IMG/VR virus record: IMGVR_UViG_3300037336_000025 | Span: 62,001-126,000 of that record | Reading direction: 5' to 3' (one strand) | From: a virus | DNA: 64,000 nt | In this document: positions 1 to 64,000 of the stretch, piece by piece | How the letters are laid out: each line of letters opens with the position of its first letter | Position numbering within the stretch: the stretch's first letter is position 1 | Position numbers and translations under genes: made by a program | The notes under the pieces: generated by a model | The model's database searches: none | What the model saw: the letters and a program-made list of their open reading frames with translations, nothing else | What the model was told of the DNA's origin: nothing

Positions 1-3000
1 TGCTAGAGATACGTCAATAATATTAAGTTGTGGTGCTTGGTTATATCGTAAAACTGTCCAGGTGTATGAATCAAATGTGATCCAGATATGATCATTTTCT
101 ACAACACTATTAATATCAAGATCTAAAATGTCGTCTCTAGATTTCAATATAAAATCTATTTGATCATTTTTTACATATCCAGCCGTTTTTTCTAATCCAT
201 TGCTGTATGCTACAGGAGTTACATTAAAAGTAAAGTCTATAGGAGATACTGTAAAATTTGATTGTGCGATTCTATAATATTGATCAGTGATAGCTGTATC
301 AATATTAGCTGTTAATAAAAACGGTTGGGGATCAATTTTAAATTTATTCTTTGAAAATTCAAACTCAATTTCTCTTAATTGATCTGTTCCGCCGACGCGG
401 CCAACTCTAAATGCCCATTCCTCATTGAGTACAATACTGTCTCCTGTTGAACGACTTAGTTTATTAAACACTTTAGAAATTGCATTTGCTGTGCCCTTTT
501 CTCTAACAAATCCCTGATATAATTGGAACTGTGTTACTGGATCTTCAGCTAGAGTTTGTAAATATTCTCTAGTCTGGTAACCAACTGCGTGACGTGCTAG
601 AGCACGTTGGCTTTCACCTGTACCTTCAGCATCTACATTATAGTAATCTTCAAATTGATTGATCTTATAATCAAAGTTTGCAACTAGTTGTTTTTCCGGG
701 GTTGAATCTAGTTTTGTCCAGCTAGTATTGTTAAATGTTTCTGACCCTAATTGGTTTACAAGGCTAGTCCAATTGTAACTTCTATAAGAAACAATGTCTC
801 CTAACTTATAATCATTAAAAGGAGCCCAGGCAGTAATGTTAACGTTATCAAACAAAAAGCCAGGGCTAGTGTAATCCCCGTCCCAATCAACTGTGCGGAA
901 TCCTTGTGTCTTTAGCCTATCCTGGCGATACCCAGTTGACTTGTCATAGATAATATCATTGAATACTGTACGATCAGAGAAAATAGCAACGTGTTCTTTA
1001 AGCACATAGTATACTGTTAGGTAATGGATACCTTCTGTAGTATTAGTAGTCGCTACTGTGATATTTTGAAAACTTCTGTTAACGTTAATAAAATTAGGAG
1101 CTAACGGTTTTCCGTCGGCTTTTAATAACTGGTAACTGTAGAATCCATCTAGAATATTATCAGCAACTCCTACTGGAATTGTAATATCTAATTTTTCTGC
1201 GCCTGGGCTTAATGTAATTAGAGACCCTACTGCCCAATTCTGTCTGGTCCAGAACATGTATTCTTTGCAGCTTGTTGTCCAGTCTTGAGAAACTTGATTT
1301 GCTGGATCGTATCTATTAAAGGTAAACCCAACAGATTTTAGATATGCTTCATACCCTAGCAGAAAGTTAACTACTTCTTGCACAGTATCTAATCTAGCAC
1401 CATAGCTGAGTCTAGAAAGATTCAAAGTATTAAAAGTTCTACGACGTTGTGCTTCCACTGCGCCAACTAGTGGCAACTGTGGTAATTTTTTCCACTGGGC
1501 TGTATCAAAGACCGTACTGCTACTATGAGTTCTTAATGCTCTATAAAATGTATTATTCCGACGTACTATCTGTCCATTGTTATAGGTTTTATTTGTTGTC
1601 CAGTCAGTAAATGTTTCACTAACTCCGCCTACTGAGATTGTAGGATCGGCTTGATTAGCTACAGCTGGATAGTAGTTAAAATACGGGTGAATATTATCGT
1701 AGCCACTTATAACCCATCCGCCTTCAGATTTTTCTAATATCACTCCGCTATAGGAAACACTTGCGATCGGAGAACTAACATTAAAAATAATGTCGTAGTT
1801 TTCTGCAGGAATGTAAATGTTACTAGAAGTTGCACTTGGATTCTTGCTGTCTAAAATATACTTTTGTTGAGCTTTGTCAACAAAGCCTGACAATCTAGTA
1901 GATAAATTAACATCAAGATTTCGTAGCTTTGTATTAACTTCTGAAATATCTGCACCAATAGATCTAATATAACTTGAGACATATTTCACTAGCCCAGATG
2001 TTAGTTCGTTACTAGCTGTCGATATTACAATATCTTTAAGAGTTGAAAACACTCCTGTCTTAGAATTAATTGTTTGCCCTAATATATTTGTAGTTGTATT
2101 GGACCTATCAAAGCTGTCTGTAATAAATTCAAACGGTTTCATTAAACACATTGCTAATGTTACAGCAAACGGCCATTCGCTGCTAGATCTCCAAGCATAC
2201 TCTGCTGGGCTAACATCCCCTAATACGAAGCTTCCTCTGTTGTTTATCAATGTAAAGTTTTTAGATACCCCGGCGTCTAACGGACTTAGTAAGTTACCGT
2301 CACTATCAACCGGAATATATGTTGTTAATCCAGGACGCTTGTATCTATCATACGTTCCAGCAGTAGTGCCTTTGCGGATTATGCCAGCTTCAAGGTCTTC
2401 CCAAAGAATTAAGTTGCCGCTAGTATAAGGAGCAGAACCGTACTCTGCTTCCCACCATACTGGCTGCTCTGAAAATCCTAACATTTCCCAAGGGCAACGA
2501 TGTGGGCGATCAGTGTCAAAGAACCACTGGTATACTCCTCTCCAGTACCCTGGCAAATTTTGTGTACCAGATGGGTCGGTCATGTTACTGTATGTGTAAG
2601 TGAAAGAATTTTCACTATCAAAATACTCGTTAATTGTATAGTTAATATTTGTGTTTTGAACCCACTTTAAAAACTCTTGCACAACAATGCCGTCTAATTG
2701 AGATTTAGTATACAATACGTTACTGTAGTATCCGCCTACTACTAAATCATTATCAAAAATAGCTGTATTATATTCTTGCTTAATGTTGTTGTAAATTCTG
2801 TATTCTAGTTCTAATAATAGATCATCACGGAAATCACCGTAAGAGGCAGTAATACTACCGTCGTGGCCTTGAATTACTTCTCTAGGTTCTTGGTAAGTAT
2901 CATCGACAAATTTCATTGGTGTGTATTTTTTATACAGTCCCATTGATGTTGGTGTTGACGGAATATAGTTTGCTGCTGTCGAAATATATTCTCTAATTTC

Positions 3001-5985
3001 AACTTCGTCGTTTTCTGCCAAGTCAGCTAAAATAGTTATAAAACCAAAAGTAGCATTAAATTCATATTCTGTAGCGTTCAATAACTGTTGATTGTTTATG
3101 TAAACATAAACTGCTCTGTTGCTTAGTTCAGTTAGTGTAAATTTCTCTGATAATGCAAATGTTGTAATTCCAGTATCTTCTACTGTATAGTTGATAGCAA
3201 TAAATGCGCCGCTGCCAATCATGTCAGAATTTGAAAATGCACTATCTGCATTTTTTGTCTTGGTTAAGTCGGTAATGATATCATCAACAAAATTAATTAA
3301 GTTATCGTTATAATCTATAGTAGTAGACCTAGCAATAAAATTATTTTTAAAATCTGTATAAGATTTTCTAGCATGTTGAATTGATTTAATTATGTTAGAA
3401 GTTTTATCACATAATAAACTAACTGCTAACGGTGCAATTCCAGAATGCTTTAAAAATCTTTTTGCAAACGGTTGGTAGTCATCTAGATCTCGAATATTAG
3501 AAATGCCTGGAATATTTCCAGAATATCTAGTATCAAACTCAACTGATCCAGCTACGTGATCAATTGCCTGGCCTAATGTAAAAGTTGTTAATGCTTGATT
3601 TAACGGATTCTTTTCAAGACTAACCGGCATTTCATAATACCCGGTATCTGGAGACAAATCTGTAATTATTTTAACATATACAACGTCGTCAACTGCAAAA
3701 TTATTTGCAAAAGTGAATACTCCGCGCTCTCTAGTAATAGGCGTTACTTGTTTTTGCTGTTGGTTAACATAGAAATTAATTATTAAATTAGTATTATCAG
3801 TAACATTATCCCAGTTAATAGTTGTTAACTTTATAGTGTTAGTTACTTCGGTAATGACCTGACTATCAATGATAGGCTGGATATATGTATTATCAGTTTT
3901 AGTCCATCCGTTTAAATAAACATCGTCTGGATTAATTTTGAAATATCCGCTAGATATATTTTTAGTCAACTCTAATTGATCAAGAGTGTATGTGAAATTA
4001 TCAATTTCCCAATTCCAGTCAAACTGGATGTCGCCCACATTGTCAATATTCAAGTAACTTAGACTAAATCCTAATTCTTTGTCCGCAATACTGTTTCCAA
4101 TCTTGTATGCAAATAGTTTGTTTCCGTTAAAAGAATTTATAGGGTACGTATCAGTATTGGAAAAACTTATTCCATTACTGTCAAACACATCAAATAGCGG
4201 AGGCTGGTTGACTGCTGTTTTTGCTTGGCTAGCTAACCAACTTGATCCATTGAAATAATACATCAATCCGCCGTTATTCTTACCTCGACGTACTAATACT
4301 CCGGCGCCTGCTACAGAATCAGAATCTGTAGTTTCTGCTAAATGTATTCGTTTTTTGTTATTATGTGTAATAAAGTTAACTTCGTAAATTTTATTGTTTG
4401 CAAGAATATCAGTATCAGCAGTTACTAAAATTCGAGCGCCTTCAAATAAATTTTCTCCATCAATGTTGTAGCCAACACTACCTTCTATTTTAGAAAATAC
4501 ATCTGTTGTATAATCATCAATATAGTCTACAACTTCTTTAGAAATACTACCATGATTAAACAATTGAATGTTTGACTTAAACTCAATGATAGGACGTTTT
4601 GCTCTTTGAGATTCAGTTGCTGAAAAATCTTCGCCTCGTAAAGTGTAAGAATATTCTAATACATTTCGGTGGAACCAACGGTTATAACGACTCCAAGGAT
4701 TAGTATCTTTGCTATCACGTTTGATAGTGATATAATCTTTCTGTGCAGGATATGTTGTTGCATCGTCAAACGGCTGAGTATCAAATCCTTCATTATCAAA
4801 TACAACTTCCGGAGTATCTGTTGTCAACACAGGAACAATAAGATCTGCAAACCGTGTTAATGTAATTGCTGTGCCTACTCCTTCTACTAGCCAACTGTCT
4901 AGACTATATTTTAAAGGAGTAACTTGTCCTCTAAATTCTAAAACCATGCCGTTTGAGAATGTTATTCCGTTGCTGCTAGTGTAGGTTATTTTGCCAATGA
5001 TGTCTTTATCAATGTTTATCTTTGTGTTTGCCTCAATATCAGTAATTAGAAACCTACCAAACTTGTTAGGATCAATTAAACTTTGATAGAATAATACATC
5101 AGGTGCGTCGTACGGTACTTTAAAAGTTAAGGTTCCGTTTTCAATTCCATTATTAGTAACACCAATGCTATAGTCAAGGGCAGTGCCTGACGCTACAAGT
5201 GCTATAAATTCCCAATCCTGACTTCCAAGCGTAATACTACTGCTGGCTCCAGACGCAATTGCTACTTTAGCTTTCCATAGTTTGCCATCATATACCGCTT
5301 GTTCGTTTGCAGAATATGGGCGGGCTGGATTGAATATTAATGAGCCAGTGTCATAGTTTGTTCTAATTGCAAACCCTTCTTTAGGTGCTTTAATTTGAAA
5401 TTTATATGATTGGCCACGGTATAGTGTAATTGTTGGATTATTAGTAAATGAATCAGGAGTAAAGATAAAAGAGTTTAATCCGAGAGCAACTTTGTATGTG
5501 CTAATAATTTTTGCTGATTGACCGAATACTGGTATCGCTGGTGGTCCACTAGGTTCCCAGTAGTATTCGCGATAGTTAATAAACTTGTCCCAGTCAATAG
5601 GAGGATTCCAACTGTAGTGTTCTTGGCCTGTGATTAAGTCGTCACGTTCCTCTGTATTTCCAAAGAACTGTAATTGATTTTTAAAATCGAGATAATCGTA
5701 GAAACTGTCTACAGTGTTATTGGTTCTAGAAACTACTCCAGGTTCTAACTGATATCTGCTACGTAGTGTATTATCAGTATCAATATAGATATCAGATCCG
5801 TTGTATGTATTTCCATAGCGTCTTCCAACATATCCTACTAACTTTTGTAAGGTGCCTGGTTGAACTAACGGATCAACCACTGCCGACATGAATTTGTCAT
5901 TCGCGTCTGATCTAAAAACTGTTGGTAACAATTCAACAGTTTTTCTGATTGGTAAACCGCTTTGAGGGAATTTTTTATCTGCCAT
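1..5985 (-). CDS. Giant virion/baseplate protein in the gp7 position (partial, 3' end outside window)
   Basis: The frame opens at an ATG (complement of 5983-5985) and stays open for 1995 codons to the left edge, so the stop lies outside the window. It is the last visible gene of the leftward baseplate operon, 22 nt after gp6, the place T4 gives to gp7 (1032 aa). The protein starts MADKKFPQSGLPIRK and is rich in beta-type, Asn/Thr/Tyr-rich sequence. Two short modules, at about nt 1556-1640 (W-x(5)-TYNNGQIV) and nt 760-835 (W-x(5)-DYKLGDIV), match the W...Y...GD-I-V repeats of the two giant fibre proteins at 36.8-49.8 kb, which look like carbohydrate-binding modules. I infer a structural role at the baseplate edge or fibre attachment. 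The gp7 assignment rests on position, not on recognised homology. Confidence 0.6.
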   Translation of the reverse strand, partial: MADKKFPQSGLPIRKTVELLPTVFRSDANDKFMSAVVDPLVQPGTLQKLVGYVGRRYGNTYNGSDIYIDTDNTLRSRYQLEPGVVSRTNNTVDSFYDYLDFKNQLQFFGNTEERDDLITGQEHYSWNPPIDWDKFINYREYYWEPSGPPAIPVFGQSAKIISTYKVALGLNSFIFTPDSFTNNPTITLYRGQSYKFQIKAPKEGFAIRTNYDTGSLIFNPARPYSANEQAVYDGKLWKAKVAIASGASSSITLGSQDWEFIALVASGTALDYSIGVTNNGIENGTLTFKVPYDAPDVLFYQSLIDPNKFGRFLITDIEANTKINIDKDIIGKITYTSSNGITFSNGMVLEFRGQVTPLKYSLDSWLVEGVGTAITLTRFADLIVPVLTTDTPEVVFDNEGFDTQPFDDATTYPAQKDYITIKRDSKDTNPWSRYNRWFHRNVLEYSYTLRGEDFSATESQRAKRPIIEFKSNIQLFNHGSISKEVVDYIDDYTTDVFSKIEGSVGYNIDGENLFEGARILVTADTDILANNKIYEVNFITHNNKKRIHLAETTDSDSVAGAGVLVRRGKNNGGLMYYFNGSSWLASQAKTAVNQPPLFDVFDSNGISFSNTDTYPINSFNGNKLFAYKIGNSIADKELGFSLSYLNIDNVGDIQFDWNWEIDNFTYTLDQLELTKNISSGYFKINPDDVYLNGWTKTDNTYIQPIIDSQVITEVTNTIKLTTINWDNVTDNTNLIINFYVNQQQKQVTPITRERGVFTFANNFAVDDVVYVKIITDLSPDTGYYEMPVSLEKNPLNQALTTFTLGQAIDHVAGSVEFDTRYSGNIPGISNIRDLDDYQPFAKRFLKHSGIAPLAVSLLCDKTSNIIKSIQHARKSYTDFKNNFIARSTTIDYNDNLINFVDDIITDLTKTKNADSAFSNSDMIGSGAFIAINYTVEDTGITTFALSEKFTLTELSNRAVYVYINNQQLLNATEYEFNATFGFITILADLAENDEVEIREYISTAANYIPSTPTSMGLYKKYTPMKFVDDTYQEPREVIQGHDGSITASYGDFRDDLLLELEYRIYNNIKQEYNTAIFDNDLVVGGYYSNVLYTKSQLDGIVVQEFLKWVQNTNINYTINEYFDSENSFTYTYSNMTDPSGTQNLPGYWRGVYQWFFDTDRPHRCPWEMLGFSEQPVWWEAEYGSAPYTSGNLILWEDLEAGIIRKGTTAGTYDRYKRPGLTTYIPVDSDGNLLSPLDAGVSKNFTLINNRGSFVLGDVSPAEYAWRSSSEWPFAVTLAMCLMKPFEFITDSFDRSNTTTNILGQTINSKTGVFSTLKDIVISTASNELTSGLVKYVSSYIRSIGADISEVNTKLRNLDVNLSTRLSGFVDKAQQKYILDSKNPSATSSNIYIPAENYDIIFNVSSPIASVSYSGVILEKSEGGWVISGYDNIHPYFNYYPAVANQADPTISVGGVSETFTDWTTNKTYNNGQIVRRNNTFYRALRTHSSSTVFDTAQWKKLPQLPLVGAVEAQRRRTFNTLNLSRLSYGARLDTVQEVVNFLLGYEAYLKSVGFTFNRYDPANQVSQDWTTSCKEYMFWTRQNWAVGSLITLSPGAEKLDITIPVGVADNILDGFYSYQLLKADGKPLAPNFINVNRSFQNITVATTNTTEGIHYLTVYYVLKEHVAIFSDRTVFNDIIYDKSTGYRQDRLKTQGFRTVDWDGDYTSPGFLFDNVNITAWAPFNDYKLGDIVSYRSYNWTSLVNQLGSETFNNTSWTKLDSTPEKQLVANFDYKINQFEDYYNVDAEGTGESQRALARHAVGYQTREYLQTLAEDPVTQFQLYQGFVREKGTANAISKVFNKLSRSTGDSIVLNEEWAFRVGRVGGTDQLREIEFEFSKNKFKIDPQPFLLTANIDTAITDQYYRIAQSNFTVSPIDFTFNVTPVAYSNGLEKTAGYVKNDQIDFILKSRDDILDLDINSVVENDHIWITFDSYTWTVLRYNQAPQLNIIDVSLA

Positions 5986-6007
5986 ATTTTATCTTCTTAA
6001 TACTCTG

Positions 6008-9000
6008 TTAAACGCTAGAACCGACTTCGGCGGTTGTTATTGCTGACACTATTTCTACATCATCTACTGTTGCGCCGCTGATTAAAATTTCGTCAGGCCC
6101 GCTTTGAATTTCAAATAAACTACCAAATGCTAAACTAGCCTGTCTTGGTGTTATTGTTAAATTGCTAATGTCTGGTGCTGTTTGATTTAGTATATATGTG
6201 TTCATTTCACTTAGGTAAAATCTATCTCCGAAGTCCCAATTGTTTATATCAAAGAACTCATTAATAGCTGTGATAATTCTTACTTTGAGGTCGTTGTCGT
6301 TGATTGCTTTATTAGGATTCTTAACTACTTTAAATTGTGCTTGTAGATTCGCTGCCGCAGTGCTGCCAAATAATACTTTGTAGGTTACCGGATGATATAT
6401 AATCTCATCGCTGATCGATTTAATCGCATTTAGATTTGTACCAAACGTTATTTGCAAACTATCGCTGCTAGGTGCTTCTGGTTCTGTACTTCCGCCTGCT
6501 AGATAAATCCTATAAGCAGTATCATAACTTCTAGTCATTAAAAATACATCAATAATATTACTTACGCTAGGATCAATTCGGCGATCAACACTAGCGTTAT
6601 GCACGTATTGGAATTTTAATTTATCTCTACCAACTACTCCTTTGTAGGAGCTTTCTAATATCAATGTGTTAGTAACTTTGTTTACTCGCTTAACACGATT
6701 TTCTGCAGAGTCATAAAAATAAATTAAATTGCCGTTGGCATAATCATTAACGTTAACTAGTGATTCTTTCTGTACCACTGTGATATTATTAGAAGAATTA
6801 TCAACCAATTCGTATGTTGTGTTTCCTGCAGAATCTGTTACTTCTTGGAAGAATAGATAATTTAAATCTGCATCTTCACCTATAATCTGTTCAAATTGCT
6901 CAGGATTATCAATAACGCCGTCGCTGTCAATATCTGAAAATGCAACTTTGATTTCTTTTGCACTTTCATATCCATCGTCAAATTTAATAGTATCGGTAAC
7001 TTCAAATGCGAAATCCTGCTTGATAGCACTACCTGATCCATCGCTAACTGTGTTGATTCCTAAAATTGTTACAGTATCTTTTACAACTGCGCCAACTTGA
7101 TTATTGTATTGTTTTTGGTTAACATCATAGTAAAATCTATTTTGTTCAACACTACCAGCAATATAGTCTAGGCCTCGTATCCGTACTCTATATTGATCTG
7201 CTTCTCTAATAAATGCAATTATCCATGATGCATCTAAATTGTTGCTAGTAGTGTCACCTGAACGTCCTAAACTAAAGTCACTAACTGAATCTAGGTTAGA
7301 TGAAGTGATAATATTCCATGTTGATGCTTCAACTTCAAATCGCAGTCCAAAATTTAAATTTTGAGATACTTGATTAACAATTTCCGATTCTAATGCAGCA
7401 GGCAGATCATTTACAAATTTTGGAATAATACGCTGAGCTATTGCTCCAGACGGAATAGTATCACTAAACGACACAGGACCTAGTCCCGATGTTAATATAC
7501 CTCTGCCAGAATTTGTACCGTCGCCGACAACTTTAATTACTTTGGTCCACAGTCGATCAGTTTGCAACGAATCTGCAAGGTTAATGTCTACAATTTGTCC
7601 ATTCTTAAATGCTTTACCTGTAGGAGGAACAAATTTAACCAACGCACCAAATTTAACATATTTTAAATTATTAGTAGAATAAGTGCCAACTTGGAATAAC
7701 GATTGGTCTACTGAGTTTTTAAAATACCCGGTAGTAAGATTTACTTGAGTTGTTGTTTGTTCCCATACAGTGTTAGTTTCAGTGAATGTTATTTTATCAA
7801 AATTAGTTATGTAGAAGTTATAAACATCGGTGTCTGTAAATACAGGCTCAACACTACGCTTAATAAAATTAATAATATCTATTCGGTTTGACCATTTAAA
7901 AGTCAATGCTCTTTCAATTTCTTCTTTATATAAGAATCCGTCATTTGCAAATACATTAACTGAACTGTATTTTCCGCTGGCATCAATAATTTCAAAGTTG
8001 CGAGAAATTCCGCTACTTGTTCTATTAACTGCTTTAATTTTTAAAATATCTTGGCTACTTGATAACGGTGCAAGATTGTAATCTTCACCAGTAATCATTC
8101 TATTTTGTGTATAATATACCGCAGGTGCATTTGTTCTAATAGTGTCAATATCTTCAGAAGCTGCACTTGAAGATACACTTGACTGCAATGCTAGCCCAAT
8201 AGTTAATGTATGCTGTACTCCTTGTTTGTTAGTATAAGGAACTGCAATGTTAATACCGCGCATTTCTGCCGGTGCAATAGTATATGATAATCCGTTACTA
8301 ACTCTATAGTAAACTCTAAATGCACCTTGTGGAATATTACCGTATACTCCATCAGCAAATTTTAAATCAATACGGTCGTTTTCTTTAGTAACAACTGAGT
8401 AGATATTTCTAATATCTTGACTTAGACTATTGTAGGCAATATTGTTACCTAGTAACGTAGATACCGGAGTCCATTCATTTAGTTGTGTGCCTGTTGAGCT
8501 TAGGCTGTATAACCATACATCATTGTTATTAATGTTAACACTGTCAACTGAGACTGTTTCATTAGTTGTAGGAACTTCAATATTAAAGTCTGCAAGCTCT
8601 AAACTGCCCTGTTTAAACATCAAGTAAAAACCAGTGTTAGAACTACCAGGCCCTTTGCCGTCATTACGGTAGACAAATCCTACTTGATTACCAGGAACAG
8701 GCGGTTCTTCGTATATGCTGGTGCTACCATTAAATGATGTGCTTACAATTTCAAAAGCCATGCCGCGGCCGGCTACAGTTTTGTTAAATGTGTAAACTGC
8801 AACGTCTGTGCTAGTGCTACGCAATCTATATTGTTCTGTAGGAATGCCTTGTATAGTTGCACTACCTTGGCTGCGCCCAAACTCTGTATTATCTGCCATT
8901 GCAGAATTCAACACAGTTATGAATTGTTCTAACCAATTAGTGTTAGTTGGGTCGTTCCAAGAGATAATTTGCTGTGCTAAGTTTTTACCGTTACTATCAA

Positions 9001-9388
9001 GAATGTCTTCGGTAGTTGTAACTGTAGAGAATTTTAAAAGACCGCTAGAAGAGATGTTTCTTTTGGCGTTGTAGCTTAACATACGAGCAAGACGTAGGAC
9101 ACTTTCCTTACGCTCTGCAAGCTCAATAAAGTTTTCTCTTGATGCTAGATCAATACGGAAAGCAAGACTTTGACCTAAAAATGCAACAGCATCAATAAGA
9201 GCCATGTACTCAGATGACTCAATATAATCGTTAAAATCTTCCGGATAGTTTTCACGGAGATAGGTAATAATGACACGACGTAAATTTTCAAAGTCGTAAC
9301 TTTTAAAGTCAGCATTACTAAACGTCTGGTAGATTCTAGTCCAATCTTGGTTTAAAATTAAGTTATTTTGTCTTGTTGTCGTTGTCAT
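6008..9388 (-). CDS. 6: Baseplate wedge protein gp6
   Basis: This 1126-aa protein is the probable gp6, which joins neighbouring wedges into the ring of the baseplate and belongs to the baseplate J-like group. It directly follows gp25, as in T4. The N-terminus (DADFKSYDF-like segment, then YLRENYPEDFNDYIESSEYM) and the following helix-rich stretch with ALIDAVAFLGQSLAFRIDLASRENFIELAERKE-type sequence are typical of marine T4-like gp6; I quote these from memory of the family. It is much longer than T4 gp6 (660 aa), with extra beta-rich sequence in the middle. The C-terminal part contains FFDINNWDFGDRFYLSE, usual for wedge gp6 proteins. ATG start at 9388 with an AGGA motif upstream and a candidate late promoter at 9407-9413. 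Confidence 0.85.
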   Translation of the reverse strand: MTTTTRQNNLILNQDWTRIYQTFSNADFKSYDFENLRRVIITYLRENYPEDFNDYIESSEYMALIDAVAFLGQSLAFRIDLASRENFIELAERKESVLRLARMLSYNAKRNISSSGLLKFSTVTTTEDILDSNGKNLAQQIISWNDPTNTNWLEQFITVLNSAMADNTEFGRSQGSATIQGIPTEQYRLRSTSTDVAVYTFNKTVAGRGMAFEIVSTSFNGSTSIYEEPPVPGNQVGFVYRNDGKGPGSSNTGFYLMFKQGSLELADFNIEVPTTNETVSVDSVNINNNDVWLYSLSSTGTQLNEWTPVSTLLGNNIAYNSLSQDIRNIYSVVTKENDRIDLKFADGVYGNIPQGAFRVYYRVSNGLSYTIAPAEMRGINIAVPYTNKQGVQHTLTIGLALQSSVSSSAASEDIDTIRTNAPAVYYTQNRMITGEDYNLAPLSSSQDILKIKAVNRTSSGISRNFEIIDASGKYSSVNVFANDGFLYKEEIERALTFKWSNRIDIINFIKRSVEPVFTDTDVYNFYITNFDKITFTETNTVWEQTTTQVNLTTGYFKNSVDQSLFQVGTYSTNNLKYVKFGALVKFVPPTGKAFKNGQIVDINLADSLQTDRLWTKVIKVVGDGTNSGRGILTSGLGPVSFSDTIPSGAIAQRIIPKFVNDLPAALESEIVNQVSQNLNFGLRFEVEASTWNIITSSNLDSVSDFSLGRSGDTTSNNLDASWIIAFIREADQYRVRIRGLDYIAGSVEQNRFYYDVNQKQYNNQVGAVVKDTVTILGINTVSDGSGSAIKQDFAFEVTDTIKFDDGYESAKEIKVAFSDIDSDGVIDNPEQFEQIIGEDADLNYLFFQEVTDSAGNTTYELVDNSSNNITVVQKESLVNVNDYANGNLIYFYDSAENRVKRVNKVTNTLILESSYKGVVGRDKLKFQYVHNASVDRRIDPSVSNIIDVFLMTRSYDTAYRIYLAGGSTEPEAPSSDSLQITFGTNLNAIKSISDEIIYHPVTYKVLFGSTAAANLQAQFKVVKNPNKAINDNDLKVRIITAINEFFDINNWDFGDRFYLSEMNTYILNQTAPDISNLTITPRQASLAFGSLFEIQSGPDEILISGATVDDVEIVSAITTAEVGSSV

Positions 9389-9406
9389 CTTTCAGTCCTA
9401 TAATCA

Positions 9407-9413
9407 TATTTAC
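9407..9413 (-). promoter_or_regulatory. Candidate T4-type late promoter (GTAAATA) for gp6
   Basis: On the minus strand GTAAATA lies 18 nt before the gp6 ATG. A start a few bases downstream would leave a short leader containing the AGGA ribosome site. The match is one of the weaker variants of the TAAATA box seen across the window. Confidence 0.4.
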
Positions 9414-9430
9414 CAAACAAAATAATGTGC

Positions 9431-9868
9431 TCAGTTAATGACGGAATTGTCCTTGTCGAAATTAAAACTCATGCGCTCGTTAATGTTAAAGGGTATATAT
9501 GTAATATCTGCTTGTATTCTAATACCCTGGTCAGTACTATCTATTTGTACTTGATTTACCGCAATACGAGGATCATAATTGATAATGTCCTCAACATCTT
9601 TGGCAATCATATTTTTTACATCTTCAGTAAATTGTTCGAACAGCATGTCCCAGATAATTGTACCAAACTCTGGATTTTCTAATTTTTCACCCTTACGGAT
9701 ATAAAAATGATTGATTAAATCCTGTTTGACTAAGTCTATATCATAGAGCTTAAAGTTCTTTTTAGTTTCGCTTGAACTAAATCCTTTGTAGGCAAAGCTG
9801 CCTCCTGCATCGCCGACCGATGCTTTATTAACTGCAACAGTTTTTTGATTATATAATTTATTGGCCAT
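9431..9868 (-). CDS. 25: Baseplate wedge protein gp25
   Basis: A 145-aa protein of the GPW/gp25 family, the small wedge subunit shared by contractile tails and type VI secretion sheath baseplates, where it helps nucleate the sheath. The family signature is visible in the middle: LFKLRKGE-like helix (here INHFYIRKGEKLENPEFGT) followed by IIWDMLFEQF and the DPRIAVNQVQI strand. Length is close to T4 gp25 (132 aa). ATG start at 9868, one base after the gp5 stop, so the two are probably translationally coupled. Its position between gp5 and gp6 matches T4-like baseplate operons. Confidence 0.92.
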   Translation of the reverse strand: MANKLYNQKTVAVNKASVGDAGGSFAYKGFSSSETKKNFKLYDIDLVKQDLINHFYIRKGEKLENPEFGTIIWDMLFEQFTEDVKNMIAKDVEDIINYDPRIAVNQVQIDSTDQGIRIQADITYIPFNINERMSFNFDKDNSVIN

Positions 9869-9869
9869 G

Positions 9870-11468
9870 TTATACGTCCCTATCCGTGTTATCCGGAGTT
9901 AATAAGTTAGGTGCTTGATTCTCATGCAGCGGCCAAGGCTCGTGCATAGGTATGCGTTTCATAATACTGTTTGTGGTACCTGACTGATATTTTGTTGATG
10001 CCCAATTCCTATCACCACTCGTTACTGGATTAGCATGTAACGGTAACGGCCTAACGAAGTCGGCATTTACTGCTGGATCAGCAGCAAGATCACTGTTCAT
10101 GTTAATAGTTGCCGCAGTTTCTTTATGATCCCCTGCACTACCTATACTAGTGTTTCCAGAAGTACTAAATTTGTTATCACCGCCTGAATTAAGATCAAAT
10201 GTTCCTACTTGAGATACTTTTGTATTTGCACCTACAAGTATATCAAGATTCTTACCTATAGTAATTTTGCCATCAGCATTGGCAAATACTTCAAAATTTG
10301 TTGCAGTTTCAACATGCATTTGCCCAGACAACGTTTTGATATTAATGTTGCGGCCAGCTTCCATGTTAATATCACGGGCTGCTTTAATGTTTAAATCATT
10401 TTCAGTATGGATACTGATACTATCGGCAGCATAGATATCTATTTTACCATTGCTAGTCAGTTCTACCCATGATGTACCTCTAGCATTTCCAATGTAGATT
10501 AAATCTTCGCTGTTATGCATTAGCAGTTGGTGGCCGGTTCTTGTACGGATACGGAAGTATTCGCTGTACGGAATAGTAGGGTCGCCCTTTTCGCCGGCAA
10601 GTACATCTGCATACTTTACAGGGCCGCCTGTTGGACCTCCTGCTGGCGTTGCACGTTGATAACGATCGTCGCCGTCGTCCATGACAAACTGTGTTCCGCC
10701 TAGTCTGCTGACTGGAACTGTTGCAGTTGTTTGGCTTGACAATGTTCCTAATCTTGCTTTCTTTGCTTGGCTACGTTTGTCTAGTGGTCCTGGAGTAGAT
10801 ATTCCGAATACCATGCTAGGAGTATTACGTCTAGCACTTGAAGTAGTAACTCCCCGGACATCATCTTCTACTAGTCCTTGTTCTAAGAATCTTTCAGCAA
10901 TAGGGTGTAATGGCCTCTTTTTATTATCAATGTCAACTGACTGGTCTTTTGCATTCAATCTACGATTTAGTTCTGCAATTGGCAATGGCTGTTTAGTATT
11001 ATATTTGTCTTTGTCCGCCTTGTCCATATCGACTTGTGTTGACCCTGCGATTGCAGGAACCATATTATTAGCAAATCTACTAGGTATACATCCAATCCAA
11101 TATCCTTGACTAGGATCTCCATCAACAAATACTACTAATACTGTTACTCCCGGATCTGGTGGTACGAACCACATACCATAGCTTTTTTGAGTATCGTTAA
11201 ACGCTTCAATTGTTGGAACTTTTCCGTCAGTAGCAGTATTTTGTCCCATGTTCTCATAGGCAGTGTACCCATAAAATGGCTGGGCACATTTTACAATGTA
11301 TGTTTGTGTATCCTCGCCAATAGTGTTTCCTTGATTTCTAAGTAAAGTAACTTCTAAACTTCCCATAAAACTTGGATCTAAGTGACTAATAATTTTAGCC
11401 AAGTAGGGCCCTGCGCCGATATCTTTTTTGTCTGTTACTGCTACTGAGCTACGTTTTTGTTGTGACAT
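9870..11468 (-). CDS. 5: Baseplate central spike gp5 (no lysozyme domain seen)
   Basis: A 532-aa spike protein. Residues about 15-130 form an OB-fold-like domain (PYLAKIISHLDPSFMGSLEV, then VDGDPSQGYWIGCIPS), as in gp5/VgrG spikes. Residues about 335-440 carry short alternating repeats (KIDIYAADSISIHTENDLNI and following) that fit the intertwined triple beta-helix. The T4 gp5 middle domain, a T4-type lysozyme, is not recognisable: the 150-330 region is polar linker sequence without a lysozyme core. The C-terminus (HEPWPLHENQAPN) is a motif I associate with marine gp5-like proteins. It would pierce the outer membrane during infection. ATG start at 11468; only one base separates it from the upstream stop. 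Confidence 0.8.
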   Translation of the reverse strand: MSQQKRSSVAVTDKKDIGAGPYLAKIISHLDPSFMGSLEVTLLRNQGNTIGEDTQTYIVKCAQPFYGYTAYENMGQNTATDGKVPTIEAFNDTQKSYGMWFVPPDPGVTVLVVFVDGDPSQGYWIGCIPSRFANNMVPAIAGSTQVDMDKADKDKYNTKQPLPIAELNRRLNAKDQSVDIDNKKRPLHPIAERFLEQGLVEDDVRGVTTSSARRNTPSMVFGISTPGPLDKRSQAKKARLGTLSSQTTATVPVSRLGGTQFVMDDGDDRYQRATPAGGPTGGPVKYADVLAGEKGDPTIPYSEYFRIRTRTGHQLLMHNSEDLIYIGNARGTSWVELTSNGKIDIYAADSISIHTENDLNIKAARDINMEAGRNINIKTLSGQMHVETATNFEVFANADGKITIGKNLDILVGANTKVSQVGTFDLNSGGDNKFSTSGNTSIGSAGDHKETAATINMNSDLAADPAVNADFVRPLPLHANPVTSGDRNWASTKYQSGTTNSIMKRIPMHEPWPLHENQAPNLLTPDNTDRDV

Positions 11469-11469
11469 A

Positions 11470-13806
11470 TTATGTGTAATCCACTGGTGGCGTATTATCT
11501 ATTACGGATGTTTTAGGTTTTTCTTCTGGGCCAAGTTTAATAGATAATGCATTGGCTGGATCTGTTCTGAGATCTGATTTAATCTCTGCTGGGCTGTCTG
11601 CATAGTCAGCTGGCTGTCCTGGCATTCTAATACAAGTTAGTTTTTGTTTAAAAATACCGTCGCTGAATATATTTTCGCACATAGTTACCCTGTAGATCCC
11701 AGTGAATGGACTTTCAGCTTTAGGAAAATTATATAATCCTGTTTCTTGATTAATATCAATTGGAGTTCTAAAGGTCAAATAAATGAAAACATCGCCGCTT
11801 TCGTAATTCATTGTACCGTCTTCTGTAATTTGTGCTTGCGGTTCTACAGTAGCGGCAAAATAGTTTCCCTGTCCGCTATCTACTACCCAATAGGTATCCC
11901 CTAAAATTTCCAAATTAACAGTTACCATCTCTGCTTGGCTCTGTGTAAATGCTCTATGAAACTGTTCCGCTACCTGTTGCTCAGTGTTAGAATCGCCAGT
12001 GCCGCCTTTCATTGCTACTATCTGTTCTGGAGTCTTTTTAGGTCTAGATCTTCCTAGGTTAGCTGTTTGTGCAGCTCTTGATCCGCCGTCGGCAACTCTT
12101 GACTCTTTAGGCTGTTCTGCTGCTACACCCTTTTGATCTTGGTTACTAGCCGTAGAAGCATCTGCAGGGTTACCTGGTTGAATACCAGTATAGAACATAT
12201 TATTAATTTGTATGTCAAACTTAAGGACATCTACGTTTTGACCGCTGTATATGTATTCGTATCCTTTACAAATTCTACCTAGCAACTTTGGATATCCAAT
12301 GGGTACTGAATTAGGATTAGAAAATATAGAATGATGTACGAAATACGGAACTACTCGATATGTAATTTTCTTAGCAAAGTCGCTAGTTAGTGCATCAAAG
12401 TCTAGTAGTTCAATTTGTACATCAAGACGGAACCACTTAATAAACCCATCCTTAAGATTTTTCACACTGGTAACTGCATCTTGTGCATACTTGGAACTGA
12501 CTACTACCTGATTAATAATTGCGGTAAGTGTTTGTCCTTGGCTAAATTGAAATGATCTGTTTTTAGGATCAATAGTCATGTTGTCTCGTTTAACAACTCC
12601 GGTCTTAGCGTCATACTGATCGCCGGCTTTCTTAAAGGTCATGTTGCCGCCACTACTTTGACTAAATCCTAAACTTGAACCGCCAATTTCGTTTTTATCA
12701 AAAGCAGCTACTACTTCAGTATTACTTCCAGCTATTACTATTTTTGCTAGCTGGCCGGGACTTGATGTTGCTTTTTGTGTTCCTACTGGAGCATTAGCTC
12801 GCTGAAAGGAAGAAGAGTCTTTTGGAAACTGAATTTCATATTGATCAGCCACTCCAACTTGTTTATCAGCAACTAACTTCTGTTCAATTTTGTTAAGAAC
12901 TGCTTGCAAACTTTCTGGTCCAGTAGATAGTATTTCTTCAACAGTTCCTTGAGTAGACGCTACTAATTTTAAGTCAGTGTAGGCAGTATTGATATCATCA
13001 CTAAAACCTTGATGATTATACGGAACAGCTTCTACTTTATAAGTACTACCGCCTTCGTTAACGCTAAACTTACACGAGGTTAGTCTAAGAACAAAGTATT
13101 TTGATTTTACTGCTTTGTAACCAAGACCTAGATCGTCCCATCCCATAAAGTCTAATTTTAAAACATAAGGAGCATTACTAAGATAGTTGATATATCCAGC
13201 AGTGTTTGCAGCTACTTGAAGACTCTGTAACAACAGTCCCATGCTGTATGGTTCATATATATCAAATTCAAATTTAAATGCGTTACTATTACCAGTTTTA
13301 CTGTTTGCACCAACAGTAGTTTTCATAACAAAATTCTGAATATAGTATTCAGGAGATCCACTAGCTGTTTTAGTTCGCTGACTATCAAATCGACCGCCGG
13401 AAGAAAATATCACAGTTGAACTGAATGTGTTACCAGTTTTATCATCTATATAACTGTCATTTGTCCACACTTGATCATTGTTTCTATACAAGGACGGATT
13501 ATTAAATTGTTTAGGAGTTAGACATGCTAATGTCCACATGTAATTAACTGATGCGAATTTTTCTAAGGGATTCTTAATCACGCTTGGAAGATTTCTAGTC
13601 ACTACAGATAACGGCTTGTTAGGATCAGTAGCTACCTTACTAACGCCATCAACTAGTTTGTCAGTAGCTCTTGCTGGATTCTCTAAGGTTGTACGTACTG
13701 CCGACCCGATACTTACCAGAGAAGACAGTCCGGAACTAATAATATTTGTTCCGTCCGGTTTAACAATGTTTAATGCTGCTGTACCAAGATCTCTAAATAA
13801 TGCCAA
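11470..13806 (-). CDS. Probable baseplate hub protein (gp27 position)
   Basis: A 778-aa protein between gp53 and the gp5 spike. The start is TTG at 13806; the SD sequence GGAG lies inside the gp53 stop region (AGGAGTATAAATTG), so this non-ATG start is well supported. Residues about 145-280 (EFDIYEPYSMGLLLQSL ... YVLKLDFMGWDDLG ... KVEAVPYNHQGF) look like a tube-like/hub beta-domain. A second conserved-looking block near the C-terminus runs from FHRAFTQSQAEMVTVNLEIL to the ENIFSDG segment. The gap between carries Gln/Ser-rich linkers. By position and size it is the best candidate for the hub that seats gp5 (T4 gp27, 391 aa), but I do not recognise it by sequence; it could instead be an unrelated structural protein. 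Confidence 0.5.
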   Translation of the reverse strand: MALFRDLGTAALNIVKPDGTNIISSGLSSLVSIGSAVRTTLENPARATDKLVDGVSKVATDPNKPLSVVTRNLPSVIKNPLEKFASVNYMWTLACLTPKQFNNPSLYRNNDQVWTNDSYIDDKTGNTFSSTVIFSSGGRFDSQRTKTASGSPEYYIQNFVMKTTVGANSKTGNSNAFKFEFDIYEPYSMGLLLQSLQVAANTAGYINYLSNAPYVLKLDFMGWDDLGLGYKAVKSKYFVLRLTSCKFSVNEGGSTYKVEAVPYNHQGFSDDINTAYTDLKLVASTQGTVEEILSTGPESLQAVLNKIEQKLVADKQVGVADQYEIQFPKDSSSFQRANAPVGTQKATSSPGQLAKIVIAGSNTEVVAAFDKNEIGGSSLGFSQSSGGNMTFKKAGDQYDAKTGVVKRDNMTIDPKNRSFQFSQGQTLTAIINQVVVSSKYAQDAVTSVKNLKDGFIKWFRLDVQIELLDFDALTSDFAKKITYRVVPYFVHHSIFSNPNSVPIGYPKLLGRICKGYEYIYSGQNVDVLKFDIQINNMFYTGIQPGNPADASTASNQDQKGVAAEQPKESRVADGGSRAAQTANLGRSRPKKTPEQIVAMKGGTGDSNTEQQVAEQFHRAFTQSQAEMVTVNLEILGDTYWVVDSGQGNYFAATVEPQAQITEDGTMNYESGDVFIYLTFRTPIDINQETGLYNFPKAESPFTGIYRVTMCENIFSDGIFKQKLTCIRMPGQPADYADSPAEIKSDLRTDPANALSIKLGPEEKPKTSVIDNTPPVDYT

Positions 13807-13807
13807 T

Positions 13808-14107
13808 TTATACTCCTAGATATTTTTCTAGATTAGATTTTTTAGGCAAGAAAATGGTTGTTCCTGGTTCAAAATCATATATTGGGTCTCGTAAAACACT
13901 CATGTTACGTTGAACAAATACCCACCATAATTTTACATTACCGTATAAATCATAGGCTAACAAATCAGGCCGATGCCTATACTGATTTTCGATCGTATAT
14001 TTAAAATCGTCGGGTTCAGCAGGTACAGGTCTAATTTCTAGTAATTCCAAATATAGATTGTTTTGTCTTGTAGCTGCCCACGGACTTGTAGATTTATATT
14101 GTGCCAT
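13808..14107 (-). CDS. 53: Baseplate wedge protein gp53
   Basis: A 99-aa protein with the gp53/LysM-like pattern: an N-terminal strand, then YRHRPDLLAYDLYGNVKLWWVF and a C-terminal PGTTIFLPKKSNL segment. LysM-type baseplate proteins anchor wedges around the hub, and the phrase 'pick a seat, then P-G-x-x-I-x-(L/I)-P' is characteristic of them. It is shorter than T4 gp53 (196 aa), as in other marine T4-like phages. It lies one base after the tube-junction gene and one base before the hub candidate, fully inside the baseplate operon. ATG start at 14107. Confidence 0.75.
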   Translation of the reverse strand: MAQYKSTSPWAATRQNNLYLELLEIRPVPAEPDDFKYTIENQYRHRPDLLAYDLYGNVKLWWVFVQRNMSVLRDPIYDFEPGTTIFLPKKSNLEKYLGV

Positions 14108-14108
14108 A

Positions 14109-15257
14109 TTAGATATATCCTGTACTTGATGCTACTTTGCCTTTGGCATAATCTGCTAGGCTGAACTTTCTCAAGTTTGCTCTGTTGTAAACTGGACTTA
14201 CTGTAACTGAAATAGTGCTAACTACTGGTACCCAAGTATTAGTTCCAAAGGTGTTACACTGAATATAGTTGGTATCATCTTTTAGGTCTACGCTAAAACT
14301 TTTTACTACAACAGGAATTGAATCAAATACACTTGATCCATATCCGCTTAGGTTGCAAATGATTGGAGGATTACCTGCATTAGCTCCTTGTCCAAAAAAC
14401 ATCTTTGTAGCGGTCTTAAAAAATGTAGTTGCTGCTATCCAGTAAGCGGCATCTGTTTCTGTTTCGCAAGTAAACTCTCCAACAATAGAGATGTCTTCAA
14501 CTACACTGTTTTTATATCCCTGTGTAGGATAGTTACTGTGAGTAGTTTCTACTGAATTATAATTTGCTTTAGTAGAAACTGTGATGTTAGGCAAGTAAGG
14601 CCACACAACACCGCCGGTATTCTCCAACAGGCTAAACAGCGGACTGTCAAATAATGTCCAGTTAGCATTTAATCTTACACGCCAATCGTTTTTGGCACTA
14701 GCTTGTAATTTAATAGCTTGTCCGTTTTGAGTGAATAGCTGGCCACCGGCTGGTAAATTAGCTCCACGTTTTAGGCTTAGAAAATTGTTTAGCATGCCTG
14801 CTGCTTTACTAATATCTCCAGCAAGAGCTTGTAATCCGCCGCCGAGATTACCGCCTGCTAGTTTGTTAAGTGTGCCGGAAATATCCGCTGTAATATTACT
14901 AGTTGCCCCAACTGCTGATTGTAGACTACTAATACCGCCTGCTACTGAGCTTTGGATACTAGTGCCTAGTCCGCCGAGTCCTGTGGTATTAATCTGTCCA
15001 AGGGCATTTCCGATAGAGCCGCCAACTCCATTAAGTGATGAACTTGCTGTAGATAGCAACCCCTTAGCCCCTGTGGTCATTCCGTTTAACCCGCTACCAA
15101 TTTCTCCGCTTAGTCTTCCGATCTTAGCGTCTAGGTTAGCTTTTGAGAACGCATCCCCTATACCTGGTAGAGCTGCATTTGCTTCATTTGTTGCCTGTGC
15201 AATACTAGATGTCGCTGTTGAAATCAGTTGTGCCAAAGGATTTATAGATAGTGCCAT
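14109..15257 (-). CDS. 48: Baseplate tail-tube junction protein (gp48/gp54 type)
   Basis: A 382-aa protein in two parts. Residues 1-160 are low-complexity Gly/Ala/Ser/Leu sequence with a helical, repetitive look. Residues about 190-370 form a folded domain: WTLFDSPLFSLL, VVWPYLPNITVSTKANYNSV, the YPTQGYKNS motif, FTCETETDAAYWIAA and the GYGSSVFDSIPVVV segment, ending in FSLADYAKG. This pattern is typical of the T4-like tube cap/initiator group (gp48 and gp54), which joins the baseplate hub to the tail tube. I cannot separate gp48 from gp54 by eye; gp48 is the usual annotation in marine relatives. It is the first gene of the leftward operon, 27 nt after a late promoter box. ATG start at 15257 with GGAG upstream. 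Confidence 0.65.
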   Translation of the reverse strand: MALSINPLAQLISTATSSIAQATNEANAALPGIGDAFSKANLDAKIGRLSGEIGSGLNGMTTGAKGLLSTASSSLNGVGGSIGNALGQINTTGLGGLGTSIQSSVAGGISSLQSAVGATSNITADISGTLNKLAGGNLGGGLQALAGDISKAAGMLNNFLSLKRGANLPAGGQLFTQNGQAIKLQASAKNDWRVRLNANWTLFDSPLFSLLENTGGVVWPYLPNITVSTKANYNSVETTHSNYPTQGYKNSVVEDISIVGEFTCETETDAAYWIAATTFFKTATKMFFGQGANAGNPPIICNLSGYGSSVFDSIPVVVKSFSVDLKDDTNYIQCNTFGTNTWVPVVSTISVTVSPVYNRANLRKFSLADYAKGKVASSTGYI

Positions 15258-15283
15258 TTTGGTTAAATATCTCCGCTATACTC

Positions 15284-15290
15284 TATTTAT
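15284..15290 (-). promoter_or_regulatory. Late promoter (ATAAATA) for the baseplate operon
   Basis: The minus strand reads AATAAATAGAG-like sequence here (ATAAATA core) 27 nt before the ATG of the first baseplate gene. It matches the T4 late consensus TATAAATA except at the first base. It probably drives the whole leftward operon. Confidence 0.65.
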
Positions 15291-15303
15291 TTCATTAAAA
15301 ATG

Positions 15304-15312
15304 TGCTATTAT
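15304..15312 (+). promoter_or_regulatory. Possible extended -10 promoter for gp55
   Basis: TGCTATTAT fits an extended -10 (TGn-TATAAT) with one mismatch, 26 nt before the gp55 ATG. No good -35 is visible, so the call is weak. No TAAATA box serves gp55, which fits a gene needed before late transcription. Confidence 0.3.
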
Positions 15313-15337
15313 ATTAGTAACAGGAGATCCTTATATA

Positions 15338-16186
15338 ATGAATACCGTACCCAAAATAAAGTACCTAACTAACAAAGATCTATTAAAAGAGATCCACAGA
15401 AGCAAAAACACATTTTGTACCTACTCTGCGCCCGAATACGCAGACTATGATATGATTATACCAAATGTAGAAAAGATCAATATTCGTACAATAGCGGAAG
15501 CTAAACGCAATAGAGCATCAAGATTAGCTAAATTAGCCCACGAAGCTGCTGTACTTGCAGGTGGTAAAAAGTTACCTTCTAAAGAATTCGAAATCGACTA
15601 TAAAACTATCAAGAAAGATGATGTAGTTTTTAGAGTTATGACCTTTGTACATGTTCCGCTTGCTCCGGGTCGTAAGAAGACTTTAAAAAATACTGCCGAT
15701 AGTCACGAAAAAGTGAATTTTCCTCCGTTCCAACACTGGAAGTTTGATGCTAATAATAACCTAATCTTAGTTGGTAAGAGCCACTGGAAAGGTGATTTTA
15801 CCACAGGAGTGTTTAATAAAGAACACGGGCAAATGACTAACAATCTAGCTCGCATGTTTTTAAAATTATGTGAAAGATATGCGACCAGAGGAAACGTTCG
15901 TGGCTATACTTACAACGATGAAATGCGCGGTCAAGCAATCCTTCAGCTCACCCAGATAGGTTTACAATTTGATGAAAGCAAAAGTGATAACCCGTTTGCT
16001 TACTATACCGCTGCTGTTACTAACAGTTTTGTTCGCATTATCAATATTGAGAAGCGTAATCAAAACATTCGAGATGATATTCTCGAAATGAACGGAATGA
16101 ACCCAAGTTGGAGTAGGCAGAACAGTGGGTCCGGAGGCGGTGGAGCAACTATTTCAGCTACACCTCCTGTTGGCGATAACGACTAG
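15338..16186 (+). CDS. 55: Late-transcription sigma factor gp55
   Basis: A 282-aa protein; T4 gp55 is 185 aa. gp55 is a minimal sigma factor that, with gp33 and the sliding clamp, directs host RNA polymerase to late promoters with a TATAAATA box. The C-terminal half carries the sigma-2-like part: FLKLCERYATRGNVRGYTY, then DEMRGQAILQLTQIGLQFD, then NPFAYYTAAVTNSFVRIINI, like region 2 of sigma-70 proteins (PFAYFTT-type motif). The N-terminal 80 residues are longer and more basic than in T4. Residues 262-282 are a Gly/Ser/Pro tail. ATG start with AGGAG 11 nt upstream. Its product fits the many TAAATA boxes in this window. Alone on this strand before the gp47 promoter. Confidence 0.88.
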   Translation: MNTVPKIKYLTNKDLLKEIHRSKNTFCTYSAPEYADYDMIIPNVEKINIRTIAEAKRNRASRLAKLAHEAAVLAGGKKLPSKEFEIDYKTIKKDDVVFRVMTFVHVPLAPGRKKTLKNTADSHEKVNFPPFQHWKFDANNNLILVGKSHWKGDFTTGVFNKEHGQMTNNLARMFLKLCERYATRGNVRGYTYNDEMRGQAILQLTQIGLQFDESKSDNPFAYYTAAVTNSFVRIINIEKRNQNIRDDILEMNGMNPSWSRQNSGSGGGGATISATPPVGDND

Positions 16187-16215
16187 TTGACATTTTGTCT
16201 TTAACCCTGTATAAT
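16187..16215 (+). promoter_or_regulatory. Perfect host sigma-70 promoter (TTGACA-N17-TATAAT) for gp47/gp46
   Basis: TTGACA at 16187-16192 and TATAAT at 16210-16215 are both consensus and are separated by exactly 17 nt. The -35 begins on the base after the gp55 stop codon. TAGGAGA and the gp47 ATG follow at 16221 and 16232. This is the best host-type promoter in the window. Confidence 0.9.
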
Positions 16216-16231
16216 AATATTAGGAGATACT

Positions 16232-17242
16232 ATGTCATTGTTTAAAAAAGTCGCTTGTTTCACAGATATTCACTTTGGCCTTAAAAGTGGTAGTCGTACA
16301 CATAATCAAGATTGCGAAGATTTCGTATCTTGGTTCTGTGACACTGCTAAAGAACAAGGTTGCGAAACTGCAATCTTTCTAGGAGACTGGCATCATAATC
16401 GCAGTACTACAGACGTTAGTACTATGAATTATACTGTGAGCAACTTAGAGAAGCTGAGCAAAAGTTTTGAAAAAGTCTATTTTATTCTAGGCAATCACGA
16501 TCTGTTCTACAAAGACAAGCGTGAAATTAATAGCATCGAATTTATGCGACTGTTTCCTAACATTATTCCTGTTAGAGATCAATTAACAGAAGGTGATGTT
16601 ACTATTATGCCTTGGCTAATAGGCGACGAGTGGCGAGGAGTTTCTAAACTTAAAAGCCGCTATGTGTTTGGACACTTAGAGTTGCCATTGTTCTATATGA
16701 ACGCCATGGTGCAGATGCCAGATCACGGAACGTTGCAAGCTAGTCACTTTAGTGGACAAGAGTATGTATTCAGCGGACACTTTCATAAGCGACAGAGTAA
16801 AGGCAATGTAACCTACATTGGCAATGCTTTCCCCCATAATTATGCCGATGCAGGTGACGATGTTCGCGGTATGATGATTCTAGAGTGGGGCAATGAGCCC
16901 GAATATCATACATGGCCAGGGCAGCCCACGTTTAGAACCTACAAGCTGAGTCAGATTATTGACGACCCAGAAGGACTTCTACGTGAGAAGATGCATTGCC
17001 GTGTGACTATCGACTTGCCTATTACGTTCGAAGAAGCAAACTTTATCAAAGAGCAGTTTATTCCTCAGTACAAATTACGTGAGTTGATGTTAATCCCCGA
17101 AAAAGTAGAAATAGAATCAAATTCTGTTCCAATTGATATTAGCTTTGAAAGTGTAGATACAATTGTTATGAATCAAATTAATGCTATCGAAAGCGATGCA
17201 TTTGACAAAGGTATGTTGTTGGACATTTATAGAAACCTATGA
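16232..17242 (+). CDS. 47: Recombination endonuclease subunit gp47 (Mre11/SbcD-like)
   Basis: A 336-aa metallophosphoesterase (T4 gp47, 339 aa), the nuclease partner of gp46. The complex resects double-strand ends for recombination-dependent replication and helps degrade host DNA. The metal motifs are in order: TDIHFGL (residues 11-17, D12/H14), GDWHHN (about 50), GNHDLF (about 87), GHLE (about 143) and GHFHKR (about 181). The C-terminal 100 residues form the capping region. It starts at ATG 16232 with AGGAGA 6 nt upstream and overlaps gp46 by 4 nt (ATGA), which couples their translation. Confidence 0.95.
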   Translation: MSLFKKVACFTDIHFGLKSGSRTHNQDCEDFVSWFCDTAKEQGCETAIFLGDWHHNRSTTDVSTMNYTVSNLEKLSKSFEKVYFILGNHDLFYKDKREINSIEFMRLFPNIIPVRDQLTEGDVTIMPWLIGDEWRGVSKLKSRYVFGHLELPLFYMNAMVQMPDHGTLQASHFSGQEYVFSGHFHKRQSKGNVTYIGNAFPHNYADAGDDVRGMMILEWGNEPEYHTWPGQPTFRTYKLSQIIDDPEGLLREKMHCRVTIDLPITFEEANFIKEQFIPQYKLRELMLIPEKVEIESNSVPIDISFESVDTIVMNQINAIESDAFDKGMLLDIYRNL

Positions 17243-19017
17243 TAAAAATTAAGAATTTAACTGTTAGAAACTTTATGAGTGTGGGCAATCAAACCCAGGC
17301 TATTAGTTTTGACAAAGGCCAGCTTACACTTGTACTCGGTGAAAACTTAGACCTTGGTGGAGATGATAGTGGTGCTCGCAACGGTACTGGTAAGACTACT
17401 ATTATTAACGGCCTTAGCTATGGCATTTATGGAACTGCTCTTACTAACATCAAAAAAGATAATCTAGTTAACAAGATTAACGGTAAGGGTATGTTAGTTA
17501 CCCTGACATTTGACAAAGATGGTCAAGAGTATCATATTGAACGTGGTCGTAAACCCAACGTACTCAAGTTTAGTATCAATGGTCAAGAACAAGATCTTAA
17601 AGACCTAGACGAAAGCCAAGGTGATAGTCGTGAAACACAAAAAGCCATTGAAGAGATGATGGGTATGAGTCACGATATGTTTAAGCATCTTGTGGCGTTA
17701 AACACTTACACTGAACCGTTCTTGTCTATGAAAGCTGGTGAACAACGCAGCATTATTGAGCAGTTATTGGGCATTACTTTACTTTCTGAAAAAGCAGAAA
17801 CCCTTAAAGAAGCTATCCGTATTAGCAAAGATTCAATTACGACAGAAAACACTCGCATTGAAACTATCAAAGTGTCCAACGAGCGTATACAGCAGAGTAT
17901 CGATGCGCTAGAACGAAAACAGCGCCTGTGGGATGAGACTAAAGAAAAAAATATCGAAAATATTTTAAAGAGCATTGACACGCTTAGTACTATTGATCCA
18001 GAAGTTGAAATTGTTAATCATAAGGCTCTTGCTCTCTACAATGAAAAACGTAAAGACATTAACGATTTAACTAGCGCAATGCAACGCACTCGATTAGAAC
18101 AAGATAAAGATGCAAAACGATTCGATAAGCTAACTGCTGAAATTGCTACTCTTAAAAATCACCAATGTCATGCCTGCGGACAAGAATTTCACGATGAAAA
18201 ACATGAGTCTGTACTTTCCGGTAAACTTAAAGATCTCAAAGAAGCTACTGTTAACTTCGAATCTGCCGGGGAAATAATTATGGACACTGAATTTGCCTTG
18301 AAAGAAATTGGTGAATTGGGTGATTGTCCTAGAGTACAGTACGACAGCTTAGAGGAAGCACTTAATCATAAGAATACTATCAACGGGTTAATTAAAGATT
18401 TAGAAATTAAAGAAGGTGATAATAATCCGTATCTTGAACAGATTAACGAACTTAAGAAAAGTGCGGTTCAGGAAATTAACTGGCAAGCTGTAAATGAAGC
18501 TAACCGCATCAAAGAGCATCAAGAGTTCCTGCACAAGTTGCTAACAAATAAAGATAGTTTTGTACGCAAACGAATTATTGATCAAAACTTAGCGCACTTG
18601 AATCAACGCCTAACATATTACCTCGATAAGATTGGGTTGCCACATATCGTTGAATTCCAGAATGACTTGGGTGTTATTATTACACAGTTAGGCCAAGATC
18701 TAGACTTTGATAACTTATCACGTGGTGAACGTAATCGATTAATTCTAAGTATGAGCTGGGCATTCCGTGATGTGTGGGAAAACTTATATCATAGTATCAA
18801 CTTATTGTTTATTGACGAGCTTGTTGATAGCGGTATGGACGCTAGCGGTGTTGAAAGTTCTATTAGTGTACTTAAAAAGATGACTCGCGAGCGTGATAAG
18901 AATGTGTTCTTGATCAGTCACCGTGATGATTTAACAAGTCGAGTAAATCATGTGCTCAAAGTAATAAAAGAAGGCGGCTTTACCACTTACAGCAACGACG
19001 TAGAGATAGTACAATAA
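17239..19017 (+). CDS. 46: Recombination endonuclease subunit gp46 (Rad50/SbcC-like)
   Basis: A 592-aa SMC-type ATPase (T4 gp46, 560 aa) that works with gp47 in end resection. Walker A GARNGTGKTT is at residues 45-54. Two coiled-coil arms flank a zinc hook CHAC (C310, C313; context QCHACGQEF). The signature motif LSRGERNR (about residue 494), Walker B LLFIDELVDSG (about 524) and the switch His in LISHRDD (about 560) are all intact, so the enzyme should be active. Start at ATG 17239 inside the end of gp47. The stop is followed directly by the ATG of the next gene. Confidence 0.95.
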   Translation: MIKIKNLTVRNFMSVGNQTQAISFDKGQLTLVLGENLDLGGDDSGARNGTGKTTIINGLSYGIYGTALTNIKKDNLVNKINGKGMLVTLTFDKDGQEYHIERGRKPNVLKFSINGQEQDLKDLDESQGDSRETQKAIEEMMGMSHDMFKHLVALNTYTEPFLSMKAGEQRSIIEQLLGITLLSEKAETLKEAIRISKDSITTENTRIETIKVSNERIQQSIDALERKQRLWDETKEKNIENILKSIDTLSTIDPEVEIVNHKALALYNEKRKDINDLTSAMQRTRLEQDKDAKRFDKLTAEIATLKNHQCHACGQEFHDEKHESVLSGKLKDLKEATVNFESAGEIIMDTEFALKEIGELGDCPRVQYDSLEEALNHKNTINGLIKDLEIKEGDNNPYLEQINELKKSAVQEINWQAVNEANRIKEHQEFLHKLLTNKDSFVRKRIIDQNLAHLNQRLTYYLDKIGLPHIVEFQNDLGVIITQLGQDLDFDNLSRGERNRLILSMSWAFRDVWENLYHSINLLFIDELVDSGMDASGVESSISVLKKMTRERDKNVFLISHRDDLTSRVNHVLKVIKEGGFTTYSNDVEIVQ

Positions 19018-19248
19018 ATGAGTACAGACAGTCATGATCGTATGATCCACGCTTTTCAGGAATACTTTAAGTATCAGGATCGCTTTGAACATCGAGGTTC
19101 AGATAGTGCTGGTGTTAGAGCACGATATTGGCTGAGTGAGATACGCAATGAGGCAAGTTTAAGGCGCACAGAAATACAGGCAAAAAGAGACGAACGTAAA
19201 GCAGCCAGGAAAGGCATGGTAGGAAGACCCCCTAAAATAAGTACTTGA
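19018..19248 (+). CDS. Small basic protein with AT-hook-like tail
   Basis: A 76-aa protein starting on the base after the gp46 stop, so it is translated with gp47/gp46. The first 45 residues are helical (HDRMIHAFQEYFKYQDRFEHR); the rest is strongly basic, ending in GRPPKIST. GRPPK resembles the core of an AT-hook, a minor-groove DNA-binding motif. Similar small genes follow gp46 in other marine T4-like phages, but I know of no assigned function. A role with the gp46/gp47 recombination complex is inference from position only. Confidence 0.7.
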   Translation: MSTDSHDRMIHAFQEYFKYQDRFEHRGSDSAGVRARYWLSEIRNEASLRRTEIQAKRDERKAARKGMVGRPPKIST

Positions 19249-19682
19249 TGACATGGTACTATAAGAAGAAAGAAATTACTGCAATCTCCGAAGATTATAT
19301 CGGTTTCGTATATCTTATTACCAATGTCATCTCTGGGCGCAAGTATATAGGCAAAAAACTAGCAAAGTTCGCAAAAACAACTTATAAAACAGTTACACTT
19401 AAGAACGGCACTAAGAAAAAAAAGAAAATTAGAGGCAAGATTGAAAGCGATTGGAAGGACTATTATGGTTCTAGCGATGCGCTTACAGCAGATATTAAGA
19501 CTTTAGGCAAAAATAACTTCACCAGAGAAATTCTATTTTACTGCAAAAACAAATCAGAATGCAGCTACATCGAGGCAAGAGAACAATTTAAACACAAAGT
19601 TCTAGAATCTACTGACTGGTACAACGGTCACATACAGGTTCGAGTTCACGGCTCACATATCCTCAAAAAACCCAAAATTTAA
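19248..19682 (+). CDS. GIY-YIG-type putative endonuclease
   Basis: A 144-aa protein. The ATG at 19248 overlaps the previous TGA (TGATG), better than the TTG one codon earlier. The N-terminus carries the family signature GFVYLITN...(R)KYIGKK, and a YIEAREQF segment near residue 107 supplies the Glu usually needed for metal binding. A very basic insert (LKNGTKKKKKIRGKIESDW) separates the two. GIY-YIG nucleases cut DNA in homing, repair or host-DNA breakdown; this small stand-alone form lacks the DNA-binding repeats (NUMOD) of typical homing enzymes. It is the last gene of the gp47-gp46 run, directly upstream of the structured-RNA interval. Confidence 0.75.
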   Translation: MTWYYKKKEITAISEDYIGFVYLITNVISGRKYIGKKLAKFAKTTYKTVTLKNGTKKKKKIRGKIESDWKDYYGSSDALTADIKTLGKNNFTREILFYCKNKSECSYIEAREQFKHKVLESTDWYNGHIQVRVHGSHILKKPKI

Positions 19683-19700
19683 GCAACACCATTGCCGCTA

Positions 19701-20216
19701 GGCACAGACAATTTCAACAAATCCAGGCATTTAATCACCAAAAAAGCCCGCACCGGCGACTATTACTGTGCCCTAAATCCGTTCTGATGTGTGACGGTAA
19801 GGAATCTCTACTTGGTGAAGAGGTTATAAATCACTATCCTTAACAGGACGACGATCGGATACGCCTACGTACAACCGGTTTGATTTATAAAGAGAATATT
19901 AAAAAGGCTAAAAGATGGGAGAGAGACCCACGATTACTATGTGCGATAGCGTGTGCATAGTAATTCGCCGTTATTATTAAGACGGAATGAGTAGGTACCG
20001 GATAACCGCCTACGCAAGCAGCAATGCTTATAGTTCTAACGCTACTGTGTACTGTGCAACTCGCATAATGCTAGATTTTCTTAGCCCGCAAGGGCTAAGT
20101 GTGACTGAACAATCTGCATAATACTTAATTGCATTAATAACATATCTCTTAAAATACTGTTAAATAAAAGAAGTGCTTTGAGCGTGAGCGAAAAAGCAAA
20201 TGAGCTTTAGCTCATT
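19701..20216 (+). ncRNA. Candidate large structured non-coding RNA
   Basis: The 596-nt interval 19683-20278 has no ORF. It holds many perfect or near-perfect stems: GGCACAG/CTGTGCC (19701-19707 with 19766-19772), TTATAAATCA/TGATTTATAA (19824-19833 with 19881-19890, enclosing TATCC/GGATA), an 11-bp stem with one bulge (19931-19941 with 19956-19967), CCGT/ACGG (19968-19971 with 19982-19985), GTAGG-CGG-ATAA-CCG-CCTAC (19991-20013), AAGCA-GCAA-TGCTT (20016-20029), CTTAGCCC-GCAA-GGGCTAAG (20080-20099) and AATGAGC-TTTA-GCTCATT (20199-20216). Two loops are GNRA type only when read on the plus strand, which fixes the orientation. Size and architecture resemble large phage RNAs such as GOLLD or ROOL, but no family was recognised. 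Ends are approximate; no terminator is visible. Confidence 0.6.
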
Positions 20217-20221
20217 ATTGT

Positions 20222-20229
20222 AATAAATA
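20222..20229 (+). promoter_or_regulatory. Late promoter (AATAAATA) for the 20279 gene
   Basis: AATAAATA lies 49 nt before the ATG at 20279, with TAGGA at 20264-20268 as ribosome site. A second box, GTTAAATA, is at 20159-20166. Both support late expression of the downstream gene. Confidence 0.55.
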
Positions 20230-20278
20230 AACTATAGATCTGAAAAAGATTATAACATATGCCTAGGAATGAATTAAA

Positions 20279-20836
20279 ATGCGACTAACTGAAATCTTAA
20301 CTGAATCACAAGAACTTGAAGAAGGACCGTTAGGTGCTATTGGTCGTGGACTAGCTAAGGGCATTGGCGGGGTTGCTAAAGGCGTTGGTATGATTGGCGG
20401 CATTGCAGGTGGCGTTAAGAAAGCGTACCAAAAAGGTAAAGCTACTTCTACTGCAACCATTGCAGGTGATGTTCCAGATGCAGAACAAGATCCAGCTGCA
20501 GAACAAGATCCAGCTGTGAAAAAAGCATATGACGATGAATATGCTAAAGTTACGGCTCCTAAGAAAGCAGCTCCTAAGAACGCAGCACCAATGGCAGCAG
20601 CATCTGGGTACAAACAAGCACAGCAGGCCATTGCCACTTTAAAGCCTAGCGAGAAACAGAAAATTCTTGCTATGCTACAAACTTCAATGACAGCGCCGGC
20701 TCCTGTACGCAAAAATCCAGTTAGAGTTACTGGCAGAGCAGCAGCTCAACCAGCTCAACCAGCTATGCAGACTCAAAGTAAAGTTAATAGCGGTAAAGTA
20801 GTTGCCGAAGGCTTTACATTGTTCCGTCAAAAGTAA
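20279..20836 (+). CDS. Putative capsid-targeted internal protein
   Basis: A 185-aa protein of unknown family. The N-terminus MRLTEILTESQELEEG resembles the T4 capsid-targeting sequence of internal proteins (MKTYQEFIAE, cut after the Glu by gp21): a short polar helix ending in L-T-E with a small residue next, fitting the L/I-x-E cleavage rule. Residues 17-45 are Gly-rich and amphipathic (GAIGRGLAKGIGGVAKGVG). Residues 65-185 are Lys/Ala/Pro/Gln-rich, with duplicated AEQDPA and AQP units, like a disordered basic DNA-associated protein. It has its own late promoter and terminator, as expected for a virion protein. I infer packaging in the head and possible injection with the DNA. An unrelated structural or lysis role is possible. 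Confidence 0.55.
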   Translation: MRLTEILTESQELEEGPLGAIGRGLAKGIGGVAKGVGMIGGIAGGVKKAYQKGKATSTATIAGDVPDAEQDPAAEQDPAVKKAYDDEYAKVTAPKKAAPKNAAPMAAASGYKQAQQAIATLKPSEKQKILAMLQTSMTAPAPVRKNPVRVTGRAAAQPAQPAMQTQSKVNSGKVVAEGFTLFRQK

Positions 20837-20852
20837 TATATACAGCCAACAA

Positions 20853-20878
20853 AAAGCCTGCTTTAAGCAGGCTTTTTT
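20853..20878. terminator. Bidirectional intrinsic terminator
   Basis: Stem AAGCCTGC/GCAGGCTT with loop TTTAA (20854-20874), then TTTT on the plus strand and a matching U-run (from AAAAA at 20851-20855) on the minus strand. It separates the convergent 20279 gene and the gp26-like operon, and can stop transcripts from both. Confidence 0.88.
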
Positions 20879-20882
20879 ATGA

Positions 20883-21113
20883 TTAAAAGAAAGGTAAGTT
20901 AGTTTTCTTTGTAGTCTCTAAGTTTTCTTTAATAATCTCAGCAACAATTTCTCTTTCATCATGACTTAGATTCATGCCTTCACTATAAGAAAGACCTCTC
21001 ATGTACCAACACATTTTGAGAACGTCTTTCTTGATTCCCTTAACCTCAGACTCCATCCGTTTGGCTATCTGTAAAATCTCCGGCAAAGGGCTGTTTAAGA
21101 TTTTACTGCGAAA
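20883..21113 (-). CDS. -1 frame extension of the gp26-like gene (tail-assembly chaperone second domain candidate)
   Basis: This frame encodes 76 residues after the slip site and continues from the gp26-like gene without a stop. It contains KDVLKMCWYMRGLSYSEGM and SHDEREIVAEIIKE and ends TNLPFF. Read independently it has no credible start: a TTG at 21086 has no SD sequence and the first ATG (21056) gives only 57 aa. With the slippery sequence and stem-loop at 21071-21119 it is best read as the tail of a 359-aa fusion (283 + 76 residues). In marine relatives a similar small gene after gp26 is, as far as I recall, labelled gp51 (hub assembly); I cannot confirm homology to T4 gp51 (249 aa). Confidence 0.7.
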   Translation of the reverse strand, partial: FRSKILNSPLPEILQIAKRMESEVKGIKKDVLKMCWYMRGLSYSEGMNLSHDEREIVAEIIKENLETTKKTNLPFF

Positions 21114-21119
21114 AAATTT
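21071..21119 (-). promoter_or_regulatory. Programmed -1 ribosomal frameshift signal
   Basis: Read on the minus strand in the gp26-like frame, codons TCA AAT TTT TTC contain A_AAT_TTT and also T_TTT_TTC, both of the X_XXY_YYZ slippery type (21110-21119). Six bases after A_AAT_TTT a perfect 9-bp stem begins, GTAAAATCT (21106-21098) with AGATTTTAC (21079-21071), with an 18-nt loop that contains the 0-frame TAA (21097-21095). Slippage by -1 leads straight into the 20883 frame. Confidence 0.75.
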
Positions 21120-21961
21120 GATTGGTCCATTGTCACAGGTAGTAAGAACTCCTTATGACAGTCTCCGCATTGGACATCTTTTGCTTTAAACTCTATAGTA
21201 TCTTTAATTTTAGTAATGTGTGTTTGGATAGCTTCAAATACATCTTTAGATGAATTATTAATAAAGTCTTTGATCTGAACTTTATCGTCAGTGGATCCGT
21301 CTGGAGTTTCAATATGTGTAATGCAATCTGCAATAATATCAACTGTGAGTTCAGTTAGTCTAACAAAACTTTCACCAAACTTTTCTAACTTTAGTTCATC
21401 GCTGATTTCTTCATTATTGATAATACTAAAAATCTTCTGTTGCTCTAGTGTTTTAATTGATGCTTTTGTAACTTCTTTATAGTTGTAAGGTCTCACATGC
21501 ACGTTTAGCGGCCCAGCTTCTACAATTGAATTGTAAGTAAATTGGCTAAAGATACCAATCCAGTCTGACAGGTTGATATCGTAGGTATTTTCTTCTTTGC
21601 AATGTGGACAGTCTACTCTAACTTCCATGTTTTCGCCGTAGGTAGCGATGCGGATAGCAATGAGTGCAAAGTCTAGATCAATACTGGGCATTGCCCAGGG
21701 ATCTAAAATAGCAGGAATACAACTTTTAATAACTTCAACTGTACTTTGCCCGCTTAACAGTGCATCAGGAGTTTTAAACATTAACTCGTCTTTGGCAGTC
21801 ATTGAGTATACAGGATATTCTTCGTTTGCACTAACGTCTAATGCACCTGGGGGATAGAATCGACCTTGACTAGGCAATCTCACATAGATTTTAGGCTGTC
21901 TATACCAATTAGCCAAAGGATTTAATTTTGGCGTTTGCGGTATATTTACATTTTGATTCAT
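21095..21961 (-). CDS. 26: gp26-like T4 baseplate/tail-assembly protein, zinc-binding
   Basis: A 288-aa protein. I chose the ATG at 21961 (MNQNVNIPQTPKL) because GGAG stands 8 nt before it; the longer frame to 22045 would cross the late promoter and the start of the divergent gene. The segment YPVYSMTAKDELMFKTPDALL and the following STVEVIKSCIPAI are typical of the T4_baseplate family that includes gp26. Two CxxC pairs (C118/C121 and C265/C268) probably bind one zinc. In T4 gp26 is counted among hub-assembly factors. Here the end of the gene carries a frameshift signal and the divergent neighbour is the tape-measure candidate, so I suspect a chaperone role in tail assembly. Confidence 0.72.
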   Translation of the reverse strand: MNQNVNIPQTPKLNPLANWYRQPKIYVRLPSQGRFYPPGALDVSANEEYPVYSMTAKDELMFKTPDALLSGQSTVEVIKSCIPAILDPWAMPSIDLDFALIAIRIATYGENMEVRVDCPHCKEENTYDINLSDWIGIFSQFTYNSIVEAGPLNVHVRPYNYKEVTKASIKTLEQQKIFSIINNEEISDELKLEKFGESFVRLTELTVDIIADCITHIETPDGSTDDKVQIKDFINNSSKDVFEAIQTHITKIKDTIEFKAKDVQCGDCHKEFLLPVTMDQSNFFAVKS

Positions 21962-21971
21962 ATTTTTCTCC

Positions 21972-21979
21972 GATAAATA
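21972..21979 (+). promoter_or_regulatory. Late promoter (GATAAATA) for the tape-measure gene
   Basis: GATAAATA lies 50 nt before the ATG at 22030. AGGA at 22016-22019 is the likely ribosome site. It sits inside the untranslated leader of the divergent minus gene. Confidence 0.65.
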
Positions 21980-21994
21980 CAATAGTGTTATAAC

Positions 21995-22002
21995 GTATTT
22001 AT
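21995..22002 (-). promoter_or_regulatory. Late promoter (ATAAATAC) for the gp26-like operon
   Basis: The plus strand GTATTTAT is ATAAATAC on the minus strand, 34 nt before the ATG at 21961. It faces away from the plus-strand box at 21972-21979; the two boxes are separated by 15 nt. Confidence 0.65.
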
Positions 22003-22029
22003 GTACGCAGTTTACCAGGAATTTATTTA

Positions 22030-24528
22030 ATGGCATCAGTAACAATTGATATACCAGGCATAGGAAATGTAGAAGCTAAGAATGCAGCGTCTGAAGCCAC
22101 CTTACGAGAGTTAGTCAGTGCTATTAAGGGAATGAAAGGTGGAAAAGGTAATAAAGACGACGAAAAGAATCAGAGAGATCGAAATAAAAATCAGAAAGAA
22201 GATAACGGTAACCGGAAAGCTAGCACTGATCATTTTAAAAGACTAACAGTTGGTATCAGTAGCGTTGTTGGAGGGTTCTTTACTCTAGGTAATAAACTAA
22301 CCAGCACTGTTAGCCAGTTCGCTCAGTTAGATGGTTCAATTACAGATGCAGCTGATATATTTAAACAGTTACCAATTGTGGGCGGCCTAGTAGGTGGAGC
22401 ATTTGGAGCAGTTGCTGGCGCAGCTGATAGAGTTACTAAATCATTTGTAAATGCCGCAGGCGGCGGAGCAAGTTTCGGTGGAAGCATGGCTAGTTTCTCT
22501 GCATCAGCATCTCAAGCTGGCATGAACATGGCAGAATTTGGATCATTAATTAAAAATAACGGCGCTGGCTTGATGGCCTTTGGTACAACTACCGAAGATG
22601 GTGCTAAAAACTTTGCACAAGTTTCAAAATCAGTACGGTCAACTAGTTCAGAGTTATATGCACTAGGTATGAGTAGTCAAGAAATTAATGGCGGTCTTAT
22701 TCGATATGGTGCGTTATTAAGAAGTCAAGGGTTGTCTGGCGGTAAGACTAATGCTCAACTAGCACAAGGTGCAAGGACATATCTAAAAGAGATGGACGGC
22801 CTTGCAAAGATTACCGGCGAAGAACGTTCTGCTAAAGAAGCACAAGCAGCAACACTGGCTAAAGATGCACAGTTCCAAGCAGCAATGGCTGGACAAAACG
22901 AAGAAGTACAAAAGTCTTTTAGAAATACTGTTCTCGGATTGCCAGAACCGTTGCAGAACTTTACCAAAGATATGTTGGCCAACGGTACAGCAACTACTGA
23001 AGAGAATCAAAAGTTGTTAGCGCAATTGCCTCAGTCGGCGGCTATGTTAACTACTATGCAACAGAAGATGCAGCGTGGTGAAGCGGTTACTGATGCAGAA
23101 CGTAACGCTCTTAACAATAAAATGAAGGAAGAGGGTGCAAAGAATCTAAAAAATATTAAAAGTGCAGCAGCAGCCGATGCTAGTCTTGCAGGAACCACTA
23201 ATGCACTGGCAGCCACTTACCAAATTGCCACAGACGGTGTGAAGAAAGCAGGGGAACAACAGGGCGAAGCTGCAAAGAACACTGACAAGATGAATGAGAA
23301 GATGCAAAAGTTTCAGCAAAGTCTTGCAGAAATTGGAAACGCTTTTTCAATGGCATTAGCTGGAAGTGGTATGCTTGATGTATTAATGGGAGCATTTAAA
23401 ATTGTTGCCGATCTAGTAACAACTTATGTGTTACCTGCCTTTATGATTTTTAGCGATATTATTACACAAGTTGGTATGTATCTTGTAACAAATTTAAAAC
23501 CAATATTTGAAAGTATTGGAAACTTTATTAGAGATAGCCTGTACCCAGCTTTCCTAACTTTGGCAGCATTTGTGTTGGTAGATATTGTTCCAGTACTGCA
23601 AACAATGGCCACAGTAATATCCGAATATGTTACTCCGGTGTTATCTGTTATAGGTCAAGTATTTCAATCAGTTGCATCTTTCATTGCTGATAATTTTATG
23701 CCTATAATGTACGGTCTAGGTGCAGGGCTTGCAACATTAACTACTTTATATCTAATTAAAAACGGAGTATTACTAGCTGCAATTGTTGCGCAAAGCGCAT
23801 TAACTTTAGCAATGGCACTATTAACTAGTCCGATATTCTTACTTATTGCAGGCGTTGTTACATTAGTTGCTATTTTTAAATCATTATATGATAGTGGTTA
23901 CACATTTAGCTCTGCACTTGACATGATTGTTGACAATATTTTAAATTTAATAAACAAGATTACGTTTGGCTCAACAGGAATTAGTGACGATGAGCTCAAA
24001 TCTAGAAATGATAAACGAGATCTAGAAAAAGAAAAGATAGCAGCTGAGCGCGATGTTGATAGCAATAAAACTGCCAGAGCAGAAAAAGCTGCTGAAATTG
24101 ATAAAAAATTAATTACTTTAAAAGACAAACACGTTAAGAAATTAGGTGTTGAAAACGATAAAACAGAAGCAGCACAATCAAAGACTAATTTTAATACAAG
24201 CAACAGTTTAGATTTGTTAAAATCCGAAGTAGCAATTGCCGGAGGTCCAAAATCAGGCGGTATGGCCACAGCTGAAACCGGAAAGAGAGATATTGAAACT
24301 AAAAAAGAAGCTGAAGTTAAAGCCAAAGCAGACGAAGAAGAGATGAAGAAATCAGGAGGTGCCGCTACTGCTACTGCACCTACTCAAGAATCAGCAGAAT
24401 CATTACTTGCTAGCTTAAATACTAAGTTGGAGCAGTTAATAAAAGTAAATATGAACATGAAAGATGTTCAAGATAGACAGCTTACAGTGCAGCAAGGATT
24501 GAGCGGTGACTTATTTGCCAGCGTCTAA
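22030..24528 (+). CDS. Probable tail tape-measure protein
   Basis: An 832-aa protein with the usual tape-measure composition: Ala/Gly/Lys-rich helices with a hydrophobic middle. Residues 30-70 are highly charged (Lys/Asp/Asn/Arg-rich). Residues 110-340 are Ala/Gly/Ser-rich helical stretches, and residues about 430-650 hold several long hydrophobic segments (TLYLIKNGVLLAAIVAQSAL, then FLLIAGVVTLVAIF), as in tape measures that enter the host membrane. Residues 655-790 are predicted coiled coil (Glu/Lys/Ala-rich). Length suits a myovirus tail a little longer than T4 (gp29, 590 aa). It stands next to the gp26-like gene and before gp20. I do not recognise it as gp29 by sequence. Confidence 0.65.
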   Translation: MASVTIDIPGIGNVEAKNAASEATLRELVSAIKGMKGGKGNKDDEKNQRDRNKNQKEDNGNRKASTDHFKRLTVGISSVVGGFFTLGNKLTSTVSQFAQLDGSITDAADIFKQLPIVGGLVGGAFGAVAGAADRVTKSFVNAAGGGASFGGSMASFSASASQAGMNMAEFGSLIKNNGAGLMAFGTTTEDGAKNFAQVSKSVRSTSSELYALGMSSQEINGGLIRYGALLRSQGLSGGKTNAQLAQGARTYLKEMDGLAKITGEERSAKEAQAATLAKDAQFQAAMAGQNEEVQKSFRNTVLGLPEPLQNFTKDMLANGTATTEENQKLLAQLPQSAAMLTTMQQKMQRGEAVTDAERNALNNKMKEEGAKNLKNIKSAAAADASLAGTTNALAATYQIATDGVKKAGEQQGEAAKNTDKMNEKMQKFQQSLAEIGNAFSMALAGSGMLDVLMGAFKIVADLVTTYVLPAFMIFSDIITQVGMYLVTNLKPIFESIGNFIRDSLYPAFLTLAAFVLVDIVPVLQTMATVISEYVTPVLSVIGQVFQSVASFIADNFMPIMYGLGAGLATLTTLYLIKNGVLLAAIVAQSALTLAMALLTSPIFLLIAGVVTLVAIFKSLYDSGYTFSSALDMIVDNILNLINKITFGSTGISDDELKSRNDKRDLEKEKIAAERDVDSNKTARAEKAAEIDKKLITLKDKHVKKLGVENDKTEAAQSKTNFNTSNSLDLLKSEVAIAGGPKSGGMATAETGKRDIETKKEAEVKAKADEEEMKKSGGAATATAPTQESAESLLASLNTKLEQLIKVNMNMKDVQDRQLTVQQGLSGDLFASV

Positions 24529-24543
24529 TAATAGGATAATATA

Positions 24544-26247
24544 ATGAGTTGGAAAAAATACTTCACCCCAGTAGACACATCGAATCAATCAGGATCAATG
24601 AGTCCATTGGGCGGCCAAGGGCGGCCCGGGCCAGCTCGTACTAATTACTCAAGCTACTTGCCAGATGTATACGCAGGTAGTCCGAACCGTATTGAAAAGT
24701 ATATTCAATACGACACAATGGATATGGACAGTGAAGTTAACGCTGCATTAGATATCCTTGCTGAATTTTGTACACAGCGCGATAAAGAAAACGAAACACC
24801 GTTTAGTACACACTTCCGCGGCAAGCCAACTAGCACTGAAGTTAAACTAATTAAAGACAGCCTGCAGAAGTGGGTCAAGCAACAACAATTTGAAACACGT
24901 ATATTCCGCATTGTGCGTAATGCATTCAAATACGGCGACTGTTTCTTTGTACGTGATCCTGAAACTAAAAAATGGCTATTTGTTGATGCTGCTAAAGTAA
25001 GCAAAATTATTGTAAACGAAAGCGAAGGTAAAGTTCCTGAGCAGTATGTTATTAAAGATATGAACTTCAACTTTGCAAATCTAGTTGCAGTTACTCCACA
25101 CGGAACATCTAACACTAGCCCTAGCGGTACAAGCTCTTACACCACAGGTGGCGGATTTGGACGCGGTATGGTTGGTGATATGGGACAGTCTCCTGGTACA
25201 CGTTTTCAAAATGCTTCAAACGAATTTTGCGTTGATGCAAAAGATGTTGTGCATATTTCATTAAGTGAAGGACTAGATAGAAACTATCCTTTCGGCAATA
25301 GCTTGCTAGAATCAGTATTCAAAGTTTACAAGCAAAAAGAATTGCTGGAAGATGCAATTATTATCTATCGTATTCAACGTGCGCCTGAACGTAGGATTTT
25401 CTATGTTGACGTGGGTAATATGCCAGCACACATGGCCATGAGCTTTGTTGAACGTGTTAAAAACGAAATACAGCAGCGCCGCATTCCTAGTGCTAGTGGC
25501 GGCGGTTCAAACATTGTTGACTCAAGTTATAATCCATTAAGCACTAACGAAGATTATTTCTTTCCGCAGACAGCAGAAGGTCGCGGATCAAAAGTAGAAA
25601 CGTTACCAGGCGGTACTAACCTAGGTGAAATTACTGACTTACGCTTCTTTACTAACAAGTTATTCCGTGCGTTGAGAATTCCCAGTGCTTACTTGCCAAC
25701 AGGTGTTGAAGAATCAAGTAACTCAGTTGCCGATGGCAAAGTTGGCACAGCATACATTCAAGAACTACGATTTAACAAGTACTGCGAACGGTTGCAGGCA
25801 ATGGTTGTCGAAACATTCGACTTAGAATTTAAGTTATGGATGCAGCACCAAGGCATCAATATTGATTCAAGTTTGTTTGACTTAAGATTTAATCCTCCGC
25901 AAAACTTTGCTGCTTACCGTCAAGCAGAACTTGATACTACTCGTGTTGGAGTGTTTGCGCAGGTGCAAGAAATTCCACATATGAGCAAACGTTTTGCTAT
26001 GAAACGATATCTTGGTCTTACTCAGGAAGAGATTGTAGAAAACGAAACATTATGGCGCGAAGAAAACGGCAACAAGCTAAAAGCATCTACAGATGCAGCA
26101 AGCGAGATGCGATCAGCAGGTATTACTCCAAGCGGTATGTCAGCTGATTTAGGCGGCCAAGATGAAACAGCTCCTGATGATATGGCAGCAGCAGCCGAAG
26201 CAGGCGCAGCAGCCCAGGCACCTGCAGAAGAACCTCCAGCAGTATAA
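24544..26247 (+). CDS. 20: Portal vertex protein gp20
   Basis: A 567-aa portal protein (T4 gp20, 524 aa), which forms the dodecameric gate for DNA packaging and starts prohead assembly. Marine gp20 hallmarks are easy to see: LPDVYAGSPNRIEKYIQYD, EVNAALDILAEFCTQ, NAFKYGDCFFVRD, the RIQRAPERRIFYVDVG-NMP segment, and the highly conserved NEDYFFPQ...GRGSKVETLPGG region used for PCR surveys of T4-like phages. The C-terminus is Ala/Glu/Pro-rich, acidic and disordered. ATG start 15 nt after the tape-measure stop, with AGGA upstream; it opens the head operon and has no late box of its own. Confidence 0.96.
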   Translation: MSWKKYFTPVDTSNQSGSMSPLGGQGRPGPARTNYSSYLPDVYAGSPNRIEKYIQYDTMDMDSEVNAALDILAEFCTQRDKENETPFSTHFRGKPTSTEVKLIKDSLQKWVKQQQFETRIFRIVRNAFKYGDCFFVRDPETKKWLFVDAAKVSKIIVNESEGKVPEQYVIKDMNFNFANLVAVTPHGTSNTSPSGTSSYTTGGGFGRGMVGDMGQSPGTRFQNASNEFCVDAKDVVHISLSEGLDRNYPFGNSLLESVFKVYKQKELLEDAIIIYRIQRAPERRIFYVDVGNMPAHMAMSFVERVKNEIQQRRIPSASGGGSNIVDSSYNPLSTNEDYFFPQTAEGRGSKVETLPGGTNLGEITDLRFFTNKLFRALRIPSAYLPTGVEESSNSVADGKVGTAYIQELRFNKYCERLQAMVVETFDLEFKLWMQHQGINIDSSLFDLRFNPPQNFAAYRQAELDTTRVGVFAQVQEIPHMSKRFAMKRYLGLTQEEIVENETLWREENGNKLKASTDAASEMRSAGITPSGMSADLGGQDETAPDDMAAAAEAGAAAQAPAEEPPAV

Positions 26248-26250
26248 GAC

Positions 26251-26256
26251 TAAATA
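26251..26256 (+). promoter_or_regulatory. Candidate late promoter box (TAAATA) after gp20
   Basis: TAAATA ends only 5 nt before the ATG at 26262. A transcript from it would start at or past that ATG, so it either makes a leaderless mRNA or serves genes further down. Confidence 0.4.
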
Positions 26257-26261
26257 CAAGT

Positions 26262-26504
26262 ATGCTCCTATTAGAATTTTTTTATTTCAACAACGAAAAT
26301 AACGACTTTGCTAACGATCGTAGATACGATAACAGTAAAGACAGTTCAGTTGTGAAAAAAAGCGACACTCGCAAGATTCGCTTAACACTAAGACAGATAA
26401 ATCAGCTTAGGTTACAATCTGAAGCGCACCAAGCAGAAGAAAATTCAGAGCAAGGGTTTATCCAACAGATGTATGGTATCCCAGTTGAAGCAGCAGCCGA
26501 ATAA
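26262..26504 (+). CDS. Small basic protein between gp20 and gp21
   Basis: An 80-aa protein in the place T4 gives to prohead core proteins gp67/gp68. Only the second half looks folded or conserved: DTRKIRLTLRQINQLRLQSEAHQ and IQQMYG. The first 28 residues (Phe/Asn/Asp-rich) have no similar feature and no SD precedes the ATG; a GTG at 26352 would give a protein of about 50 residues starting just before that block. The true start is uncertain. The gene overlaps the next one by 32 nt in another frame. Function unknown; a small core or scaffold component is inferred from position only. Confidence 0.55.
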   Translation: MLLLEFFYFNNENNDFANDRRYDNSKDSSVVKKSDTRKIRLTLRQINQLRLQSEAHQAEENSEQGFIQQMYGIPVEAAAE

Positions 26505-27123
26505 TACTCCAGCATTTGTACTAGGAAATGGAACCAGCAGACTATCTGTTGATCCTAAATCTCTGCTACCTAAAGGTATTGTTTACGGATGTAATGCCCA
26601 GTATAGAGAATATGAACCACACGTTTTAATTGCAGTAGATGTTAAAATGGTTAATGAGATTATTGAGTCTGGCTATCATAAGACACACCAGGTATGGACT
26701 AATCCTAATAAAGGTATTAGCTCTAAAGCAGGTATAAATTTCTTTACACCTCATAAAGGTTGGTCAAGTGGTCCAACAGCACTATGGCATGCTGCAAGTC
26801 AAGGCCATAAAGAAGTTTACATTTTAGGGTTTGACTATCAAGGTATTGCTGGAAAGTTTAACAATGTATATGCAGATACATTTAACTACAAAAAATCAAC
26901 AGACGCAGCAACTTTTCATGGAAACTGGTTAAGCCAGACGGAAAAAGTTATTAAAGAGTTTAAAGGTATTAAATTTTATAGAGTTATACCGACAACTGCT
27001 TTTATTCCAGATAAACTTGGAAATCAGCTAGGTAATCTTAGCCATATAAGTTTTAGTCAATTTGAACAAAAATTTCCAGAAACTGCATATTCAGATCAAA
27101 CGAATCAAAAAACTATCATTTAA
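26473..27123 (+). CDS. Rossmann-like protein of unknown function (DUF115/GT42-like motifs)
   Basis: A 216-aa protein. The N-terminus has a nucleotide-site-like loop, FVLGNGTSRLSVDP, followed by VYGCNAQYREYEPHVLIAVD. A second block, SSGPTALWHAASQGHKEVYI and LGFDYQG, resembles the second half of DUF115/MptE-like enzymes and GT42 sialyltransferases (GNGPSL... and ...G.KEIYL.G.D). These similarities are recalled patterns, not a search result. It is an enzyme-like gene set inside the head operon, between portal and core genes. The start is unclear: the ATG lies within the previous gene and lacks an SD. It could act on nucleotides or sugars, or have lost catalysis and become structural. Confidence 0.5.
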   Translation: MVSQLKQQPNNTPAFVLGNGTSRLSVDPKSLLPKGIVYGCNAQYREYEPHVLIAVDVKMVNEIIESGYHKTHQVWTNPNKGISSKAGINFFTPHKGWSSGPTALWHAASQGHKEVYILGFDYQGIAGKFNNVYADTFNYKKSTDAATFHGNWLSQTEKVIKEFKGIKFYRVIPTTAFIPDKLGNQLGNLSHISFSQFEQKFPETAYSDQTNQKTII

Positions 27124-27143
27124 CGCCGGTTTTAAATCTACGC

Positions 27144-27151
27144 ATTAAATA
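27144..27151 (+). promoter_or_regulatory. Late promoter (ATTAAATA) for the core/protease/capsid genes
   Basis: ATTAAATA lies 35 nt before the ATG at 27187, and AAGGAGAA at 27173-27180 is a strong ribosome site. It probably drives gp67-like, gp21, gp22 and gp23 up to the terminator at 30986. Confidence 0.65.
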
Positions 27152-27186
27152 TACTACAGCCTAACAATCTTGAAGGAGAACATAAC

Positions 27187-28026
27187 ATGGCAGACAAAAA
27201 TATTTTAGAACAGATGCTAGCGCATCTAGTTAACGAAGACCAAGCTAAAGCAGAAGAACTATTCCACGAATACGTAGTTGCTGCTTCACGTGAAATTTAC
27301 GAAAATCTAATCGATTCCGAAATTTCTGAAGAAGAAGAAGAAGAAGACGAAGACGAAGAAGAAATGGACGAAGCAGCTGAAGATGAAGATGCTGAAGAAG
27401 ACAAGATGGATGAAAACTTCGAAGATATCGCATATGAAGGCGATGACGAAATGGGCGGCGACGCAACTGACGATCTAGAAAGTGATTTAGATATGGACAT
27501 GGGTCCAGAAGAAGATGACGAAGAAAAGTCCGAAGAAGAATTATTCCAAGATCTAGACAGTATTGTAGATGAACTACAAGCTAAGTTTGATGCATTGAAA
27601 GGTGGCGACATGGCTGACGACAGCGACGACATGGGCGACGAAATGGAAATGAAAGATGACTTTGATCTAGAAACAGTGCGTGAATATGTTGAGAAAGTTC
27701 CAGCAGGTCACGGCGCAGAAAAGAAAGGTCAATCCGAAAAAGCTGACGGCGGCAAGTCCCCAGTAGCTGGTAAGAATGATATGGGTGGTACAACTGCTAA
27801 CATCCTAAGCGGCCGTAACGGTAGCGAAGGTTCAGAGACAGGTGCATTAAAAGGCAACGGTCTGTTAAAAGGTAATCCAAAAGAACAAAATACAGGTAAC
27901 ATCAATGTCCCAGGCGGAAAAGCAGGTAGTGCTTTCTCCAAGAAAGAGCCAGGTCATGGTGCTGAGAAAAAGGGCGCAGCGGAAGGTTCCACTGATGGCC
28001 AAAGTCTTTTCCGTGGTCGTAGATAA
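27187..28026 (+). CDS. 67: Prohead core protein, gp67-like
   Basis: A 279-aa protein with a sharp charge change. Residues 1-45 follow the T4 gp67 pattern (short N-terminal helix, then AKAEELFHEYVVAASREIYEN), and residues 45-160 are extremely acidic (runs of Glu and Asp), as in gp67 (80 aa), an acidic core protein cut by gp21. Residues 165-279 are Gly/Lys-rich and basic, with a GHGAEKKG unit twice (about 174-181 and 258-265), and are absent from T4 gp67. Start ATG 27187 with AAGGAG. It probably fills the prohead core with gp22 and is destroyed at maturation. Confidence 0.72.
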   Translation: MADKNILEQMLAHLVNEDQAKAEELFHEYVVAASREIYENLIDSEISEEEEEEDEDEEEMDEAAEDEDAEEDKMDENFEDIAYEGDDEMGGDATDDLESDLDMDMGPEEDDEEKSEEELFQDLDSIVDELQAKFDALKGGDMADDSDDMGDEMEMKDDFDLETVREYVEKVPAGHGAEKKGQSEKADGGKSPVAGKNDMGGTTANILSGRNGSEGSETGALKGNGLLKGNPKEQNTGNINVPGGKAGSAFSKKEPGHGAEKKGAAEGSTDGQSLFRGRR

Positions 28027-28035
28027 TAGGACCGA

Positions 28036-28671
28036 ATGGTGAAAAAATTTACTCTAGCAGAACATTTAAGTTACGATCAGGCTAAGATTGTTCTTGAGAG
28101 CGAAGAAGATGGTAACGGCGGTAAGTCGTTACATCTCAACGGGATTTGCATCCAAGGTGATATCCGCAATGCAAATCAACGTGTTTATTCTTCTCAAGAG
28201 ATTGGCAGGGCTGTCAAAACGCTCAACGAACAGATCTCTGGTGGTTACTCTGTGCTAGGTGAAGTTGATCATCCTCAGGATTTAAAAATTAATCTAGATC
28301 GTGTTAGTCATATGATTACCAAGATGTGGATGGATGGTCCTAACGGCTACGGAAAACTAAAAATCTTGCCAACACCAATGGGTAAATTAATTGAATCCAT
28401 GTTGACGGCAGGAGTTAAGTTGGGTGTAAGTTCAAGAGGATCCGGCGAAGTAGACGGCGGCGGCAATGTCCAGGGATTTGAAATTATCACTGTTGACATT
28501 GTTGCGCAGCCAAGCGCACCCGGAGCTTACCCAACTCCAGTATATGAGCACTTGATGAATAACACAGGTGGCTATCAGGCATTTAAAATGGCATCAGAAG
28601 TACAAGGCAACCCACAGGCACAAAGATATATAGCAGAGAGCTTGGTGAAAATCATCAAGGGTCTCAAATAA
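28036..28671 (+). CDS. 21: Prohead core protease gp21
   Basis: A 211-aa serine protease of the T4 prohead family (T4 gp21, 212 aa), which cleaves core and capsid proteins during head maturation. The catalytic His lies in VLGEVDHPQ (H79) and the Ser in KLGVSSRGSG (S132/S133); the FEIITVDIVAQPSAPGAYP block near residue 155 is also typical. The N-terminus reads KKFTLAEHL, with an L-x-E site that could be self-cleaved. ATG start 10 nt after the gp67-like stop, with AGGA before it, inside the head operon. Confidence 0.93.
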   Translation: MVKKFTLAEHLSYDQAKIVLESEEDGNGGKSLHLNGICIQGDIRNANQRVYSSQEIGRAVKTLNEQISGGYSVLGEVDHPQDLKINLDRVSHMITKMWMDGPNGYGKLKILPTPMGKLIESMLTAGVKLGVSSRGSGEVDGGGNVQGFEIITVDIVAQPSAPGAYPTPVYEHLMNNTGGYQAFKMASEVQGNPQAQRYIAESLVKIIKGLK

Positions 28672-28684
28672 AAAGGAGAATCAC

Positions 28685-29779
28685 ATGCTAGATTTCGTTA
28701 AACAATTATTTGAAAACAATGTGATTTCCGAGGACATCAAATCGGAGATTGAAACTGCTTGGAATACGCAGATTCAAGAATCTCGTGATCAAGTCACTGC
28801 TACACTACGTGAAGAATTTGCGCAGAAATATGCGCACGATAAAACCGCAATGGTTGAAGCTGTTGAAGGAATGTTAGCTGATCGCTTAACCGCAGAGCTA
28901 ACAGAACTTGCTGAAGACCGTCAAGGACTTATCGAAGCCCGTGCAAAATACGCTAGAAAAATGAAAGATGATGCGGCCACTATGGAATCATTCATCTTAA
29001 ATAATCTACGCAAAGAAATTGCAGAATTACACGAAGACCGTAACGCAGTTGCAGGCAACGTTGAAAAATTAGAGTCTTTTATTGTGGACTCACTAGCGAA
29101 AGAAATCGCAGAATTCCACAGCGACAAGAAAGATTTAGCTGAAACTAAAGTACGTCTAGTACGTGATAGTAGAGTTAAGTTTGAAGCTGTCAGGAAAGAT
29201 TTCATCGCTCGTTCAGCACAAATCATTGAAGAAACAGTCTCTAAGGGATTGAAATCTGAAATGACTCAGTTGAAAGAAGATATCAACTCTGCTCGCAGAA
29301 ACGACTTTGGTCGCAGAATTTTTGAATCATTCGCAAGCGAGTTTGCTGCAAGTCATCTAAATGAAAAATCTGAAACTGCACGCCTGTTAAAGGTAGTTGC
29401 ACAGAAAGAAATGGAATTAGAAGAAGCAGCAAAGATTGTTGCAGAAACAGAAAAATTAGTAGAAAGCAATAAAACTGAATTAAGAATCATTAAAGAATCC
29501 GCAAAGCGCACAGCAGTTATGGGCGAGTTGTTAGGACCATTAGGTGGTGATAAGCGTTCAGTAATGAGCCAACTATTAGAGTCAGTACAAACAGATAAGC
29601 TAAATGCAGCTTTTGACAAGTATCTACCAGCAGTAATGAATGGTGGAACTCCGGCCAAGAAAGCATTGACCGAAGGCAAAGAAATTACAGGCAATAAACA
29701 TCAGGCACAACAATTTAGCAGTGAAGAAAAAACTGCTGAAATATTTGACATCCGCAGGCTTGCGGGACTAAAAGTTTAA
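28685..29779 (+). CDS. 22: Prohead scaffold protein gp22
   Basis: A 364-aa scaffold (T4 gp22, 269 aa), almost wholly alpha-helical and charged, with coiled-coil sequence over residues 20-290. It begins MLDFVKQLFENN, like other gp22 proteins. It forms the core on which gp23 assembles and is cut to peptides by gp21; several L/I-x-E sites are present. Near residue 280-300 the block GGDKRSVMSQLLES closely matches the N-terminal region of gp23, including 15 identical bases (29552-29566 and 29860-29874). ATG start 28685 with AAAGGAGA. Confidence 0.9.
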   Translation: MLDFVKQLFENNVISEDIKSEIETAWNTQIQESRDQVTATLREEFAQKYAHDKTAMVEAVEGMLADRLTAELTELAEDRQGLIEARAKYARKMKDDAATMESFILNNLRKEIAELHEDRNAVAGNVEKLESFIVDSLAKEIAEFHSDKKDLAETKVRLVRDSRVKFEAVRKDFIARSAQIIEETVSKGLKSEMTQLKEDINSARRNDFGRRIFESFASEFAASHLNEKSETARLLKVVAQKEMELEEAAKIVAETEKLVESNKTELRIIKESAKRTAVMGELLGPLGGDKRSVMSQLLESVQTDKLNAAFDKYLPAVMNGGTPAKKALTEGKEITGNKHQAQQFSSEEKTAEIFDIRRLAGLKV

Positions 29780-29790
29780 GGAGAACTATA

Positions 29791-30960
29791 ATGTCACAAT
29801 TACTCGAGTCACGCTGGTCGGAAACCAAAGACGCCCTTCTAGAAGGTCTTCAAGGTAACAAGCGTTCAGTAATGGCTACTACTTTAGAAAATACCCGCAA
29901 GTATTTGGCTGAGAGTGCTACTGCTGGAGCTACATCCGCTGGCAACGTTGCAACTTTAAATCGTGTGATCCTTCCAGTGATCAGACGTGTAATGCCTACC
30001 GTTATCGCTAACGAGTTAGTAGGTGTACAACCAATGACTGGCCCAGTTGGTCAGATCCATACCTTGCGTGTTCGCTATGCAGATAGCTTTAACAGCGCAG
30101 CCGGTACTGACATCACAGCTGGTGATGAGGCACTAAGCCCATTCAAGATCGCCGAAGGCTATTCCGGTTCAGCATCTGACAAAGCAGCTAGTACAGCAGC
30201 TTTAGAAGGTCGTGCTGGTAACAGACTAAGCATTCAAATCTTGAAACAGACAGTTGAAGCTAAGACACGTAAATTGTCAGCTCGCTGGACGTTTGAGTCT
30301 GCACAAGATGCACAAGCCCAACAGGGTATTGACATCGAAGCAGAAATTATGGCTGCTTTGGCGCAAGAAATTACTGCTGAAATTGACCAAGAAGTTATTG
30401 CTAGCTTGAAGAGCTTGTCTGGTATCGTATTAACATACGACCAAGCTGCTGTTTCTGGTACTGCAACTTTCGTTGGTGACGAGCACGCTGCTTTAGCTGT
30501 TCAAATCAATCGTACTGCTAACTTGATTGCTCAACGCACACGTCGTGGTGCTGGTAACTGGGCTGTTGTATCTCCAACAGTTCTAACTCTTCTACAATCT
30601 GCTACTACAAGCGCATTTGCTCGTACAACAGAAGGTACATTCGAAGCTCCTACAAACACAAAGTTTGTTGGTACATTGAACAGTGCAATGAAGATTTATG
30701 TTAACGGCTATGCTACTGACGACAACGTATTAGTAGGTTACAAAGGTTCATCTGAGTCAGATGCAGCGGCATTTTACTGCCCTTACATTCCTCTAATGAG
30801 TTCTGGTGTAGTGTTAGATCCATCAACATTCGAACCAGTGGTGTCATTCATGACACGCTATGGTTATGTTGAGTTGACAAACACAGCATCTTCTTTAGGT
30901 AACGCAGCTGATTACCTAGGTACTGTTGCTGTAACTAGCGCAAACCTACGTTTTGCTTAA
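29791..30960 (+). CDS. 23: Major capsid protein gp23
   Basis: A 389-aa major capsid protein (HK97 fold); T4 gp23 is 521 aa and most cyanophage versions are longer, so this is compact. Family segments are clear: VIRRVMPTVIANELVGVQPMTGPVGQIHTLRVRY, LSARWTFESAQD, IDIEAEIMAALAQEITAEID and ...VGYKGSSESDAAAFYCPYIPL near the C-terminus (each is shown here as seen in the translation). A gp21 site of the L-x-E type is at about residue 41 (KYLAE/SATAG), which would remove the N-terminal peptide. Start ATG with AAGGAG upstream. A terminator follows. Confidence 0.95.
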   Translation: MSQLLESRWSETKDALLEGLQGNKRSVMATTLENTRKYLAESATAGATSAGNVATLNRVILPVIRRVMPTVIANELVGVQPMTGPVGQIHTLRVRYADSFNSAAGTDITAGDEALSPFKIAEGYSGSASDKAASTAALEGRAGNRLSIQILKQTVEAKTRKLSARWTFESAQDAQAQQGIDIEAEIMAALAQEITAEIDQEVIASLKSLSGIVLTYDQAAVSGTATFVGDEHAALAVQINRTANLIAQRTRRGAGNWAVVSPTVLTLLQSATTSAFARTTEGTFEAPTNTKFVGTLNSAMKIYVNGYATDDNVLVGYKGSSESDAAAFYCPYIPLMSSGVVLDPSTFEPVVSFMTRYGYVELTNTASSLGNAADYLGTVAVTSANLRFA

Positions 30961-30985
30961 TTCTTAGAAATAAGAAGAAAGATTC

Positions 30986-31009
30986 AAAAAGGCCCTTCGG
31001 GGCTTTTTT
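30986..31009 (+). terminator. Intrinsic terminator after gp23
   Basis: AAAAAGGCCC-TTCG-GGGCTTTTTT: a GC-rich stem with UUCG tetraloop and an A/T base ending in six T. It closes the head operon. Confidence 0.85.
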
Positions 31010-31015
31010 GTTGAC

Positions 31016-31022
31016 TTAAATA
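31016..31022 (+). promoter_or_regulatory. Candidate late promoter (TTAAATA)
   Basis: TTAAATA is 4 nt before the ATG of the 31027 gene and directly after the gp23 terminator. As at 26251 this would give an mRNA with almost no leader. Confidence 0.45.
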
Positions 31023-31026
31023 CCTG

Positions 31027-31296
31027 ATGCAAATAGAATCAGACAACGACTTTAAACAGATGCGTGAGCAGTTTAGTATATGGCGTAAACGCTTTCCTAT
31101 GTTTACTCACGATGTTAATCAGATAGAACATATGATTGAAAATCGCATAAAGCAACATAGTATTATTATGGTACAGCATAGACAAACTAAAAGTCGAGCC
31201 TATTTAGAAAAAGCACAAAAAGAAATAGACACTATTAATCAAATACTAAGCACAGTTGAAAAAATTGAGCTAATGGCAATGCTTAGTCGTGGATAA
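31027..31296 (+). CDS. Conserved-looking small helical protein after gp23
   Basis: An 89-aa protein, helical and charged, with IWRKRFPMFTHDVNQIEHMI and a coiled-coil-like second half (AYLEKAQKEIDTINQILSTVEK). No SD sequence precedes the ATG; the next possible start (ATG 31060) is not better. It has a late promoter box directly upstream and its stop codon overlaps the next late box. Function unknown; a single-gene transcription unit between head and fibre modules. It could be a small virion or assembly factor. Confidence 0.7.
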   Translation: MQIESDNDFKQMREQFSIWRKRFPMFTHDVNQIEHMIENRIKQHSIIMVQHRQTKSRAYLEKAQKEIDTINQILSTVEKIELMAMLSRG

Positions 31297-31299
31297 ATA
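31292..31299 (+). promoter_or_regulatory. Late promoter (GATAAATA) for the fibre/structural run
   Basis: GATAAATA overlaps the stop codon of the previous gene and lies 69 nt before the ATG at 31368, which has AAGGAGAA as ribosome site. Confidence 0.6.
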
Positions 31300-31367
31300 A
31301 AGAGTCAAGAAGATTTATGCAGAATCCCTCTGCGTAGACCTAGAACGTCAAATTAAGGAGAAACAAA

Positions 31368-31763
31368 ATGGGACGTCCATTAAGAAAAGATGTAAACGGA
31401 GTTGATGTTATCGGAACTGGTGCTACTACAGCTACTGGTGTAAGAGTTGAGTTTTTTGATGCATCGTTAAGAACAGACGGTGTTATTCTCAAGCAACGTG
31501 GCGCAAAAACTTTCGTAGTTACTCAAGTAGGAAACATTGGTACAACTTCATCATATGTTACTGCAACTGTAGTATCTGATGAACCTAATGCATACGGAGA
31601 AATGCGTATCACTGGTTATGTTGGCGGCAACGGACTTAATAATACCAAACAAATTGCTAAGATTACTAAACGTGTAGCTACAGACTTCGCCGGCGTTAAG
31701 TACAATTGGTACTTAGAAAATGACTCATCAGCAGACTACATTGTACTAACAGCAATCGTTTAA
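31368..31763 (+). CDS. Small virion structural protein
   Basis: A 131-aa beta-rich protein starting MGRPLRKDVNGVDVIGTG and containing GAKTFVVTQVGNIGTTSSYVTATVV. Similar short proteins are common in marine T4-like phages in the region downstream of gp23 and are usually listed as virion structural proteins; I recognise the type, not a named family. Strong SD (AAGGAGAA) and a late promoter upstream suggest high expression. It could decorate the capsid surface or be a fibre component. Confidence 0.65.
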   Translation: MGRPLRKDVNGVDVIGTGATTATGVRVEFFDASLRTDGVILKQRGAKTFVVTQVGNIGTTSSYVTATVVSDEPNAYGEMRITGYVGGNGLNNTKQIAKITKRVATDFAGVKYNWYLENDSSADYIVLTAIV

Positions 31764-31777
31764 TTTAGGATTACAAC

Positions 31778-32872
31778 ATGGGACAGTTTTTAAGAGTCAA
31801 CGGCGATTATAATATACAAGCCATTAGAGATTCAGTATCCGGAGGTACAATTACCCTAGATACTGGACCTTCAGGTACGGTTATTGTAACTGGCGGATTA
31901 CTAGTTGAAGGGGAAACTGTCTATGTTGCTGCAACACAATTAGAAATTGAAGACAACGTTATCACGCTAAACAAAGGTGAAGGAGGCGACGGAGTATCAT
32001 TAATTATTTCCGGAATCCGAATTGATCGAGGTTCAGCTGATGACGCTTCTTTACTTTGGGATGAGAATATTGCTATACCAACAGCACAGACATTTCCAAG
32101 TTTAGAACTAGGAGCAACCGCAGGCGGATGGAAACTAGTCGGCGCCGAAGACGCTTATACATTCCAAAACAGTCGTTTAAAATTAAGACAAATAATTACA
32201 GATAGTATAACAGACGCCGGAGACTTGACATTGATTGGTCAGGGAACAGGAGTTGTTAAAGTATCTGGTACTACCAGCTATGAAGATCAAGTTACACACG
32301 ACGATGTGTTAACAAACAAAAAATATGTTGATGATGCAATTCAAAATAATCCAACATTCCAAATTCTTAAAGATAACACTAGAGTAATTATTGCTGACGC
32401 CGATGTTACTCCTAATAATACAGATACAGCAGGCTCGCTTGCATTTGCGACTGCAACTGTTGGTCAATTAATTAATGAAAGCTCTGTATCTATTGTAGTG
32501 GATACTACGCTAACGGCTCAGTTTTTTGCAGATAGATTTTTAGTTGGTCTCAAAGGACTGAATGGTATTGAGATCGACGGGGTAAATTTTGAAGTAAGAA
32601 CGCCCGACGGTGTATCGGATCAAAATATTTTTATCAACACTGCTCGATTTGATGCCGGCAGTACTGGAAAGCTTCAAACAAATTATGCATTACAACTAGA
32701 TCAAATATCTAGTGATCCTGCTTTTGTTTCTGGGGCAACATTAATTCGAGCAGGCGACCCGGGATTAGGAACTAGCGGTGTTTACTATGTAAACGATAGT
32801 GCAAGCACTAATCACCGAACTGGCGAATTAATAAGCAAAAACAAGGCACTTGTTTTTAGCATGATATTTTAA
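31778..32872 (+). CDS. Fibre-like virion structural protein
   Basis: A 364-aa protein. It opens MGQFLRVNGDYNIQ and has the beta-repeat sequence of fibre shafts (ITLDTGPSGTVIVTGGLLVEG, then QLEIEDNVITLNKGEGGDG). The QVTHDDVLTNKKYVDDAI segment (about residue 167) is a frequent fibre motif. The C-terminal SASTNHRTGELISKNKALV resembles the end blocks of the giant proteins at 36822 and 42447 (STDQSGNFRTGELFAVEQ). A role as a tail-fibre or neck-fibre segment is inferred. Start ATG 31778, 14 nt after the previous stop. Confidence 0.6.
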   Translation: MGQFLRVNGDYNIQAIRDSVSGGTITLDTGPSGTVIVTGGLLVEGETVYVAATQLEIEDNVITLNKGEGGDGVSLIISGIRIDRGSADDASLLWDENIAIPTAQTFPSLELGATAGGWKLVGAEDAYTFQNSRLKLRQIITDSITDAGDLTLIGQGTGVVKVSGTTSYEDQVTHDDVLTNKKYVDDAIQNNPTFQILKDNTRVIIADADVTPNNTDTAGSLAFATATVGQLINESSVSIVVDTTLTAQFFADRFLVGLKGLNGIEIDGVNFEVRTPDGVSDQNIFINTARFDAGSTGKLQTNYALQLDQISSDPAFVSGATLIRAGDPGLGTSGVYYVNDSASTNHRTGELISKNKALVFSMIF

Positions 32873-32882
32873 AGAGACAACT

Positions 32883-33257
32883 ATGATTACAAGTACATTG
32901 ATTGATGTAACAAGAGCACTTACATCTCCAGGACTTCCTATTTTTGTTAGCACTACTAACGGAGCTAGTGGCGGGACTGGGCAAGTGAATGCTATAACAA
33001 CTATTGCATTATGTAATATTGGTGATGTAACACTAACTGACGAAACAGCTAATGCAGTTACAGTTAATATTTGGTTTGCTCGTGCTGGAATTGGCAATCA
33101 AAATTATAACAGGATTGTTAGCAACTTGATTATTCCAGCAGGCGAAACTGTTTTCTTTTCAGAAGAAAGAATAGTGTTAGATGCAAACGATACAATTTAT
33201 GTAGGCGCAGATGTTGCAGACTTAATCGCAGTAACAGTAAGTTCATTGCCGGTATAA
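32883..33257 (+). CDS. Small beta-sandwich-like structural protein (paralogue family A)
   Basis: A 124-aa protein with a pattern shared by the genes at 36101 and 49844: an N-terminal T/A-rich strand, then (I)ALCNIGDVTLTDETANAVTVNIW, an IPAGETVFFSEERIVLDANDTI segment and a final strand. The layout (CN, then I-P-x-G-E/x-x-V, then L-x-A/P-x-x-x-I/L) suggests a small beta-sandwich, possibly a fibre knob or cap placed between larger fibre genes. No enzymatic motif is seen. Start ATG 32883. Confidence 0.55.
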   Translation: MITSTLIDVTRALTSPGLPIFVSTTNGASGGTGQVNAITTIALCNIGDVTLTDETANAVTVNIWFARAGIGNQNYNRIVSNLIIPAGETVFFSEERIVLDANDTIYVGADVADLIAVTVSSLPV

Positions 33258-33258
33258 T

Positions 33259-33771
33259 ATGAAATTTCTAAAACAAAAAAATATTTCAAAGTTTAGTATT
33301 AGAGACCAAACTCTATTCACTAATCAATTTGGTCGTGCAGTAATGGGACTAACTGGTGGGTTAAGATTGCCACAGGGAACAACTGCACAACGTCCTAACG
33401 AAACACTCGTACGTTATCCAGGCGGCATTAGTGGCGCCGAATTTGCCGACGGTACAATTCGTTACAACCTAGACACTAACAGTCTAGAAGCTCTTATTGC
33501 AGGAGTATGGGAAATTGTACGAGGTCCAGGCGCAACGGCAATTACTAAAGAAACATTAGGCCCTGGCAACGATGTTAACACTACTTATACCCTCAATCCG
33601 CCATTTGGTATAGCACCATCTAGTGCAGATAATCTTATTGTTCTAGTAGAAAACGTTATGCAAATTTCTGTTACTAACTATAACTTGATCAACGGCAACA
33701 CTGAAATCGAATTTACCAGTGCTATCCCAAGCGGCAAGTACGTTACAGTCTTTTACGGCTTTGCTAACTAA
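33259..33771 (+). CDS. Virion structural protein (fibre-associated)
   Basis: A 170-aa protein. The N-terminal half contains GGLRLPQGTTAQRPNETLVR and GTIRYNLDTNSLEALIAGVWE, a short unit found in many phage fibre proteins (P-x-G-x(2)-x-x-R-P ... IRYN-x(3)-x-x-E-x(5)-W). The same unit recurs at the ends of the 33813 and 35041 proteins (SRPAVPELGDTRWNTEISYL and AQRPTAYAIAGMTRYNTNSK). Immediately after the previous stop (1 nt). Function unknown beyond being structural. Confidence 0.6.
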   Translation: MKFLKQKNISKFSIRDQTLFTNQFGRAVMGLTGGLRLPQGTTAQRPNETLVRYPGGISGAEFADGTIRYNLDTNSLEALIAGVWEIVRGPGATAITKETLGPGNDVNTTYTLNPPFGIAPSSADNLIVLVENVMQISVTNYNLINGNTEIEFTSAIPSGKYVTVFYGFAN

Positions 33772-33782
33772 CTAAATTTAGA

Positions 33783-33789
33783 GTAAATA
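33783..33789 (+). promoter_or_regulatory. Candidate late promoter (GTAAATA)
   Basis: GTAAATA lies 23 nt before the ATG at 33813, with GGAGAT in between as ribosome site. It is a one-base variant of the usual box. Confidence 0.45.
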
Positions 33790-33812
33790 TACATATCGAA
33801 CGGAGATATGTA

Positions 33813-34919
33813 ATGCCAGAATCTTATGCAGCCAGTTTAGGTAGAATTAGTGGTAAGCTACTTACTGAAAACCTTCTACGCAACGGTAGCGATCTAACCT
33901 TTAGAAACGCTCCTACTGACACCGACTTATTATATCTTGACGTTAATAACCTGCGTATCGGTATTAATACTGATGCACCGTTATACGATCTACAGATTGA
34001 TACTGATGTTAAAACTACAGTTTTAAATGTTACAGGTCAAGCACGTATTGATAATATCTTAATCAATGCAGACGGCTCGTTTGGATCATACACCGGTCCT
34101 ATTATTATTTCTACTGCAATACCTAATTCAGTTATCTCAATGGGTAAGCTAAAAAGCGATTATTTAGAAATATATAATGGTCGAATTGATAGCATAGCTA
34201 ATTCTAATATTAAATTTGACCCTAACGGCACTGGTCGAGTTGTAGCTGAATCAAATGTACAAACTTATGGTAATGTCACAGTACAAGGAACCGGTACTGG
34301 TAATATTGTTATGGGAGGCAATTTACAAGCCGACGGCACTATTACAGTTGGTGACAACATATTAGATACTGTAACAGTTAACACTGATTTTACACAGAGC
34401 ATTATTCCGGGAACTGATATTACTTATGATCTAGGTAAGAGCAATAAACGTTGGGCTGAACTATACTCGCCAGTTTGGCAACAGATAGATAATATACTTC
34501 CGTCTACAGTTAGAGTTAGCGACCAGATGCTTATAAACGGAGTTGACAATAAGATTAGCGGTTTGCAATCTAATGAAGATGTACTACTAAACCCAGAGAC
34601 TGGCGTTGTTTATATTGAAAACATTAAATGGCAAGAAAATGACATTACTAACTTGCTTAATACTGCATTAACATTTAGAAATAATGGAGGTATTGGATAT
34701 GTAAAATTTGTTGGTACAAATGCGTTAGCAATCCCAGCAGGTGATAATGCTAGTCGCCCAGCTGTTCCTGAATTAGGCGATACTCGATGGAATACTGAGA
34801 TAAGCTACCTAGAGTGTTTTGACGGTAATGTATATGTTATTGCTACTGGCGGTGGTGAAGAAGTTACTCAAGGTGTTATGGAAGATTTAGGTAACGTTTT
34901 TAGCCTCATACTTGGCTAA
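33813..34919 (+). CDS. Fibre-shaft protein (paralogue B1)
   Basis: A 368-aa protein beginning with the unit LGRISGKLLTENLLRNGSDL and then DLLYLDVNNLRIGINTDAP, which is shared with the next gene (35041). The body is a chain of short beta units (TVLNVTGQARIDNI, NVTVQGTGTGNIVMGG, and the YDLGKSNKRWAELYS block) as in trimeric fibre shafts. It ends with the RPAVPELGDTRWN unit and a stretch to LGNVFSLILG. Paired paralogues suggest a duplicated fibre segment. Start ATG with GGAGATATG-type SD. Confidence 0.65.
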   Translation: MPESYAASLGRISGKLLTENLLRNGSDLTFRNAPTDTDLLYLDVNNLRIGINTDAPLYDLQIDTDVKTTVLNVTGQARIDNILINADGSFGSYTGPIIISTAIPNSVISMGKLKSDYLEIYNGRIDSIANSNIKFDPNGTGRVVAESNVQTYGNVTVQGTGTGNIVMGGNLQADGTITVGDNILDTVTVNTDFTQSIIPGTDITYDLGKSNKRWAELYSPVWQQIDNILPSTVRVSDQMLINGVDNKISGLQSNEDVLLNPETGVVYIENIKWQENDITNLLNTALTFRNNGGIGYVKFVGTNALAIPAGDNASRPAVPELGDTRWNTEISYLECFDGNVYVIATGGGEEVTQGVMEDLGNVFSLILG

Positions 34920-34932
34920 AATGTCCTTTGGG

Positions 34933-34939
34933 CTAAATA
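34933..34939 (+). promoter_or_regulatory. Late promoter (CTAAATA) and 100-nt leader
   Basis: CTAAATA sits 14 nt after the previous stop and 101 nt before the ATG at 35041. The long leader ends in GGAGAG and contains a weak GGAC/GTCC hairpin; nothing else is seen in it. Confidence 0.55.
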
Positions 34940-35040
34940 CTATTACTGTAAAGACTGACCAAGTTTTTACGATACTCAACAGCGCAGGACCGCTATGTAA
35001 GGTGTCCGTATCCGTGTAAGTCGGTGGAAATGGAGAGCAC

Positions 35041-36093
35041 ATGGCTATTGGTCGAATTAGTGGTCCGCTCTTAAAGGCTAACCTCATCAGAGATGGTGTG
35101 GATCTTGCTTTTGAGACTGACCTGTTATACCTAGATGTTACTAACTCACGCATAGGCGTGAATAACTCCAATCCGACCACAGACCTAGATGTTATCGGTA
35201 CAACCCGTACTACAACACTTTCTGTAACCGACCAACTAGATGTAGGCAATTTACATATCACTGGCAATACAATTTCCAGTGATATCGATACTATTAGTTT
35301 TGTTGCCAGCGCAGGGAATCCTGTAATCTACAACGCAATTTTACAAGTTGATGATATACAGATTACTGGTAATGTAATATCTACTTTTGTTTCAAACAGT
35401 AATTTAGAACTTCAACCTAATGGGTCTGGCATTGTTGAAATTACTGGTAACACTCAAATCACTGGTAATTTAGATGTTGCTGGAAATATTTCAGCAACAG
35501 GTAACGTTACTATTGGCGGCAACATTGTAATTGGTGATGCACTAACTGATAACATTGTTATTAACGCTGCTATTAAAAGTGATTTAATTCCCGAAACTGA
35601 CACGCTATATGATTTAGGTAGCGCCTCTTTTAGATGGAATAATTTATACGTTAACAATTTCTACACAACTTCAGTTACATTACCTACACTAGATGTTGGT
35701 AATTTAATATTTCGTGATAATGAAATTACAACAACTTCCGGCAGCGATTTATACATAGATGGAAGTGGCGTCGGCGGCGTTAGATTAGGTAATTTTAGAA
35801 TTGTTGACAACGTTATTACAAACGTATCAAATAATGCAATTACTCAAATTGCGCAAACCGGAACCGGCTATTTTAAAATAGCAACCACTAACGGATTTGT
35901 ACCACCTGTAGGCAATGATGCTCAACGTCCAACTGCTTATGCAATAGCTGGTATGACACGGTATAACACGAACTCGAAAGCTCTTGAAATTTGGGACGGA
36001 TTTGCATGGGCTAGCCCAGCAGGCGCATCAGGTGCAGTTAGCGGTATCCAAGCAGAAGATATTGCAGTTTCGTTCGCACTAACATTAGGATAA
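35041..36093 (+). CDS. Fibre-shaft protein (paralogue B2)
   Basis: A 350-aa paralogue of the 33813 protein: IGRISGPLLKANLIRDGVDL, DLLYLDVTNSRIGVNNSNP, then repeated ITGN/GN-type beta units (LHITGNTISSD, IQITGNVIST, NTQITGNLDVAGNISATGN, VTIGGNIVIGD) typical of shaft repeats, a YDLGSASFRWNNLYV block and the AQRPTAYAIAGMTRYN end unit. It probably forms a trimeric fibre rod. It has its own late promoter with a long leader. Confidence 0.65.
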   Translation: MAIGRISGPLLKANLIRDGVDLAFETDLLYLDVTNSRIGVNNSNPTTDLDVIGTTRTTTLSVTDQLDVGNLHITGNTISSDIDTISFVASAGNPVIYNAILQVDDIQITGNVISTFVSNSNLELQPNGSGIVEITGNTQITGNLDVAGNISATGNVTIGGNIVIGDALTDNIVINAAIKSDLIPETDTLYDLGSASFRWNNLYVNNFYTTSVTLPTLDVGNLIFRDNEITTTSGSDLYIDGSGVGGVRLGNFRIVDNVITNVSNNAITQIAQTGTGYFKIATTNGFVPPVGNDAQRPTAYAIAGMTRYNTNSKALEIWDGFAWASPAGASGAVSGIQAEDIAVSFALTLG

Positions 36094-36100
36094 TTATAAT

Positions 36101-36433
36101 ATGCCAACCGTATTTAGACATGCACTAGTAACAGAAATAGGAACTGTTCCTCAAGATCTAGTAACTATTGATGCAGGAGTTAGAGCAACTGTAATTGGTT
36201 GTAACCTTGCAAATATAACAGATTATGATACTGTTGTTGCTGACCTACAAGTTGTAGGAGCAGACACCACAGTAAGTTATTACATACGAGGATTAGTAAT
36301 TCCTCCAAATACTAGTGTTAAAGTAATTACACAGGGAGAAAAGTTAATTCTTCCGTCAACAACAGGGTTAAGATTAGTATGCGATACCCCTGACAGCATT
36401 GATGCTACGGTAAGTTACGTAGAGATATCATAA
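36101..36433 (+). CDS. Small beta-sandwich-like structural protein (paralogue family A)
   Basis: A 110-aa protein resembling those at 32883 and 49844: VIGCNLANITDYDTVVADLQ in the first half and RGLVIPPNTSVKVITQGEKL in the second. It follows a fibre gene at 7 nt and precedes another small gene. Probably a fibre cap or linker; no other function can be read from it. Confidence 0.55.
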   Translation: MPTVFRHALVTEIGTVPQDLVTIDAGVRATVIGCNLANITDYDTVVADLQVVGADTTVSYYIRGLVIPPNTSVKVITQGEKLILPSTTGLRLVCDTPDSIDATVSYVEIS

Positions 36434-36443
36434 GGAAAAACTA

Positions 36444-36809
36444 ATGCCAAGCCCATATTATTTAGGTACCAGTCCAGATGAAGCCCTAGGAGATAGTCCT
36501 AGGTACTGGTACGCACTTCGTAGAAACGATGACGGTGAATTATTTTTACTGCGTAGTGATCAATTAAAAGATAAAGATTCGATTGAATTAAATACTGCAG
36601 GAATTCCTTCAGAAAATTTTGAAGATTTTGAACCTGGTGTTGATTATTTTGAAGGTGTTACTGCCGATCATGTAGTTGAGTATGACAATTTAAATTGGAC
36701 TCAGTATCGATGGGATAATAGAAATATGCTGTACTATATTGGTGCAGAAGGTCGATTAGTACAACGAATAAATCAAGGATACGTGTATCCAACAGGTACA
36801 TCAAGTTAA
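36444..36809 (+). CDS. Small virion protein of unknown function
   Basis: A 121-aa protein, acidic and Tyr-rich (YYLGTSPDEALGDSPRYWY; DYFEGVTADHVVEYDNLNW). Similar to short open frames placed before large fibre genes in marine T4-like phages, to the extent I recall. It lies between a family A gene and the 1859-aa giant, with 10-12 nt gaps, so it is co-transcribed. A structural or fibre-attachment role is inferred from position. Confidence 0.6.
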   Translation: MPSPYYLGTSPDEALGDSPRYWYALRRNDDGELFLLRSDQLKDKDSIELNTAGIPSENFEDFEPGVDYFEGVTADHVVEYDNLNWTQYRWDNRNMLYYIGAEGRLVQRINQGYVYPTGTSS

Positions 36810-36821
36810 ACGGAATATATT

Positions 36822-39800
36822 ATGGCAGAATTTAAGATCAGTAGATTACGATATACCTGGAAAGGAACATGGGTTCTTTCAACTGAGTATAATAGAGATG
36901 ATGTAGTACAATACGGTGGTTATTCTTGGGTATGTTTTAGACAACATACTGCCGGGGCATTTGCTGCTGACCAAACATTTTTAGCAAATCCTAACGATAC
37001 AGATCCAACACCAGCATGGCGCAAAATGACCGACGGTTATGCGTGGCGTTCAGCTTGGACAGGATCTACGTTATATAACCCCGGCGACATCGTATTAAAC
37101 GGTGGTAACTTATATCTGTGTGCAGTTAGCTATACCTCAACTAGTATATTTGATGACGATATTAGTAATTGGATTGTGTACACTGAGGGTTCAGCATTTA
37201 AATCAGATTGGATTGATAGTACACGGTATGGTGCAGGCGATGTTGTAAAATACAATGGTATTGTGTATCGTGCTATTACTGGACATACTGCAAGCTCAAT
37301 TAGCGACGGATTAGAAGCAGATCAAGAAAAGTGGGAACTTGTTTACGACGGCGTAGAATATGTAGGACAGTGGGCAAATGGCACTCGATATCGTAAAAAT
37401 GATCTAACAACATTTGGTGGAACATTATTCCGTTGTAAGAAAGGACATACTGCTGGCAGCGACTCAACTTTAAACTTTAATCAAGAAGAAAATTGGGAAA
37501 TTGAATTTCCAGGATTTCAGTTTAGTAACGAGTGGAACACTACTACGGTATATCAAGTCGGTGACTTGGTTAAACATGGTGGGTACTTATTTTATAGTTT
37601 AACTAATAATTACGGTAGCAATCCAAGTAACAGCATCTATCAATTAGAAGATAGAGTTGATGCAATAGATTGGCAAATTGCAGCTAAGAATATTAATTTT
37701 AGAGGCGACTGGAGCGTTACTGGATTATATAAAACAGGCGACCTAGTCCGCCGAGGCGGAAACACTTATAGTGCATTACTAGATACAACAGCCGACGGCA
37801 GTAGTCTAGATTATCTAGACGATACAAACTGGGAACTTATTACTGTTGGCCAAAACTGGCGTAATTTTTGGGCTGACGGCAATCGCTATTCTCCTAACGA
37901 TCTAGTAATTTTTCTAGGAAGCACATATAAATCGATAACTGAGCATGTGTCAACGGATCAGAATTATCCTGGAGATAACGGCTCAGGATATTTCTACTGG
38001 GAGTTAGTACTATTAGCTGGTTCTGAATCAGGTCTTAGACTTCGAGGAGATTTATTAACTTATGATCTTAGTCGTGGCGCAGCAGGCGACGGCAGTACAT
38101 TTGGCGCAGCAGCAGTTAATATTGGAACTCCTGGACAGGTAGTTGCTATTAACAATACAGATAGTGTTATCTATAAAACCTTCGGACAAGCTAACAGAGT
38201 TGTTTACGTAAATATCAATGGCACTGATGATACCTCTGATCCACAACAAGGAAACAGTCAATTTAAACCATGGCGCACAATTAGATTTGCCTGTGATCAA
38301 CTAGACGACGGATTTGCCGGAACATCTACAGTAAAAGTTGGCGCTGGCACATACGATGAAATTTTGCCAATAAGTGTCCCTGCAAGAACAGTGGTGTTAG
38401 GCTCAGAGTTAAGAACTACTGTGATAAATGCCGCTGGACCGATTGCATCATTGGCATTAGATAGTGCTTACACTATTGCAGCGTTAACTAGAATTTCACA
38501 AGTAATTGAAGGAGTAATTGGAGGTACAGAATTAATACCGCCAAAAACTGTTGGAAATTTAAAAGATCAAGTAATATTAACTGAAACAGTTTCAGAAACA
38601 GTTATAGATGAGTATGGTATTTCTATAACATCAACTTCTACAGGGGTGGTAGTAGCTGATCAACAAGCCGCAACTGATATTCAACTATTAATTTTAGATA
38701 TTAAAAATTATATTAATTTTTATGTTAATTCAACTGGAATTGATCCGATATTAGTCGGTAGTAACGTTGCGATTACATCAGCTGGATACGTAAATGCTGT
38801 GCGTATTCTCGAAGCTAACAGACAGTTCATAATTGCTGAAGCTGTTGCATTTATTGAATTTACTCACCCAGACTACAATTTTGATAGCGAGCTAGTTAAA
38901 GCAGACTTAAGTAGATACGTTGATGCATGGAAGTATGACATTATCTATACTGGTAATTATAAATCAAAATTAGCAGCAAGATGCTATCGTAATTCGGTAT
39001 TAGGCTCAGCAACTGAAGATATGTTTTACTGCCGCGATACTACTGGAGTTAGAAACTGTACATTAACAGGGTTAGCTGGAGTCTTAAATCCGTTAGGAGT
39101 GGCTGATATTTTTAGAGTGCCCACTGCTGGAGCATATATATCATTAGATCCAGGCTGGGGTCCAGCTGATAATCGTACTTGGATTATTAATCGTTCTCCT
39201 TATATTCAAGGAGTTACTACATTTGGTACTGGATGTACTGGGCAAAAGATCGACGGTAACTTACATAATGGCGGAAATAGATCTATTGTATCTAACGACT
39301 TTACACAAGTAATCAGTGATGGTATTGGTGCATGGGTTACGAATAATGGTAGAGCAGAGCTTGTATCTGTTTTCTCGTATTATGCACACATTGGCTACTT
39401 AACTCAAAACGGCGGAATTATTCGTGCAACTAACGGTAACAGTTCATACGGTACGTTTGGAGCCATTGCATCTGGAGTTGACCTAACAGAAGTACCTGTA
39501 GCAGCAGCAGTTGGTACTAGAGCCAACGAGGCAATTATATCATCGGCGTTTGCCGGCGACTTCGTTGATGAGATTCAAATATTTGAGTGGACTAATGCTG
39601 GACAAGATTATACACAAGCAACTGCTACCTTTGTAGGAGCTGGAGTAGACGCTGAAGTATTATTTGAAGAATTTAGAGATGACGCAGTGTTTGAAGCACG
39701 TCGTTTAGATGTCAGTGAGACTATCACACAGGATATCGGCGGCGGCGGCTACATCATTGTTCAGAACAACGCACAAACAGGAAACGCAACAACTATCACT

Positions 39801-42401
39801 CTAGCAACTAATGATCCAAACGCACAATCTAATTATCTAGGCATGAGAATTGTGTTAACTAGCGGACCAGGTACTGGACAATATGGTTACGTAACAGCTT
39901 ACAATAATACAAGTAAAGTTCTCACAGTTTATAGAGAAAGTGACGATCAGCCCGGCTGGGATCATGTTGTTCCGGGAAAGCCAGCAACTATACCGTTAAC
40001 TACTGGAACTACATATCGAATAGAGCCAAGAATTATCTTTGCAGCTCCTCAGTACATTGCTGCTGAAGTTACTACTCCTGTTAGTACTACTTGGACTGAT
40101 ATTGCCTACGGTGAAACTACTGAAACATATACAGAGTTAACAGCCGGTACAGGCACTGGCGGTGTCGATGGTAGTGATGGCCTAGTAGTAACTGCCGCAA
40201 CTTTTACTATTACTAAAATTGGAAGAGATTACACTGTTGATATTGCAACGGCAGGTTCAGGGTACCTTGTTGGCGACCAGTTAATAATTACTGGAGAAAA
40301 AATCGGCGGAGAAACTCCATTAAACGATTTGTTACTTGTAGTAACTTCTACTAGTGATGACAGCACTAACTCAATTTTAGCTATTGATCAGAGAACATTC
40401 GGAGCAGGAAACGGCATCGAAGCATCAAGCGGTAAATTTGTTGTTATCTCGTCAGGCGGAACAGCAGGCCTTTATAGCGGCGACGGAGACACATGGGAAT
40501 CATTTACTTTACCTACTGCGGGAGACTGGAAATGTACAGCCGCAGGCGATAACAAATTTGTAGCCATCCGTACAGGAAGTAATGCCGCAGCTAGTTCATT
40601 GGACGGAATAACATGGACTGCTAGAACGATGCCAGCAAGTAGGCTTTGGAACTCAGTTGTTTACGGTAACGGTATATTTGTTGCAGTTGCTGGTGATTTA
40701 GATGCAGGAGCTATTAGTACTAACGGAACTACTTGGACATCAACTAATTTACCAGAATTTGGCGACTCAAGTTTTAGCGAATGGGTTGACATAGCCTACG
40801 GCGCAAGAAAATTTGTAGCATTGTCAAATAGTGGAAACTATGTTGGAATTGGAGTATATAACAGTGAAGACGGTATTATTACATGGACTCCTCGCACAAT
40901 GGATGTTATTGCTGACTCATCTAACAAGTCTTGGCAAAGTATTGCATATGGCAATAATAGATTTGTGGCAATATCATCTACTGGTGACGTCGGATACAGC
41001 TTTGATGGAGTAGAATGGTATCCAGGAACGATGCCAAGTCAGGACGGATCAACTTCACACAATTGGAAGAAAATTAGATACGCCCAAGGCGTATTCTTTG
41101 CTATTGGCGATACTGGAGCACGATTAGTCGGCGCTGATGCTACTGCAGGACCTACAACTTTCGCAGCAACATCATTCGACGGCATAGTTTGGACTAACAG
41201 AGAATTAGCATCAGAGCAATCATGGGAAGCAGTTGGCTTTGGAAATCCTTACATTGCGTCAAGAGACTCGTCTATAGGAAAACGTTCACCAATGTGGGTA
41301 GTAGTTCCTGCGGCTACTGATAAATTTAACAAAGTGTTAACAGGAGCTAGAGCGTTAGGAAGAGCAACTGTTGTAGCAGGTAAAATATCAGAGATTAGAT
41401 TATGGGATCCGGGATCAGGCTATCTTGATGGTCCTGCGATTACGCTAATTGATCCAAATAATACATCTGATGTGCTACTTGAAAGTAGAGTCGGAGACGG
41501 AGTATTACCTAATCCAACATGGATTAACCGAGGGTTGGGATATCGTACTAATTCTACTAAAATTACAATAGCTGGAAATGGATTCGCTGACCTTATTCCG
41601 TCCGGTAAATTTATTGTTATAAACGAGTTGGAAAATTATCCAGGACCTGGCGCACAGCTAACTATTGCTGGTCTCGAGGGTATTTTCACATTAGTTGCAA
41701 TTACACCAATTGGGCAAACTGATCAAGGACTTGCTGCAAGGATTCGAATTAGTCCGGAAATTACAGTTAGAGATAACCTACAACACAAGACTCAGGTATC
41801 CATTAGATCACGATATAGCCAATGTCGAATTACTGGACACGACTTTTTAGACGTCGGAACTGGCAATTTTCAAGAAACTAATTACCCACTATTATATTCA
41901 GGATTTTATACACCTTCTCCAGAAAACGAAATTGTTGAAATAGGCGGTGGCCGCGTATTCTATACAAGTACTGATCAATCAGGTAATTTTAGAACAGGCG
42001 AATTATTTGCTGTAGAACAGGCAACTGGTACTGTTACAATTAGTGCAGACTTCTTTGACTTTAGCGGATTGACAGAATTGACCTTGGGTGGTATTAGAGT
42101 AGGAGGTACTGGAGCAGTAGTTAGGGAATTTTCAACAGATCCGTTATTTACTGCAGATTCTAATAATGTAGTTCCTACACAACGAGCAATTCGTGCGTAC
42201 TTGGCAGGAAGATTAAGTATTGGTGGATCAGAAATTGCAGTGGGAAGTTTTATTGCAGGTACAGTACTAGTAGGTCCAGATAAAATGGGAAATACTGCTG
42301 GGTCAAAAATAATCTTTCCTAAACTCGCAAAATTTGAAGGCGAGTTTGCAGGCGTCAGCGGCAGTATACTAGCACAAACTATGTTTTATAAATCATTCTA
42401 A
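36822..42401 (+). CDS. Giant modular fibre protein 1 (carbohydrate-binding-like repeats, beta-helix, beta-propeller)
   Basis: An 1859-aa protein. Residues about 8-400 contain seven tandem ~57-residue modules with the pattern W-x(4)-(T)-x-Y-x(2)-(G/N)D-(I/V/L)-V-x(2)-G-x-x-Y-x-C (for example TEYNRDDVVQYGGYSWVC), resembling type 5/12 carbohydrate-binding modules. Residues about 460-900 are beta-helix-like (VYVNINGTDDTSDPQ; FKPWRTIRFAC), with a block shared with the next giant (LDPGWGPADNRTWIINRSPY). Residues about 1200-1490 carry BNR/kelch-like units (W-x(2)-(I/V)-x-YG-x(2)-x-F-V-A) of a likely beta-propeller. The end (STDQSGNFRTGELFAVEQ, DPLFTADSNNVVPTQRAIRAY) is a shared trimerisation-type end block. 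Probably a host-recognising or glycan-binding fibre. Confidence 0.75.
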   Translation: MAEFKISRLRYTWKGTWVLSTEYNRDDVVQYGGYSWVCFRQHTAGAFAADQTFLANPNDTDPTPAWRKMTDGYAWRSAWTGSTLYNPGDIVLNGGNLYLCAVSYTSTSIFDDDISNWIVYTEGSAFKSDWIDSTRYGAGDVVKYNGIVYRAITGHTASSISDGLEADQEKWELVYDGVEYVGQWANGTRYRKNDLTTFGGTLFRCKKGHTAGSDSTLNFNQEENWEIEFPGFQFSNEWNTTTVYQVGDLVKHGGYLFYSLTNNYGSNPSNSIYQLEDRVDAIDWQIAAKNINFRGDWSVTGLYKTGDLVRRGGNTYSALLDTTADGSSLDYLDDTNWELITVGQNWRNFWADGNRYSPNDLVIFLGSTYKSITEHVSTDQNYPGDNGSGYFYWELVLLAGSESGLRLRGDLLTYDLSRGAAGDGSTFGAAAVNIGTPGQVVAINNTDSVIYKTFGQANRVVYVNINGTDDTSDPQQGNSQFKPWRTIRFACDQLDDGFAGTSTVKVGAGTYDEILPISVPARTVVLGSELRTTVINAAGPIASLALDSAYTIAALTRISQVIEGVIGGTELIPPKTVGNLKDQVILTETVSETVIDEYGISITSTSTGVVVADQQAATDIQLLILDIKNYINFYVNSTGIDPILVGSNVAITSAGYVNAVRILEANRQFIIAEAVAFIEFTHPDYNFDSELVKADLSRYVDAWKYDIIYTGNYKSKLAARCYRNSVLGSATEDMFYCRDTTGVRNCTLTGLAGVLNPLGVADIFRVPTAGAYISLDPGWGPADNRTWIINRSPYIQGVTTFGTGCTGQKIDGNLHNGGNRSIVSNDFTQVISDGIGAWVTNNGRAELVSVFSYYAHIGYLTQNGGIIRATNGNSSYGTFGAIASGVDLTEVPVAAAVGTRANEAIISSAFAGDFVDEIQIFEWTNAGQDYTQATATFVGAGVDAEVLFEEFRDDAVFEARRLDVSETITQDIGGGGYIIVQNNAQTGNATTITLATNDPNAQSNYLGMRIVLTSGPGTGQYGYVTAYNNTSKVLTVYRESDDQPGWDHVVPGKPATIPLTTGTTYRIEPRIIFAAPQYIAAEVTTPVSTTWTDIAYGETTETYTELTAGTGTGGVDGSDGLVVTAATFTITKIGRDYTVDIATAGSGYLVGDQLIITGEKIGGETPLNDLLLVVTSTSDDSTNSILAIDQRTFGAGNGIEASSGKFVVISSGGTAGLYSGDGDTWESFTLPTAGDWKCTAAGDNKFVAIRTGSNAAASSLDGITWTARTMPASRLWNSVVYGNGIFVAVAGDLDAGAISTNGTTWTSTNLPEFGDSSFSEWVDIAYGARKFVALSNSGNYVGIGVYNSEDGIITWTPRTMDVIADSSNKSWQSIAYGNNRFVAISSTGDVGYSFDGVEWYPGTMPSQDGSTSHNWKKIRYAQGVFFAIGDTGARLVGADATAGPTTFAATSFDGIVWTNRELASEQSWEAVGFGNPYIASRDSSIGKRSPMWVVVPAATDKFNKVLTGARALGRATVVAGKISEIRLWDPGSGYLDGPAITLIDPNNTSDVLLESRVGDGVLPNPTWINRGLGYRTNSTKITIAGNGFADLIPSGKFIVINELENYPGPGAQLTIAGLEGIFTLVAITPIGQTDQGLAARIRISPEITVRDNLQHKTQVSIRSRYSQCRITGHDFLDVGTGNFQETNYPLLYSGFYTPSPENEIVEIGGGRVFYTSTDQSGNFRTGELFAVEQATGTVTISADFFDFSGLTELTLGGIRVGGTGAVVREFSTDPLFTADSNNVVPTQRAIRAYLAGRLSIGGSEIAVGSFIAGTVLVGPDKMGNTAGSKIIFPKLAKFEGEFAGVSGSILAQTMFYKSF

Positions 42402-42421
42402 ACAATAGTAATAACAGATAC

Positions 42422-42428
42422 ATAAATA
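42422..42428 (+). promoter_or_regulatory. Late promoter (ATAAATA) for giant protein 2
   Basis: ATAAATA lies 18 nt before the ATG at 42447, with ACGGAGTAG between as ribosome site. Confidence 0.6.
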
Positions 42429-42446
42429 TAAGATACGGAGTAGAAA

Positions 42447-45400
42447 ATGGCAGAATTTAAATTAGGTAGAATTAGATTTGTATGGAAAGATGTATGGATC
42501 ACCGGTACAACATATTATGTTGACGATGTAGTTAGAAACGGCGGCAAAACCTATATTTGTACTGTAGGACACACAGCCGCTGCCGACTTCTATACCAATC
42601 TTGATTACAATCCAACAAAATGGAATCAAATGACAGACGGTCAAGAATGGAAAAGTGACTGGACTGTAGGTACATTTTATAAAGATAACGATGTTGTAAA
42701 ATACGGAGCTCTTTTATATATCTGTACAAATTCTCACACATCGGCTGCTACCTTAGCACTAGGGCTTGAAGCTAATTTGCCAGGCAATTGGGATGTATTT
42801 GCTGAAGGTACCGAGTGGAAAAACACCTGGACAATTAGTACTCGATACAAAATCGGCGATCTAGTTAGAACCGGCGCATACACATATGTTTGTAAGACCG
42901 GACATACTTCAGCAGCTACTGAACTATTAGGATTAGAAGCCAACGCCGCAAATTGGGACGAGTTTAACGCCGGATTAGAATATAAAGGCGCATGGAGTGG
43001 AAGCTCAGTACTTTACAAACTTAACGATATTGTTAAACAAGGTGCAGGATTATGGATTTGTGTAGATAAACACACTTCTACTACTAACTTCATTACTGAT
43101 AGTTCCGCGTACTGGAGTCAGTTTGTTGAGGGTGTACAATTTGAAGATAATTGGAACAGTTCAACAGTCTACCAGATAGGTGATATTGTACGTTACGGCG
43201 GCAATCAATATATTGCAATAACTAACCATTTCAATGCAACGCCTAGTACAAGTACTGCTATCTGGTCATTATTTAGTGAAGGCATTACGTTCGAATCAGA
43301 ATGGAGTAGTGCAACTGCCTATCGTGTCGGTAATGTAATTAGCCAACGCGGATACACATATATTGCCACCGCAGACAGTACAAATCAAGAACCGCCAAAC
43401 TTAACATACTGGCAAAAACTTAATTCTGGTATTTCATGGCAAGCCGAGTGGGTAGATGATGTTATATACAAATTGGGAGATGCAGTCCGTTACGGATCAA
43501 ATGCTTATATCTGTGTATTGGGTCATAAATCTGAAGCAGACGATGGATCAACTATTGGCAATGATCCACAAGGCGGCGGCAATGTAAACAGCCGTCCAGA
43601 CCAAGATATTAGTGGTACGTACTGGAATCTGTTATCTATCGGTACAGAAGTATCTGTATTAACTACTCGTGGCGATTTAGTGTACTTTGGCGGAGCAGGC
43701 CCAACTAGGTTACCAATTGGTACTGAAGGACAAGTTTTACGTGCAGGAGCAGACGATCCAGAATGGGTGTCATTAGGTGCTGCTGACCAAGTGTATTATG
43801 TTGCACCACATGGTTCCGACGCACCAAGTCCAGTACAAGGCAAAACTTTAGATAAGCCGTTTAAAACAATCCGATACGCATGTGAGCAAGTTGAAAACGG
43901 ACCACGTAACCCTAGCGCACAACGACTATTAGAACTGAACCGCGTGTTTATTCAACGTGAAGTTACTAGCTGGATTGACTATCAAGTTGCAAATGCAACT
44001 TCTGGCAGCATTTGGGAAAACTTTGTATACGAAGATGCCAAGTGCGCAAGAGATACTGGGTTCGTTGTTGACAGACTACAGTGGGATATTGGGCATGGAG
44101 GCAATTTAAAGATTAGAGCAGCAGCTCAATCTTTGCTAGGACTTTTAGTCGATGGACCATTTTCAGTAGCCGAAGAAGATGCACCATATTCTACATTATC
44201 GTCAGAAACAGCTCAAGGAATCGCAGCATATAATTATCTGCTAGTGGTTGTTGCAGCAGTGTTAGCTAACCAAGCACCTGCAGTTGCATATCAAAATGTA
44301 ACAGATGATTCTACAGCAATTGCTGGACAATTTATTGATATTACATTAGTTGCAGAAGCAGGAGTACTAACAACTATTACTTTACTAGTGGCCATTATTA
44401 CCGATGCACTAGCTAATCCTACACAAGTTGGACCGTTACCTACAATTCCTGCAAGATACGTACCGTTCACATTAATTAATGTAGCAACTGGGCAGTATCG
44501 TGAAACATTGCCAATTATTGTACCAGCAAACACTTGTATACAAGGTGACGAACTACGTTCTACTAATGCTGGTCCAGCAGGCAGCTTAGTTGATATTTCA
44601 GATAGCTACTACAGCCTTAGCTCTCTGGCACACATTAGTGGATTTATTGGCAATATTGTTACAGGCAGCACAGTCACACCGACAACCGGAAACATTGTAG
44701 CACAAAGCGCAAATTGGCCATTCGCTGATGTAGCAGAAAATGTTGCCGTTACTCAATTAGTTGACGTAATTAAGTTGCAAAGTGATTATCGCTTAGGCAC
44801 ATTGCATACTACAAATCTTATAGATCCTGTGGGCTACAATGCCGGCTATCTAGCAGGATATGGTAATGCTAGAAAATTAATTAAAGAAAACAAAAAGTTC
44901 TTGCAAGAAGAAGTAATTACGTATCTTAAAAATTCATACAGTTCTCTAGCATTTACTGGATCAATTGCTGGAAATGTGTTAACTGTTACTTCAGTTGAAA
45001 GTGGCGTGGTTACTAATGATGCATTAATTCACGGTCGAAGTGTAATTCAAGGCACACGTATCGATAAACAACTTTCAGGCGCTACTGGTGAAATTGGTAC
45101 ATACGAAGTAAGTAAGTTTCAAACAGTGACATCTACTATAATTAAAGCTGATACAAAATATAGTAGAACTGCTAATCGAAGAGATACTGGGTATGCAATT
45201 GATGCCGTGATATATGACTTAACTTACGGCGGAAACTCTCAAAGTGTTACTGCTGGTCTAGCATATTTTGATGGCGACAGTGCTGACAGTACTATTGCTA
45301 AATCAATACTTTCTGCATCATTTAAACCAGCAACACTTGCCGGACTTGCATTTTTAAAAACTAGAATGCAGGCAGTTGCACTCGGTAGCGCATTTACTCC

Positions 45401-48400
45401 ACTACAGACTGTGATTACACCGTATACTGATACAGTAGGCAGTGCAGAATCGTCAACACTTATTGGTAATAGTTTAGATGCAATTATTGAAATTATCGAT
45501 ACTGGTCCTGGCGCAGTTGGATCTACCGTAACATTATCTGACCCAGCTACTACTGACGGAGTAAGCTCTACTACTGCATTAATTGGTGCATATAGTGCAT
45601 TGAATTCAGCAGCAGCAACTATTAGAGCAAATACAATCTCCTATATTAATGCACAATATCCGGCATTAACATACGATAGTGCAAAGTGTTCAAGAGATAT
45701 TGGTATTATTCTAAAAGCTGTTGGCTACGATTTTATGCTTGGTAATGTTGCAGCTAATAATGTGTCTACTAACTTTAAATCAATTATTGCAGCACAGTCT
45801 TATTTGAGAGATAACGCTGCTGAAGTATATACTTTAGGACAAAAGGCAGTTACTATAGAAGCAATTGAGTATGCTCGAACACAGGCTATTGCTAATGTGA
45901 GTAGTGATGCAACTGCGATTGCACGTATAAACATATTGATGCCTTTGATTACTACGATTATCTACAGCGGATCAAATGAAGGAAATGTTTGTTCAACAGA
46001 ATTACGTAACAGAGATTATGCAATCTTACAACTTGAACTTAACCGATCATTTATTGTAGCAGAAGTTAATGCATATATTGCTAATACCTTTAGTGATACT
46101 GCTACCGCTGTGACTACTAACGTAATTACAATTAGCGATACTAGCTGGTTAAAAAGAAACGCTGAGATTGTATTCAGTGGCACAACATTTGGCGGGATTA
46201 CCGTAGGTACTAGGTATTATGTTCAAAGTGTAGTTAGCTCAACTACCTTTACAGTATCCACAACACGTTATGGAACTGCTGCATTATTTACTGACGATAC
46301 AGGGTCAATGGCTGTTAATTTAGCTTACAACACAGAGTCATGCGCACGAGATGTTGGTACATACATTGACGCACTAAAGTGGGATTTGAAATATACTTCT
46401 AACTATCAATCAAGATTTGCTTCACGTTATTATGCAAATGCAGTGCTTGGAAGTCTAGAAGAAGATATGTATTATCTACGTGATGGCACTGGATTACGAG
46501 ATCAGACATTAGTTGGACTAACAGGTGACATGTTAGCAGAAAATGAATTTGGCACTAGCCGCGTGTCAGCTGGAGCATATGCAAGTTTAGATCCAGGTTG
46601 GGGACCAAATGACTTCCGTACATGGATTATCAGCCGTTCACCGTATGTGCAAGGGTTAACTACATTTGGTAACGGAGCAGTAGGACAAAAAATTGACGGC
46701 GCATTGCATAATGGCGGTAACGATTCTATAGTATCTAATGACTTTACGCAGGTAATATCAGACGGTATCGGTGCCTGGATCACCAACAATGGTCGTGCAG
46801 AGTTAGTATCTGTGTTCTCATACTATGCACACATAGCATACCTAGCTGAAAACGGCGGACGAATCAGAGCTACTAATGGCAATAACTCTTATGGAGATTT
46901 TGGTTCTGTAGCAGAAGGATTCGACGATCGCGAAACACCAAACACTGCGGTAGTCGATAACGTATTGCAGTTTGTTGCAACAGTCGGTAATGTAACTACA
47001 ACTGGCGCACAGTTTATTGGTTTAGAGTTTAGTAATGCAGGTATAGACTACACTGATGCACAATTTGTACTAACGGGCGGCGGAATTAATGCTACTTCTG
47101 AAGCGGACGAGTTCCGAGACGATGCAGTTTACCAAGTTAGATTGGTGCAATTAGCAGAAGATGGGCTTAATGGCGAGTTTGGCGGCTCAGGATACCTAAC
47201 TAACTCCAACACAGCTCAAGCAGGATCTACTACGCAAATTACACTAGCTGCTACTGATAGTACAATTAGTACAGGATATATTGGAATGAAGGTAGTAATT
47301 ACTGGCGGAACAGGAGTAGGCCAGTTTGGTATCATCGATACATACAACACCGGTACCAAAATTGCCACAATAATTACCGAATCTACAGGCGCAGCAGGGT
47401 GGGAACATTTTGTAGCAGGAACTACTATTGCTTCTCCGGATGCAAGTACTACGTACACTGTTGAACCAAGATTAACGTTTACAGCACCATCATATGCTTC
47501 TGCGGCAGGAACAGGGCTTCCAACTGCTGGTACATACACTGATGTAAAATTTGCATCAGCAGTAACTACTTACCTCGGAGTTGCTGGCACAGGCGGCACA
47601 GGAACTGGCGCTACATTTAATGTTATCAAGAAAGGAACCAAGTACCTTGTAAGTATTGCCGCTGCCGGAACTGGATATGTTAGATTAAACACTCTAACAA
47701 TTGCAGGGACATCGCTAGGCGGTGTTAGCACAACCAATGATATCACTATCACTATCACAGCAATTACCAGCCTATCTGGTGCAGTACTTGCAGTTGACAC
47801 TACTGGTAGCGGAGTTGGCGGCAATTTTGTTGCATTGTTGTCAGGAAGTGCTACAGCTGAAACATCAATCGGCGGCACATGGACCTCAAGAACACTATCT
47901 GCTAGCAGAGATTGGATTGCCGCTGCATCTGGACAAGATATTACAGCTATCACCGCTGACAGTCTAGTAGCTGGAACAGCATATAAGATTACAGTATTAG
48001 GTAATTCGTTGTTCAATACAGTAGGAGCAGTAAACAACTTTGTTGGAACTACATTTATTGCCACAGGCGCTACTACAGGCACTGGAACAGTTGTAGCAGT
48101 TAATTCTATAATAGTTGCAATTGCAACTGGCTCTAACACAACTACACGCTCAGTCGATGGCGGAATTAATTGGACAGCCGGCGGAAACTTACCTGCAACT
48201 ACTACTTGGACTAGTATTGCCTACGGTGGCGGAGTATGGGTTGCAGTTGCTACGGGCGGAACTGCAAATGCATATAGCACAAACGGCGGACTAACATGGG
48301 TAGCCGGAGCAGTATTGCCTGCAAGCACTACTTGGACTAGCGTTACTTACGGTGCTGGAAAATTTGTTGCAGTAGCTTCAGGCGGAACTCAAGCAGCATA

Positions 48401-49823
48401 CTCTATAAATTACGGTTTAACCTGGGTTACGGCTGCTTTACCATCTAGCACTAACTGGAAGAGTGTTGAATTTGGCAATAATAGATTTGTTGCAGTATCA
48501 AGTACTAGCGGAACAGCAGCAGCTTTCAGCTTAGACGGCATTACTTGGGTAGCTAGCACTATTATTAGTGCTGCTTACCTGTCAGTTGCTTACGGCCAAG
48601 GAACATTTGTTGCAGTAGGCGCAGGTACAACAGCAGCTAGCTCTCCAGACGGAGTTGTTTGGACTTCAAGAACTATTAGTACAAGTAACAGTGTAGCCGT
48701 AGTATTTGGAAATACAAATAGAATTGGTAAATTTGTAACAATTAGTAACAGCGGCGCATCTAATGTTAGTGTGATAACTGCTAGCACCCGTGCCCGAGCA
48801 AGAGCGCAAGTAGCTAACGGTAAAATATTTGCAATTAATATCTTAGAACCTGGATCGGGTTATGCTTCATTGCCAACAATGACCATTACTGACCCTAACA
48901 ATATCTTCGAAGCACCATTTACAGTCAGAACAGGTAAAGGAACATTAGCCAACCCGTCATTTATTAATCGCGGAATCCAGTACGAAACAGCAAGTGCTGA
49001 GATAGGTAGTGGCGACGGATTTGCTGATAACTATCAACCAGGTAGTTTTGTTGCAGTTCGACAACTAGCAACACGTCCAGTAGCTGGATCTAACGTAGTG
49101 TTCGATGGTGTACCAGGAGTAACTTTTAAGTTAGTAAATATTGTAACTTTCCTTGGTACGAATGATGGAGAATATACAGCATTCTTACAAATAAGTCCTC
49201 AATTAACAATCAGTCAAGCTCCTGAACATTTAGAGGGTGTAACTACTAGATTGCGCTACAGTCAGGTACGATTAACTGGACACGATTTCTTAGACATTGG
49301 TACAGGTAGCTTCACAGAAAGTAACTACCCTAATGATCCATTGCAAGATCCAATACCGGGTAACGAGACGGTTGAAGCTGACGGCGGACGAGTATTCTTT
49401 ACTTCAACTGACCAAGACGGCAACTTCCGAGTTGGTAGTTTGTTTGCTATTGAGCAGTCGACTGGTATTGCTACATTGAATGCTGATGCGTTTAATATTA
49501 GTGGTCTACAGGAACTTAATCTAGGTAATGTTACACTTGGTGGCGGATCAGCAACTATTACAGAATTCTCAACAGATCCGTTCTTTACAGCAGATAGCGA
49601 TAATATTGTACCAACACAGCGAGCAATTAAAGCATTTATTGCTTCACAAATTGGTGGCGGTGGCGCATCGTTGAACGTAAATAGCGTAACAGCAGGTGCT
49701 ATTTTTATTAGCAGTAATGTAATTACTACAGTTACAGGTACACCGATTAAGATGAATGCAACTTTTGAATTCCGTGGTGGAGTAATAGGCTTACCACTAG
49801 CATTCAACTACTTTTTAAACTAA
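42447..49823 (+). CDS. Giant modular fibre protein 2 (paralogue of giant 1)
   Basis: A 2458-aa protein, the largest gene here, with the same order of parts as the previous one: seven W...Y...GD-(I/V)-V modules (residues about 8-400; for example TRYKIGDLVRTGAYTYVC), a beta-helix-like start (VYYVAPHGSDAPSPVQ, then FKTIRYACEQ; about 450), a shared block (LDPGWGPNDFRTWIISRSPY; about 1378), a BNR-like propeller (about 1800-2090; units such as TTWTSIAYGGGVWVAVATGG) and the same end block (TDQDGNFRVGSLFAIEQ). It has about 600 extra residues, chiefly between 550 and 1370, with long helical His/Ala/Thr-rich segments and a GTAYKITVLGNSLFNTVGA phage-fibre unit. The pair arose by duplication and diverged. 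Confidence 0.75.
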   Translation: MAEFKLGRIRFVWKDVWITGTTYYVDDVVRNGGKTYICTVGHTAAADFYTNLDYNPTKWNQMTDGQEWKSDWTVGTFYKDNDVVKYGALLYICTNSHTSAATLALGLEANLPGNWDVFAEGTEWKNTWTISTRYKIGDLVRTGAYTYVCKTGHTSAATELLGLEANAANWDEFNAGLEYKGAWSGSSVLYKLNDIVKQGAGLWICVDKHTSTTNFITDSSAYWSQFVEGVQFEDNWNSSTVYQIGDIVRYGGNQYIAITNHFNATPSTSTAIWSLFSEGITFESEWSSATAYRVGNVISQRGYTYIATADSTNQEPPNLTYWQKLNSGISWQAEWVDDVIYKLGDAVRYGSNAYICVLGHKSEADDGSTIGNDPQGGGNVNSRPDQDISGTYWNLLSIGTEVSVLTTRGDLVYFGGAGPTRLPIGTEGQVLRAGADDPEWVSLGAADQVYYVAPHGSDAPSPVQGKTLDKPFKTIRYACEQVENGPRNPSAQRLLELNRVFIQREVTSWIDYQVANATSGSIWENFVYEDAKCARDTGFVVDRLQWDIGHGGNLKIRAAAQSLLGLLVDGPFSVAEEDAPYSTLSSETAQGIAAYNYLLVVVAAVLANQAPAVAYQNVTDDSTAIAGQFIDITLVAEAGVLTTITLLVAIITDALANPTQVGPLPTIPARYVPFTLINVATGQYRETLPIIVPANTCIQGDELRSTNAGPAGSLVDISDSYYSLSSLAHISGFIGNIVTGSTVTPTTGNIVAQSANWPFADVAENVAVTQLVDVIKLQSDYRLGTLHTTNLIDPVGYNAGYLAGYGNARKLIKENKKFLQEEVITYLKNSYSSLAFTGSIAGNVLTVTSVESGVVTNDALIHGRSVIQGTRIDKQLSGATGEIGTYEVSKFQTVTSTIIKADTKYSRTANRRDTGYAIDAVIYDLTYGGNSQSVTAGLAYFDGDSADSTIAKSILSASFKPATLAGLAFLKTRMQAVALGSAFTPLQTVITPYTDTVGSAESSTLIGNSLDAIIEIIDTGPGAVGSTVTLSDPATTDGVSSTTALIGAYSALNSAAATIRANTISYINAQYPALTYDSAKCSRDIGIILKAVGYDFMLGNVAANNVSTNFKSIIAAQSYLRDNAAEVYTLGQKAVTIEAIEYARTQAIANVSSDATAIARINILMPLITTIIYSGSNEGNVCSTELRNRDYAILQLELNRSFIVAEVNAYIANTFSDTATAVTTNVITISDTSWLKRNAEIVFSGTTFGGITVGTRYYVQSVVSSTTFTVSTTRYGTAALFTDDTGSMAVNLAYNTESCARDVGTYIDALKWDLKYTSNYQSRFASRYYANAVLGSLEEDMYYLRDGTGLRDQTLVGLTGDMLAENEFGTSRVSAGAYASLDPGWGPNDFRTWIISRSPYVQGLTTFGNGAVGQKIDGALHNGGNDSIVSNDFTQVISDGIGAWITNNGRAELVSVFSYYAHIAYLAENGGRIRATNGNNSYGDFGSVAEGFDDRETPNTAVVDNVLQFVATVGNVTTTGAQFIGLEFSNAGIDYTDAQFVLTGGGINATSEADEFRDDAVYQVRLVQLAEDGLNGEFGGSGYLTNSNTAQAGSTTQITLAATDSTISTGYIGMKVVITGGTGVGQFGIIDTYNTGTKIATIITESTGAAGWEHFVAGTTIASPDASTTYTVEPRLTFTAPSYASAAGTGLPTAGTYTDVKFASAVTTYLGVAGTGGTGTGATFNVIKKGTKYLVSIAAAGTGYVRLNTLTIAGTSLGGVSTTNDITITITAITSLSGAVLAVDTTGSGVGGNFVALLSGSATAETSIGGTWTSRTLSASRDWIAAASGQDITAITADSLVAGTAYKITVLGNSLFNTVGAVNNFVGTTFIATGATTGTGTVVAVNSIIVAIATGSNTTTRSVDGGINWTAGGNLPATTTWTSIAYGGGVWVAVATGGTANAYSTNGGLTWVAGAVLPASTTWTSVTYGAGKFVAVASGGTQAAYSINYGLTWVTAALPSSTNWKSVEFGNNRFVAVSSTSGTAAAFSLDGITWVASTIISAAYLSVAYGQGTFVAVGAGTTAASSPDGVVWTSRTISTSNSVAVVFGNTNRIGKFVTISNSGASNVSVITASTRARARAQVANGKIFAINILEPGSGYASLPTMTITDPNNIFEAPFTVRTGKGTLANPSFINRGIQYETASAEIGSGDGFADNYQPGSFVAVRQLATRPVAGSNVVFDGVPGVTFKLVNIVTFLGTNDGEYTAFLQISPQLTISQAPEHLEGVTTRLRYSQVRLTGHDFLDIGTGSFTESNYPNDPLQDPIPGNETVEADGGRVFFTSTDQDGNFRVGSLFAIEQSTGIATLNADAFNISGLQELNLGNVTLGGGSATITEFSTDPFFTADSDNIVPTQRAIKAFIASQIGGGGASLNVNSVTAGAIFISSNVITTVTGTPIKMNATFEFRGGVIGLPLAFNYFLN

Positions 49824-49826
49824 ATA
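49820..49826 (+). promoter_or_regulatory. Late promoter (CTAAATA)
   Basis: CTAAATA overlaps the giant-2 stop codon and is 17 nt before the ATG at 49844; GGAGAAA lies between, so the leader would be very short. Confidence 0.5.
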
Positions 49827-49843
49827 CATTGGAGAAATAAATT

Positions 49844-50164
49844 ATGGCAACAGGAAGATTAGGAACAGCAGATTTAACAGCAGCAACTAACACTACGGTG
49901 TATACTTGCCCTGCTGATACATTTGCAGTAGTAACAGTTAGTGTATGTAATCGCGGAAGTGGTTCGGCAACAGTTCAACTGGCAATTTGTGATACCTCAA
50001 CTCCGGGTGGAGACGAGTATCTAGAATTTGATATAACTTTACTAGCAAAGGGTGTGTTAGAGCGTACTGGTATTGTACTAGATGCAGGAAAGTTACTGGT
50101 TGTAAGATCAAGTGCTATTAGCGTTAATGCAATAGTATATGGTATTGAAACCGCCACAGTTTAA
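49844..50164 (+). CDS. Small beta-sandwich-like structural protein (paralogue family A)
   Basis: A 106-aa protein starting MATGRLGTADLTAATNTTVY. TFAVVTVSVCNRGSGSATVQ and LLAKGVLERTGIVLDAGKLL follow the pattern of the 32883 and 36101 proteins. Such short proteins with an ATGRLG-type start recur next to fibre genes in many phages, where they are thought to be structural. Its late promoter and GGAGAAA site suggest strong expression. Confidence 0.6.
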   Translation: MATGRLGTADLTAATNTTVYTCPADTFAVVTVSVCNRGSGSATVQLAICDTSTPGGDEYLEFDITLLAKGVLERTGIVLDAGKLLVVRSSAISVNAIVYGIETATV

Positions 50165-50178
50165 AAAAGGATAATATC

Positions 50179-51069
50179 ATGGCAAGAAAAATCACAGGCG
50201 GACTGGCAGGTAGTTCGACATTTGTAGGAACTATTCAGATTTCGGCCAATGCAGAACTTGCTACAGCAGACGATCAAGATATTACCATTAGTCCTGGAGC
50301 TGGCGGCATATTAATTTCTACCACGGCTTTTGAGTTAAGCACCCAGAGCGAGTTAAGATTTTCAGATGCTGATAGTTCAAATTGGGTAGGTTTTAAACCT
50401 CCTGCAACTATTGTATCAGACGTAATCTGGACATTACCGGCAACTGACGGATCTATCGGTCAGGTATTAACTACAAATGCAGCAGGTACACTAAGTTGGT
50501 CATCGAAGTCAGTTATAATTGGTGATGAAATTACTACAGCAACTTTTCAGTATCCGTTGTTTACCACTGCTACATCAGGCGCAGCAACATCAGTTAGTGT
50601 GTCGAGTTCAAAACTGACATATCAACCTAGTACCGGAACAGTATCTTCCTCTGAACTAAGAGCTAGTGCTTCTACAGGGTCATCAAGTAAGACTACGGGC
50701 GCATTAGTTGTAACTGGCGGAGCAGGCATTGGTGGATCACTATATGTAGGCGGCGATATTGTTGCATTTGCTGCTTCTGATATTAGACTAAAAGAAAATA
50801 TTACAAAAATTGATAATAGCTTAGAAAAACTATTAAAAATATCAGGATATGAGTATTACTGGAATAGCATTGCGCAAGAACTACATCCAGAGCGAACTAC
50901 GCTAGACGTGGGAGTTATTGCTCAAGAAGTAAAGGAAGTATTGCCATCAGCTGTAGTCCAAAGAGACGACGGGTATCTTGCTGTAAATTATGATAAGATA
51001 ATTCCTTTGTTAATAGAGTCTATTAAAACTCTAAAAGAAGAAATTGACAATATTAAAAGAGAGATTTAA
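50179..51069 (+). CDS. Fibre protein with S74-type self-cleaving chaperone domain
   Basis: A 296-aa protein. Residues 1-190 are beta-rich shaft with a VGFKPPATIVSDVIWTLPAT unit found in other phage fibres and a GALVVTGGAGIGGSLYVGGD unit just before the end domain. Residues about 198-296 are the intramolecular chaperone domain of the peptidase S74 family: the start ASDIRLKENITKIDNSLEKL is the family's cleavage site region (cut before the Asp), then GYEYYW, TLDVGVIAQEVKEVLPSAV and YDKIIPLLIESIKTLKEEI. This domain trimerises the fibre and is cut off. Start ATG 14 nt after the previous stop. Confidence 0.88.
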   Translation: MARKITGGLAGSSTFVGTIQISANAELATADDQDITISPGAGGILISTTAFELSTQSELRFSDADSSNWVGFKPPATIVSDVIWTLPATDGSIGQVLTTNAAGTLSWSSKSVIIGDEITTATFQYPLFTTATSGAATSVSVSSSKLTYQPSTGTVSSSELRASASTGSSSKTTGALVVTGGAGIGGSLYVGGDIVAFAASDIRLKENITKIDNSLEKLLKISGYEYYWNSIAQELHPERTTLDVGVIAQEVKEVLPSAVVQRDDGYLAVNYDKIIPLLIESIKTLKEEIDNIKREI

Positions 51070-51071
51070 TA

Positions 51072-51899
51072 ATGGCAGTGCAACTATCAAATTGCGGTAT
51101 TATTTATTCCAACAATCAACATAAGTGTACGATTGAAGAAAAAATAGAAGTTTATGTTTATAACGGAAACCATTGGTCGCCTGCAAATGGTGGCAGATGT
51201 TGTGGCTGGGTTGTGCCTACAGGGACTACTTCTATAAAGTTTGAAATACTATCAGGCGGCGGGCCAGGTGGCTCATCAGGCGGCGACTATGATTATGGTA
51301 TAGGCGGACAGGGCGGCAATTATACTGCAAAAACACTACAAAAATCAGTGCATGGATTTACAGATGGTCAAACATATACAGTATGCGCCGCTGGCACATC
51401 GGATTGTAGTTGCTGTTGTTCGTGTAACGTAAACTGCCGTCATGGATGCACAGGTTGGGTCCAAGGAACAGGTCTAAGTAATTTCTGCGCTATTGGCGGC
51501 ATGGGTGGCCCAACGATCTGGGACAAGATGAGTCAATGTTATAACTGTCACATTGGCAATGTCCAGTGTGATCTAGGATTATACAACGATAGCTGGCAGG
51601 CAAATGCCTGCAACTCACCGACTTATGGCGGCGATATGGAATTTAGAGGTACAGCTGGATCTATGAACCGACAGTACGACTGTTGTGCAGACCACTTCTC
51701 AGTTGCAGGTTCTCCATCAGGACCAATAAGTGCTGCCCACGGCGTAGGCGGAAAGCATCCATGTGTTGGCAACTTAGCCTGTTGTTCTGCACATGCGGCT
51801 TATCCAGGTGGCGGCGGAGCAGGTCACTCAACAATGTCATCAAGTGCATGTTGGGGCAGCTTTGGTGCCGGCGGCCTAGTTAAAATAACATATAGTTAA
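51072..51899 (+). CDS. Cysteine-rich, glycine-rich virion protein (copy 1)
   Basis: A 275-aa protein with about 23 cysteines, including the cluster CSCCCSCNVNCRHGC (about residues 112-126) and pairs CC at 36-37, 200-201 and 234-235. It is also Gly-rich, with GGGPGGSSGGDYDYGIGG and a GGGGAG end region. The Gly-rich loops recall adhesins at fibre tips such as T-even gp38, but the cysteines are unusual for a phage protein. Its neighbours are fibre genes on both sides. Two nt after the S74 fibre stop. A disulphide-locked or metal-binding tip adhesin is inferred; no named family is recognised. Confidence 0.65.
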   Translation: MAVQLSNCGIIYSNNQHKCTIEEKIEVYVYNGNHWSPANGGRCCGWVVPTGTTSIKFEILSGGGPGGSSGGDYDYGIGGQGGNYTAKTLQKSVHGFTDGQTYTVCAAGTSDCSCCCSCNVNCRHGCTGWVQGTGLSNFCAIGGMGGPTIWDKMSQCYNCHIGNVQCDLGLYNDSWQANACNSPTYGGDMEFRGTAGSMNRQYDCCADHFSVAGSPSGPISAAHGVGGKHPCVGNLACCSAHAAYPGGGGAGHSTMSSSACWGSFGAGGLVKITYS

Positions 51900-51914
51900 G
51901 AGGAAATAAAAAAA

Positions 51915-52742
51915 ATGCCAGTACAATTATCAAATAACGGTATAGTATATGCTAATGGACAGCACCAATGCGCAATTGCTGAAGTTAAAGAAATATGGGT
52001 ATATAATACAAACAACTGGACGCCAGAAAACGGCGGAAGATGCTGTCAATTTATAGCCCCAGCAGGAACTACTTCTATAAAGTTTGAAATATTATCAGGA
52101 GGCGGCCCAGGCGGCTCCTCAGGTGGTGACTATGACCACGGTGTAGGAGGCGCAGGCGGCAATTATACCGCAAAGACATTGACTAAATCAGTGCATGGAT
52201 TTGGAGATGGTACTGGGTATACTGTGTGTGCTGCTGGTTCGTCAAACTGTAGCTGCTGCTGTTCATGTAACATGAACTGCCGTCATGGATGTACTAGTTG
52301 GGTTCAGGGAACTGGCCTAAGTAATTTCTGTGCAATTGGCGGCATGGGCGGCTCAACTAGCTGGGATATGACATCAAACTGTTATAACTGTCATATTGGT
52401 AATACTCAATGTGACTTAGGTAACTACAACGCAGGTTGGGTCAACCATAGCTGCAACTCACCAACTTATGGCGGCGATATTGAATTTAGAGGAACTACGG
52501 GATCATTTAACAGGCAGTATAACTGTTGTGCAGATGCATTCTCAGTAGCAGGTGGACCAAGTGGACCATTTACTGCTCCTCATGGCGTAGGCGGAAAACA
52601 TCGATGTGTTGGGAACTTAGCCTGTTGCTCTGCACACGCGGCGTTCCCAGGTGGCGGGGGCGCGGGACACGCAACAGACGCAACAAGTGCATGTTGGGGT
52701 AGTTTTGGCGCAGGCGGCCTAGTTAAAATAACGTATAGTTAA
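51915..52742 (+). CDS. Cysteine-rich, glycine-rich virion protein (copy 2)
   Basis: A second 275-aa copy of the same length and cysteine pattern (CSCCCSCNMNCRHGC; CCADAFSVAGG; LACCSAHAAFPGGGG), 15 nt downstream. Differences cluster at surface-like positions (YDYGIGGQG against YDHGVGGAG; DKMSQCYNC against DMTSNCYNC), while all or nearly all cysteines are kept. This is tandem duplication with divergence, as expected for receptor-binding proteins that vary. GAGGLVKITYS ends both. Confidence 0.65.
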   Translation: MPVQLSNNGIVYANGQHQCAIAEVKEIWVYNTNNWTPENGGRCCQFIAPAGTTSIKFEILSGGGPGGSSGGDYDHGVGGAGGNYTAKTLTKSVHGFGDGTGYTVCAAGSSNCSCCCSCNMNCRHGCTSWVQGTGLSNFCAIGGMGGSTSWDMTSNCYNCHIGNTQCDLGNYNAGWVNHSCNSPTYGGDIEFRGTTGSFNRQYNCCADAFSVAGGPSGPFTAPHGVGGKHRCVGNLACCSAHAAFPGGGGAGHATDATSACWGSFGAGGLVKITYS

Positions 52743-52752
52743 GGAGAATAAA

Positions 52753-53469
52753 ATGGCAAAAATAACTAAAATGCTAACATATAGCGTACCAGATGAAATG
52801 TACTCAACTGCAACTACGTTGGGTAAAACTAGTACACAGTTTTACAACGGTCCAGCCGAATTGATACTTTGGATTAGTAAAGATACCGGCCGGGTTACAC
52901 AATCGTGGGAAGCAGAAAATGAGCCAGCACAACCGCTGCCATTGGATCTTAAAAGAGAGATCTTAAAAGCAGACACTGACGAAAACTGTATTAGAATTGG
53001 ATTAATACACAGCGGATTCGACAAGCCAAAAATTTACGAAGTTGCAGTTGGCCCAGCCGATGCGGCAAATGCTACAGTTGTAGATCCGTCCGATGTTAGA
53101 ATAGTTTACAATAGAGAGACTGTAGATAGCGACTATACTGCACCTCTTTCGTTCTTTGAGTACCTACGAGATAGGTCAATAGAGTTTACTAAAATTGGAA
53201 GAAACTCACTATTAGCAGCTAGTGACGGTAGACTTGCATCAGATATGCCTGCTGCATTAAAAGAACAATGGATGACATACAGACAAAAACTTAGAGATTT
53301 GCCAGCTGATTGGGCAGGAGTTCCAGGCTACCTAATAAGATTTCCAATGAGCCCCGATGACTCTGTTGATATGGAATTTAATGACCCATACGTTGATGTT
53401 ATTAGAATTGCTGATAGAACTGATATAGACAATGATGCATTGTCACAGCTACCTGCTGGCGTTAAGTAA
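52753..53469 (+). CDS. Possible tail-fibre assembly chaperone
   Basis: A 238-aa protein. The central segment AALKEQWMTYRQKLRDLPADW (residues about 173-193) resembles the W-x(2)-YR-x-x-LRDLP motif found at the end of many tail-fibre assembly chaperones. The rest is mixed, with an acidic C-terminus. It is the last gene of the fibre run, the usual position of fibre chaperones, and follows the two Cys-rich proteins at 10 nt with GGAGA as SD. The motif is the only evidence, so a virion part is also possible. Confidence 0.55.
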   Translation: MAKITKMLTYSVPDEMYSTATTLGKTSTQFYNGPAELILWISKDTGRVTQSWEAENEPAQPLPLDLKREILKADTDENCIRIGLIHSGFDKPKIYEVAVGPADAANATVVDPSDVRIVYNRETVDSDYTAPLSFFEYLRDRSIEFTKIGRNSLLAASDGRLASDMPAALKEQWMTYRQKLRDLPADWAGVPGYLIRFPMSPDDSVDMEFNDPYVDVIRIADRTDIDNDALSQLPAGVK

Positions 53470-53471
53470 TC

Positions 53472-53478
53472 TTAAATA
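53472..53478 (+). promoter_or_regulatory. Candidate late promoter (TTAAATA), first of two
   Basis: TTAAATA immediately after the fibre run, 107 nt before the ATG at 53586. The interval to 53585 holds nothing else but a second box. Confidence 0.45.
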
Positions 53479-53542
53479 GTATTATGCTGGAAACGGCACA
53501 ATACTTAACAGCCACATTGTTCTTAGAGGTACATACTTCACA

Positions 53543-53550
53543 ATAAATAT
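53543..53550 (+). promoter_or_regulatory. Late promoter (AATAAATA) for the modification cassette
   Basis: AATAAATA lies 35 nt before the ATG at 53586; the only SD-like sequence is AAAGG, rather far upstream. Confidence 0.55.
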
Positions 53551-53585
53551 TATAATACGATGAGTTATCAAAGGTTATAATATTA

Positions 53586-54572
53586 ATGAAAAAAGCATTT
53601 TTTATAAATGGCGGCGCAGGCAGAGTACTATGTGCAATTCCCGCACTAGAATATTACGTCAAACATATCGATCCGACTGTAGTTATTATTGTCGAAGGTT
53701 GGATCGATTTATATTTAACTAGCAAAATCTTAGCAAGTAATGTACATCCTGCTAACGACCCGAATCTTTTTGAAAAATTAAAAGACAGAGAAATAATTAC
53801 TCCCGAACCGTACAAACTAAACGCATACTTTACTCAACGATGCAATCTTGTCCAAGCATTTGATATGTTGATTAACTACGACGTTCCGCCCGAAACTATT
53901 CCAGAAACAAAAGAATACAATATCTTTATTGGTAAAAAAGACATTGTAACATCAAACGAACTAGTTAATGAAGCTAGGAATCATTTTAAAAAGCAACAAG
54001 TAGTAATATTTCAACCATTCGGATCTACAGCTAGAATACAAGGCGATGTTATAATTGACGAAAGTGGTAGATCATTTGAAGTTGACGATATTATAAAAAT
54101 ACTCGAAGAACTGAATAAAAATTACGCCGTTATAATGATGAGCGAGTTAAAAATTCCTACAAATAAAGCATTAGGAGTAATGGTTCCGGAGAGTGTTAGC
54201 CTATTACAATGGACCGGAATTGTTAATGCTGCTGATTATTTTTTAGGTTGCGACTCAGTTGGACAACATATTGCACATGCTCTAAACAAACCAGGTACAG
54301 TGGTTATAGGCAGCACATTCCCAGAAAATATTTCGTATCCTAGTAGCAGTACACTTACGATACTAGATAATGGCAAAGACGAAAGACGATATTCTCCAAT
54401 AAGAGTTGTAGTAGATATTAGAATTGATAGGCATAACGAAAATTTAATGAAACTTAATGACGAAACTATCAAGACACTTACTAAAGGAATTAAAACTACT
54501 TTAAGTAAAACTACCAGTACATATACTGAACCTAAACAACTTGCTGGTTGTTCTACTCCCGGTTGTTCTTAA
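53586..54572 (+). CDS. GT9-like (heptosyltransferase-type) glycosyltransferase
   Basis: A 328-aa protein with the GT-B two-domain outline of ADP-heptose:LPS heptosyltransferases (family 9). The N-terminal loop is FINGGAGRVLCAIPALEYY (G-x-G near the start, then P-x-L). The second half has VVIFQPFGSTARI and the nucleotide-side block WTGIVNAADYFLGCDSVGQHIAHALNKPG, close to the family's D-S-x-x-x-H-(L/I)-A motif. It would add a sugar to a host or virion surface. Oddities are a Ser/Cys tail, GCSTPGCS. First gene of a probable modification cassette. Donor and acceptor cannot be read. Confidence 0.7.
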   Translation: MKKAFFINGGAGRVLCAIPALEYYVKHIDPTVVIIVEGWIDLYLTSKILASNVHPANDPNLFEKLKDREIITPEPYKLNAYFTQRCNLVQAFDMLINYDVPPETIPETKEYNIFIGKKDIVTSNELVNEARNHFKKQQVVIFQPFGSTARIQGDVIIDESGRSFEVDDIIKILEELNKNYAVIMMSELKIPTNKALGVMVPESVSLLQWTGIVNAADYFLGCDSVGQHIAHALNKPGTVVIGSTFPENISYPSSSTLTILDNGKDERRYSPIRVVVDIRIDRHNENLMKLNDETIKTLTKGIKTTLSKTTSTYTEPKQLAGCSTPGCS

Positions 54573-54595
54573 AATAAATGCTACAAGGAAAAATA

Positions 54596-56407
54596 ATGCA
54601 AAAAACAGGTTATATCGCAGGTATTGCTCGAGGACATAATGCAGGAGTTTGTCTTTTAAAAGATGGAGAAATTGTATTTGCTATCGAAGAAGAAAGATTA
54701 ACTCGACAGAAGTATGACGGCGGCCCGTTTGCTAGCATTTTAAAAATACTTGACTATACTGATAAAATTGATTATTTGGTAATTTCACACACTGATGAAT
54801 GTAATGCAAGAGTTGATTACACTGGTGAAAATATTTATTCTTCTCTAGCAAGAAAAGTTGGGCTGATTGATGATGTTAGTACACAAGTAGCTGAGTACCA
54901 TGATCAACATCATAGAAATCATGCTGCATGTGCATTTTATAGATCTGGGTTTGATAAAGCAAGTGCTATTATTGTAGATGGTGCTGGCACTTTTATTAAA
55001 CGTCACGATGGCGACACAATGTGGGAAGTAGAAAGTATATATGACGTATCATATCCTTCAGTGTTTACAGAAGTGTATAAACACTGTGCTGGAAACGGAC
55101 CGTGGGCAACTGAGATTCACCATAACGGATGTGAAGTTGTAATTAGTGATAGAGCAGGCATTGTTAAAGCATACGAAGCCGTTACTAGATTTTGCGGGTG
55201 GCATTCAATCGAAGCAGGTAAAACTATGGGACTATTCCCATACGGTGAACCAAATAAAGCACCAAAGATTTATGAAAAAATTGGTGCAAATAAGAATTTA
55301 ATCGTACCAACCTATCCCAATGGAGCATTGGTCAATGAAGAACTATACGACGAGCTAGATGATAGGCTACATAATCCAACAGTAATTCATAGAGCAGTAA
55401 CAGACCCTACTGATCAACAACAGAGGCAGCGTTACGAACAACAAATGCTTGAAGCTAATGCAGAAGATGTAACGCTATTGTCCTCTAGAAGAAATATGGC
55501 GTACAATGTTCAAACTGAATCTCAGCAATTGGTGCTAGACTTAATTCTAAAATCAATTGAACGTACTGGCAATAAAAATATTGTTATTAGCGGAGGATAT
55601 GCTTTAAATTGCGTAGCTAACTATTTCTATCTACAGCACTTACCAAAAGGCGTAAAGATATATGTTGAGCCAATATCAAGCGATGCTGGCACCGCAATGG
55701 GTGCAGCACTTTATCATTACTATAAAGTTACACAAGATAGGAAAATTAGAGATAAAGACGAAGGACTATATCTTGGGCCAGTGCAGCGCATTACTGAAGA
55801 TGCAGTGATAGAGACTGCAAGCAAATACGGCGGAAGCGTAACACTAGATGTTGATTACAAAGACATTATTAATACTATCCGATCAAAGAACATTGTAGCA
55901 TTATTTCAAGAAAGATGTGAAAACGGACCGCGTGCATTAGGCAATCGATCACTGATGTTTGATCCAACATTTACAGATGGTAAAGATTTTGTTAATTTAA
56001 TTAAGAAGCGAGAATACTTTAGACCATTTGCTGCATCTGTACTACAGGACGATGTGCATGATTGGTTCGATCTAAGAGGCATGGAAGATTCTCCTTCGAT
56101 GATGTATGCTGTTAATTGTCAGCCGGGAATAGAAGAAAAGATTCCAGCAGTTATACACATCGATGGTACATGTAGAATTCAAACTGTAACTGAAGAGCAA
56201 AACTTTCATTGGTATAATTTAATTAAAGAATTTAAAAATCAAACAGGAGTTCCTGCATTGTTTAATACTAGTTTTAATTTAGGCGGTGAGCCATTAGTTG
56301 AAACTATTGACGATGCTATGCGTACTCTGTATAATTCCGGAATTAATTACATCTATTTCCCGGCAGTTAGAATGCTGGTAGAGATTGAGCATAATGCTAG
56401 AGCATGA
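54596..56407 (+). CDS. Carbamoyltransferase (NodU/CmcH family)
   Basis: A 603-aa O-carbamoyltransferase-like protein. I start at ATG 54596 (AAGGAAA 7 nt before it) rather than 54578. N-terminal GIARGHNAGVCLLKDGEI and AIEEERLTRQKYDGG are the family's first motifs; the HHRNHAACAFYRSGF block, GKTMGLFPYG, and the C-terminal ENGPRALGNRSLMFDP and FNTSFNLGGEPLV motifs complete it. These enzymes use carbamoyl phosphate to carbamoylate sugars or antibiotics. Such genes are frequent in marine T4-like phages, where the target is unknown. The gene overlaps the next by 4 nt (ATGA). Confidence 0.88.
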   Translation: MQKTGYIAGIARGHNAGVCLLKDGEIVFAIEEERLTRQKYDGGPFASILKILDYTDKIDYLVISHTDECNARVDYTGENIYSSLARKVGLIDDVSTQVAEYHDQHHRNHAACAFYRSGFDKASAIIVDGAGTFIKRHDGDTMWEVESIYDVSYPSVFTEVYKHCAGNGPWATEIHHNGCEVVISDRAGIVKAYEAVTRFCGWHSIEAGKTMGLFPYGEPNKAPKIYEKIGANKNLIVPTYPNGALVNEELYDELDDRLHNPTVIHRAVTDPTDQQQRQRYEQQMLEANAEDVTLLSSRRNMAYNVQTESQQLVLDLILKSIERTGNKNIVISGGYALNCVANYFYLQHLPKGVKIYVEPISSDAGTAMGAALYHYYKVTQDRKIRDKDEGLYLGPVQRITEDAVIETASKYGGSVTLDVDYKDIINTIRSKNIVALFQERCENGPRALGNRSLMFDPTFTDGKDFVNLIKKREYFRPFAASVLQDDVHDWFDLRGMEDSPSMMYAVNCQPGIEEKIPAVIHIDGTCRIQTVTEEQNFHWYNLIKEFKNQTGVPALFNTSFNLGGEPLVETIDDAMRTLYNSGINYIYFPAVRMLVEIEHNARA

Positions 56408-56994
56408 TTAAAAAAATAAATGAATGCGACATATTTGCAATCAATCCTAATTTTAAAGTATGTGTACATCAATTAGGCGATTCCAAATGCGTTATTGTTG
56501 ATGACTTTTATGTTAATCCTGAAAAGATTAGAGAATTGACCCTTTCTATTCCTGCATCAAAAAGCATGATTAGAAATACTTACCCAGGATTATCAATCAG
56601 TCTTGGAATTAATCTAACAGGGTTAGCAGAAACATTTGTTAAATTAATCAATGAGAATTTTAATGATGGTCCTCGAAAGACTAGTAACGATATACGTGAA
56701 GCGTTTAATTTCATGCCATTTTTAGTAAATGTAATGCAAGGACAAGACCAGCCAACGCCTCATCGAGATAGTGCAAATCCTGGAAGATTTGCAGCATCGA
56801 TATATTTAAATTACAACAACGAATCACGCGGCGGCACTGCGTTCTATTCTGAAAACGGGCAGGAACTAGGTTATGCAGAAATGATGTTTAATAGATTAGT
56901 ATTATATAGACAGACTGATGTACATACAGCAGTAATGCAACCTGATTGGTTTGTTGGCGATTCTTATAGAATTAATCAAATGATGTTTATTTAA
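56404..56994 (+). CDS. 2OG-Fe(II) oxygenase-like protein 1
   Basis: A 196-aa protein. Metal ligands of the HxD...H triad are seen as H120/D122 (PTPHRDSANPG) and H174 (DVHTAV), with R189 (DSYRINQ) as the likely 2-oxoglutarate contact; the spacing is right for a jelly-roll dioxygenase. It belongs to the set of 2OG oxygenases abundant in marine T4-like phages. It starts inside the end of the carbamoyltransferase gene. The substrate is unknown: a sugar, a protein side chain or DNA are all possible. Confidence 0.72.
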   Translation: MIKKINECDIFAINPNFKVCVHQLGDSKCVIVDDFYVNPEKIRELTLSIPASKSMIRNTYPGLSISLGINLTGLAETFVKLINENFNDGPRKTSNDIREAFNFMPFLVNVMQGQDQPTPHRDSANPGRFAASIYLNYNNESRGGTAFYSENGQELGYAEMMFNRLVLYRQTDVHTAVMQPDWFVGDSYRINQMMFI

Positions 56995-56997
56995 ATA
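56991..56997 (+). promoter_or_regulatory. Candidate late promoter (TTAAATA)
   Basis: TTAAATA overlaps the previous stop codon, 11 nt before the ATG at 57009; ACGGAA is the only SD-like sequence. Confidence 0.4.
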
Positions 56998-57008
56998 CGG
57001 AATAAAAT

Positions 57009-57638
57009 ATGAACAACGAAAATGAAGCTAAAATTTATTCGTTATTTCCTACGCCTTTTTATACCTATAAAACAGAAAATAGGGAATATGCTGAGATACA
57101 AACCGAATTGCAAACTGTAGTTGATAAACTTTATTTAGAAGATCAATGGGGGCAAAATCCACATTGGAATTCTAACACCAATTGTCTGTCTAATAAAGGT
57201 AATTTTGGAGAGTCTATTTTACGAGTCGAAGAAATGAGGGCAGTTACGTCATGTATTATGCATAATTGTCTCAATTATATGAGAATGATGAATGTTAAAC
57301 CTCTTTATAAGCCTGCAATTGAATCCTCATGGCTAACACTAACCAAACCCGGTCAGTATGTTCATCTTCATGATCACGGGACCAGTCATATTAGCGGAGT
57401 ATATTGGTTCAAGACAAATGGTCAAGATGGTGATATAGTTTTTAGAAATGCGCTTAAAGCATTAAAATGTAATCCAATCGGAAGTTCATATGCTCATGAA
57501 AACGCATTCTCTCCGGATCAAGGCAGAATAAGTATGTGGCCATGCTATTTAGATCATAGCGTTGATGAAAATAAAACTAATGAAGATCGTATTAGTTTAT
57601 CTTTCAATATTTTATTAGAAACCGGAGCAACTAATTAA
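57009..57638 (+). CDS. 2OG-Fe(II) oxygenase 2 (FPTPxY / HxH type)
   Basis: A 209-aa protein of the putative 2OG-Fe(II) oxygenase group common in cyanophages: it begins with the SLFPTPFYTY motif, carries YVHLHDHGTSHISGVYWF (ligand His at 119-123), then WPCYLDHSVDENKT (H183) and RISLSFNILL (R194). These residues supply the metal triad and the 2-oxoglutarate Arg. Prolyl-4-hydroxylase-like fold is expected. Substrate unknown. The stop overlaps the next start (TAATG). Confidence 0.8.
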   Translation: MNNENEAKIYSLFPTPFYTYKTENREYAEIQTELQTVVDKLYLEDQWGQNPHWNSNTNCLSNKGNFGESILRVEEMRAVTSCIMHNCLNYMRMMNVKPLYKPAIESSWLTLTKPGQYVHLHDHGTSHISGVYWFKTNGQDGDIVFRNALKALKCNPIGSSYAHENAFSPDQGRISMWPCYLDHSVDENKTNEDRISLSFNILLETGATN

Positions 57639-58363
57639 TGTTATATATTTTCGGCGACAGTTTTAGTTTACCCAATGCTCATAAGGATGAAGTTATTGGG
57701 ATTAACGGCCCGGTAACGTTCATGCCTTTAGAAAAGAATTGGACCGATATTGTTTTTGAAAGTTTTACTGGAGATAGCGATTATATAAATGACGCTGTAG
57801 CTGGCTGTGCCAATGAGTATATTTTCCATACCCTAAGAAGTCGTGAACCGTCATTTAAAAGTGGTGACTATGTTATAATACAACTTACTTCTTATTACAG
57901 AGAATGGTTCTTTGAAGATAACCCAGACATGGGAAACTTCCTAAATGCAAAATTTGTGCCCGGAATTCATGTTACAAAAGAACAAGCCGAAGCATTAGAA
58001 ATGTATAAAAAATATTTATATTCCGATCACCGCCTTTTAATACACTATGATGCAATTCTTGATGCGATAACTTTTAGAACTAAACTATATGCACAGCAAG
58101 GTGTTCGATGTTTGATTCTACCAGGGTTTCACTCCGTTACAGGAGTAGAAGGCACTATGTTTAACACTTCAAGCTCTGAGTTTGACTACGATGAAACGGC
58201 TGCGATATATCGTGCAGCAACTGGCGACCTGCGTTTTAATCACTTTTCAGAAGTTAATCATAAAATTTTAGCAGACAAAGTAATTGACTTCTTTAACACT
58301 GGTAATACTGTAGATCTCACAAGTAATTTTAAAACTGGCTTGTACACCAAAGACAATATCTAA
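57638..58363 (+). CDS. SGNH/GDSL-like hydrolase
   Basis: A 241-aa protein. GDSF at residues 6-9 (YIFGDSFSLP) is block I of SGNH hydrolases with the nucleophile Ser8. The C-terminal FNHFSEVNHKILADKV (residues 200-215) resembles block V, with H202 or H208 as the base. Blocks II and III are less clear (NDAVAGCANEY, about 51-61). Such enzymes remove acyl groups from sugars and lipids. It lies inside the oxygenase cluster, with 1-nt overlaps on both sides, so it is part of the same pathway. Acyl substrate unknown. Confidence 0.65.
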   Translation: MLYIFGDSFSLPNAHKDEVIGINGPVTFMPLEKNWTDIVFESFTGDSDYINDAVAGCANEYIFHTLRSREPSFKSGDYVIIQLTSYYREWFFEDNPDMGNFLNAKFVPGIHVTKEQAEALEMYKKYLYSDHRLLIHYDAILDAITFRTKLYAQQGVRCLILPGFHSVTGVEGTMFNTSSSEFDYDETAAIYRAATGDLRFNHFSEVNHKILADKVIDFFNTGNTVDLTSNFKTGLYTKDNI

Positions 58364-58974
58364 TGAAAATACAACTTGAAGGATACCCAATAAGCATTTC
58401 TCGATTGAATCCTGTAGATCTAAAAACGCTACAAGATCATTATCTTCCATTAATACTAAATGGAGAAGAAGATGAATACAAAGGCGATGAAAGTAGAATT
58501 TCTAAAAATGCATCTCAACGCTGGTGCGATGCTGAATTCTTTAAAAAATGGAATGATACAGTACTACCTGGACCTTACATTCAGTCCTACATAGATTCTT
58601 TTATGTTTCAATTTCCGTATAAAGTTGAAATAGATACATGGTATAATGTTCATAATCAATACGATCACCAACAATTGCATAATCATATAACAACTAATGT
58701 ACCAGCATTTTCATGTATAGCGATATTAAAACAACCTAATTTGAATTCGGGCCAGCTTGTTTTTAGGACTCCTAATCTATCGAATCATTTGAAATATTTA
58801 GAATTGGATCCACTAGATCAATATCCGAATGTATATAAGCCACCAATGGAAGAGGGAATATTAATAATATTTCCATCATGCCTCGAACATTATGTATTCT
58901 ATAATCAAACAACTGAATCGAGAGTTGTGTTTGCATCAAACATAGTAATAACAAGACAAGGTAACTTATATTAG
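58363..58974 (+). CDS. 2OG-Fe(II) oxygenase-like protein 3
   Basis: A 203-aa protein. The pattern is that of the cyanophage oxygenase group: WYNVHNQYDHQQLHNHIT (H106/H108), SGQLVFRTPN, then GILIIFPSCLEHYVFYN (H176) and SRVVFASNI (R187). It differs enough from the 57009 protein to be a separate paralogue. TAATG overlap with the SGNH gene. Substrate unknown; last gene of the cassette. Confidence 0.72.
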   Translation: MKIQLEGYPISISRLNPVDLKTLQDHYLPLILNGEEDEYKGDESRISKNASQRWCDAEFFKKWNDTVLPGPYIQSYIDSFMFQFPYKVEIDTWYNVHNQYDHQQLHNHITTNVPAFSCIAILKQPNLNSGQLVFRTPNLSNHLKYLELDPLDQYPNVYKPPMEEGILIIFPSCLEHYVFYNQTTESRVVFASNIVITRQGNLY

Positions 58975-58991
58975 TAGATCAAATAAGCATA

Positions 58992-59264
58992 TTATTTTTT
59001 TAAAGTTTTCAACTCTTTACAAAGAACATCAAGTTTTTTCCGTAACTGAGTAATCCCCAATCTAGAGTCTCCTAGCGCCATAGGAATTTGATTACCGGAA
59101 AACATTTCTTGATGTTGATTATCAAGTTTTCTCACTTCGTTAACTAAACTTTTAAGTAATATCTCTGCTTGTGCTCGAATATCACTATTAGCTATAGCAT
59201 CAATACTAGCTTGATACATTTTATATTCTTCTTGAAATCTTTCAGATTTAAGTATTTCTAACAT
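58992..59264 (-). CDS. Small helical protein of unknown function
   Basis: A 90-aa protein, helical and charged, with heptad-like spacing (LLKSLVNEVRKLDNQHQ; QLRKKLDVLCKELKTLKK) and probably a coiled coil. It overlaps the end of the 59258 gene by 7 nt, so the pair is translated together from the upstream minus-strand promoter. Similar small genes occur in marine T4-like phages but I know no function. Confidence 0.65.
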   Translation of the reverse strand: MLEILKSERFQEEYKMYQASIDAIANSDIRAQAEILLKSLVNEVRKLDNQHQEMFSGNQIPMALGDSRLGITQLRKKLDVLCKELKTLKK

Positions 59265-59635
59265 TTTTCTAACTCCAATATAGTTTCAATTTTAGTTCTT
59301 ATAACTGAATTATTTAATGTAATTTTTAATCCAGTATGTAATTGCTTAGGCAAATATTCTAGGTTACTCCAAGCAATAGTTGAGGCAGCAGTTGTTAAAA
59401 ATTCTTCATCAACGAGACAAACATACGTACCATATTCAAATCCCCGGTCTTCTGATAGGTACAATTCAATAGGCAAAATACGTCCTTCAGAATACCTGTC
59501 TAATAATACATCAGCATCTTCTAGGAGCGATCGGCTACGAGGGAAGGTAGGAACTGTCCATTTAGATTCTTCTAATATAAGAAGTACCCTACCTGTTGTT
59601 TTTGCTAAGAATAGTAATCCGGCACGCTGTTGCAT
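59258..59635 (-). CDS. Nudix-fold-like protein with degenerate box
   Basis: A 125-aa protein. The start QRAGLLFLAKTTGRVLLILE and WTVPTFP are the strands that open a Nudix domain (A-G-x-L-x-x..., W-x-x-P), but the catalytic Nudix box (G-x5-E-x7-R-E-x2-E-E-x-G) is missing: the segment after SRSLLEDADVLLDRYSEG has no REVxEExG. It may bind a nucleotide without hydrolysis, or have another fold. It is the first of two minus-strand genes between two plus-strand modules. ATG start at 59635. Confidence 0.5.
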   Translation of the reverse strand: MQQRAGLLFLAKTTGRVLLILEESKWTVPTFPRSRSLLEDADVLLDRYSEGRILPIELYLSEDRGFEYGTYVCLVDEEFLTTAASTIAWSNLEYLPKQLHTGLKITLNNSVIRTKIETILELEKC

Positions 59636-59649
59636 ACCAATACTTATCG

Positions 59650-59677
59650 TTAGCAGTTAACTACCCTATAGTATAAT
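59650..59677 (+). promoter_or_regulatory. Possible sigma-70-like promoter
   Basis: TTAGCA (59650-59655), 16 nt spacer, TATAAT (59672-59677). The -35 matches 4 of 6. It precedes the fibre gene at 59750, which also has a late box, so the two together would allow two-phase expression; a chance match is possible. Confidence 0.3.
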
Positions 59678-59721
59678 GGTAACTACCCCAGTATTGGCAC
59701 ACAATTCTATGTTGTATTATG

Positions 59722-59729
59722 AATAAATA
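59722..59729 (+). promoter_or_regulatory. Late promoter (AATAAATA) for the cupredoxin-like fibre
   Basis: AATAAATA lies 20 nt before the ATG at 59750. Confidence 0.55.
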
Positions 59730-59749
59730 TATTGATACGGGAATTATAC

Positions 59750-62041
59750 ATGTCAAACAAAGCACCTATACTAAACAGCGTAAGAATTATTCCTAGAGAA
59801 TCTGACTTTCTAGACAGGAAAGTTGGGAGCAGGGGAGAAATTTTTTACGATAGAGATTCAAATACACTTAGATTATTTGATGGTGATCTGTCAGGCGGAA
59901 TTTCGCTTGCTAAGGCTGATCTTTCTAATATAGATAATATAGGATTTAGAAAAAAATCTGTAGAATCTAGAGTGTCAACTGTTGTTTATACAGTAACTGT
60001 TACTGGACCACAGGAGGCCGACTCGGGAAACAAATACAATCTTAACAATATTTATCGTGCAAGTCCAACTCTTGTAGTAGGATACACTTATGTATTTGAT
60101 CAAGGCGATGCTACTAATGTATACTTTCCAAATGCTACCAACTCTACTCCTAATCCTCATCCTTTGAATTTTTCCGATGACAATTTAAGTGGATCGTTGG
60201 GCGGCGGCACACGTTATTTGTCCAACGTAAGATATTTTCTTAATGGGCTTACTGTAACTGAGACTGTATATAATAGTTCAGCGTTCAACTCAGCCACCTC
60301 TAGACAAGTTTGGATAACAATAACCAACTCAACACCAGCGACTCTTTACTATTGGTGTTCTAACCATTTAGTTATGGGAAATGCCATATCAGTAGCAGAT
60401 CCAGGATCAGGTGGAATTGCTAATATAACCCCAGGTAGTGGCATTTCTGTAGCAGTAGTTGATAATGTAACTACTGTGACTAATACAGGTGTATTAGATA
60501 TTCAAGCTGCCGCAGGGATTGCAGTTTCTGAAACCGCAGGTGCATTTACGGTATCTAATACAGGAGTGTTAAGCATTACTGCAGGTACCGGAATCACACT
60601 AACTACTAATCAAGGAGTAGTTACTATAAATTCTTCTGCTGCCGCAGGCGACTTAATTTTCTCTACTAACACTATAGATTTGTCAACAGGCAGCAGTATA
60701 TCCTTTTTAACCGATGTAAGTTTTTCAGCAGATGTGGAAATAGGCAGCGAAATCGTATTTGGGGACGGTAGTAGACAAAGCACAGCAACGTTAGTAGGGC
60801 CGCAAGGCGATGAAGGCCCTCCTGGTCCTACAGGTAGCGGCGCAGGCGATGTTAGCTCAGTAAATGGCGGCTATGCAGATAACAACCTTGTCCGGTACAA
60901 CGGTGTATCCGGTACATCTATACAAACTAGTTTGGCTTCTATCAGCGATACTGGAATATTATCAGCAACATCATTCAGCGGTATAGGAACAAGTCTAACG
61001 GCATTAAATGCTAGCAACTTAGCAAGTGGTACAGTTCCTAATGCTAGATTTCCTGCTACGCTGCCTGTTGCCAGCGGAGTAAACTTAACAGCATTAAATG
61101 CTAGCAACTTAGCAAGTGGTACTATGCCAGATGCTAGATTCCCTGCTACGCTTCCAGTAGTAAGCGGAATAAACTTAACAGCATTAAATGCTAGTAACTT
61201 AGCAAGTGGTACTGTGCCAGTTTTGAGGTTAGGCACTGCTGGAACTAGAGATACTACCACGTTCTTGAGAGGCGATAATACTTGGACAACCGTAGCTGGC
61301 GGTGGCGCACAATCAGATAGTTTTGCAACAATAGCAGTAGCAGGACAGACTAGTGTTGCAGCAGATTCAGCTACTGATACGTTAACACTAGTCGCTGGCA
61401 CCGGTATCAGTATAACTACAGATGCAGGCACAGACACTGTGACTATTACTAACAGTTCTAGCTCTGCTAATGCTTTTGCAACTATTGCAGTTACCGGACA
61501 AAATGATGTAGTAGCAGATAGTGCTACTGATACGTTAACGATCTCCGCTGGTACAGGTATTAGCATAACTACAAATGAGAGTACAGACACAGTAACTATT
61601 ACAAGTACAGTAGCCTCTGGAGCCACTGCATTTACAGGATTAAGCGATTCGGCCGGCGCAACTATAGATCAAATCTACTTACCAGCAATGACAATGTTGT
61701 TAGTAACAAATAACGGAGCATCGGCATATAGATTTGATCAATACGGATCTACTGATAACCCAACAGTATATGCAATTACAGGAATGACTATTGCTTTTAA
61801 TTTAAATGTAAGCGGCCATCCTTTCCTAATACAAACACCAAGCGGTATAAATTATAATACTGGATTAATTCATGTATCAACTGGTGGTACAGTATCAACT
61901 GGAACTAATGCACAAGGTAAGGTTTCTGGAACATTATATTGGAAAGTACCATCGGACATATCAGGTGGATACCGATATCAGTGTAGCGTACACGGCTCAA
62001 TGGTAGGGCTGATTACTGTTAAAACTATCTCTACTCTTTAA
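59750..62041 (+). CDS. Fibre protein with two cupredoxin-like domains, collagen-like patch and tandem repeats
   Basis: A 763-aa protein (ATG at 59750; an in-frame TTG at 59732 lacks support). Residues about 1-65 resemble a fibre base (GEIFYDRDSNTLRLFDGD). Residues about 80-225 contain a cupredoxin-type pattern: H137 (NPHPLNFS), then YYWCSNHLVMGN with C203, H206 and M209. A short collagen-like stretch, GPQGDEGPPGPTGSG, is near residues 350-365. Three 30-residue units (LTALNASNLASGT...) follow at 416-490, then two 50-residue units beginning FATIAV. The C-terminal 85 residues repeat the cupredoxin pattern: H690 (GHPFLIQ), C745, H748, M751 (YQCSVHGSMVG). It is probably a tail fibre; whether copper is bound is unknown. 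Confidence 0.75.
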   Translation: MSNKAPILNSVRIIPRESDFLDRKVGSRGEIFYDRDSNTLRLFDGDLSGGISLAKADLSNIDNIGFRKKSVESRVSTVVYTVTVTGPQEADSGNKYNLNNIYRASPTLVVGYTYVFDQGDATNVYFPNATNSTPNPHPLNFSDDNLSGSLGGGTRYLSNVRYFLNGLTVTETVYNSSAFNSATSRQVWITITNSTPATLYYWCSNHLVMGNAISVADPGSGGIANITPGSGISVAVVDNVTTVTNTGVLDIQAAAGIAVSETAGAFTVSNTGVLSITAGTGITLTTNQGVVTINSSAAAGDLIFSTNTIDLSTGSSISFLTDVSFSADVEIGSEIVFGDGSRQSTATLVGPQGDEGPPGPTGSGAGDVSSVNGGYADNNLVRYNGVSGTSIQTSLASISDTGILSATSFSGIGTSLTALNASNLASGTVPNARFPATLPVASGVNLTALNASNLASGTMPDARFPATLPVVSGINLTALNASNLASGTVPVLRLGTAGTRDTTTFLRGDNTWTTVAGGGAQSDSFATIAVAGQTSVAADSATDTLTLVAGTGISITTDAGTDTVTITNSSSSANAFATIAVTGQNDVVADSATDTLTISAGTGISITTNESTDTVTITSTVASGATAFTGLSDSAGATIDQIYLPAMTMLLVTNNGASAYRFDQYGSTDNPTVYAITGMTIAFNLNVSGHPFLIQTPSGINYNTGLIHVSTGGTVSTGTNAQGKVSGTLYWKVPSDISGGYRYQCSVHGSMVGLITVKTISTL
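60995..61219 (+). repeat. Tandem 90-bp repeats in the fibre gene
   Basis: Three in-frame copies start at 60995, 61085 and 61175, each encoding an ALNASNLASGT-type unit; the first two are nearly complete (to ARFPATLP) and the third is partial. Copies are very similar in DNA, so unequal crossing over can change their number. Confidence 0.85.
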
Positions 62042-62053
62042 ACTTTAGAATTA

Positions 62054-63433
62054 TTACCCGTTAACTATTCCCCAGTATCCTGGAGCGTACTCGCCTTCAA
62101 ATGCTTTCATCCATTGAGTACCGTCCCAGCGATATTGGATACCTGTACGATAGTTTTGAATATAAGTTGGAACAGTAGCAGTAGCAGGATCCCAAACTTC
62201 AACCCAGTTAGTGCCGTTCCATTCAATAATACTGTTGGCTTTGATAACTGGGTCACTAAGGTCGAGATTCTTCCAGCCATCGGGTCCATCTGCATTTGCA
62301 CTATTAGGATTGACATCGTCTAACATTAGATATCTAATCTCAGGTATATTTGCCTGTCCGTTAAATGTAGTAACAGGATTGAATCTATAAGGATCAATGA
62401 TTGCATCTACATAAGTTTTGCCTGCAATAACAGTATTAGAAATTTGGTTAGGATCGTCTGCAAACGACACAGTTAGAATAGTTGGATCAGTAGGGTTAAT
62501 ATCAAATGTGCCTACCATGTCAAAGCCGCTAGCCTGCTTAAAGAAAATATGGTCTCCAGCTTTAAACCCACCGGTAGCTGATAACAAACTATTCCAATCA
62601 ACTGGTTCACCTAACTTGAATGCTTTTTGATCTAACCCTTGTGCAATAACAGCAGCACCTGGATTGACTAGTGTAAGATCGTAAATATTATCACTGATAT
62701 TACCAGTATTAGATTTAAACAATAGTACACGAAAGCGCAACGGATTAGTCTGGAAAGATCCCTTATCCCGATTAAATGCTAAATCTTCAAGATTAACAAT
62801 ATCACCGGCTTCTGTGAACACATTAGCAATAACTGATCTAACCACGCCTAACTTCTTGACCTTGGCTGGCGGAGATAACCATATAGGCATATCAAACTCA
62901 ACAGAACAAATGTCAATGTCACTGTCAGTGCCTTGTGGTATTGTTCTAGAACTAAAATTAGTTGTCTTTATATTTAGAACGCTTAAACTAGTCCAATCAA
63001 TATAGTTGTCCGTTGTTTGTAACTCAAGACTAGGATTAAACAATACCATAATCTGTTCAAATAATTGTAACTTTTGATCAGTGTTACTGGTCCAGATGTC
63101 TGCTTTCATAGACAGTGTGAACGGAGTAGGCATTAGCCGTTCGACGGTATAGTTGCCGCCTTGTGCATTTTGATAATCAATTGTACCGTCGATATCGTCA
63201 TATCTACGTTCTCTAATATTAACCTTACTAACAAACGTAGCATCACTCATCCGACTCATATCCATGTCAACGCCACTGATATAACAGGCAATGCGAGGAA
63301 CGGTAGACATTTTGTTTTCGCTGTTATCTTTAATAATACTAGCAACTTGCCTGGTCATATCTCCGTACAGCACCGGAACACTTAATTGATTGCCTTCTCC
63401 GTCTTGATACTTAAATCCTATAAACACACGCAT
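62054..63433 (-). CDS. 15: Proximal tail sheath stabiliser gp15
   Basis: A 459-aa protein (T4 gp15, 272 aa), which caps the tail sheath and joins tail to head. The start MRVFIGFKYQDGEG and the segment SVPVLYGDMTRQVASI are typical of marine gp15, as is VERLMPTPFTLSMKADIWTS followed by LFEQIMVLFNPSLELQT and MPIWLSPPAKVKKLG near residue 215. Residues about 225-459 are an added C-terminal region, with WDG/WNG-type units at the end (IIEWNGTNWVEVWD; YRWDGTQWMKAF), which look like small surface modules. ATG at 63433. It is convergent with the fibre gene, 12 nt between the stops, and no clear terminator is seen. Confidence 0.85.
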   Translation of the reverse strand: MRVFIGFKYQDGEGNQLSVPVLYGDMTRQVASIIKDNSENKMSTVPRIACYISGVDMDMSRMSDATFVSKVNIRERRYDDIDGTIDYQNAQGGNYTVERLMPTPFTLSMKADIWTSNTDQKLQLFEQIMVLFNPSLELQTTDNYIDWTSLSVLNIKTTNFSSRTIPQGTDSDIDICSVEFDMPIWLSPPAKVKKLGVVRSVIANVFTEAGDIVNLEDLAFNRDKGSFQTNPLRFRVLLFKSNTGNISDNIYDLTLVNPGAAVIAQGLDQKAFKLGEPVDWNSLLSATGGFKAGDHIFFKQASGFDMVGTFDINPTDPTILTVSFADDPNQISNTVIAGKTYVDAIIDPYRFNPVTTFNGQANIPEIRYLMLDDVNPNSANADGPDGWKNLDLSDPVIKANSIIEWNGTNWVEVWDPATATVPTYIQNYRTGIQYRWDGTQWMKAFEGEYAPGYWGIVNG

Positions 63434-63483
63434 GAATTGCGTTACATATCGTCTTATTTGTCCGTCATAAAAATAGTCGATGA

Positions 63484-64000
63484 TTATACAGTAGCGTTAG
63501 CCACAGCCTCCTTAGTTAACCACACTCTTTTACCATCTATAACTTTCCAAGTTTTTCCAGTATAGTGCTGTGCTTTTAAATGTGCTTCTCGTTTTTTTTG
63601 TTTATTTTCTTCGGAACAGATTTTTCCTTTCATAGGCCCGCCATCTTTCCTTTTCCATCCGCTATCTCTTCCTTCTAATCTTCTCTGTAAATGAGCAGCT
63701 TTTTGAGCATCACTCATCCGTTGTTTACTCTCTTCAGAATGTAGCTTGTTGCCGCCTGCTTGTCGAATATTAAACCCATTGTTAATAGAATCGTATTGAT
63801 TCACATATTTTTCCTCTAACAAGTTTAATTCTTCCAACGATTTCGCTTCTGCAATAACTTCAAATATAAATGATTCTGATCCGTATTTTTTTAAAGCATT
63901 GTGAAAGTGATATGTTCTTGGAGTATTCCTACTATCGGCAATATGTTCAAGCCGACGCCGATTTGGATTTTGTATAGTTTGCCCTATATACGCTCTTCCG
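63484..64000 (-). CDS. GIY-YIG homing endonuclease with NUMOD3 repeats (partial, 5' end outside window)
   Basis: The minus-strand frame is open from the right edge and needs no start in the window, so it is the C-terminal 171 residues of a longer protein. It begins in the nuclease domain (GRAYIGQT...(N)RRRLEHI, then KKYGSESFIFEVI and LLEEKYVNQYDSINNGFNI), followed by two NUMOD3-type DNA-binding repeats (HSEESKQRMSDAQKAAH and CSEENKQKKREAHLKAQ) and a K-V-I-D-G-K-R-V-W end. Such enzymes cut phage DNA without an intron and spread by homing. It lies 50 nt upstream of gp15 in the same direction, so gp15 may be the gene whose flank it targets. Confidence 0.85.
   Translation of the reverse strand, partial: GRAYIGQTIQNPNRRRLEHIADSRNTPRTYHFHNALKKYGSESFIFEVIAEAKSLEELNLLEEKYVNQYDSINNGFNIRQAGGNKLHSEESKQRMSDAQKAAHLQRRLEGRDSGWKRKDGGPMKGKICSEENKQKKREAHLKAQHYTGKTWKVIDGKRVWLTKEAVANATV

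Follow-up and report, generated by a model that had tools for sequence, protein, structure and literature searches.

The window, by which we mean the whole 64,000-nucleotide stretch analysed, is part of a 186,312-base virus record (IMGVR_UViG_3300037336_000025, positions 62,001 to 126,000) that may itself be a fragment. Its minus strand carries a gp26-like gene whose product we call TAC-N (Table 1). Near the end of this gene stand two overlapping heptamers of the slippery type, A_AAT_TTT and T_TTT_TTC, both in the register of the 0 frame, as the preliminary description of the locus had noted. The Phe pair encoded there is followed by four sense codons and then by the TAA stop, which opens the 18-nt loop of a 9-bp stem. 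The stem and the position of the TAA are as first described; the 6-nt spacer given for them holds from A_AAT_TTT, but from T_TTT_TTC the spacer is 3 nt, which is short. Beyond the stop the −1 frame runs on. Counted from the slip, a long product, TAC-NC, would comprise 284 residues of frame 0, ending in N-F-F, and 75 of frame −1. The total of 359 aa equals that of the fusion originally proposed, for which the split had been put at 283 + 76.

Table 1. Features of the chaperone locus, in window coordinates.
Feature	Position	Strand	Basis
TAC-N, 0-frame product, gp26-like, 288 aa, ATG at 21961	21098..21961	−	PF12322, phrog_150, AlphaFold2
0-frame stop TAA (21097-21095), first three bases of the hairpin loop	21095..21097	−	
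T_TTT_TTC, slippery heptamer, likely shift site, in 0-frame register from 21116	21110..21116	−	in register, kept in relatives
A_AAT_TTT, overlapping heptamer, possible secondary site, in 0-frame register from 21119	21113..21119	−	101/118 distinct sites among the matches listed
5' arm of the 9-bp stem (GTAAAATCT)	21098..21106	−	pairing and covariation
3' arm of the 9-bp stem (AGATTTTAC)	21071..21079	−	pairing and covariation
TAC-C, −1-frame extension, 75 codons past the slip	20886..21110	−	open frame, coding pattern, AlphaFold2
−1-frame stop codon	20883..20885	−	
Probable bidirectional terminator, an A/T-tailed inverted repeat that separates two convergent genes	20851..20877	.	by eye
832-aa divergent gene, probable tape measure protein	22030..24528	+	position, conservation, weak PHROG match

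The inverted repeat was read by eye and is absent from the output of the computed scan. Elsewhere in the window, a 145-aa ORF with a TTG start (19245-19682) looks by eye like GIY-YIG homing endonucleases. Two adjoining, very large tail fibre genes of 1859 and 2458 aa (36822-49823) both match phrog_9851, and downstream of them lies a gene for a Nol-like carbamoyltransferase (54578-56407; phrog_1601, E 1.1e-166).

Neighbouring genes

The 832-aa gene diverges from the gp26-like gene and is followed by a portal protein gene (24544-26247). A divergent ORF occupies the same place in 145 of the 149 loci with enough flanking sequence, nine further loci having too little. In four loci (L065, L067, L201 and L202), no divergent ORF of at least 250 aa starts just upstream of the chaperone gene. 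By blastp, proteins similar to the window's 832-aa protein occur in all 145 loci that have the divergent ORF and in three of six isolates. The protein contains hydrophobic stretches and matches the tape measure family phrog_3981 at an E of only 0.01. The RaK2 record carries a tape measure note, and the RaK2 protein is not matched by the 832-aa protein in blastp. Given the proximity to the portal gene, the length, the conservation, the hydrophobic stretches, the weak PHROG match and the RaK2 note, the 832-aa protein is probably the tape measure protein.

Conservation of the likely slip site

Relatives were taken from IMG/VR (the best 80 of 360 matches) and from a wider scan (the best 80 of 596), which overlaps the first set; repeats were removed in distinct counts, and L239 and L260, where the contig ends before frame 0 does, were excluded from the count of sites. 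T_TTT_TTC is in register in 80 of 80 loci of the first set (best 80 of 360) and at 118 of 118 distinct homologous sites from both scans (best 80 each of 360 and 596), counts that stand for non-independent events, since homologous sequences are related. A_AAT_TTT is kept at 101 of these 118 sites among the matches listed and changed at 17, where T_TTT_TTC remains. As the one heptamer varies while the other stays, T_TTT_TTC is the better supported shift site. It is also the only one that can work in locus L074, in which a −1-frame TAG directly precedes it. On these two grounds we rejected A_AAT_TTT as the main site.

Codon usage at the site points the same way. All 66 distinct genes from the best 80 of 360 spell Phe-Phe as T_TTT_TTC at the site; elsewhere in the same loci, 45 of 435 Phe-Phe pairs are spelled that way. 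In the same genes, synonymous codon identity over the block QSNFFAVKS is 0.87, versus 0.45 expected and 0.40-0.65 in the other 32 nine-column blocks listed. The preliminary description had proposed that relatives should keep the heptamer while third positions elsewhere vary, and had named loss of the slippery run as a ground for refutation; in this clade the run is kept. The high codon identity of the block is partly due to double coding. Ahead of the Phe pair, the codons for Ser/Ala and for Asn are nearly fixed as well (identity 0.95 and 1.00), and a −1 frame entered by a slip at T_TTT_TTC does not use them, only the last T of the Asn codon lying within the heptamer. Their remaining constancy would fit a role for A_AAT_TTT or for flanking bases. 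Taken across the relatives, the pattern indicates that the slip site is under selection.

A probable hairpin behind the likely slip site

In 54 distinct sequences, 91.2% of the 486 cells of the 9-bp stem hold standard pairs and 43 are broken; when the 3' arm is slid out of register by 1 to 3 bases, pairing drops to 26.5-56.6%. Cells with a double change number 30, versus a mean of 8.7 after shuffling, and none of 500 shuffles reached 30, a result whose meaning as a probability is limited by the kinship of the sequences. All 500 shuffles likewise fall below the observed covariation score and the observed share of paired cells. Two of the five covariation measures do not stand out: pairs changed on both sides number 4 (2.8 in shuffles, 77 of 500 as high) and further pair types number 9 (7.9 in shuffles, 114 of 500 as high), neither an excess. 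The pair at columns 18/45 is GC in 36 sequences, AU in 17 and GU in one. As each of its two bases is a third codon position in the −1 frame, their linkage is not accounted for by protein coding. In the wider set of 109 distinct site windows, 86.5% of cells pair, versus 26.4-53.4% in slid versions, and 13 of the 109 have fewer than five consecutive pairs.

Other measures say less. RNAalifold by itself predicts five of the nine pairs. The folding energy of the window's stem, at z −1.25 and matched by 22 of 200 shuffles, does not stand out, and we set it aside as evidence; support for the stem comes from covariation, not energy. Counting site windows with any 6-bp stem proved a poor test (92 of 109 at the site, 7-66 of 109 at six control offsets). 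The 9-bp stem is nonetheless most likely a real RNA structure, and the earlier expectation that homologues would keep it holds; the stem also shows compensatory changes. According to the title of PMC8861025, it is a specific length and structure, not high stability, that enables stem-loops to make translation pause. The literature on T4-like chaperone frameshifting that we searched, which takes in few of the subscription papers, yielded no account of a hairpin, weak evidence of absence.

Could RNA polymerase slip here instead of the ribosome, so that messages with one base more or fewer in the T6 run give the long protein? The run is T6 at all 118 sites among the matches listed and longer in the isolate genomes XacN1 and RAS14, and slippage of RNA polymerase on longer runs is known. 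Six bases are short for it, however, the run exceeds six at none of the 118 sites among the matches listed, and a covarying stem that begins 3 nt after the run is more in keeping with a site acting on the ribosome, making slippage during transcription very improbable.

The −1 frame as protein

Past T_TTT_TTC the −1 frame is open for 75 or 76 codons in all 77 complete loci of the first set (best 80 of 360, three of which have incomplete extensions). For codon-position counts we took the 59 distinct sequences that share the common length and set four longer ones aside. Divergence at the three codon positions of the −1 frame is 0.24, 0.14 and 0.49. This frame contains no stop in any of the 59, versus stops in both other frames in 59 of 59, and mean amino-acid identity of the extension is 0.72. 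Comparison of the relatives thus indicates that the −1 frame evolves as protein. AlphaFold2 predicts four helices for the extension, a confident helical domain with a mean pLDDT of 91.2.

No Pfam or PHROG family was matched in searches with the window's extension. Scattered matches of single extension members (best E 0.0078 and 0.022) look like chance and were discarded. A scan of genome contigs with a single extension sequence, which covers close relatives only, gave 184 pattern matches, none of them confirmed; a scan of viral contigs with the Vibrio phage protein gave seven, with no relative confirmed. PDB searches by sequence and by fold brought up no useful relative among the matches listed.

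We found no point in favour of the two frames being one gene broken by an assembly error or by decay. The arrangement is shared by 118 distinct sites among the matches listed and by isolate genomes, and both frames are under selection, which leaves that explanation a negligible chance.

The −1 frame had also been said to lack a usable start. Among 64 distinct extensions, the sole start codon present in every one is an ATG at codon 36, in the middle of the predicted domain, preceded by a Shine-Dalgarno-like (SD-like) stretch in one of the 64. The commonest earlier start, a non-ATG codon at codon 8, occurs in 34 of 64 and has an SD-like stretch in none, and a TTG at codon 12 is accompanied by one in six of 64. 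The claim largely stands for the window's clade, no early start with an SD being conserved in these 64 extensions; the second refuting observation named at the outset, a start codon and SD for the second gene in relatives, thus also came out in favour of the proposal there.

Relation to T4 gp26 and gp51

TAC-N matches PF12322, the T4 base plate family (E 2.2e-17, residues 63-284), and phrog_150, 'baseplate hub' (E 3.5e-22), and its AlphaFold2 model has a mean pLDDT of 81.7. A search of the 186-kb record, possibly a fragment, at E up to 1 gave no second PF12322 match besides TAC-N. We compared profiles built from 82 sequences of the 0-frame protein, five of gp26 and seven of gp51, leaving out Cygsa01. 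The probability is 98.1 for TAC-N against the gp26 family and 94.5 against the gp51 family, and 99.1 for gp26 against gp51; the gp26-like identity given to the 0-frame protein at the outset is upheld. A profile of the fused product matches the gp51 family at 97.2, with the alignment reaching into the extension. The extension itself matches the last 80 residues of gp51 at 90.9 over 33 columns and whole gp51 at 81.3. Its score against these C-terminal 80 residues is 36.3, versus 9.4 against the gp26 C-terminus, and is higher than in all 100 column shuffles, the best of which reached 15.1. PF12322 spans residues 1-206 of 208 in gp26 and 1-201 of 249 in T4 gp51.

In T4, then, gp26 resembles TAC-N and gp51 resembles the body plus the extension, and both are homologous to the window's two products. 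The difference is that genes 26 and 51 of T4 are two separate genes on opposite strands, whereas the window has one gene with a frameshift. In passages of a review of the T4 tail, gp26 and gp51 are listed as hub assembly chaperones, gp51 is needed yet absent from the particle, and genetic support is also given for gp26 as a hub part and not only a chaperone (PMC3004832).

TAC-N also matches phrog_1854, 'PmgB-like', at E 1.7e-4. In P1, the tape measure gene has pmgB immediately upstream, and the pmgB product was suggested to be a tape measure chaperone (PMC9024508); PmgB may be a distant relative of TAC-N. A viral fold search with the TAC-N model brought up long uncharacterised proteins of the Erwinia phages Special G and phiEaH2 and of the Ralstonia phages RP12 and RSF1 (E 7.2e-7 to 1.7e-3, TM-score by query 0.37-0.49), possible relatives going by the predicted fold.

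Isolates and cyanophage-type relatives

We chose 18 isolate genomes by hand, not at random, to span distant groups; they include one cyanophage and many jumbo phages. T_TTT_TTC is present in 15 of the 18 and T_TTT_TTT in two, XacN1 and RAS14. The −1 frame is open past the 0-frame stop in all 18 chosen genomes. The remaining one, Pseudomonas phage Cygsa01 (locus L089, 2072-2982), has neither heptamer and a TAATG at the junction, and is annotated as two genes; a switch from frameshifting to re-initiation is possible there. With Cygsa01 left out, the other 17 show differing best stems, three of them having no stem of at least 5 bp in the range searched, and a single stem common to all groups was rejected.

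Cyanophage-type relatives (the best 80 of 591, L107-L186) comprise 63 distinct loci. In 63 of these 63, T_TTT_TTC stands exactly 10 nt before the 0-frame stop, and in 63 of 63 a −1-frame ATG lies near that stop or up to 60 nt after it, at +5 in all 25 rows listed. In these loci a different, probable 9-bp stem begins 7 nt past T_TTT_TTC, at offsets 14-40 counted from where the heptamer starts, and contains the ATG just past the stop. In 39 distinct site windows, 90.3% of its cells pair, versus 22.8-48.1% when slid. Support for this stem is mostly conservation; one pair varies much (GU, UG and a few others).

So, is the −1 frame a small gene of its own, reached by re-initiation or from its own start, with the slippery run a mere side effect of the overlap? 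In the isolates Phosso, Atu_ph07 and 121Q the 0-frame stop overlaps with an ATG, the cyanophage-type ATG stands at or just after that stop throughout the 63 distinct loci from the best 80 of 591, and several records annotate the −1 frame as a gene. Re-initiation is thus possible in these groups and may take place besides or instead of frameshifting. Yet the cyanophage-type loci keep T_TTT_TTC in 63 of 63 (best 80 of 591) despite their ATG, which moreover sits inside the conserved stem, and the window's clade is without a conserved early start codon. Further, the residue read directly after the slip is Arg in 44 of 44 aligned extensions of the window's clade, and the 0-frame residue that overlaps it varies among Ala, Gly, Val and Asp. 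A downstream start would leave this Arg out, so its retention argues against one; it is not universal, PA5oct having Gln. Finally, T4 gp51 joins body and tail in one chain. A separate gene therefore seems unlikely to us, with a small remaining chance.

A probable frameshifted tail chaperone

We conclude, with a probability of roughly 0.92, that the locus encodes a chaperone pair of T4-like, contractile-tailed phages, TAC-N of 288 aa and TAC-NC of 359 aa, the latter presumably made by −1 frameshifting. Comparison among relatives supports the site, the open frame, the stem covariation, the coding of the −1 frame and the relation to T4 gp26 and gp51. What we infer is the occurrence and rate of the shift, its stimulation by the hairpin and the partners bound. 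Most ribosomes would end at the TAA and make gp26-like TAC-N; a fraction, slowed by the hairpin 3 nt on, would move back by one base on T_TTT_TTC with tRNA-Phe and translate 75 further codons, giving TAC-NC with its additional helical domain. If the two forms act as gpG and gpGT do in lambda, the part common to both should coat the tape measure protein, here probably the divergent 832-aa protein, and the additional domain should bring in tail tube subunits.

Lambda gpG/gpGT follows the same scheme, a −1 frameshift near the 3' end of one gene giving both a short and a long product, and the likeness drawn to it in the preliminary description is apt for the mechanism. Its heptamer is a different one, G_GGA_AAG, and in the window, unlike lambda, the presumed tape measure gene lies on the opposite strand and diverges from the chaperone gene. 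Lambda-type chaperone homologues were not among the matches listed, by sequence or by fold; a viral fold search with the extension reached a 'Tape measure chaperone' of Moogle at E 2.6 only. According to a 2016 review, the tape measure protein is bound by gpG and by the G part of gpGT, and the tail tube protein by the T part; the short and long forms stand at about 30 to 1, and such frameshifting is said to be widely conserved in long-tailed phages 'except T4' (PMC5009743).

The preliminary description knew of no such arrangement for gp26-like proteins of T4-like phages. Vladimirov, Gautam and Davidson (2022) reportedly found frameshifting kept in several T4-like groups, with genes 26 and 51 separate in T4. 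The arrangement is indeed in print, going by citations of that work in passages of two later papers: a 2025 study of phage Adele speaks of poly-T runs as known −1 signals in T4-like TAC-N genes (PMC12846349), and the PRFect paper says that in some T4-like phages a pair of genes, one short and one a longer fusion, takes the place of the frameshift (PMC10885494). For the TAC locus of Vandenendeviridae and Andersonviridae (Adele, Moogle), usually annotated as two genes, the former paper proposes a −1 frameshift at a conserved poly-T motif. That motif is given as GTTTTT, versus T_TTT_TTC here (PMC12846349). The class of frameshifted T4-like chaperones is thus already known, and the window's gene adds to it.

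Tentatively, and with more doubt than confidence, we suggest that the heptamer is nearly constant across T4-like phages while the hairpin is re-invented by lineage and sets the ratio of short to long form, its loss leading to re-initiation, as in Cygsa01, or to two genes, as in T4. On that suggestion, the hairpin of the window's clade would follow the site by 3 nt and hold the 0-frame stop in its loop, and that of the cyanophage-type clade would follow the site by 7 nt and bury a would-be start codon.

Implications for T4-like phages

Genes such as this one are annotated as 'baseplate hub subunit', without a partner or with a small unknown gene. The −1 frame is absent from the gene tables of PA5oct and RaK2 and is a separate hypothetical protein in other records. 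Such phage records deserve re-annotation, as environmental T4-like phages would carry a two-form tail chaperone in a gene that now bears the hub label. Frameshift, frameshift with a nearby ATG, and two genes form a natural series that may help to reveal how the ratio of the chaperone forms is fixed.
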